Origin: Haliclystus octoradiatus
Lineage: Eukaryota; Cnidaria; Staurozoa; Stauromedusae; Haliclystidae
Reading direction: 5' to 3'
DNA: 64,000 nucleotides
Assembly (NCBI GenBank): GCA_916610825.1
Contig: OU744447.1
Span: 7,509,402-7,573,401, forward strand
Part shown: positions 1-64,000 of the stretch, in pieces
Layout: every line of letters starts with the position of its first letter
Numbering within the stretch: the stretch's first letter is position 1
Made by a program: the position numbers and the translations under genes
Notes under the pieces: generated by a model
Told to the model about the DNA's origin: nothing
What the model saw: only the letters and a program-made list of their open reading frames with translations
Databases searched by the model: none

Positions 1-139
1 TTTATTAACTACATTAGCCTATACATTATATTTGAAGTTGTATCTTGTTATATATAAATCATATCATATCAAAGCCCCCGTAATATGTCTGACTTTTTAT
101 GTCCTCTTTGCTCTTCAACGCTTATTGTATTTCTCATAC

Positions 140-19425
<19,286 letters not shown>

Positions 19426-22400
19426 CGTTGACTATACGTTGGTATACTATATATATATAACTTTAAAAATAATTATAATAAGACAATTTAGTTAACAAAT
19501 TAGTAACTTCTATGCCTTGGAATTCATTGCTGTAAAATATGAATTGAAGTTCTATAAAGTTGATGTTTTTGTTGACTGTCTGACATCCCTCTTCTATGAT
19601 ATTATTATGATTGAAAAAAACCGGTGTCCAGTTATAACAATCAAACAATAGGAGGTTGTCTGTTGATACTATTATCATAAATGTCAACGAGAACAATGAA
19701 TCGCTCAACATAGGCGCGGTTTAACTGTTTAGTTTAACCCGCACCGCGCGTACGTTTTGCGGCATTTATATTAACATCCCATCTTGTCAACCATCTGGAA
19801 TAATATTCACTGATAAAGTATGGATTATCATGCGAAGTATAAAAATATTTAACATAACACGAAATCCTTTTTAAATAATGAAATGTAAATAAGAGATAGC
19901 CAGATTTATTAAAATTGAAGATAATACGTACTGCTAAATAAATGAATAAAATGAATAAATCAGATAAATATACTTATTATCACTGAACGTGAAAGTGCTC
20001 GATGCCATACAGCATTAATATAATTGAAAATAATCAAAAATTAGACATTGATATTTGCTACTTTAACGTTTCACGCCTAAGCGATCATCACGCAATTCAT
20101 TAAGTTAAACATTTAACTAATTGTTATGATACTTACTTCTCATATATACGATTTTAGAAATTCTATTAAACTAGTTTGGTAATAATGTTGATTTGTCCAT
20201 GAGTGTCTATGATAGTCATAACTCCATTATACCTGAACTTTATTGAAGCATTAGATAAATGCATGGTTGCGAAATTGATACTAAACTCGAATTTCCGCAG
20301 AAATTTATTCATGCTTTCTGTCTATATCAAATTAATGTTTATCAGAAGTAATCTTATAGATCTTTTCCCTGTTACATGCCTATTATACGTTCCTTGTTAG
20401 TTACAACTGCAGCTGTTTATCTTTCATCATATCATCTTATATTATGTGTGTGTACTGTCTACCTCCTTCAAACGGCCACCTGTCTAGAATGGTCATTGAT
20501 AATGCTCATCCTTCGAGTTAAATATGTTCGGCTAAAGCCACAGCTGATAGCCTTGATAACCTAACAGTTATTTACATTCATAACTGAGCAGATGTTTCTA
20601 TATCTTTGACCGTGAAACTTCTCTGTTAAATACCTTGCATGCAAAACTTCATACTTCGAGCGCGTGACCTTTAAATCGTGACCCATAATTGTTTGATACA
20701 ATATATTTTTATAAGACTTCACACACATGTATCCTATCGGATATATATAATTATTATATATTTACATATACATCATATATATATCATTGTAATTATATTG
20801 TGTACTTAACACAAACACTTTATTGTAGTATCTTTATTATCCTCTATGGATATCATTTATTTGATATCCATCTGCTGTGTGAGTACAGCTCCACAGCCCC
20901 CTAGTAAGAGACTACAATATTTGTTTTGAAATTTATATGTAGTGAAATATTACATAACAATAACCTATTTAGAAAGCATGTAATAATGAATTGAGGCTCG
21001 AAAACAGAAGTAACAATTAAGTCCATTTTTACTATATAAGAGGAATACCCCGTGATAACTGTTTCGAACGTTAACCATCATGCACTGTACAATTTCTACG
21101 GAATAATTTTTTCTTATAAGAACATGGAACACTTTATCGAGTCTAATATTTTTAAAAGTTTTGAAAAATGCCAGCTTGTAATGTTATATTGTTAATTTTT
21201 GTTTGAAAATTACAGTATATCTTATTCGTATCAGTAACTTTCTATTTAATAATTGTGTATCGCTCTTTTTATCACACACAGCAGTAGATATAATCTTGTA
21301 AAGAACTATCTCAAAAAGAAGTATGTATAGAAATATATAGTATGTCTTATAGAAATAAAATAAAAACGACGTGTGTGTGTTTGGTGAACTCGTAATTCAT
21401 GATTTCATACGTTCGTAGCCGTGCATACTACAGTACATTTCGATAATCTTGCTAACATCCCAAAATTAAAGGTTCTGCTGGAAATCATACCCAAAAATTG
21501 CTCGGGGCAGCTCACATCAGAATATGTTTTCGGCGAAATTTCAGTGCAGGATTCCAAATTTGCAAATTTGACACACCCATATAGCACCTATAAGGAAGAA
21601 TGTTACCCTACCCGAAACTGATAAAATTGTAAACATGACGCATATGTCACATTACATTACATGACATTGCCTAAAATAAACGTAAAATGTCATGTTGTCA
21701 TAATTCTCGTGTTTGTGAAAGTATCAATTGAAAATAGCAAGACGTTAATGCTAACAATATAAACCAAATTGCTTTTATACCGCAATGTGACACAAATGCC
21801 AGAGTTATGTCTTCAATGGCACTTTAACTTTCCAAAAAGGAAGCCATGACATTAGAGGATATGTATAGCAGCAATACTTAGTAAAACCTGTTATCAATAA
21901 TTGAATTTACTGATGTATTTTCACATCGTTTGTATGTCGTAATGTTGTACACTTATTTGTCAAATAAGTTATGACTGACCAAATATATGTCGTTGGGATA
22001 TATGATTCTTATTTCCATTGACCAGCATGTGGTAGCCATACTTATTCTTAGAGATACCTTATTATAGTGTATAATTCAGCGTCACCACAGCCAGCGCATC
22101 ATCGATAGCTAGCGAGGTGCATCAGATCATGTGCGTTTTGTATCAGTAGCCTATATACTATCCACCAGGCTACCAAACAAATGATTTAAAAATTTATGTA
22201 ATAGCGCTCACATTCACTAAAGATAGTGAGACGTCTATACTTTCAGAATAAAATCTTCTAATAAAAATCTATGTTTCATTGAGATAAATTGAGCGTTAAG
22301 ATAGTTCATAGATAGTCTACTATTCGTTTGCAAAATTTAGGGCACATGTGGAAAATACGTATAAGGCACAAAATTAAAATTATAATAGTAGACAATCGAG

Positions 22401-22470
22401 AATGCTTACATGAAAATAGACTATTTTACATAGTTGATCTAAAATGAAAACTAGACTCTCGAACGGTATA
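19426..22470. other. Upstream/intergenic stretch, no gene recognised
   Basis: Follows the adhesion GPCR signal-peptide exon on its 5' side, so the promoter is expected here if that exon is used. TATATATATA at about 19450 and AT-rich DNA are all that is visible. It contains the hammerhead-like motif at 20061-20093. The sequence GGCTACCAAACAAATGATTT (about 22168) is shared with about 24805 and is part of an unnamed repeat. Confidence 0.4.
20061..20093 (-). ncRNA. Hammerhead-like motif, isolated
   Basis: The minus strand reads GTGATGA-T-CGC-TTAG-GCG-T-GAAACGTT. CGC/GCG forms a perfect short stem II with loop TTAG, between a near-consensus CTGATGA core (first base G) and GAAAC. No complete stem III closing GU-C follows, so it may be a decayed Penelope-like element end. 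Confidence 0.35.
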
Positions 22471-22477
22471 CTATACT

Positions 22478-23265
22478 TTAATAGTATCTGATGTAGATTG
22501 TTATTTCAACATCCAAGGGAGATATGGTTGTAATCGAAATAGAGAATGTATATAATGTGGTATATAACTCAACTAAACAACATGCCAGGATGCGTTTTAC
22601 AATTTTAAAAGGAATATAGTAAATGTATTGCATAGATGACATGCTAAAGTACAAACATTTATCGATCGATTCATTTTCGATTGGTCTTTTGAATACAATT
22701 ATGCTCTTCGATTGCTTTGTGTCCAATTGCAGGAGGTTATATGCTTTGATGGCCCTCAAAGCAAACGAATGGTGATGCCTTTCAGAATTGCAATGGCGTA
22801 TCTCAATTCTACCATGTGGAGTAAATTTAAAAATTAAATTTCTATCAAGATCTACATAGCCATTTATAATTTTAAGCAAACAGCAAAAAGTCTGTATGGA
22901 GTCGACGAAGCTCTAACGTTTTAATATTTAGCATAGAGATGCGATTGGCATAAGATAGTGACTTATCCATGAACAACCACTTTGTAAATTGTCTCTGAAT
23001 TGATTCCAAAAGTTTGATATCTTGGACTTTGTAATGATTCCATATTTGCATTGCATATTCCAAAATAGGACGTACAAGGCAATAGAATAATTTCATTTTA
23101 AACGAAATGTCACGTGACTTTAATACCCTATGTATCATCTTGGATCTAACTCCAGTATGACTAGCAGTTTTTACAATATGGCTTTTAAAATCTGATTTTG
23201 TGTCAATTAAAACATCCAAATCTCGCATTTCTGATGCAGACTCTAATAGGTTTTTTTGCAAGGAT
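22478..23265 (-). pseudogene. LINE reverse transcriptase fragment (C-terminal part)
   Basis: On the minus strand from about 23265 the frame reads LDVLIDTKSDFKSHI, then KMKLFYCLVRPILEYAMQIW and LLESIQRQFTKWLFM, the thumb/connection signature of non-LTR retrotransposon reverse transcriptases (DLGV-like start, LVRPxLEYAxxxW, IQRxFTK). After 22872 the frame shifts and continues LKIINGYVDLDRNLIFKFTP and SFALRAIKAYNLL, the usual C-terminal end. It is 5'-truncated and frameshifted. Confidence 0.85.
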
Positions 23266-24300
23266 CTTTATTGGATCTCAAACCGGTTCGTTCCTACCAT
23301 AGTTTATATAGTGAGATATAAACTATATTAACTATGTTCCTACTATGGGGGTATTTCTCTGGACGGCCATAGTCTCAAATTCTAGGAAAATGAAACTGTT
23401 CATGATGTAAGGTTTGAGTTGTAATAGGATTTGGCTAAATTTTTTTTTCTAGAATAGAATAGACCAAAACTGATGTTTCAATTATCATCCATGTCTGTAC
23501 GCTGAGTTTTTTCTTTTACAGTATTAGGAACTATAACGGGTCGTGTATAATCTAAATAGAGGCACCATCTCCGTCAACCATGTTGTATACTTAGCCTCGT
23601 TTAGTATAGTACCCTTGTAGTATCAGTAGGAGGCTATCAAAGGGTTTTCAGTCAATCATGTGACAATTACTGTACTATATCTTAGTAATCTAACAAACCA
23701 ATTTTAGAGAGATACCCCACCCTGGGTTCAAAGCCACTCCTGGTAGGTGATTAAAGTAACAAACCGTCTGATGTGCCACAGTGCCACATGAATTATTAAT
23801 GATAAAAAATTCAGTTCTCGATCGCATACGTGCTTTGCGCCCAACAAGAATTTATATCATTGCTGTTATTTCTTAAACGATTTTAATATTTTGATTATGT
23901 ATATAGTGGTCTAATGATCCAGGCGGAATAAAATACGGTCTTTTTGATATTTTGTCATCTCAATTATTTAGTTATTAAAACCAACTTATGGCTTATCTGT
24001 TCGCATGTTTCAAATCATAGATTGCAAAGCCACAATGTTTTCAGGATTATATAATTTAAGACTAGAATAATTGCAACTTTTTTGCTATTACTATAATATT
24101 AATGGTATATAATGGCAGCTATGAATTTATTACTACGTAATTATGTATTCACGACTATTGTATCTAGAAATGCATCAATATTTGCCCATAATCAATCGCT
24201 AATAATAATAAAAATGTATGTACGACTGTGTTCAATGTTATAAAAAAAGAATGAATATAATTAGTATCATCCTCGTGCTATATATTATAATGTATATATG

Positions 24301-24610
24301 GCCCGGGGAGTAACTTCAGCTCTCCAGGGACGGGGGAAACCACTTTGGAAAAAGGTAAAGTACAAAGTACCTAAAAAGTTCCAAAAATTCTGTTGATGCT
24401 CCCCAAAAAGTTCTAATAGGATGATTTATTTTAAGTAAATACACAAAAATGATAAAAGATTTTTCAAAAATTCTTGAAAAAGTCAAAAATAGGATACCCA
24501 TAAGCTCCAAATTCGATATCTCATATCCAAAAAGTATTTCTCAGCTGGAATATGGACCCAAAGAAAGTGGCACGTACCCGTATAGCCGTCATATGGGAGT
24601 TACTCTCCGG
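24301..24610 (-). mobile_element. MITE with GGGGGTAACTCC ends, copy 2
   Basis: Reverse-complement copy of the element at 17204-17511. It reads CCCGGGGAGTAACTTCAGCT at the left and GGAGTTACTCTCCGGG at the right, with CCACTTTGGAAAA, CAGCTGGAATATGGACCC and CCCGTATAGCCGTCATA between. Confidence 0.75.
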
Positions 24611-26572
24611 GATATATGGTGTATATTCAAATAAATTCAACAGGCAAATGAGGGTATCTACACCACCGGACATCAACATAAACTTGATAGGATAAGTCCG
24701 TAGTACGTAGTCCGTAGTCCGTAGTCCGTAGCAAAGCAACCATTGAAAGGTGTAAACAGAATCTGAAGGCATATGGAGCGCATCAGAAGACTTTACTATC
24801 TCCCAGGCTACCAAACAAATAATTTAAAAATTATATGTATAAGAGCGCTCAAATTCACGAAGATATTTTGTTTGGCGCCCTTGGAGATAGTGGGTTACAG
24901 AGATGTAAAACGCAGAAGAAATGATTTACTATAATATGTCGCGGAATTATAACTCGTGGAGCCGATAATACAGCTTTGTTAATAAACACATTCCCTGCTT
25001 ATTGGAATTATATGCCACGAGAAGAAAAATACGAGATAACTGTGTAACTATTCTAATTTACCACGATACATCTGTTGAACATTACACGATCAGTGGCAAC
25101 CCAGCGAGAATTAACCAAGCTTTGACCCGCCAATAATTTCCAACTATAACTGATATTATTGGTGAACATTTGAAACTGTTTCCATGCTGTTTCAATAAGT
25201 ACTTTTGACCGTAACAATCCTCGATTCCTGGTGGCTCTCGCTGTAACATTGTATGAAAACGAGGGCTGTTTTAAAATGAATGAATTAATGAATTAGTATG
25301 CGCGCAGACCCAAATCTTTTTCCTTATAGAATTAGTAGGATCAGACGTACTAATCATAAAAAAAAGATTTGGGCCGGCTCGCTGGCTTATAGTGAATATA
25401 TTCGCTTGTGTTTCATTGAATTCCTGTAAACTCCACTATTTGTTTGTGTATATTAATCAATTTTAAATACCTGAAAGAATTGTTTATATAATTCTTATAC
25501 TTCGGAATGTTTAATCATCGATTTAATAATACTCTTTCAATTAATCGAAAACGCTAAATAATATTGAGTTTTTATAACTGCAATATAACTTCCATCCCTA
25601 CATTTCTTTTTATGATCTATTTGATACATGAAATATTTTACTGAATAAGAATCTTCCGGCTGATGTATATGCTATATACAATAGCTTATTTTGATATTCT
25701 TATATTTTAGTTCCATCATTAGACATGTTCAATATAAATTCTTTATAATTTTTTACATTTATTAAATCATTTAAAGCAGGACAAACATTGATGTATAGTA
25801 TATTTGAAGTATCAATTTTGCATAAATATTCCGAAATAAATAAATAAATAAAATGTGAGTTTATTGAAATTACTCTCTTTATTTGCTTTTAATAAGTCAA
25901 ACTGCAAATAAATAAGTATTCAGGCCTGTTAGCCTTGATGTATAAAGCAAGAGGAAATAATTTTGCAAAAATGATGATTTATGAAAGATAAACAAGTCGC
26001 TGGAACAGAGATCAGACCTAAAACTCAGGAGCTACAGAATAATAGTCTGTTCTGTTTCTTGTTTGGTTAGTGACGTATCGCCAAAAGACCAACATCATAT
26101 CTTTTATGTTATATAGTATTGGGATCTTATCAGAAATTTATTTTTTGCAAATATATCGAAGAAGAGAAAATAGATTCAAATGAATCTATAGATATTGTAT
26201 GTCAAAATATTTCTGAAAAATAATTTCACTTTATTTTGAATTAAACAATAGTTAATGATTCATTTTGACAATATTTTGCCTCACTGGTGGCACTAGGGTT
26301 TCCCCAACGAGGGGGCATTTTTTCCAATATGCTCCAATACCATATCTACATATAGTATCTGCATAAAATATGCCAGTGCAAGGCGAATTCAAACGCAATA
26401 TAATTAATTTACATTAATGACATTAAATCATTGATGTATATATATAAAGATATATTATTATAATAATAATAATGTTGATTTAATAAATAAATAAATTTAC
26501 TTATCAAAAGAGCAAAACATCATTATACAGTAGTGCTCAATACTGGTAAGTATAGCTGTATAGATATAAATC

Positions 26573-26692
26573 AGAAACGAGACGTTTTCTCTCTTACTCA
26601 GAGTTTCGCGCGGTGGCGTCCAGACCGTCTGAGGAGCGCTACCGCGTGAAACTCAAAGTAACGGAGAACATTTCTCGTTTCTAATTTATATC
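26573..26692. mobile_element. Small palindromic MITE-like element
   Basis: The left arm reads AAATCAGAAACGAGACGTTTTCTC and CAGAGTTTCGCGCGGTGGCG. The right arm is an imperfect reverse complement (ACCGCGTGAAACTCAAAGTA, GGAGAACATTTCTCGTTTCT, AATTTATATC). The centre is a GC-rich island (CCAGACCGTCTGAGGAGCGC) in very AT-rich DNA. Confidence 0.6.
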
Positions 26693-28978
26693 TCTAATGA
26701 TACATTATACATATTACATATTGTATTGGCAAACTCAATTAAGAATTTAAATTTCATTTAAACAATACAAAACACACACTTGTCCTTGCATAGCAAAAAA
26801 ATGTATCCTTATTTTCAGCAAACATTTTCTAAAGATCTTATCATTGTCAGCAAAAATTTCTTAAATGAAGAAAATTACCCTTAAAACCCTTCATATCATA
26901 GATTTCATATCATTTTTAACACAGTTCAGGAACAAATTCTGTTTATTTGCATTCCTGCTTTCTTATAACAATACAATATTTGATATAAAGGGTACATAAA
27001 TAAATTTTCATTTACTTCATAACATTTTTTGATCAAAAAAGATCTTTTAGATAATTTTTGCTCAAAATAAGAACATTTTTTCTTGCTATAGTGGTCAAGC
27101 TCTATGTTTTTGTTTCAAGAAAAACTGTGCCAATTTTAAGCGAATGTGTTATTGATTTTATGCCCTGAGATTTTATATGGTATACTAGCGAGTATGGTAT
27201 ACTTGCTCTGCATGTATTTTGTATGATGCAACAAAATTTTAACTGCCTCAAACTTTATTAAACCTTATGATGCATATTCAATTTGGAAATTGTCAAATAC
27301 ATTTTTTTTATATACAACATAATATATACAACATAATATTTCCTGGGTGAAATATATTTTCTCAAAATTCAGAAATTTTTGCTCAAAATGATAAGATATT
27401 TAGAAACTAATTACTAAAAATAAGAAAATGTTATACGGTAATGTGTGTGTGTTTTTGTTTCCAGGCGAGTCAATTATGAGTTAGTGATTTAAGTATCATA
27501 ATAAACATACACGATATTCGCTTATTTTTTTAAACCATTATCTTGTCGTAGAATTTCATATTGTTCACGATTTTTCTTCATATAGTGACAACGACGACCA
27601 GAACAAACTTTTTGACATTAGAATCATTGAATATGATTCTGAAATGTTTCATGTATCGTGCGAATTACTTATACTCAATGTTAATACAAATTAGCCTATA
27701 CTTATAGTATACTTTATAAGCAATATATACGACAAAAAATTGCATCGTGATTTCAAATATATTGTATATGTCATTTTGATCATACATGTTCCAAATAGGG
27801 TTCACAACTGTATAGTTATATACCGTCTAATAAACCATGATATAATAACACTATGCTCTCTTTGAATACTGCTGTCGCGGTGTCCCACGCTGAAGTGTCG
27901 CGTTCTTGTCTAGTCTTCCGATTATTGTTTGTCTCCAGCGTTTCTCCTCGTGAGATCACTATTGTACAATATTTGCGTAACTCATAGTTGTTGACTGAGC
28001 GAGAAAGCCTTCAGTTGGGGGAATTAAAGTTTATTTAAACAGGCCAGATACCGTAAATACGCTTGACCTTCTTATATGTTGATGTGACTACAGACTATAT
28101 AATACTCTCGCGCAAATAGTTATTTGTTGTCAGCACATGTGACTGTCATTGGGGAGGATTCAATGACTTCGTCGTATATAATAGACTTAGCCATGGTCAA
28201 ACCTTACTTAACTAGACAACTATGTACAGAACTTTACTTCTAGAAAATAAGCGAGTGTAAATTGCGTATTTGATATTGAACTATTAGTCATGTGTGTTAT
28301 GTGTAATATAGGAAGTCCCTTTTCTTTTGAAATAGTTGACCCTTGTTTGAATAAATTTTCAAAGAAAATATGTACCTTTTCGAGAAATCGTTCTGTTTTA
28401 TGGGTTTTTAAATACAAATTAGTAAATTCATTATTTTCATCTGGTTTTTCAAGTCCAAGGTGAAACCACATGCTACTCCCAATATGCTAAATCTCGTAAC
28501 TATAGCATGAATATAAACCCGTCTCGCCGTCTATAAAACTCTGTAGAGCCAGTTTCATCAATTTAGATAACTCCATATTTATTTATTAAGCTAAATTGTT
28601 ACTCTACCAAAGCTAAACTCAACAACTAAAACATTTTGTAACATTATCAACTGTTTAAATAATTTTCCAAATTATACTTTATGACAGGTGTGTTATATGT
28701 TGATAAATAAAAGAACTTCGTTGCCGGTAAATAAAAGAAAAATTAGGTTAGCTCGCTCAGCAAAATTGTCTTTTCTTACTTTGACGTTTGCAGTTATCCT
28801 AATGCAGTTATTTTATCCTCTAATTTTACATAATAAACAGCATAAACAGATCATGTTTTGATTTATATGTGATGGAAATAATAACAATTGTCAACAGAAT
28901 TTCAAATTAAATATTTAAAATATTTACAACAACAACAGACATGCAGCTATTAAATAATTTGACATAAAAAAAACTTAC

Positions 28979-29042
28979 CATCTAAATATGCTTTTCCATT
29001 GAAATTAAACATAAATAATAAAGTTAAAATTAATCTCTCCAT
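28979..29042 (-). CDS. Candidate alternative signal-peptide first exon
   Basis: Minus-strand ATG at 29042 opens 21 codons (MERLILTLLFMFNFNGKAYLD) plus one base, ending at a strong donor GTAAGT. It has a charged start, a hydrophobic core and small residues after it, so it reads as a secretion signal. The exon ends in phase 1 with G, exactly like the adhesion-GPCR exon at 19272-19425. It could therefore splice to the LamG exon at 14850, putting the signal directly before TVYENANGYWPLY. Alternatively it starts another minus-strand gene whose remaining exons I could not find between 19.5 and 28.9 kb, or it is a chance ORF. Confidence 0.4.
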
Positions 29043-29999
29043 TCTGTCTGATCGTTATTTCCTATGAAAAAATTGTATAAGGATTTATTTTCATTGAGAC
29101 AAATCCGAGAAAATAAAACATTTCGTTGTCATGAGAATAATGAACCTCTTGATAAATATGTAAGTCCTCTGATAACATTCGTTTTGTGATTTGAAAACAT
29201 TGAACTATTTTCTTTCATGATACCAATAACAATGACGCAAATCCAAGTCTATATTATTTCAAAATGTCATTATAGAATCTATATAATAATAAATATGTTT
29301 TAAATGACTATATTTACATTGCAAAATTTCTTAATTTTCAACCTTTATTGTTTGACAAAGAATTAGATAAACAGGTGTTTAAAGTAATAAAATTTGTTAC
29401 AAAATACAAATTATGCCAGAATATTTAATATAAATATACATTTGTGATATGAGAATTGAAAATCACCTGCAAAATTTCAATTCTGGTATTGATGCATGCG
29501 TCAACTATACATTATACCTTTTCTACTCTCTATCATACTCTGATTTGAGTACAACACAGCAAAATTATGAATTATTTTAAATTTGATTCCTTTAATTATT
29601 TTTATGCTGTACTGTGGCATATACTGATAATATATTTATTCATCTGTTTTGTTTGACACAAATGGCAAATTATAGTTCTGACTAATAATTTATTAGAAAT
29701 TACGAGAAATCAAATATCCCAACCGAAAATGTATAACTGCACAAATATTGAATAAGTTACATGATATATACGTTTTCTATTTGATTAAAACCGTTTTCAA
29801 AAAATATTTTTTTAACTATTTGATAAAGAATCATTTATATTAATTTATGTCCTTATTAGACACAATATCGCTACTCAATTCTCGCCAAACGTAATTATTG
29901 TTCGTAACCAGCGCCAACATTCCCAGGCTGCATTGCAGCCAATGAAAAATCAATGCTGATCATCAATATGCTGATCTGCTATTTAATGTATGGTAGACA

Positions 30000-30065
30000 G
30001 AGCCATCTATTTACAAATAAATATAATATTTAATAATATATAATATTTGTAAATAGATGGCTCTG
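30000..30065. repeat. Palindrome made of two GAGCCATCTATT termini
   Basis: GAGCCATCTATTTACAAATA and its reverse complement face each other across a 26-base AT-rich centre. The ends match those of the elements at 8618-8838 and 14119-14395, so this is a minimal end-to-end remnant of that family with its body deleted. Confidence 0.65.
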
Positions 30066-30081
30066 ATTGTAGAGGATTCTC

Positions 30082-30082
<1 letters not shown>

Positions 30083-30156
<74 letters not shown>

Positions 30157-30157
30157 T
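30083..30157. repeat. (TCA)n microsatellite
   Basis: About 24 uninterrupted TCA units beside the palindromic remnant. Similar runs lie at 17647-17692 and, as ATG, at 53601-53637. Confidence 0.95.
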
Positions 30158-30539
30158 TATTCAGAAAATCTTTAAGTTTACATCAACATGACAACAGACA
30201 TATATATATATATATAAGCAAGAAATAAAACATTTACAAAAGAAAAGAAGTATTTAATACTTACAAAATAAAAAATGGAGAGCTAAATTAAGTTTTATTA
30301 TTCCATCATATATGGTTCTTGAGGAGAGGAATCCCCGTGTTTATAGTCATTCCCAAGTGTTATGTATCTTTGCATTTTGGTAGTAGCTTTACAATCGTTG
30401 TCAGTTCTGAGTTAGAGTTTAGATTGGTGAAATAAACTGGAAAAGAGCATTCCCGCAGAATCAACGGAGGAAGGACAGCAGGTTTGAGACGAGTAATAAG
30501 ACAGAATCTCTTTGATGACCAAAATGCAGGATAAAATAA

Positions 30540-31345
30540 AATAATTTAATGCAGCGTGAAAGCGCAGAGAGAGACATGGAATGTCCCGTCATATGGTATG
30601 ATGGTTGAAAGGGAGTGCCAGGGGAGTGCGATGCTCATCATGGCGAACGAACGCATGAGTATAGATGTAGAAATTTCCGATGGAATGTGAGAGGGGATTG
30701 GCCATGAGAATAATGTGTGACGGGTGGTGTGAGATAATGCAGATGGAGACAGTCCAAGAAATAATGTAGATCGGTTGTATTTGCAGGAGGAGCACAATAT
30801 TCACCAGGAGCTTATAGAGACTCATGCCATAAACCAGTTCACCAGGTGAGCAGGATAAAAACTTCTTTAGACGTAGCACGAAAGCCAAAGAGAACAAGTG
30901 ATTATTCATCTGCCCAGTTGTTAGTAGAAGTATAGACAGTCACATTATGGGAATGTGCCGTCCCTCTTACGCCTAACATATTTGCTACACAAGGAACGCC
31001 ACAAATCACGATCAGATATAGCTGACAAAGAAACTTGTAAATAAGACAATTCACGATATACAAAACATTATTGAAATATACTACTTGCCCATAGCCTCGT
31101 CGAAGCATCTCCTTCGGTTGCCAGTGAAGGATGTCATGCAGTGGTTAAGGGGTATACGCCAGTGGTTGGGTCATGTGAGATGAGCACGAAGAGAAGCTTT
31201 GAGTTGCAAATTATCAAGTGATTTCAAATCAGGAGCAATATGAACTCCAAGATCTCGAGTAGACGTTTTCACTTGTGGTAGCTCATTGGCTTTGATATGA
31301 TACCTCAACCATGGGTTACGACTTCCACTGTCTATAATACCTTGT
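30540..31345 (-). pseudogene. Degraded LINE reverse transcriptase fragment
   Basis: On the minus strand from about 31343 one frame reads SRNPWLRYHIKANELPQV then KTSTRDLGVHIAPDLKSLDN, the RDLGV motif that follows the palm of non-LTR reverse transcriptases, before a stop near 31183. Downstream sequence to about 30540 has short open frames that drift between frames. A segment there (GTAAGAGGGACGGCACATTC) recurs at about 51202-51250, so it is repetitive. Extent is uncertain. Confidence 0.55.
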
Positions 31346-31418
31346 TATAATACATTGCCTCCCCGGCTGTTAAATACATTAAACTCCAGTACATTTTCAA
31401 TCATGGTCACGACTAAGA

Positions 31419-31517
31419 TAGCCTGCGTGCAGACTGAAAACAAAACTTCTCTACAGTGTAGAATTTACTCCAGTCTATACTTTAGAGAAGTTTCGTTTTG
31501 AGTCTGCACGCAGGCTA
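31419..31517. mobile_element. 99-bp MITE with 9-bp target duplication
   Basis: Termini TAGCCTGCGTGCAGACT and AGTCTGCACGCAGGCTA are perfect inverted repeats. Both sides carry CGACTAAGA (31410-31418 and 31518-31526), a perfect 9-base target-site duplication of the size made by Mutator-like transposases. The inner arms AACTTCTCTA and TAGAGAAGTT also pair. Another copy is at about 35838-35906. Confidence 0.85.
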
Positions 31518-32098
31518 CGACTAAGACCTTTGGTAGATATATCAGCATTCAGTTATCATATATCTTGAGTCGGACAGTAATTAAGACAGTTCAATAATTC
31601 TTCTATTTATCTATGTTAATTTAACACTTTTCAAGGCATCTCTGTAATCCATTGGCTCAACATTATAACAATGCTGTGTTGAAAGACAGGATCGCTTTGC
31701 TTTAGGACCTCTTCCTTCTCTTTTTAAACGTAGGCCGAGAAGTATAAACGAGAAAAAATTGCTGATCATGAAATTGAAGAATTCCTAGTTTCTTACAAAG
31801 AGGCTCAGCGTGAGAGCGTGGTTTCACATTAACTATTCTAATACATTTCTTAGTGTATTAAGATGTTTTGTAGCGGTTGCTTTATAGGAATAAGGCCAGG
31901 ATGGAAAATTAGGCTAGGCTCAATATTATATCAAGAGTTTATGAGATAGCATGACTGTGAAGTTTATGCGCTTTTGCTGTCGGTCAACCGAAAAAGAATC
32001 CCGTCTCGACTGGATCTTTACCTACCATTACGTTTCATCTAAGCTTTTACATGAAGAATTACTTTGGGTCGAAGTTTGACACGGTATTCAGTAATGCT

Positions 32099-32460
32099 AA
32101 GGGACCGCTCATTATTTATGACCGGGGTTGGGTAAATAATAAATAATTGTCAAAAAAGGTTGGGTAAACAAAAAAATGATGCAATGATATCACCTATTCC
32201 ATTTGAAATACAAAGTGGAAGGAAGTGATGCATTTTTACCTCTCATTTTCATCCAAACCAGCAATTTTGGCTGCTATAGCTTGAAACAAGAACTTCCATA
32301 TCCTTGTGCAAGGAGTATTAAAAACAAAGCACCTCGATATTTTACTTAGGGTTGGGTAAAATGTTTTTTCACGTTCTTTATGGTTGGGTAAAGGAATATA
32401 TAGTGGAAAAATTGGAGCTCTTCGGCCCCAACCCCGGTCATACATAATAAGCGGTCCCTA
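32099..32460. mobile_element. PIF/Harbinger-like MITE, copy upstream of the secreted-peptide gene
   Basis: Ends are GGGACCGCTCATTATTTATG and, inverted, CATAATAAGCGGTCCC, followed inward by GGTTGGG repeats. It is flanked on both sides by TAA, the 3-base target duplication typical of PIF/Harbinger elements. It ends 161 bases before the ATG of the secreted precursor, so it lies in its promoter region. Confidence 0.8.
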
Positions 32461-32621
32461 ATAAGGTAATATGCCACTGTTGTGTTAGATTGTCGGTGAC
32501 AGAGAAATTCTTCCTGTCGAAATTTGGTTAGAATTAAGAGGAGGCTTTCTGGTTGACCGTCACAACGCATAAATTTCAAAGAAACGTGTTAAAATCTTGC
32601 TGAATAACATCAGGTGTAGCA

Positions 32622-33987
32622 ATGAAGTTGGTAATAACTTTGCTTTTGCTTTCGATAGTGGTTCAAAGCTGCATGTCATTTTATTATTATACTAGCCGTC
32701 GTTATGTCAACGCGAATGATGCTCCTCGTCGGTATAACGAAATAGACGATGAAGGAAATGAAGAAGCAATTATGGATCAGATCAGAGGTAAGAAAAAAGG
32801 AATACAAGAAAAATATGAAGATCTTTGTATTGTATAATACATAGCAAAACTTTCATCTTGCAATTGGCAATTGATACTTAACTTCCTCGAGAAAAGTAAG
32901 GGGCCGCTCATTAATTATTATTAGGGTTGGGGCCGAAGGGATTGGGGTTGGGTAAATAAAAAGTTATTGTCAAAAAAGGTTGGGTAAACAAGAAAAAGAT
33001 GCAATGATATTACCAATTCCATTTAAAATACAAATTGGAAGGAAGTCATGCATTTCTTCCTCACATTTTCATCTAAACCAGCAATTTTGGCTGCTAGCTT
33101 GAAACAATAACTTCCATATTATTGTCCAAGGATTATCAAAAACAAACTACATCGATATTTAATTAAGGGGGGGGGGGGTAAAAAAATTGTTGACGTTCTT
33201 TATGATTGGGTAAAAGGAATATATAATGGAAATACTGGAGCTCTTCTGTCCAAACCCTGGTCATAAATAATGAGTTGGTTCCTAATGATTTACTGAGAGT
33301 CGAGTGCTGCGCGAACAGGATGCATGTCGTTTAATAGTCGATGTCGTTTAGTTGATGTAAAATCGAACTGTCAATTCATTCGTGAAAACTTAAATACTAG
33401 ATGTATGCTAATCCTCCGTTTGATCATGGTTCGATTAATATGCACCGAATGTAACTCGCGCAAACTGTATAAGAGTTTACATTACTACATGTACCAAGTT
33501 GGATTATAAAACCAAACTCAATTTAGCTTTCTGTGTGACCTCAGTTTCCATCTAGAAGTTACATAACTGTTCGAACATACTTCAAGGCATACGCTTACGC
33601 ATACGCAAGACCATAACGCTTTGCGGTCTCAAAGTTGAAAAATTAATTTCATTTCTCGAGCCGCAAGTATAGTGTGCATCACCCACCATACTCGAAAACC
33701 GAGTGCAAGACCATCGATCAATTAAACAAAGTTTTGATTTAAGACTCCTCGAAAAAATTAAGATCCTCTATCAGCTCAAAAATCGCAGTTAAAAATTAGC
33801 AATTCCATTACACTGATAGTAAACAGTTGAATGTTTGTAATTGAAAGTTTGAAACATCTGATTTATGATTTATATTTTCCCCTTAGATGTCATGATGGAG
33901 GATGAAAGGGTAAAATCTGACCCCTTTTGGGGAAAAAGGCACATACGCAGAAGATTCTTAAGACGCCGTCGAGGTCAAGGCAAATAA
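32622..33987 (+). CDS. Small secreted precursor, antimicrobial-peptide or neuropeptide type (two exons)
   Basis: Exon 1 is 32622-32787 and exon 2 is 33887-33987 (donor GTAAGA, acceptor CCCCTTAG, phase 1), giving 88 residues. Residues 1-19 are a signal peptide (MKLVITLLLLSIVVQSCMS). Residues 26-27 and 36-37 are Arg-Arg sites. Residues 40-62 are strongly acidic. Then SDPFWGKR (66-73) has the Gly-Lys-Arg form used for amidation and cleavage, and the tail 74-88 (HIRRRFLRRRRGQGK) carries nine basic residues besides His. There is no cysteine after the signal. The acidic prosegment followed by a cationic end is the plan of linear antimicrobial peptide precursors such as Hydra arminins; W-G-K-R alone would suit an amidated neuropeptide. 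The intron contains a second MITE copy. No family match was recognised from the sequence itself, so function is inferred. Confidence 0.68.
32900..33282. mobile_element. PIF/Harbinger-like MITE, copy in the secreted-peptide intron
   Basis: Same family and orientation as 32099-32460 (GGCCGCTCATTAATTATTAT at the left, GGTTGGGTAAATAAAAAG inside, AATGAGTTGGTTCC at the right) with TAA on both sides. It starts 112 bases after the exon-1 donor. It contains a run of about ten G at 33169. Confidence 0.75.
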
Positions 33988-36272
33988 ACTATATAGGAAA
34001 CTATATATGCGTACTGCTTACACTACATCAGTACTACAGCAATGAAACAATGATTGAAAGCCATAAGCCAATAATATTCACGGAATTATTCAGTTTTAAC
34101 ATGATCTCAAGGGTTTATTGATGTAAATTAATTTTGCACATTTTTGAATTAAATAAGTAAGTATATAATATTCAGTGTGTTTTATTCAAAGACGGTATTT
34201 TGAAGATTGTCGTGAGTTTAGACTAGCTCTAGGTTCAATACGATAGGTCATGATGACGATACAGCAATATTTTGATATGATGGTCTAGCGATAGTGTAGC
34301 GATAGTGTAGCGATGGTTGGTGTCCTTTTACTATCAAAATTATGCAAAATAAATTGATGAGAAATAAACAAAAGGGGCCATCCATATATAAAGGGCACGT
34401 ACTCAGTTCTCATGTTCTCACTATAACGTCAAGATGAGGGCCGCGATGGAATGAGGATGGAATGAGGCTATGGTCTCTGTAGCACTTTTTGAAAGATTAT
34501 TACAATGATGTTAATTATCAGTTTACTGATGATTAAATCTATAAATTTATTGCTGGACAGTAAACTACAAACTCATTATTAACCGCGAAAATTTGTTTTG
34601 AGTTTTATAAAAAGGGTAGTCCGATCACAGCCTCACTGTCAAAATTTAAACTTGGTAGAACATGTAGCAGCTTGATGTAGCCTGGGACCGAGAGAGTCCT
34701 CGAGGCACATTGTAATATTGTTTCGTGTAAATATCATCATGTTGTGTATCACACTGCTGCCAGTTTAATGCGAATGAGAGGTAGTGGGCAGGTAGGCGAG
34801 TTCGTAATGGGTAACTAAATAACATTTTTAATGGTGATAATCCGTCCGATCGTGGGATATTTCGATATCGTGGGATCGTGGGATATATCTAAAACGATTT
34901 TACTTGAGAAGTAGTGTAATTCTAAAATTTTCCACTTTTTGTCTTTACTCTTATATAAATACTCTGATTATTTTCAGTGGGAGCACTATGAGGGGAAAAA
35001 CAATCCCACTACAATGATTATTGTATATTATTATTATTATATCCTATTAGATAAGACCTCACTGTATTGGAATAAGGATGGAACTATATTCAATTATTCT
35101 ACAAAGAACAGGCCCTAGACCCTAGACCTAGGCCCTAGACCTAGTTAGAGTAACTGTTTAAAAAAACGTATGATTGAGATATAAGATTCGTCCATGGCTT
35201 AACAATGTAAACGAGAAATGTTTGTCATGATGAAAAACAATGTTAAATAAATTTGCAAACACACACACCCACAGCTACATTAATTGATTGGGCAATGTCT
35301 TTGTCACCACCCTCTTCCCAATAAGTATTTGAGTCAAATTTTGGGCAATTTGAAACAAATGATGGCAAAATCGTTCAATTTTGAAGGTGATATACATAAC
35401 TGCCACTGGAGCTCGCAAATATGCAAATGCCACGCCTTTTTCGTGTAAAATACACATTTCGTCAGGCAAAATGGACACCTACCGGCCTAGGTCAAAGGAA
35501 TGTATAGTTACGGCTGTTGTCGCTGTACACTGTACAGTACAATATCAATTCATGCATAGTGTTCATCTTTATTCAACGTGGTTGATCTGGAAAGTTTACG
35601 ATAATTATACAAAGGGGCACCTGCTGCTCCTCTTCGCAAGGCTGTACGTAGTGGAAGTTGACAAGTTGTGTTGTAATTCCCATTAATCAGTCAAGCATAA
35701 ATTCTTCAATCGGGTGGCAATTCTGCATACCAAGGTGGAATGCATTGCCAGAAGAATATGTTTCTTTGAAAACTGTTTATGCATCCAAGCAGTCTTTTAA
35801 GTAATGTACATATAAATCATTATAGCAATTTCAGTACTAGCCTGCTTGCAGACAGACTTTTCCTTCGTATAGTGAGATTAAAAGGTATGTCTGCACGCAG
35901 GCTATATACTATATCAGATTTTATATTGTATTCCAATGGCTGTACATAAGTGAGGGTCAAAAGCTTTCCTGTATTTTGCCAGTCAAACTTATTTGACATT
36001 TTAGAAACATACGTAAATTATAATTAATTGGGTCATTGTCAATTTTATAGCAGGGCTGTTCAAATTTTGACGCATGCGTATTGATGTTTCTTGTAAAAAT
36101 GCTGCTGTTGTTGCTTTGTTGATTGTTTTCCTATCGCATGACTTGGATGACAGAAATTTTTTGAGATGTTTGAATAGTTTATTCGTGATCTCCTGATCTG
36201 AATTACAGATATACGACTAAAGACGCATGAAATTAGTTGAATCTCATATGGTTGAAGTAAATTGATATCAAA
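33988..36272. other. Intergenic between the secreted-peptide gene and GIPC
   Basis: Contains AATTAAATAAG near 34146 as a possible weak poly(A) region for the peptide gene. At about 34372-34440 there is one end of a repeat (GGGGCCATCCATATATAAAG, GTACTCAGTTCTCA) that matches the reverse complement of 63495-63537. The 99-bp-type MITE at 35838-35906 is also here. No further gene was seen. Confidence 0.4.
35838..35906. mobile_element. Short MITE, TAGCCTGC family, second copy
   Basis: TAGCCTGCTTGCAGACAGAC at the left and GTCTGCACGCAGGCTA at the right with only about 35 bases between. No target duplication is visible. It shares the inner TTTTCCTTCGTATAGT with a decayed copy at about 2100-2120. Confidence 0.65.
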
Positions 36273-39200
36273 ATGCCGTTATTTAAAAAGCGTGATAGCG
36301 CTTCCCCACCAACACCAAGCAAAAATGAAGTCAATGAAGATTCACCAACTGAAACTCAACCACAAACAGAAAATGGAGAAACTCCACCTTCTCAAACATT
36401 AGCAAAACAACTTGTTTTCTTTACACAATTAGCCCATGGAAGCTCAACGGAAAAAATTAGTGATTTTACCAATGTTAAAGAACTATATCAAAGAATAGCT
36501 GATGCTTTTAAAATTCAAGCTAGTGAGGTAATGTGTACCGACTTGTTCACGTTAATTAATTGTACAAGTAGGCTTGCTTGAAAATGTCTGAGAAGGTGTG
36601 ACTCGTGTTATTAATTATCTGCTAGATGTACATATTTTCCGTTATCACACTTGCTAAGCTATTTATAATTACAAGCTCCTATCATTTGATCCCGAGCTAG
36701 AGAAGGATTTAGATATCAAATTGGAAGGGGAAACCTCGCGAATGCTCAAACTTTGCTAGGAAAAGTGTATTTTTGACGACTTGTATTGAATAGAATGAGC
36801 AAGGAGGAATTAAAAATGTCAGAAATTTTTCATGATTTAATCGAAGATTGAGCTGATGAGAGAGAAATTTTGCGAATCTACTAGGCCTACTCAACCAGGA
36901 CTCGGAGACATTTATTCGAGGCCTTGCCGATAAGTCCCTAGGTCAGAACCATCTTCCAGAAACTTGTATTACAACTTCAACTTGCTTGTGTAATTGCATG
37001 AAACTTGAATATATAAAAGTCATATATTTACATTTTCTGTTTATAATAATTGATTATGACATGGTGTGTTTTATTTACTGAGCCTTGTTGACCTGATTAT
37101 ACCAGATGCCGCCATGATTTCTAATTGAATTCCAAAACACAAAGGTTTTGTCTGGTATAAATAATGCGTAATCTCGATTTTACCTTTGCAAAATGTTTTG
37201 CAACAGACAAAGGCATGTGAATCCTCTTTCAATCCTTTCCAATCCTATTTATTTTAATCTACAAATAGAACTGCTTTCATTGAGAAAATTTCCACTGTTT
37301 TCTAGTCCAGAATATATTCCTATATAATAATACAATAATAATATAATATAAAATTTCTTATATAGCGCACGTATCCATTTGCTTTAACAATTTATGGAAA
37401 TTAAGAATTAAGAAAAACTAAGTTAAAAAATAAACAGGGTTAAAAAATCAGACTATTAAAAAACTACAAAACTACTTTATAAATGGGTGAGTCCTCAAAT
37501 TCTTTTTAAATGTTAATAAACTACCATATTTTCTCAGTTCCAATGGTAGTTTATTCCATATTATGGGAGCGCATACTGAAAAGGCCCGGTCTCCATAAAT
37601 TTTTGTGCGCCCAGTTGGTTGGAAAAGCAATTCGTCCTTAGTGGAACGTAATGATCTTGTACATTTATTTAAAATTAGATTCCTTGATAAATATTTCGTT
37701 GCCATTCCATTTAAGGATTTAAAAACTAACAAACAAATTTTAAAAACAATCCGATATTGATCTGGTAGCCTTACATTTATATATAGCCTTACATTTGATA
37801 GAACCAACATTTGGAAACACTGGATTGACTAGGAAAGTTAAGATCCTTTCGCTTAGAAATTTACACATTATTCAAGATTGCAAGTGCATCCAAACCAGCA
37901 TCTGACATACCCTGTATAGGCCCCTGATACTGTATGTCAACAACATAATTTAATATTCACAGAAGTAATTAAGTATCATGTTTTCCATCATTAGTTCGTT
38001 CTTCGCACTGATATGTGCCAGTTAAATCAGTAAATCATAAGCAATTACGGCACAATAGATAATTTTTTTGAGTTGGCTCTTTATTATAGTAATGGTAGGT
38101 CGTGCCTGCTGACGTTACAGGGAGAGTTGCTAAGAGCTACTATGGCCGTTAGTCAGAGCTCTTTGATACAACAGACACGACCATACAGGATGACAACAAG
38201 AGACGAAAGAGCACAGTTTACAACGTGACAATTTACATGACTATGACAGATAAACGGATATAACACCTCTTGCAGACCTTCCAACTTGAGATTTGAAAAA
38301 ATAGTGAGATATTTGAAATTCCGTATTTTGGGGATAGAATATAGGGGCTGCCCCGAAGGGATGGCCCAATTATAGGGGTTTTGGTGGCATGCATTTCATC
38401 ACGGATTCAGAATGGCTTGTAACGAAACTTTAAGACATCATTTTGAATAATGTTGACATTTGAAAACATAAAAGCAGAAACAACAACTAGAATAATCCAA
38501 CAGAGTATAGGCCTACATTAAGATGTTGAACATTAATTAGATTATCAAAGAGTTAATACACATAAAGTAGGGACATTTTCTCCGGATTGGATTTTGCCGT
38601 GAGAAGGTGAGAGAAGCTGTAAGACCGTGAGAATCAGAGTAAAAGTGTGAGACTCACGGCAAAGCAAAGCCGTGAGACTTGGAAGGTCTGCCTCTTGCGC
38701 AAGCCACTACATTTAGCCTACTGTTGCCTTAGTAGTGTCAATCCAAGTCCATGTTGTCAATCAATTGGCCTCTATATGACTATATCCTCATTTTACTTAT
38801 ATATCGAATCAACTCTTTTTTGCGGAGCCGTGCCTGTGGCATTAATTGTCTTTGTATGGCAATAAAATGGGGTTTAACAAGTAAAAGAAGCCTAGAAGGC
38901 TATGCTCCATTGATTTTTCCATGGTAATGTCTTTGATCTGTCTCCCTAATAGAGCATAACTGGTTGTAGGCTATATACTATGAGATCTACAACTTATAAC
39001 ATATCTGGGTAACTACCAATGAAGTTACTGTGAAAAAGTTTGAATAAATGTAAACAAATAGGAGAGAACTCAATTGCAATTAAATTTGGATCGCTCGTAT
39101 AACCCACGTCTCAGAGTCTGAGATAACTGACATAACTTAAGCATTACAGCCATTTCCACATTCTCATGGATTGTCATAGTAAACAAGATTGTTTAATATA

Positions 39201-42200
39201 CAAAATGCTTTTCATCAGGGAATTGAAACCTAACCTGAAAAAGCAATCAGACTCTATAAGGGCAAAATTATTTTAAGCCTTTTAGATATATTTAGGCTAA
39301 TTCTTTTATTCTGAAATGTCTATAAATATCCAATAATTATAATTTTACTTTTAACTTGAAAATGGCTGATGTTGATAGCCAAAACATTGTTCAAACTAAT
39401 AAAAATCCTTTATTGCTACTGGTCAATGGCTTTTATATTGAAGTGTTTCTCAAAGAAGATATTTTTTAGAACATTTCAAAGTAGATAAATAATATTTGTT
39501 ATATATGCTACAAACCCAATTTTGGATTTGAGTTTGATAGAGACTCAGTGTCATACTGAATAGTGGAACAAGTTTGTGACTTACAAAATAATTTATTCTC
39601 TTATTTTTAGGTGTTGTACTGTACACTCAACACTCCGAAAATCAACATGGATAAATTATTAGGGGGACAAATTGGTCTTGAAGATTTAATATTTGCTCAT
39701 ATTCGTGGTACTACCAAAGTGATTCCAGTTGAAAAAACTGCTGCAGCATTAGGTTTAACAATTACCGATAATGGTAACGGTTCGGCATTTATTAAACGTA
39801 TAAAACCTGATTCGGTTGCATCAAAATTTCCAAATATATGTATTGGGGATCATATATTAAGCATCGATGAATCTGGACTGTATGGTAGCAGACATTTCGA
39901 AGTAGCAAAAATGTTAAGAGATTTTCCGCAAGGAAAGACTTTCAAATTGACATTGGTAGAACCTCAAAAAGCTTTTGGTGAGTATGAATTCTAGTTAATA
40001 TATTTTTCAAGTAAATATCCTAATATATATATATAAATATATTTAATAATAATAGAAATAGAAAGGAGTCGAGACCACACATTCTTATACTGTTAGTTTA
40101 AGTTTCATACTTTTTATAGCAATCATCAGACAGAAATAAACTATTAATATTAAAAGTTTATTAATACTTTATTTCTGTCTGATGATTAAAAGCATGAAAC
40201 TTAAAGTTACAGTATAAGAATGTGTGGTCTCTGACTCCTTTCTATTTCTATTATTATTATTTACAGCTCTGCCATTTATGACATCTGAGCTCTATATTCT
40301 TTGCTATTAGATAATATTAGGTAACATCTTATAATATATAAATATTTATCCACACTGATTGCTCAGTTGTAAAGTGTCTGCATTATGTACGGGAGTTTGC
40401 GGCTCCATTCCTTTTTCATGCACATAGATTTGCGTAATTATCAACTGTAATTTCATTGTGTTGTTAGTTCGAAGTAACACAGCAAATATAAAATTGATCA
40501 TCGCACCTTGAGGGCTCAAAGTTGAAAGATGAATTCCATTTATCAAACAATAAGTAGCGATTAAACATTTTTGCTTCCGGGATTCTAATTTTGCTTCCAA
40601 AATTTTTCATATGATTAAATCATGTAAATGTTTTGGACGTCTTTTCTTTCAAGAATTATTGTTCATTTATTGCCATAAAAATATGATAAAAATCGAAGAT
40701 TCCCCTGCGAAAAAAAGTTCATGAGTTCATGAACATGAAATTGCCCAAAAGTTTATGAACTGTTCATGAAATTTTGGGCAATTTCACGTTCATGAACTCT
40801 TTGTGACTGTTCATGAACTGTTCATGAACTGTTCATTAACTCATTGATTTTTTTGGCAGGGGTTTTCACTGATTACGGGCTTCGGCAATTTTGAAACTTT
40901 TTGGAAAGCCCACTCGGTGCAAATTAATTACGAATTGAACTCCAAACCGTATGATTTCCATTTACTAACGTGCCTGAAAATGCAAAGGGAATAAGTTAAG
41001 TTTTGTGGGAAGACTTGATCTCAAAGAAAATCACTTTCATCAAATGAATTATTTATTTTCGAACACTATAATCATTCACAAAATGAAACTAACTGAAACT
41101 ATGAAACTACTTTAAACCATTTACTTACTTCGGCTGCAGCTGAAAATCTATCATTTAAATTAAATTCCGCCACTGTTTACAAATCTGTAGGGATTGTTTT
41201 TGCCCGCAGCATAATTCCGCGATGCCATAATCCACAATAATGGAACTTTAATTTCCTTGGCATGTTTTAATTCGATTGTTCTATCGGCCAATCATATTTG
41301 AATTTCATTTTTTTGTACTGCAGTGCAATTTGGATTTGATTTCATCTTTTTGCACTGGAATTACAGTACCTCGAAATTGCACTTCTCTATGCCAAGCAGA
41401 ATAGAGTAATTTTTTCAGGCATGTTATTAAGAGGTGAACGTCACCCCTGCGAAAAACAGTTCGGGAGTTCATGAAAAGTTCATGAACTGTTCATTAACTG
41501 TTCATGAACTCCTGAACTGTTTTCGCAGGGGCAGTGATACTATATGTAACATTCAAAATTTGATTGGAATAAAAATTATTATATATTTAAAATTTGTACA
41601 CTCCACCAATCCACAATGGTAAGCCTATGATATCTAACCCTGCTACTATTATAAGCTATGTTAGCCTTACTATAGAGGATAAATTCAATAGAAAATTTGA
41701 TATTTTTAAGCACTGGAGTGTGACACCGCTCCTGGTTATGCAACCCTTTTAGACAGGTTGGACGCTTCACAAGATAACTTGTATACGATTTCATCTTGAT
41801 GAAGACTGAATTTCATGTGAGCCTATAAATGAATAAATAGATAAATGATAACAATAGAAACTGCAATGAAAATCATTAGTAATTTTGGCTTGTATTTCAA
41901 AAAGCTACATTCAAATTAGAGATAGGCTTATCCATTGATGTACAATTTTCCAGCAAGTGGGGGAAATATCGATAGTCATTTTAGACTCATAAATTGAACC
42001 AAGACATAGACTCAAACAAGAATGGGGAAATTATTCAGTATATTTTATGAACACTTTTATGCTAATTTCAAGTTGCCCAGAGAAATATGCCGTTTTAGAT
42101 CTGTAATGCTCAATCTATCATGTCTGCGCAGCCAAGAATTTTTTTAATCATCAGTAACAAACCACTAAGCAAATTATTTCTTATAGAGGGAATTGGGCCA

Positions 42201-45200
42201 CGTCAAAGTAAAGGTCAAACATCAGCTAATTCCAATGTTATTGGTGCTGGTACCGCAACACTCCGCCTTAGATCTAAAGGACCTGCAACAGTGGAAACAG
42301 AGGTATGATCTGATCATATGTAGGCCTATATAATTATTGCATATATGTGCCCATATCTTTGAGACCCCTTGTCGGCCATAAATGACCGACATTGGACATG
42401 AATTGTAGAGTTTAGAAAGGTTTTATTAGACTGCGATGGAGTTTTTCTGTCAAAAAGGAATTAAAAGACTGGATCAACGCATGTCATAGACCAAAGGCGT
42501 TTAGTACTTAAAAACAGCAGCACGCTTTGATCATCATCCGCGGCGAAAAGAATACAAAGCGTTTTGCTTCTGTTTAAATACTCAACACCTTGCTTTGTGA
42601 CAAGAGTTGATCCGATGTTTCAACACCTTTTTGACAAACCTTTCTCAACTCTACAATTCACATTCAATTTCAGTCATTTATGGCCAACAAGGTGTCCCAA
42701 GGATATAAGCATATCTTTTTCTGGAAAGTGGACCATTTCTTTTTCATCTAGACCTTGTTATTTTTACATGTAGTGTCCCCTCTTGTCATTTCGGCATGAG
42801 TTCCGACTTTCGAAGGAGCACTATTTCTGAAATATGGTACTATTAACATTAAATAAATCAGCTTACAAGAGTCCAAATCGAAAAATTATTGTCGCCGTTC
42901 CTATTTATTTTGCATGGGCTACTCGATTGCGGAAAATCTTTTGGTGTCATGTGCACTTTAAGCGAATGTAAAAAGAACGAGTTTAAAATCGTTGCATGAG
43001 GATGATGATATTATAATTATCCAACTTGTAGCTTTTAACAGAGGGGAGAGAAGTATTTTGACACACATGCAGGTTACAATTTATAAGTTTACCATACCGT
43101 TTAGAGAAAGGTTCACTATCTTTATTTTAATTAATTATTAGAATAATTAAGGGCTATTGTAAATTTAGGGCTAATCAGGGGCTATTGTATCACCCCTGCG
43201 GAAAACAGTTCAGGAGTTCATAAACAATTCATGAACGTTAAATGGCCCCAAATTTTCATGAATTGTTCATGAACTGCTCATGAACTGTCTTTGAAGGTTC
43301 ATGAACAGTTCATGAAAAGTTCATGAAAATTTGGGGCCATTTATTGTTCATGAACTGTTTATGAACTCCTTAACAGTTTTTCGCACGGGCAATGACGAGT
43401 GGGGCCTTCCTCATGAAATAATATTAAATTATTAAACTGAAACAGACGCAGAGCACAATTTTTCTTAGATCTTTACACAAGAAATTGTATTAACTGCCCC
43501 TACAATTTTTTTTATTGTTATGAACAGTTTACTCTTGTAAAAACAGATTACGAATTTCATTAATTTCCGAGTTTCATGAACAGCTCACAACAAGGCAAAT
43601 CAATGTTTATGTAGAGTTCATGAACTTTCCGTTCATGAATTGTTCATGAACTGATTATAATGTATTAATTAGGGGTGAGACAATTGTTCTGAAAACAATT
43701 GGTTCTGCCGATCATCGGCACCAAATTTTACTAAAGGGAAAATAACCGGCATCAAAATTTCAACAAATTTGTCAATCTTTGAACTGATTTTTTTAGACAA
43801 TGAAATTGAAAACAAAAATTTGTTATCCTCAACAATTAACAATTATTGAACAAGATTGAGCAGGACACTGAGAATTATAATCGGCAATTAACCAATTGGC
43901 ATCGAAAATTGGTACATTTCGTTATTGTTTCACCCTTAGTATTCATGAACAGTTCATGAAATTTTGCGAGTTGTTGCTTTTACGCAGTTCATGAATAGCT
44001 CATGTAACCAACATACATACACACTCCATTAGACCAGTTAAACAGATATTAATAAACTTGAAATTCACAAAGCGCGGTCATGAGATCCACATCTCAATTA
44101 CATCCATGCGAAAAACAGTGTAGGAGTTCATGAACAGTTCATGAGCATTTCATGAACAGTTCATGAGCATTTCATGAACGTTGAATGGCCCCAAATTTTC
44201 ATGAACTGTTCATGAATCTCAACGAATTGTTTTTCGCAGTAGCAGCTATCACACACTAAATCCATCCCATACAAAATATTGCTATTTCTAACATTATTGA
44301 TATGACGTTCAAGAGTTATATCCATCAATTTATGGATTAAGATTACTTATTTTTTTACTATAGCCTAATAACATCACATATTTTTATAGCTTGAAGTTAT
44401 ATTCTTGCCAGATTTATATGCTTTTTAAATACCCCTGTGAAAAAAGTTCAGAAGTTCATGAACAGTTCATGAACAGTTCATGAACAGTTTTTGAATGTTA
44501 AATGGCCCCAAATTTTCATGAACTGTTCATGAACAGTTCAGGAAAATTGGAGCCATTTAATGTTCATGAACTGTTCATGATCTCCTGAACTGTTTTTCGC
44601 AGGGATAGGGAGAGTTTGATCGCAAATACTGAAGCCTTCTAGTCTGCTTCAAGCTGTGTTCTCACATTTCCATGTAATGTATAAAGCTTGGCGATTTTAC
44701 CCACATTTTCATGAAGACTTCCAAATCGGTTCATTAAAAGTTCTTATCAATTGTTTGTTTATGAGCTAATGAAATTGGATGTGGCTAATAATTTGTTTAT
44801 TATTATGTGATGTAGATACCACAATGGGAGCCACGTGCTGTGAGTAAAGTTGATGATCTTTTGGAAAGTTTTATTGGAATAAGAGATTCCGAGCTCGGTA
44901 TGTCATAACACAAACAAAATATTGACACAATCTATCATAGCATACAGTGAAACCAGTTTAGGTGCAATTCGGATAAGTGAAATCCTCGCTTTATGCAACC
45001 TGGCTTTAAAACTCTATTTACTATTTTGTAGTAATGTCTTTGTTAAACAATTTCGGATGAGTGCAAATTTCGGATAACTGCAATGAAAATGGGTTACACT
45101 GTATAGTAATTTTGTTAGTTCCAATACATTATGAGCTGTTTTGTATGAGGGGTTCCTAGGAAAGTTTTTGAGAAATCTATGTTCCCTGCATATCAAAATC

Positions 45201-46688
45201 ACCCCAACTCCCCTTTAATTTTCATGAGACCTTGCTTTCGGAATATATGAAGACAAATAATTCCTTTTATGGTAAAATATTTCTTTCATATTTTTACCAA
45301 TTTTTGCATCGAAACATTGATATTATTTATCTTAATGGACCCAATATAGGCGAAAATACACACAAATCATTGTTGTGTAGTGTTGTTAAATTCTCGTTTT
45401 TATTGGACTATTTTTGACAAATTCCTGTTTCACGATATTAGAAAGGGTGATGTTGATTAATGTTTTATAGGAATTCCCCTCTTTTTATACTGTTATGAAA
45501 ACGTCCAAACATGACAGAAAATGTAGAATATACTACATGTCCATAAAATTTTAATTTAACAATCTTCTTAACTTCTGACGCGGTTGTGATAAACTAAGTT
45601 TCGATTTGTGATTTGATGACATGCTGATTTGTGTGTACAAGTCAATGAGGATTATTCCAACTTGAAAACCAAACGAAGGTTTCAATAGTGTGGAAAATAC
45701 GTTATTGTCGCCTACTCTATTTACATTTCTTCCAATCTTTCCTATTATATAGAGACCGGTGAATCCCCTGCGAAAACAGCTCAGGAGTTCATTAACAGTT
45801 CATGAACGCTAAATGTCCCCAATTTTCATAAACCTTCACAACAGTTCATGAAAATTTGGGTCCACTTAACATTCATGAACTCCTGAACTGTTTTTGGCAG
45901 GGGGTTATACTAGGAATGACTCAATCAGTGTTGCTTGGTTAATTTAATTAACAGGGGTAAACAATAACAAATGTTTTAACCAAGTTGATATGTTCTTGGA
46001 ATTGGACACTCGGTGAAATTTGATATGAAATGGAAGTCATAAATTAATCCAGTTGAACACCAAATTTTCATTTGTTACTCATACAGTGAAACCTGTATAT
46101 AACAGCCAGCTACAAGAGGTAGATAAATGGACCACTACCGTGTAACCCGCTTATGTGCAATTCAGATAAGTGAAATTCCCGCTTATCTGCAACCTGGCTT
46201 TGAATGAAACCCGTTAAATAATTTTCTGGTCAAGTCCTTGGTAAACAATTTTGGATAACTGCAAATTCGGATAAATGCAATGAAAACCGTTTGCAATTTT
46301 GACTTGCACTTAAGCGGGTTAAACTGTATATGTATTTGGGTGGCCTTTATATTTATTACTAGATGTTGATCCAATAGAAAATACTATTTAAGGCATTGCA
46401 AGAGTTACCAACTATAGACAGGTGGCCGCTGTATAGAGGTGGTCGTTATAACAGGTTTGACTGTACTCCAGAAAATGTAGAACACATTTCAATTTTTCTT
46501 CTACGGTATACAAGTATTGTCTTATTTTATTTCTAGCAAATACTCTTGTTGATATGGCTGTGAAAGAATCGAATCCAAGTGACTATGCCTTGAAAATTGA
46601 TGGTCAGTTGGGGGATTTTGCATTTCCAGATGATTTTATATTTGATGTATGGGGTGCTGTGAACGATGCTAAAGCAGGAAGGATTTGA
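36273..46688 (+). CDS. GIPC: GIPC family PDZ adaptor protein (complete, five exons)
   Basis: Exons 36273-36527, 39611-39977, 42187-42302, 44816-44897 and 46537-46688, all GT-AG with matching phases, give 323 residues, close to the usual 310-335. Residues 1-30 start [13 protein letters not shown] and are low-complexity. The GH1 region follows ([32 protein letters not shown]). Then [20 protein letters not shown] and the PDZ domain at about 122-202, with carboxylate-loop motif [20 protein letters not shown] and GDHILSIDE. After the linker [16 protein letters not shown] comes GH2 ([40 protein letters not shown]). Known role: a cytosolic dimeric adaptor that binds receptor C-termini through PDZ and myosin VI through GH2, driving endosomal traffic. 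Paralog number cannot be assigned. A poly(A) signal AATAAA is at 46907-46912. Confidence 0.96.
37440..37810 (-). pseudogene. LINE ORF2 C-terminal fragment
   Basis: The minus-strand frame from 37810 reads [73 protein letters not shown] and [13 protein letters not shown], then a stop. This is the conserved C-terminal end of CR1/L2-type non-LTR elements (FKxxLLxxKxLNG, GDRAFSxxAPxxWNxLP). The rest of the ORF is missing. It lies in GIPC intron 1, antisense to the gene. Confidence 0.85.
38070..39185. other. GIPC intron 1 middle part, no recognised element
   Basis: No coding exon or repeat family could be identified. The open frame at 38647-38865 has no splice signals or homology that I recognise. 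A run of related GTGAGA words occurs near 38600-38665. Confidence 0.35.
39186..39400 (+). mobile_element. Penelope-like element 3' remnant in GIPC intron 1
   Basis: The frame around 39186-39280 ends [20 protein letters not shown] followed by IRAKLF and a stop, matching the endonuclease end MLFIREMKPSLN of the PLE at 3731-4412. A hammerhead-like motif lies 75 bases after the stop, as in the other copies. Only the last part of the ORF survives. Confidence 0.7.
39355..39392 (+). ncRNA. Hammerhead-like motif after PLE remnant
   Basis: Reads CTTGAAAATGGCT, loop, AGCC, AAAACATTGTTC. GGCT/AGCC forms a perfect stem II. The following part keeps the AC-loop-GU form of a tiny stem III. The core is degenerate. 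Compared with 3767-3805 the stem II pairing is kept although its bases differ. Confidence 0.4.
40060..40255. mobile_element. Inverted pair of hammerhead-bearing element ends
   Basis: The left arm (about 40060-40135, minus) and right arm (about 40165-40255, plus) are reverse complements through GGAGTCG/CGACTCC-type ends, CACACATTCTTATACTGT and TCATCAGACAGAAATAAA. Each arm contains a perfect CTGATGA core (40123-40129 minus; 40179-40185 plus) followed by GAAAC. In the left arm TGCT/AGTA can form stem II; in the right arm that stem is partly deleted. They may be paired Penelope-like or retrozyme-like termini. Confidence 0.5.
40702..40862. mobile_element. GTTCATGAAC-type MITE, GIPC intron 2
   Basis: CCCCTGCGAAAAAAAGTTCA at the left and GATTTTTTTGGCAGGGG at the right, with multiple GTTCATGAACTGTTCATGAA units between and the landmark AAATTTTGGGCAATTT. 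Orientation cannot be set because the element is nearly palindromic. Confidence 0.8.
41443..41531. mobile_element. GTTCATGAAC-type MITE, short form
   Basis: The 89-base minimal form: CCCCTGCGAAAAACAGTTCG, GGAGTTCATGAAAAGTTCAT, then the mirror CTCCTGAACTGTTTTCGCAG GGG. Its ends are perfect or near-perfect inverted repeats over about 30 bases. It defines the family termini. Confidence 0.85.
43193..43391. mobile_element. GTTCATGAAC-type MITE, GIPC intron 3
   Basis: CCCTGCGGAAAACAGTTCAG at the left, TTAACAGTTTTTCGCACGGG at the right, and GGCCCCAAATTTTCATGAAT mirrored as AAATTTGGGGCCATTT in the middle. A truncated relative follows at about 43560-43665 (AGTTTCATGAACAGCTCA). Confidence 0.8.
44104..44240. 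mobile_element. GTTCATGAAC-type MITE, GIPC intron 3
   Basis: ATGCGAAAAACAGTGTAGGA at the left and AATTGTTTTTCGCAG at the right. It includes a tandem duplication of GAACAGTTCATGAGCATTTC. Confidence 0.75.
44432..44606. mobile_element. GTTCATGAAC-type MITE, GIPC intron 3
   Basis: CCCCTGTGAAAAAAGTTCAG at the left, CTGAACTGTTTTTCGCAGGG at the right, three tandem AACAGTTCATG units, and GGCCCCAAATTTTCATGAAC mirrored by GGAGCCATTTAATG. It ends 210 bases before GIPC exon 4. Confidence 0.8.
44945..45101. mobile_element. TA-flanked mariner/pogo-like MITE, type GCAATTCGGATAAG
   Basis: CAGTGAAACCAGTTTAGGTG at the left and CAATGAAAATGGGTTACACTG at the right, with TA on both sides. GTGCAATTCGGATAAGTG is mirrored by CGGATAACTGCA. 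CAGT-type termini with TA duplication suit the Tc1/mariner superfamily, pogo/Tigger branch. Relatives are at about 46137-46330 and 61022-61212. Confidence 0.75.
45764..45903. mobile_element. GTTCATGAAC-type MITE, GIPC intron 4
   Basis: CCCCTGCGAAAACAGCTCAG at the left, CTCCTGAACTGTTTTTGGCA GGGG at the right, and AAATTTGGGTCCACTTAAC inside. Confidence 0.8.
46084..46463. mobile_element. TA-flanked MITE (CAGTGAAACCTGTATATAAC type) with a second MITE inserted
   Basis: The outer element has ends CAGTGAAACCTGTATATAAC and GTTATAACAGGTTTGACTG with TA duplication. At about 46137-46330 it is interrupted by a GCAATTCGGATAAG-type MITE (GTGTAACCCGCTTATGTGCA to AAGCGGGTTAAACTG). The outer element's uninterrupted copies are at 47219-47395 and 49958-50134. 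It ends about 75 bases before GIPC exon 5. Confidence 0.8.
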
Positions 46689-47218
46689 ATTGTTCTCAGT
46701 TTTCAAAAGTAATTATGATTTTTAAGATTAATTATAAAGATGTGAACTTTGACGTGCAATTATAACTTATTGAGAAATAACTTTCTACCTATGGTTATTA
46801 AAATATCAAGGTACAAATCTTTCTAGTATGCAAAATATGTGATAAACAGTTTTTATATAGCATAATATTTCAAGTTTGCTTGTAAGCAACTACCAAATCA
46901 TAATATAATAAATATATTAATATATATAAGTAGGGATTTTTAATCTAGAAATTCATGTAGACTTTCTTATGGACTTTGAATTATATGAAGTTATTTACAA
47001 ACTAATAATTATATTACAATATAACTTCTATTTCTTTGTGTAATTTCAATTGTTTTAATCAATCCTGTTTTAATGCTGTAGCCTTTTGCCCCCAGAGACC
47101 ACACATATAGAAATTCGAACTTCGATATGACTACTACAGTATATAAATATTCCTATAATCCTTATTTAATTTACTTTATTTTTTCTGAATTGTCTAGTAT
47201 TTATGGCAGCTGATAGTA

Positions 47219-47395
47219 CAGTGAAACCTGTATATAACAGCCAGCTACGAGAGGTAGATAAATTGACCACAAAATACAGATGGCCTTTATATACAGGTTT
47301 GATTTGATAGAAAATACTATTTTAGACATTGCAAGAGCGACCAATGTAGACAGGTGGCCGCTTTATAGAGGTGACCGTTATAACAGGTTTGACTG
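47219..47395. mobile_element. TA-flanked MITE, CAGTGAAACCTGTATATAAC type
   Basis: 177 bases, ends inverted, TA on both sides. The inner text CCAGCTACGAGAGGTAGATA, GACAGGTGGCCGCTTTATAG and GTGACCGTTATAACAGGTTT matches 49958-50134. It lies between GIPC and MYSM1. Confidence 0.85.
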
Positions 47396-47849
47396 TAGAT
47401 GCATATACTCCTTACAACAAATACTTTGTTTTATTCGCTGCGAATTAATGCTATTTGAATGCTCCTTTCCTTTGACAATTTTGAATATTTTTAGCATTAA
47501 AAAGCATCTAAAATTTTAAGGACGGTGGGGTGCGAATTCGAATTCAATTCCATTTTGTTTTTCTTAAATTGATACTTAATATAGTTATTCAGGTCAGAAT
47601 GTATACCCCAAATAGTTTTTATAGACGCATTTTTGAAAATGGATTACAGCTTCGTGGGTTTACTTCAACTTTTTTGCTCATTGAAAAACAATACTTCTAA
47701 TATTTTGAAAATTTTGAAATAGATACCCCAGAAATTTTCAAAGATCATGGACACTGAAATGGCAATAAAATTTAGGTATCGATCTTGAATGACGAAGTTT
47801 TAACAGAAAATAGATCTATAGCTCGAGAATCCGGAATAAGATATCGGGC

Positions 47850-48081
47850 ATCCAACGGCCGATACAAGTCCTTATCGCGAGCTGTACCCATGCTCCTTTT
47901 ACCCCGACTCATCAACAACAACATCAAAAACAAGATGGCGAATGATCTTGAAAATACTTTCTCGTCTCTCGTCCTCTCGAAGTTGATAGATTATATTATC
48001 TAAACTGTTAATCAGCTTTCTATTATAAATATGCCATATCTAGTGCATATCATCAAGTAAATAATATACCTGAAATATGAT
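47850..48081 (+). promoter_or_regulatory. Probable MYSM1 promoter/5' leader with YY1-type element and short uORF
   Basis: A locally GC-richer stretch before the MYSM1 ATG. AACAAGATGGCGAATG at about 47930-47945 matches the AAnATGGCG core that YY1 binds just downstream of many animal transcription starts. The same ATG (47936) opens a 22-codon frame ending TAA before the main start at 48082, so if transcribed it is an upstream ORF. No TATA box was seen. Transcript start is not known. Confidence 0.4.
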
Positions 48082-51000
48082 ATGTCGTCTGATGAAGAAA
48101 TTGACATTGAAAATGTCGAGGAAGACGGGTAAGAACAGTTTAGTATTTAAGTTAAGTCAAGTGATCACAAAGAATTTAGAAAGTAAACTAGTAAAGAAGA
48201 AACTCAAAATCACAAACCTTAATCTCACGATTCATCAACACAGTCTGATTCACAACTGCTTATCAGCAAGACAGCAAGTAAAATCTTATTACATGATAAA
48301 TGAAGGTAGACGGTAGACCAAGAGAAGACCTATTGAACTTGCGACTTGCGTAGCCTACTGCTCACTTTCACTTTAGGCTCGGTTTCAGACTCTCCGTACT
48401 TTATATGTTATTCTGAAAAGATATAACACTGACCATGAGAGCTCGATATTGACACAGAATAAATTACGATTTCTTAACTGAATTTCAATAAACCTTTTAA
48501 AGCAGTAAAGCACGATAAGCACCTCTATTGTTGGAAATATGACCTTGGATTGGATCCATTTTTGCATCATTTGCACGCTGTAAACATCTACACCCTATAA
48601 ATTTTGAATCACTCTAAACAAGATTGTCAAGATTTAGGAAGTTATTGATTCCAGTAAATTCAACAGTAAGGCAATGCAACGCAACAGTAAATTCTATTGG
48701 AAAATGATTTGTTTCAATTTGAATTTCACATAAGCTAGATTTCACATTATCGTAAACTTGAACCAACTAGATTTCCAATTGCATGCTTATATTGAGATGT
48801 GAATCATATAACTGGTTCAAAATAGCTGATCGAATTTAATTGAGGAAATATTCTTTTTCATTTTTTGCTACATTGAAGGAAGCAGAAAGTTTAGATTATA
48901 TTTTACGCACAGGATTTTATATACAAATTTAGGTACTATTTTGTTTATCCCAAAAAGCATGTGGAAATAGTAGCCAAATCCCCCAAAAAATCCAAGAAAC
49001 ATTACTATATTCCCGGGTGTCATAAAGTTGCAATAGACCTAGCGCCACAGAACTAAGATGGCAGGTTTCTCCTGGCAACTTGAAATTCACATAAAGGTGT
49101 TCATAAAAATATGCTAAACAATTACCTATTTCTTGTTTTAGTCTAATTCTATTGTGGAGCTCACCAAGGATGAATTTATAAATCAGTTCACGGTCAGAGC
49201 CCTGTTAATTCATACATTTTGTGTTTTCGTCATGCTTCTATGAATTCGCAAAATCTTTGAAGAACAAAAGAATCAAGGACCATGAAGCTCACATCCAGCA
49301 TTTTCTCTAAATGATAGAAAGGCTTTGACCGTGAATCATGAAATATAAATTGGATTTTTGAAGGGTTTACAATTGAATTTAAGTAAAACAAGAAATAGGT
49401 AATTGTTCAGTACATATTTTTATGAACACTTTTATGTGATGTTCAAGTTACCCGTAGAAACCTGCCGTTTTAGTTCTGTGGCGCTCAGTCTACAAGGTAG
49501 GCCTAACAATTTTTCGGAGGTTTGTCTTGATTAAATTCTGTTTCACCTAACAACATCGACACAGCCTGGAAAATTTTCAATGATTATTCGATATTCATAA
49601 TGTGGTTATTCAACATTTGATTCAAGTAACGTTTCTAATTAACTGTCTTGTATTTTCTTATACATTTTTATTTATTTGTTATCACTGATGAAGTGGAAGT
49701 TGGTATTGCAATTGTTTCTGTATTTTATTTCATTTCATTGTGGTACAATTACTGGCTGTAATTATTAGGAAATATTTTATATCTTTGTACTTTAATTTCC
49801 ATAACGCAGGTCTTGTTTACAAATTTGAAATTACAAATTTTCAATCTCGATAGCGTTTTATTCCAAATCATTCTCCAATATCAATTTCTGATTATATAAT
49901 TTCCAACTAAAGATCAGATTATAACATCTTATTTTTTTATTTTCATGTAAGTATATACAGTGAAACCTGTATATAACGGCCAGCTACGAGAGGTAGATAA
50001 TTTGACCACTATAGACATGTGGCTTTTTTATACAGGTTTGATTCAATAGAAAATACTATTTTAGACATTGCAATAGTGACCACTATAGACAGGTGGCTCC
50101 TCTATAGAGGTGGCCGTTATAACAGGTTTGACTGTATGTTTTTGTTTTATTCACGTTTGAATTCCTTCTGAGAATTACTATATGATGACGAAACAAAAAT
50201 TTTCTTTTAGGTCACAAAACAAAGGATTGTACTGTTTGATATTTGCGAGACAATAGAAATGCATTCAAGTACGGAGCTGTTTACAGGATTGTTGTTGAAA
50301 AGGGAAACAGTTTTCATAGGTTTTTCTCAAATTTGATGCATTTATCTAAAAAATGTATGTATGTATGTATGTAAAATGAAGCCAGTCATGTACCCCTCTG
50401 GTTAATGATGAATTCATTTTAGGTTTTTCAAGTATATTGCATCTAAAACGGCATTGTGAGTCCCCGCCTTACATAATATAAACATACAAATTGAAATTTA
50501 GCGTATGTTTAAAAGTAATTGCATAATATTCATGTCAGGAAATTTGGTGCAGTATAACTACTATACGGTAAGTGTCTGTAGCCTTATCAAAAAAAGATAT
50601 TATTTTTAATTCTTTGTATATCTTTCCCAAGTGTTAATCAAAACTCCAGCGGGCCTGTGAAGTTTAATAGGCCTACAGTTTTTCACATGATGTGAACATT
50701 TATGAAATCATTACACATCATGAATATTAAACAATATGATGTTTATTGAGTTTAATTGTATTTTTTTGTTTTTAGATTTTCAAACAATCCAATGGTGATC
50801 AAGGTATTGGGTTCTTAAGTTATTAAAGTGAGGGTCGATTGAGCTGACTGAGACCGGCATAGCTTACCTGAACAAGCTATTCCATTAGGGTCAACTCATA
50901 AAATTTTTAAATGTTTACCTTAACTTGTTGAACTAGGTGCCTTGAGGATTTTGCCAAGTTTTTTCAATGAATTTATAAGTAGGCCTACAAGTCAGTTTCA

Positions 51001-53603
51001 AAAGTTGAAAAACAGACACTCAAAGTCAAATGACGTCATAATGTCTAACTTTTAATTAAGACAAGTTAAAGCGTGATATAATCATAATAGCTTTTGATCA
51101 TTCGTTCGTTCATAACGAAAAATTGGAAAACCTGGTAGCCTGGCTGCTACTACTAATGCTTGATAGTCTGTCTTGATCATATCGTGCTCAATCGTCATGA
51201 CGTAAGAGGGACGGCACATTCCTATATTGTGACTGTCTATACTACTACTATTAATCATGATCAGAATTTAGACATTATGGCATCACTTTGTATCTCCTTT
51301 TTTCAAATTTTCAGTAGGCCTACTGGTCATACACGTAAATTGTGTCTCCTTTTTCTTTGTTTTGAGTTGGAGATAACTCCATAACTTTAAGCAGCAACTG
51401 TATCAACAGTACCGTAATGTATGGCCATCCAAACATTTTCATTCATCCATGCTGTCTAATTTTTCTAATTGCTTAATGTCTTGGTAAATTTGATTATCTG
51501 AAAATGCTGTAAAGTTCAAGTCAATTATTATAATTCTAATACACAGGCATGATATAGTTACTTTGAAAAGCTGATTTCCTTATTTTCGATCAGAATGAAA
51601 TTTTCAAAGCAAAAGAAAATCATTCAAAACCCTGGTTTTCCTATTGTTTCACTGGTCCGTCAGTTATTAAGAGGATTTCCTCTCGTTTGACTGATGTTGA
51701 CTTTCATACTTGAATACAATTTTGAAGTTTTAATAGTTACAATTATTTTGATTTTATTGTAGAGTTGCGCCTCCAACATCACAATACCTTCCATCCATAT
51801 TAATCAAGGTGAGTCTGCTACCTGTCTGCTGTCTGTTGAATTTTGCAATAGTATTCCAAATTAGACACCTGCAAATCCGATCCAGGTCCGTACCCGATCT
51901 TATCTAATAGGATTTTGCCGAACTCCGAATGAATTTTTGATTGTCGAATCGTTATTTTAAATTATCCTTTGTATCAGTATATACATTGAATCATAAAATT
52001 TTCTGACCAGCATAAGCCATAGATACAATAGGAAGTCTTAACCTTGTTCGAAATAGGTTATTGTTTAGATATGACACAATATCTTGAGGCTACTCTTTGG
52101 TAAACAGAGCAATATTGTATTATAAACTTTTAGTAACTTTTCACGATAGTACGTTGTGTTTGGGACCATAAAAATCAAAGTTGAAATTCACATTTTAAGT
52201 CCGTAAATAAGGGCAGTTCTAATTTTCTATTAGCTAAAAAAGCTAGTAAAAAAGCTAGTAGCCTACTTACTTTGCTAAATATTTGATTTTTCTGCTTTAG
52301 TACTCCTGTCAAAGTTCAGGAGTTCATAAACATTTTATGAACATTTCATGGACGTTAAATGGCCCCAATGTTCATGGACTGTTCATGGACAGTTCACGAA
52401 CCATCACAGACAGTTTATGAACATTTCATGAACGTTAAATGGCCCCAATTTTCATAAACTGTCCATGAATTGTTCAAGAAGGTTCATGAACTGTTCTCCT
52501 AAACTGTTTTTCGCTGGGGTAGTCCTTACTCTTAAAGGCGATTGACCCACCTCAACGATAATTTGAATTGAGTTGCCCTACAATTGGCTAAAAATGGTTT
52601 CCGAGCACAATATGTTGTGATGTCACTAAAAATTCTCAATTTACAATTTAGGTAGCCTAGCATTTTAAAGAAATGTATTGTATTCAATTTATTATTATTA
52701 ATAATATTAATATTATTTTTGACTTTTAGCCAACAAACAATCTCCATCACCAACAAAGAGAATAGAAACAAGGTGGGTGTCTCTTCAGAATTGAGGACTT
52801 TCCTCCTGCCTTTGAAGTCCTGTATACAAGGAGCAACCCAGGTGCATCAGAGCTGGGAGACTTAGAGGGGCAAGAGGCACCCCTTTGTATAATGATCAGC
52901 TATTACTTAAGGTCAATACAAACAATTCAGTTTTGTATTTGTTAGTTGTATTTGTAATGCAATAGAGGAAATGAAACGAGCATAGAACGATACCATTGAC
53001 ATCATTCTGTTATCCTTGAAAAACGACATTGAGCACAATTGTTTAGTTTGCAGATGCTAAGTTGATTAGAAAGTTATTGTATTTGTTACTACGAGTCGAA
53101 GAAGAACAAATATATACGCAAACAATTAATCATGATTTGTAAATTTCTGAAATTGAATTGGAAAAGGTGTAACGTAGTTACTTACCTTGGCAAGTTACCC
53201 TATTAAATGATCTATTTACAATGCCTACCAAGTTGCTTCTGCCTACTCGAGTTGAATGATCTACTAAGGTCATTATATGCAATTCATGCATGATGAATCA
53301 ACCAGATTAAGAACCTTGTAGGCCTAATGTTCAAGGAAATCGAAGAGGGAATGAATCTGTTTATCCATAATTGCCCTTGTATTTCCTTTTTCCTTTTCCT
53401 GATTGTATTTTGTTTCCTTGAAGAAAAAATTTACGTTACTGCTAGACTAACCAATCTGTCTAGCCAATTTACTCAGATAGGTAGACTCCAAATCCAAATA
53501 GTTACGTCCTTATAGAAGCGTTTCACTTCGAGTCTGGCTCCGAAAATATAAGGAAAATAGAGTCCATCTCCAGCTCCAAATATTGCAGACAAACTCCTGT
53601 AAA

Positions 53604-53638
<35 letters not shown>

Positions 53639-56600
53639 CCTATTGGAGTCAGAATTTGACTCCGGCTCCTGCACACCTCTGATGGTTATCTTTCTCTCCT
53701 ATCAATAGAATGCACAAGAGTTGGGACACTCTTTCATTTGTAGCTCTCATCTCCAATTGGACAGATGCCAGTCACTCGGTTTTATGGACGCCAGTTTTGC
53801 TCCATCAAACCAAGGATTGCAAAATTTGAACAAAGCGCGCACAAATAATATCATGAATTCTAAAACTTTTTGTTCAAAAGCAAAACCTCGTTTTTAATGG
53901 AACGGAAATTGCAATGTATGAGCTCCAATAGTTGCTTGTCCCAACTATTATAAACAGATGGCTTTGGCTCACCCTTATAATAAACTAGGTGTGCCTAATC
54001 TATCACAGATAAATGGATCATAGAACTATTTAATAGTAGATATGCAGATTTTAATTAATATTGATTACTTCATTACAGGCATAGGAATCATTATCGCCGA
54101 GGACCATGGTCAAAAGAAGAAACTTCCACTTTTCATGTTGGCTTGGTAATGTTGGCTTCTATAACTTTAATTTGTTTGTATGGTCATAGTGCAGTAGTCA
54201 GAATTTAAATCTTACCCAAAGGATGGACCGGAGATCCAATCCCCTTACAGGAAAACTATTTTCACCTTGGCATGTATCCACCTACATATAAGCAACATAA
54301 AAGCATCTTAGGGCAGGCAACGCCAGATCATAGCCATTAAATGTGACATAGTAAATGGAATAAGGTAAGGGTGGATTATTAATGATTATAGCCATATATA
54401 TTATAATTTTATTTCTGGAGGCAGGAGAGGTGGGAGCTGTCCCCCTTTTTTCCTGCTTTGCTTGCTATGGCAATGCTCAACAGAACATCCAACAAAAGAT
54501 CTTTCCACAGTTTCAATTCTGAAGGTTAAGAGAAGGGCAGGACAAATGACACACCTCAGCTTGAAACTACAGTATAACCAATCAACCAACCACCCAGGGA
54601 GGAAATATAGACAAGCTTACCTGATTTGTGGGTAAAAAAAGATATAAATGATTCTTAAGTGATTTGCGCCATACATCTTTGATGAGGTATTTTCATTTCT
54701 ACAGGACCAATTTGGTAAAAAGTGGACAAAGATTGCAGAACTGCTTCCATCTCGTAGTGTTCAACAAGTCCGATCTTACGGAAAGAAATATTTCCAAAAA
54801 CTTGTAAGTTTCACTTTCAAAATGTTTATTCAGATAGCCTATAACCAGACACTAAGTTCAGAAATTGTTCATGAACCTCGTGAACACTTCATGAATTTAT
54901 GAGCGTCCATGAACTGTTCATGAATAATAAACTGCCTATTTTTCGTGAACTTTTTATTGGACTATTTTCACAAGGGATGTTTGTCCCATTCGAAAAGCAG
55001 GTCATGATCTCAGGAACAATTGATGAACCTTTCAATCAATTGATGTTCTTAAACTTCATATGTGGTCTTAATTAGTGTAGCTGTTAGGGCGTTGGACTTT
55101 GGTATGCAGGGCCTTGGAATAAAACCCTGTTGGCAAAAGCACTATTGATTGGCATCCGGAAGGGAATCTGGCTGTTAAAAGCACGCACACTCCAGACATA
55201 CTAAGCAACTGACCACCCACCCTCACAAAAGAAGGAAAGAAAGCTACTAGCTTACCTGGTTTGTGGGAAATGATCAGTCCAATAGTTCTCTTTGAAATCA
55301 ATATAAACATCACAATTGTATACCCAGGCTTTAATCTGTTGTTGTGTTAAGGTCTAAACCATCCTGGTGTTGATATTGTCTCCTTCACAATGACTTCTCC
55401 TTCACTGATGAGAGGATTATTTCAAATTAAGTTCTAATCAAATCTGATCGACTGTGGTTCAAATCCCTCAAAGGTCAACTCAGTATTGACTTTATCTAAA
55501 GCATCAAATGAATACCATCTAAGGATGGCCCCTGTGAAAAACAGTTCAGGAATTCATGAACAGTTCATGAACATTCAATGTGACACAAACTTTTCCCAAA
55601 CTGTTGATGAACTCTTGAACTGCTTTTTGCAGGGGGTAGATCGAATGGTCCAGAGGGAATTGCATTGTGAGTAGCTGTGGCGCATCCCTGCAAATTGATA
55701 TTTGAGGCCTATCTGCCATGAAATCTGTTGAAATTGATCTGCTGTGTCCGCGGCTGAGATCAATAAGAAGCATTTAGCATCATTGATCTCAACAAAAGGA
55801 GCCACTCCTCTAGAAATAGAAGAGTGGTACGGGTTCCTTTGTTAGGGCGATACCGTCTCAATTTTTAGTACTGATTCACAGTGACTCATTGTTTGGCCAA
55901 CTGATGAACACAATGAAGGATTCTTAATCCATCAAGTACCAGGTGAGGGATGGTCCATGCAAAAACATGGCTGAATTCTGGAACAATTCATAAACAGTTC
56001 ATGAACTTCAAAGACTCTAACAAACTCTGTATGATGTTCATCATGGTGTCCATGGACACGTTATAAAATAGTTCATGAACGGTTCAATGGCCCAATTTTG
56101 ATGAACGTTTTACATGAACTGTTCATGAACTGTCCATAAACTGAAATGTTTATGAACTGTTCATGAACTGTTTATGTTTAATATGTTCATGAACAGTTCA
56201 TTAAAAATTAGGCTATTTAATGTTCATGAACTGTTTTCACAGGGAAGCCTATACTAAGTATAATGCAGTCTTCAATCTGTTGTTTTTGTTTCAGCTTAAG
56301 AATGCAGCAGTTCCAATCAATTCACAATCTGATATTGTTTTTATTATCAAATCAACCGTTGACAGTGACGAAGATATAGATATAGATGTTGATGATGATG
56401 ATAATGATGATGAAGATGATGTGGAAAAACAAATTTCTAAACAGATAAAGGGTGAGTAAGAGTTTATATTTAGCAAAATTATATTTAGTTATCTAAATCA
56501 ACTCTTGTGACTTTGAAATTGTATGTCAGCTTTGAAAACAGAACTTTGTGAAACAATTAGATCATTTCATTCTGATATTGTTGATCTAAATTACTTATCA

Positions 56601-59600
56601 GAACTATCTATCAAATTATCCCTATCAAAATATTATACATTAGGGGCTACTTTCAATTAGGCTGAAATAAACTTGACCCATTGTGACAACAGGGCACACA
56701 CAGTGCATTAAGTAACCTGGGTTACAAGGGCTAAGGTCGGGTAACATGCTCACAATTGGCTCTTCTTGGTTGAACACGTGCTTTGCCAAGGGTGTGCACG
56801 TGAGGACTTTATAAGGAAGCCATCACACGGAGGACAAATTAGACATAAGGAATTATCTAATTTATTCTTTATTGGAATTTGCTAGCTAGCCATGCATTTT
56901 GCAAACGTCTTGCTAGCCAATTTATATATTTTCTAGCTTTAGCATTTTATTTAATTCTAGCTATTTTCATGCCTCGTCGGAATAGAAATAGCCAAGATGC
57001 TAGTCTTTCTTCCCTCCCACCCTACTCCCACCTACGCCTTAATTTTCATTGTAGTACAATCTGTTACTTAATTTCTGTTTCTCCACTGATTATCAGTGTG
57101 AGTGGTGCTTGGGGTGGTGACAGGTTCGCTAGCGTGTCTAACGCAGACTCTTGACTACTTCGCTCCCACCAACCAAGCACCAAAGAAATGCCAACACCCA
57201 TCAATGGGATGAGTTTCATTGAAATTACTTGGCTTACCCCCAATTGTTTACAATAGCAGTGATTATAGTAGACTATAGATTAAGGTAGGCATATTAATAA
57301 ATTAAGGTAGAATAGAATAGTAAAATCCAAATATAAATATATAATTTTCAACTTCTACTGATATTGATGCACCGCACTCAAAATCTCAATGAAAATTGAT
57401 TGAATAGTTAAGTACTTCACTTGTACTCAACTTTCTTTAAACTGTAATTTAGGAGTTACTGAGTTGAGAAAATTCACACAAAGAAACCAAATTACATCAA
57501 ATAAAATACGGATTACATCAAAAACGTCTGGTAAACACGGCTTTTGGAAGGTTCAGACTGACTTTCATTTAAGCAGATCGCATGCAGTAAATTAATAATT
57601 TCTTGAAATTTATTAGCAAACTTTAATATCTTCTATAAATAGATGTTACTTCAATTTTCTGCTGACGTCATTTTTCGAATTGATTATTATTAATAATCAA
57701 ACACGCTATTTGTCTCCTTTTATAATTATAATTATAACTTTTTTTTAATTAATTTTGTCCATGTGGAATTTATTTTACTGAAGTTATAAATTAGGTGTCA
57801 AATAATTTTTTTGCTTGAATAATATGTTTTAAAAAATTAATGTGAATTACGTTTGTTGAAACAATCTGTTTTTATTATTAAAAATGAACGAATATATAAG
57901 CCAATAAAAGCTCTTAAAATTCTTCTCAATATTTGTTTTCATAAGCTTTAAACTTGAGGATAGTTATACAAACTGATCCTATTTTCGCATCTGGTTTTTA
58001 TCTGGATTAACTAAAGTGCTATCGAAATTATGTTGTGTTATTTCAATAAAGTAAACAATTGATTCATATACTGTTTCAATGTTGCCATTATTTGAGACTG
58101 ACTGGGGGAAACTATTATTATGTTATTTACTTTATTCTATATTTGAATTTGAAAAGCATGAATAATAATTATTAATGGTATATGTGTCATCAGATTTTGT
58201 TACATATGGTTGAATGTTTTATGGTGAAGGCATTAAGCTTTTTAAGAATTTTATCCTAATTTTGAAAGATTGATTTTTAATTTTACTTTATAATTTCAAA
58301 TTTACTTCTTCTTGGCGGAAGTAAAGAACAGAACATTTGTATCGAAATATTTGTTACAATACCGCAAAAGACTTGCTCTGCTGGTCAAAACTCAATTGCC
58401 AAAGTCTACAAAATCGAACAATTCTACTGTCATTTAGCTGATAATATAATAACAATTTATGTGATAAGCAATATATGTCTGGTTTATAAATTTCTAAACT
58501 ATGCATAATGCGTGTTCAGATGTTTGGCCATCTAGCATTTTATCATATTTTACTGGTATTGTGTCTTTACTGTTGGGGATTATGGCAGTTATGTTTAATG
58601 GTTTAGTATGTCTTGTCGTTTTATTTGATCGTACAGGAGACCTATGCACGGCTTTTAACTATTTGATATTTAATTTAACACTTAGTGATCTACTTGTTGG
58701 ACTTACAGCGTTACCCATATCAACTATATTTCATTTTCGTGAAGCAGTTGGCATGACAACAGCTAGTACTAACCCTATTGTTCATTTATCATATTTAACG
58801 TGTTCTACTGTCAGCATGTTTAGTCTTAGCGTTTTATCATTCGATCGTTATATTGCTATACGTTTTCCTATATTTTATCGATGTAACGTAAGTTCGCTAC
58901 GTTCTTGCGTCGTTTCTTTCTTTGTATGGATATCAGCTATATTATTTACATTGTTATATTTTCATTTTGGTTATCTGGCGTTTTTATTAATCTACGTTAA
59001 CGTTACAATTACGTTAACATTATTTGTTCTCATGGGAACATACATTGGTGTATATCGTGTTCTATTTCAACGTCACGTAGTACCAACTAATTCTCCAATA
59101 ACGTCAAACGCTAGTCCTGAAACAATGCAGCGTCGTCGACGTGAACAAAAAGTTGTCACTACATTTCTATGTGGATTATGTTTCTTCTTGGCTTGTAATC
59201 TTCCTGCTGGTGTTTTTATTTACGTCATTGAATTCTGTCATGATTGCACCTGTTCGTCTATTAATGTTTTACGTGACGCACATTTCTTATTGATTTTAGC
59301 AAATAGTGCACTCAATCCATGCGTTTGTACATTTCGATTACAAAAATTCCGCCGTGCTATTGGTCAATTATGCAATCGTATTTTTAATATTTGTTGTGGG
59401 TGTTTTGTTCGTGCTAAACGAAAAAGAAATGATTCGTATGTTGTGGAACATTTTGTTCCTGTTGATAACAATAATGTTAATGATTTTATCGTTGTTCAGA
59501 AACGATGCATGTTTATCACTGATACCACGCAAGTTACATCGAAGTAGATTTAATCTGGTTGCATTATAATCCGCTATCTGAAGATAGGACAATGTCCAAG

Positions 59601-62600
59601 AACAGAATAATTATGTATTGAAACAGGGGAATATGATATTAATGGGGTTATATTTAATTTCTATGTATTTATAATATGTATATTTGTCATCACTTTTGTT
59701 AGCTGGCAATATGGTGCAATACTGTAGACTATTATCAACATTTGAGTAAACCTTTTAGAAAATCTAAATTTAAAGGAATTTGACTGTCAAAACCTGGTTA
59801 ATTATTAATCATTTCGATTGCTGGCGTCTTTTTCCCCATACGTAAAGTTCCTGAAAACTTTCCTGAAATTTCAGTTAAAATGTTCTCTTCATCTAAAAGA
59901 ATTGAGCACAAATGACAATGATGTTACAACTGGGATCATCAATCACTTATTTTTTCTTTAAAAGCCTCATGCACCAGTCAAGCACGACTCCTGACCCCTG
60001 GGAAGTACCGGGAATTAACCAATTAGCAATTAACGTTGAAGTTGGTTAATATCCCTGGTATCAGGAGAGACTTCTTTGTTAAAAACTAAAAACCCAGTCT
60101 TGAAATTATCTTTCCTTTTACATCAAGGTAGCACAATGTCTTGAGGTGTTTGGACTGAATAGTTGCAAACTTTTATTTTTTGACCCCCATTTCACTGCTT
60201 TCAAGATTATGTTAACTTCTGGCCAAGAATCCGAGTACCCGTGCAATAAAACTGTTAAAACCGTGTTGAAAGGACTGGGCATGACTTGTGAATTAAAACT
60301 AATTATCGGGTGTCTGAGGACAATGGTGTCGATTGACTATATATAGTGCATTGCCAATGTCATGATTTCCTTCCTAATGCAATGAGGATTCTTTATTATT
60401 GTTGTCGATCTCAGTCGTGAAACTTTAGTCGTGAGACTGTATATAGCAACTACTTCTAAATATTTGGATTAATTGCTCGCTGTAGACAGGTGGCCTTAAA
60501 CTACAGGTTCGATTCAATAATGCGTAAACTTAATGCAGGATAGCAGACTTAATACACACTCTTTATTTGAATGGTACCTGCTTAGACATACACATTGCTG
60601 CTAAAAAATTACTGTCCTTCAAATCATAATTGGAGAAAGAAATTTATAAGGTTTTATGTAAAATGTGTAACTAATTATTAATAATATTTTATTCCTATAG
60701 CAACATTTAGTTTGTTTTTTATATATTATTGTAGTTTAAGGATATATGTACGTAGAAGTTTACTCTTCTAGTAAGCATTCCCTGAATAATATTATCAACA
60801 TGTTTTTGATAAATAAACAACAACAACAACAAACTATCGTACCTAAAAGGGTAGTTTGTGACTATATAGGCTCCTTTTTAAAATTGGGATACCAATAAAG
60901 AAACATCTTTCCGGAAAATTAACGTTTTTTTGTTATCATGAATGACATTTGCATTGTGTGGCAATTTTCCGGGGAGCGTTTCCACCTGTTTGTCCTATCT
61001 CGCTTGATTAGATTTCCATATCAGCCCACTTAAGTGCAAGTCAAATTGCCAACGGATTTCGTTGCATTTATCCGAATTTGCAGTTATCCGAAATTGAATA
61101 ACAAGGACTTTGACCAGAAAATAGTTTATCGGGTTTCAAAGGGGTTTCAAAGCTACGTTGGTGATAAGCGGGAATTTTACTTATCCGAATTGCACATAAG
61201 TGGATTACATTGTAATTAATCGCTATTGTAATAATATTACGTTTATGTTATAGTTGATGCCGCAAATTATAAACGAAATTTAAAAGTCAAAACGAATCAC
61301 GAAGAAGATGATATTACATTAAATCTCAAACAAACACTACCTCGGAAAAAAGATGGAACAAAACATATCACCAGTCAAAATATGGAATCAATACCAAATC
61401 ATAATTCCCTTTTACCTTCAAATGAGATTATTATTCATCAATGCGAATGTAAAGATCCAACTAAAGATTCAGTTTGTGATAATAAAGAATTTGTAAAGGA
61501 AATCCAATTACACCAGGAAAGACTCCCTCACACTTTGGAATCAAAAAATGAGATTTTTCCATCGCCTGATAATGTTTGTTCTACTGCAACTATAACTTTG
61601 GAGACTAAAGAGCTTACATCTAATCTAGACGAATTGTGTTACCTTTCTTCAGATGATATGGAAACTATTGTTGACGCTACACATTCAGACGTACACCATT
61701 ATCCCCTTTCCCATGAAAATATTATTCGCCCAGAGTCTTCAAATTCAGTCATTAATCATCCTTCAAACGAAAATTCTCCTTATTTTGCAGGGCAAGAAGA
61801 AGCTACACCTGCAAACCAATGCCATCCCCCTCTTATAGAAATCAACATTGGGACAGTAAAGCATGCTTCTCCTATAACCATAAAGGAAAAAGGGGGACAC
61901 ACAGAAGGGGTCACATACCCCCTTTTAAATCATACTTCCCGTTTGGAAACCCAAGAAGAATCAACGTCTATAAGGGAAAGTTATGCTACGTTAGATGACA
62001 ACCATCGATTCAATTCATCTCTGCTCAATGGTTTAGGTCATAGTAACTCAACCACTTTTGTTGAATCGAACGTTATATCTAAAGACGAGGCTATCAATGA
62101 AAACGAGGTTGATCATTCTGTTGATTTGCTGCATCCAATTAAAGAAGTTATTCTGGATCAAGTTAATATTTTAGATATCGAAAAGACTACCAATAATGAA
62201 TTCTTTGTTGGTAGCTCTGCAAAAACGCCTGAACGTTATATGAAAATTAGGAATACTATATTAAATCTATGGCTAATCTCGAAACCAAATTATCTTTATA
62301 AAATGAAAGTGAGGCAGTCTTTAAGATCTTGTGGTGATGTCAATGCTATTGGAAGAATTCATGATTTTTTGGAACAATTAGGTGCTATTAATTTTGGATG
62401 TGAAGAAACTCAAAAATCTAATTATAATAAACCAACACGTCAAGTTCGTATCACGCAGAATGATGTACTTCGTGACTGGGTTGGTGGTTTGAGACTACGC
62501 AAGGAACGGAAAATGCATGATGATGGTGATTGGATTGATACAAGTGAGCCAGAGGGAATGACCATTGAGGTATTACACTCTTCTGTATATAGTATTATTC

Positions 62601-63307
62601 CTCAAGATTAAAATGTTCTGACAATTATTTTGAGTAAAATTGAAAATAATTTTAAAACAACATGTCTCCTATCCAAGCATGTAACTAAATTATACATCCT
62701 TAATGTAATATTTATCTACCTTCTGAAGCTGTTGAACTTTGAATTGAAAGTTGAAATTGTAAATTTCCAAACTATTGTCCTAAGATTTGACAATAGGGAT
62801 CACTCATGATTTTCATAACTGTATTGCATATCATGTCGTACCTCACTCTCACAAGTGTGCGTGCTAAATTGATTGAAGGATATCGCAAGCGCTATCCGTC
62901 TATGATGAGATGTTGCCTTACCACACAGAAAGCTGTATTCCCTTACTGGGCCTCAAAAATCACAACCCTGAAGCTCAAGTAGAATTCAGCCAATCAGATT
63001 GAAGGATTGTGACGCTGAATTTTATAATGTTTATTTTTAGCATCTGCCAGGTGATGGATCGCAAACGATGACAAACGGGGAATCATCAAGAACAATAAAG
63101 GCAACTCCAAAGAAAAGAAAACAACCTTCAACCAATCCATTTAAACTTATTCCATGTCGAACATTCCCATCCTCTAGTGCTGTTCCGTTCACTGTATCTA
63201 TGACACAGAGTTCATTAGTTGTTATTGATTTTCATTCTCATTTATCATCATCTGAAGTTATCGGTCTTGTTGGTGGACGATACATAGCCAATGAAAGACA
63301 CCTGGAG
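48082..63307 (+). CDS. MYSM1: MYSM1-like histone H2A deubiquitinase (nine exons, 3' end off the window)
   Basis: Exons 48082-48128, 50776-50803, 51763-51808, 52730-52772, 54079-54145, 54705-54803, 56295-56451, 61254-62569 and 63041-63307 give 690 residues in one frame with GT-AG borders. The start MSSDEEIDIENVEEDG is acidic. Exons 5-6 encode the SANT/Myb domain at about 62-110 (RGPWSKEETSTFHVGLDQFG, KKWTKIAELLPSRS, VQQVRSYGKKYFQ). Exon 7 has an Asp/Glu-rich tract. Exon 8 is long and ends with SWIRM at about 487-550 (RYMKIRNTILNLWLISKP, LRSCGDVNAIGRIHDFLEQL, GAINFG). Exon 9 opens the MPN domain (VPFTVSMTQSSLVVIDFHSH, SEVIGLVGGRY). The JAMM zinc ligands would be in later exons outside the window. 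Known role in vertebrates: a nuclear metalloprotease removing ubiquitin from H2A to activate genes. The tiny exons 2-4 are less certain than the rest. Confidence 0.92.
49958..50134. mobile_element. TA-flanked MITE, same family, in MYSM1 intron 1
   Basis: 177 bases, exactly the length of 47219-47395, with ends CAGTGAAACCTGTATATAAC and GTTATAACAGGTTTGACTG and a TA duplication. A degenerate stub of the same family (GTAGACAGGTGGCC) is at about 60483-60515. Confidence 0.85.
52304..52519. mobile_element. GTTCATGAAC-type MITE, MYSM1 intron 3
   Basis: CTCCTGTCAAAGTTCAGGAG at the left, CTCCTAAACTGTTTTTCGCT GGGG at the right, and two copies of GAACGTTAAATGGCCCCAAT-like text. It is more diverged than the GIPC copies. 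Confidence 0.72.
53601..53637. repeat. (ATG)n microsatellite
   Basis: About 12 ATG/GAT units in MYSM1 intron 4, antisense to a spurious poly-Ser frame. Confidence 0.9.
53710..53957 (+). mobile_element. Non-autonomous element related to 8995-9220 and 14119-14395
   Basis: Shares GAGTTGGGACACTCTTTCAT, GGACAGATGCCAGTCAC, TTTATGGACGCCAG, TGAACAAAGCGCGCACAAAT and ATCATGAATTCTAAA with the two copies in the adhesion GPCR gene. It ends CAGATGGCTTTG, a mutated form of the family terminus. It lies in MYSM1 intron 4. Confidence 0.7.
54853..54976. mobile_element. GTTCATGAAC-type MITE, decayed, MYSM1 intron 6
   Basis: AAGTTCAGAAATTGTTCATG at the left and ATTTTCACAAGGG at the right with GTCCATGAACTGTTCATGAA inside. 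It starts only 50 bases after the SANT exon donor. Confidence 0.55.
55060..55300 (+). repeat. Possible second SINE family
   Basis: TTAGTGTAGCTGTTAGGGCG followed by GGACTTTGGTATG and a B-box-like GGAATAAAACCC resembles a tRNA-derived head. The tail CTTACCTGGTTTGTGGG also occurs near 54616-54636 (CTTACCTGATTTGTGGG), which suggests another copy at about 54405-54640. Boundaries are uncertain. Confidence 0.35.
55431..55865 (+). mobile_element. tRNA-derived SINE, copy 3, interrupted by a MITE
   Basis: Has the intact B box GGTTCAAATCCC near 55458, then GGTCAACTCAGTATTGACTT. The body stops at GGATGG (55527), where a GTTCATGAAC-type MITE is inserted, and resumes at CGAATGGTCCAGAGGGAATT (about 55643). 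It continues with TGGCGCATCCCTGC, GAAATCTGTTGAAATTGATC and the 3' end GGCGATACCGTCTCAATTTT. Confidence 0.8.
55528..55636. mobile_element. GTTCATGAAC-type MITE nested in the SINE
   Basis: CCCCTGTGAAAAACAGTTCA at the left, CTCTTGAACTGCTTTTTGCA GGGGG at the right, about 108 bases. It interrupts the SINE where the uninterrupted copy at 12422-12775 reads GGATGGAATGGTCC, so it was inserted after the SINE. Confidence 0.82.
55956..56245. mobile_element. GTTCATGAAC-type MITE, long form, MYSM1 intron 6
   Basis: ATGCAAAAACATGGCTGAAT at the left and GAACTGTTTTCACAGGGA at the right. Between are at least eight GTTCATGAAC-type units, including CATGAACTGTTCATGAACTG. It ends 50 bases before the MYSM1 exon 7 acceptor region. 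Confidence 0.7.
56452..58500. other. MYSM1 intron 7, 5' part, with a possible LTR-like stretch
   Basis: At about 56685-57240 there is a stretch with TGTGACAACAGGGCACACAC, a TATA-like ACTTTATAAGGAAGCC and later CAATTGTTTACAAT, which could be a solo LTR. No target duplication or second copy was found. The open frame at 56879-57154 has no recognised family. The rest to 58500 is plain AT-rich DNA before the nested GPCR. Confidence 0.3.
58501..59547 (+). CDS. Rhodopsin-class (class A) GPCR, intronless, nested in MYSM1 intron 7
   Basis: A single open frame of 348 residues with seven hydrophobic segments. TM1 is near 13-40; TM2 holds NLTLSDLLVG (Asp63); TM3 ends SFDRYIAIRFP (DRY 115-117); TM4 has VWISAILF; TM5 VNVTITLTLFVLMGTYIGVY; TM6 FLCGLCFFLACNLPAG; TM7 NSALNPCVC (272-276). 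A cluster CNRIFNICCGC after TM7 could be lipidated. Odd points: residue 3.25 is Asn91 instead of Cys and the second extracellular loop is very short without Cys, so the usual disulfide is missing; the TM6 Trp is Asn (CNLP); NPxxY reads NPCVC. Missing disulfide and short loop 2 are seen in the melanocortin/S1P/cannabinoid/adenosine group. The ligand is unknown. A decayed receptor is unlikely because the frame is intact over 1 kb. Confidence 0.9.
   Translation: MHNACSDVWPSSILSYFTGIVSLLLGIMAVMFNGLVCLVVLFDRTGDLCTAFNYLIFNLTLSDLLVGLTALPISTIFHFREAVGMTTASTNPIVHLSYLTCSTVSMFSLSVLSFDRYIAIRFPIFYRCNVSSLRSCVVSFFVWISAILFTLLYFHFGYLAFLLIYVNVTITLTLFVLMGTYIGVYRVLFQRHVVPTNSPITSNASPETMQRRRREQKVVTTFLCGLCFFLACNLPAGVFIYVIEFCHDCTCSSINVLRDAHFLLILANSALNPCVCTFRLQKFRRAIGQLCNRIFNICCGCFVRAKRKRNDSYVVEHFVPVDNNNVNDFIVVQKRCMFITDTTQVTSK
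59548..61253. other. MYSM1 intron 7, 3' part
   Basis: Holds a stub of the CAGTGAAACCTGTATATAAC-type MITE at about 60483-60515 and the element at 61022-61212. AATAAA-type words downstream of the nested GPCR could serve its 3' end but none is decisive. No further gene was seen. Confidence 0.4.
61022..61212. mobile_element. MITE, type GCAATTCGGATAAG
   Basis: CAGCCCACTTAAGTGCAAGT at the left, CCGAATTGCACATAAGTGGA and TTACATTG at the right, with TGCATTTATCCGAATTTGCA and GTTATCCGAAATTG inside; reverse-complement matches to 44945-45101. It ends about 40 bases before MYSM1 exon 8. Confidence 0.7.
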
Positions 63308-64000
63308 GTATGCTTTACATGTTTTATTAACGCCCTTTTTACAGGAGGGGATAGTCCTATTAAGTCCCGGTGTCTACGTCTATACGACAACGCTCATCTA
63401 TAAAATCTGACTTTTAAAAATCCTTAAAGAAAATACGTCACAATGCACGTACATACATCATAATGAAAAATGCGTATATACTTTGATGGTTGACATCCCC
63501 CCTCACAACTGAGTACGTACTTTATGGATGGCCCCTAATACAATTTCTTTGAGCGGAAAAACACCAACCCATTGTCCAGTAATTTTAGTGAGATTTGATC
63601 AATTTCATTAATCGATGTCTTCAAGTTTGTTACAGCCTTTGTGTATGTTAGTTTTTAAACACACTTCTTGTGAACTGTTTGCACATATGTATGTGAACAT
63701 TTATATATAGTTCTTTATATTACAGTATCGATAAGACACAATTATTTAGTTATTGAATATACAATATCAGTAATATCACATAACAGTCCACTGTTGTCAT
63801 TAAAATAAGACATAACGCTGTCTCATGTGTGTATGTGTTATAGCATGGCTATAGTAACGATTCAATTTATCATACTATCTTAATCCGCCATCGTTACAAA
63901 TCTATCGAGTTTAATTTCACGATAGATTTCAAAAGTCGTTCAATTAACACACACTGTATATTATAAACTTATTTATTTTAATTCAAAAATGCATTTATCA
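63308..64000. other. MYSM1 intron 9 to window end
   Basis: No further MYSM1 exon was found, so the JAMM motif must lie right of the window. At about 63495-63537 a repeat end (CTGAGTACGTACTTTATGGA, TGGCCCCTA) is the reverse complement of the one near 34372-34440. Confidence 0.45.

Follow-up and report, generated by a model that had tools for sequence, protein, structure and literature searches.

The two-exon gene that we call gene A, in a 64,000-nucleotide stretch of Haliclystus octoradiatus DNA (the window), probably encodes the precursor of an arminin-type host-defence peptide that is linear, cationic and probably amidated, a reading to which we give a probability of about 65%. The argument is built on a predicted gene structure, three neighbouring paralogues, a charge layout shared with a family scattered over six chromosomes, a tryptophan anchor at the start of the tail and an amidation-type C-terminal end.

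A predicted gene for a small secreted precursor

Gene A has an intact frame and its product is laid out as MKLVITLLLLSIVVQSCMS-FYYYTSRRYVNANDAPRRYNEIDDEGNEEAIMDQIRDVMMEDERVKSDP-FWGKRHIRRRFLRRRRGQGK. Its features, in window coordinates, are as follows.

32622-33987, + strand: two-exon gene A, intact frame, 88-residue product
32622-32787, + strand: exon 1, signal peptide and start of the prosegment, residues 1-55 and the first base of Asp56; donor GTAAGA at 32788
32622-32678, + strand: predicted signal peptide MKLVITLLLLSIVVQSCMS, about residues 1-19, cleavage site placed by eye
32679-32735, + strand: variable N-terminal stretch FYYYTSRRYVNANDAPRRY, from the alignment of genes A to D; longer than in the paralogues
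32736-32786, + strand: acidic block NEIDDEGNEEAIMDQIR, kept within the local group
32788-33886, + strand: phase-1 intron of 1,099 b with GT-AG borders, splitting an Asp codon
33887-33987, + strand: exon 2, running from the VMMEDERVKSDP block through the Arg-rich tail to Gly-Lys-stop; acceptor CCCCTTAG
33925-33984, + strand: predicted cationic tail FWGKRHIRRRFLRRRRGQGK, net charge +10, with putative mature peptide boundaries
33928-33939, + strand: W-G-K-R, residues 70-73, candidate amidation or cleavage site, read from the sequence
33979-33987, + strand: Gly-Lys-stop, candidate C-terminal amidation signal, in all four local genes

The frame closes with a TAA stop codon (33985-33987). Counting Lys and Arg against Asp and Glu, the prosegment (residues 20-68) has a net charge of -6 and the tail (residues 69-88) one of +10, which bears out the signal peptide, acidic middle and basic tail that an earlier, sequence-only reading of the window had described. 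The W-G-K-R that it had placed at residues 70-73 is present in gene A, and its cysteine-free propeptide holds as well, the lone cysteine of the product sitting in the signal peptide. The Gly-Lys-stop, which that reading did not include, is a second possible amidation site. The mature product is likely a 19-residue amide that starts at Pro68 or slightly before and ends in Gln-amide, with PFWGKRHIRRRFLRRRRGQ-amide as its predicted sequence. Searches of Pfam, NCBIfam and PDB sequences with the window protein, the alignment of the local genes and other family members gave weak, chance-like matches below the cut-offs or none, and Rfam gave 0 matches across the window at gathering thresholds.

Three paralogues beyond the window end

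Three intact paralogues of gene A lie no more than 44 kb away, just beyond the window end and on the opposite strand (coordinates on the window's contig, C2).

C2:7574127-7573523, - strand: paralogue B, both exons, frame intact
C2:7580865-7580133, - strand: paralogue C, both exons, frame intact
C2:7585957-7585215, - strand: paralogue D, both exons, frame intact

All three retain both exons, the frame, the donor GTAAGA and Gly-Lys-stop, and their acceptor is CCCTTTAG as against CCCCTTAG in gene A; the two exons with good splice sites proposed earlier for gene A are thereby confirmed. Among the four genes, the divergence of aligned bases reaches 11% in exon 1 and 19% in exon 2. The signal peptide and two acidic blocks (NEIDDE.NEEAIMDQI and MMEDERVKSDP) are conserved, whereas both the tail and the stretch that follows the signal peptide vary. 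In the tail it is the richness in Arg, not the sequence, that is retained. The Trp is kept in all four genes, yet W-G-K-R has become W-F-K-S or W-S-I-S/G in the paralogues, and only gene A has Gly after this Trp. The gene A intron measures 1,099 b as against 353-485 b in the paralogues and is enlarged by a MITE-like copy inserted at about 32944-33271.

A wider family on six chromosomes

The search covered one genome, that of Haliclystus octoradiatus, with 261,861,806 b in 33 sequences; C4, C7, C8 and C11 match chromosomes 3, 6, 7 and 9 in size (PMC9975415). Searches with single members found at least 38 tail exons, a lower bound, on six chromosomes (C1, C2, C4, C7, C8 and C11), with clusters on C2, C4, C8 and C11.

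C4: at least 18 tail exons, 33.4-34.2 Mb
C8: at least 7 tail exons
C11: at least 5 tail exons
C1: at least 2 tail exons
C7: at least 1 tail exon, found in the sequence downstream of its exon 1
C2: the 4 local genes and at least 1 tail exon at a second place

The family signal exon reads MKLTLLFVLLFGVALAIG, and typical tails, each ending at a stop codon, are DPKPFWGRRRRSRRRRLLIRTIFRTIRLIGK, DPKPFFWRRRRRGTRRRRLRFSWGVPGPGKK and DPKPWFYRRRRRVTRRRRRWWRRRRRYGKK. Of the 38 tail exons 36 were read as sequence, those at C8:5797554 and C8:5813833 being known from search matches alone, and 29 of the 36 were counted. The seven set aside comprise identical or near-identical copies (C4:33983681, 33491082, 33931781 and 34133806; C8:5485302; C11:14550733) and a truncated tail (C1:34462462). 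A further match at C1:35142604 has an internal stop and stands outside the counts, as do exon-1-only matches at C2:34719203, C2:35961105 and C1:14254712. Identical tails occur in several copies, and recent duplication or uncollapsed haplotypes could therefore inflate the count. Near-identical C4 tail exons at 33939237, 33983681 and 33992419, with others on the opposite strand at 33943966 and 33997535, form inverted pairs about 5 kb apart that recur about 44-54 kb on, and these pairs are either a recent segmental duplication or uncollapsed haplotypes.

The gene models of the family are by-eye predictions from the genome sequence. Where the upstream part was read, members on C1, C4 and C8 devote one exon to the signal and one or two to the acidic part, and the C1 and C8 models have phase-1 introns. 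Where both of its flanks were read, the last intron splits an Asp codon in the four local genes, the second C2 place, C7, C1 and C4, and in C8 it splits a Gly codon; the first residue given for the other tails presumes a G ahead of the intron. The start codon of the C1, C4 and C8 members directly follows a 3'-splice-like AG (L058 at about 3332, minus strand; L059 at about 2398, minus strand; L061 at about 1139), which would be either a spliced-leader acceptor or the end of an intron in the 5' UTR.

A plain search linked the local genes to this family weakly, gene C reaching a C4 tail at an E value of 9.3. We built a tail profile from 23 tails of C4, C1, C8 and C11 that left out the C2 and C7 members, and compared the scores of five held-out tails with those of 5,000 shuffled versions per tail, composition being preserved. 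With the HMMER null2 correction off, the real score was reached by 1 shuffle for gene A, 1 for gene B, 0 for gene C, 0 for the second C2 place and 3 for C7; with it on, by 219, 51, 4, 1 and 2,593, respectively. We gave more weight to the results with null2 off, since the shuffles already control for composition. The C7 exon 1 matched other exon 1 sequences at E values of 3.8e-4 and 0.003. Membership of the C2 genes is thus well supported by sequence likeness, that of the C7 gene less so.

Charge layout and processing signals

In each of the eight precursors that we assembled, a signal peptide is followed by an acidic piece (net charge -6 to -16) and this in turn by an Arg-rich tail (+10 to +18), the boundaries between prosegment and tail having been set by hand. 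Among the 29 counted tails, 26 have a Trp within four residues of the Pro at the tail start and 23 have an amidation-type C-terminal end, which is absent from the remaining six. W-G-[KR]-R is found in six (W-G-K-R in gene A and W-G-R-R in five more), once in mid-tail. Because the Trp and the amidation-type end are widely common and W-G-[KR]-R is not, an antimicrobial-type precursor is favoured over a neuropeptide precursor.

The sequence-only reading had left both outcomes open for gene A, as a lineage-restricted antimicrobial or neuropeptide gene. As a neuropeptide precursor, the product would be cut by a convertase at W-G-K-R to release a short amidated peptide ending in PFW-amide, with the basic tail as a by-product. 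The six tails with W-G-[KR]-R speak for this, as do the GKR sites used by medusozoan preprohormones and the pQPPGAWamide peptides of staurozoans (PMC6909153). The staurozoan preprohormones for RPRSamide, GRFamide and pQPPGAWamide do share with gene A a G-K-R after a possible peptide, and Trp-amide ends occur among them, but they hold several copies of one peptide (PMC6909153), whereas gene A has a single site that its nearest paralogues do not keep. Annotation of five staurozoans, two of them Haliclystus, gave three other families in the same study, although its script would miss a single-copy precursor because it demands at least three similar peptides. With no Gly after the Trp in the three nearest paralogues, the amidated motif is not conserved, and cleavage at W-G-K-R would leave the kept Arg-rich tail unexplained. 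We regard a neuropeptide precursor as quite unlikely. That half of the earlier proposal loses ground, the Arg-rich tail and the amidation-type end being kept more widely than W-G-[KR]-R, while the gene family lends indirect support to its antimicrobial half, in an arminin-like form.

Arg-rich tails under little sequence constraint would also suit a secreted polycation without antimicrobial duty, such as a nematocyst, mucus or matrix component or a peptide that binds RNA, DNA or glycans, and no scanned protein attained a family cut-off. The tail-start Trp in 26 of 29 tails and the amidation-type end in 23 of 29 stand against this. A Trp at the tail start and an amidated end suit a membrane-active peptide, and a bulk polycation needs neither. 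We therefore hold a polycation of this kind to be unlikely, if somewhat less so than a neuropeptide.

Evolution of the signal peptide and the tail

Whole-gene dN/dS was 0.77-1.18 in five of the six pairs among the local genes, the sixth (C-D) being without synonymous change, and coding constraint is therefore weak in the window's own group. By region, we saw no clear sign of purifying selection among these four genes outside the signal peptide. There, gene A gave dN/dS values of 0.45, 0.13 and 0.42 against B, C and D, while the pairs B-C, B-D and C-D have one to three replacements and no synonymous change. Ratios near 1 are what decaying or non-coding duplicates would show, with gene A as a pseudogene whose frame is open by chance, and the MITE-like insertion in its intron would fit that too. 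Against it, frame, splice sites, signal peptide and Gly-Lys-stop are kept in all four genes despite the divergence of their exons, and dN/dS in the signal peptide stays below 0.5 for gene A against each paralogue. We find such decay very improbable; judged by the exons, splice sites and frame kept in the paralogues, and by a larger family with the same plan, the predicted gene A is more than a chance frame.

Across the wider family, the signal exons of three C4, C1 and C8 members differ mainly by synonymous changes, with dN/dS of 0.02-0.14, which we read as a sign of coding constraint. The signal exon gave 0.43 for gene A against the second C2 place, 0.40 for gene A against C7 and 0.09 for the second C2 place against C7. 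A value of 0.046 for the DPKP core over 22 of the 23 tails is partly circular and carries little weight, because its columns were picked for conservation.

The tail is the fastest part of the gene in two recent pairs, B-C and B-D. Between B and C it differs at 16 of 69 sites, with a tail dS of 0.28. When end gaps are charged, the intron differs at 18 of 342 sites (Fisher 1.5e-5) and the 3' flank at 15 of 261 (6.3e-5); when they are free, the figures are 29 of 342 (0.0011) and 18 of 258 (0.0005). The B-D pair shows a like pattern. In pairs with gene A, the tail excess was insignificant in two of three intron comparisons and two of three flank comparisons. Since tail dS is raised too, fast change in the tail need not mean positive selection, and slippage in CGN runs or gene conversion of the flanks may lie behind it instead. 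Close copies with tails that differ more than their introns offer a case for the study of defence-peptide diversification.

Likeness to arminins and other precursors

Arminins are bactericidal cationic peptides, made mostly in the endodermal epithelium. PMC10945409 describes them as strictly confined to Hydra, whose clustered antimicrobial families arose by duplication, and in their precursors the negative N-part is conserved, the positive C-part poorly so (PMC4820302). The staurozoan family resembles them in its signal peptide, acidic N-terminal piece and cationic tail (in all eight assembled precursors), in a conserved N-part beside a diverse tail, in its amidation-type end and in being a clustered multigene family. 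Arminin 1a, KPWRFRRAIRRVRWRKVAPYIPFVVKTVGKK (PMC12011183), shares its KPW start and GKK end with seven of the 29 counted tails, each of which lies on C8 or C11. The arminin precursor has 88 residues (PMC11820242), as does the window protein, which may be coincidence. There are also differences: the window gene has PFW...QGK and not KPW...GKK, and the staurozoan tails are much richer in Arg runs. Because it is without KPW...GKK, and because the comparison was with mature arminin 1a and not with the precursor, we do not file gene A as an arminin.

Mature arminin 1a scored 16.0 bits against the tail profile, and 14 of 10,000 shuffles did as well. For seven control antimicrobial peptides (TP4, protegrin-1, magainin 1, thanatin, HNP-1, tachyplesin-1 and indolicidin), 630 to 8,596 of 10,000 shuffles did as well; these are seven of the nine other peptides in the antimicrobial peptide table of PMC12011183, two venom peptides having been left out. 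With two sub-profiles, 32 and 42 shuffles were as good as arminin, as against 993 and 216 for the best control, TP4. With null2 on, 329 of 5,000 shuffles reached the score of arminin 1a, the controls having been scored with null2 off only. The arminin likeness therefore exceeds composition but is short. Homology of the staurozoan family to arminins is suggested by these scores, and convergence on a Trp- and Arg-rich amidated peptide is possible in place of common descent. We put forward only tentatively, and think rather doubtful, that Hydra arminins and the staurozoan family come from one ancestral medusozoan defence-peptide gene. If so, the Hydra-only, de novo antimicrobial genes would be old genes with tails evolving too fast for ordinary homology searches, the C8 and C11 members (DPKPW...GKK) would have changed least, and the window group would be a divergent branch.

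Whatever its descent, gene A most likely works like an arminin, judging from the layout of its predicted product, as an acid-shielded precursor of an amidated peptide rich in Arg and Trp. The signal peptide would take the precursor into the secretory pathway, where the acidic prosegment would neutralise and shield the Arg-rich tail. A cut near the acidic S-D-P boundary, just ahead of the Trp anchor, would free the tail, the C-terminal Lys would be trimmed and the Gly converted to an amide. The resulting Trp- and Arg-rich peptide would bind and disrupt bacterial envelopes, either to defend the animal or to control its microbes. We infer expression, processing, amidation and antibacterial action of the gene A peptide from this arrangement. 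One point against a defence peptide is that Arg-rich runs are convertase sites, and the tail could be cut up during secretion.

Two other precursor types are alike in layout. Trichoplax genes termed arminin-like on layout alone encode antimicrobial candidates with a signal, an acidic N-part, a basic C-part and a C-terminal amidation signal, but have about 150-250 residues, and we set them beside the staurozoan family by description alone (PMC12013895). The signal and propeptide family of frog skin active peptides (Pfam PF03032) likewise has a signal and an acidic propeptide before a cationic peptide; it matched a C8 member at an E value of 0.065 and 13.7 bits as against a cut-off of 27, and we claim no relatedness.

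We found no description of an antimicrobial peptide family from Staurozoa in the literature examined, and the excerpts of PMC12013895, PMC10945409, PMC4820302, PMC12194522, PMC11820242 and PMC6164757 hold none of this staurozoan tail family. Three staurozoan antibacterial peptides predicted in silico (PMC11820242) could belong to it. The Hydra genus-specific antimicrobial genes have been argued to arise de novo (PMC10945409), and the family makes it testable whether they did or are fast-diverged members of an older medusozoan family. Some 38 genes with a clear precursor anatomy also form a ready set of peptides for testing.

Neighbourhood and genome observations

Upstream of gene A, at 32100-32459, lies a MITE-like element whose terminal inverted repeat measures 33 b (2 mismatches); the insertion in the gene A intron is a second copy of it. 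The element has at least 40 long matches in the genome, including the query, among 112 candidates of which 40 were scored. The peptide gene is adjoined at 36261-39994 by exons with GIPC GH1 and PDZ domains, from a GIPC-like gene. Farther along, 58498-59547 holds a 349-residue open frame for a rhodopsin-type GPCR, which among PDB entries most resembles adenosine and amine receptors, and 61235-62611 a 458-residue open frame with a SWIRM domain. A long inverted repeat at 3724-4889, with arms 95-99% complementary, encloses a frame with a GIY-YIG domain and is perhaps a Penelope-like element.

Repeats in the window include dispersed arrays based on the 11-mer GTTCATGAACT, whose ends are often CCCTGCGAAAAACAG-like (13208-13391 and 40703-56235), an ATGT array with a 343-b higher-order unit (10277-11172) and a 619-b TAATAA array (14873-15491). 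On the mitochondrial contig of 18,316 b, ARAGORN found just two tRNAs, a tRNA-Met and one with anticodon tca, which we take to be the Trp tRNA usual in mitochondria. The mitochondrial cox1 holds eight TGA codons, and further long open frames on this contig are presumably polB-like, as in medusozoan mitochondria.
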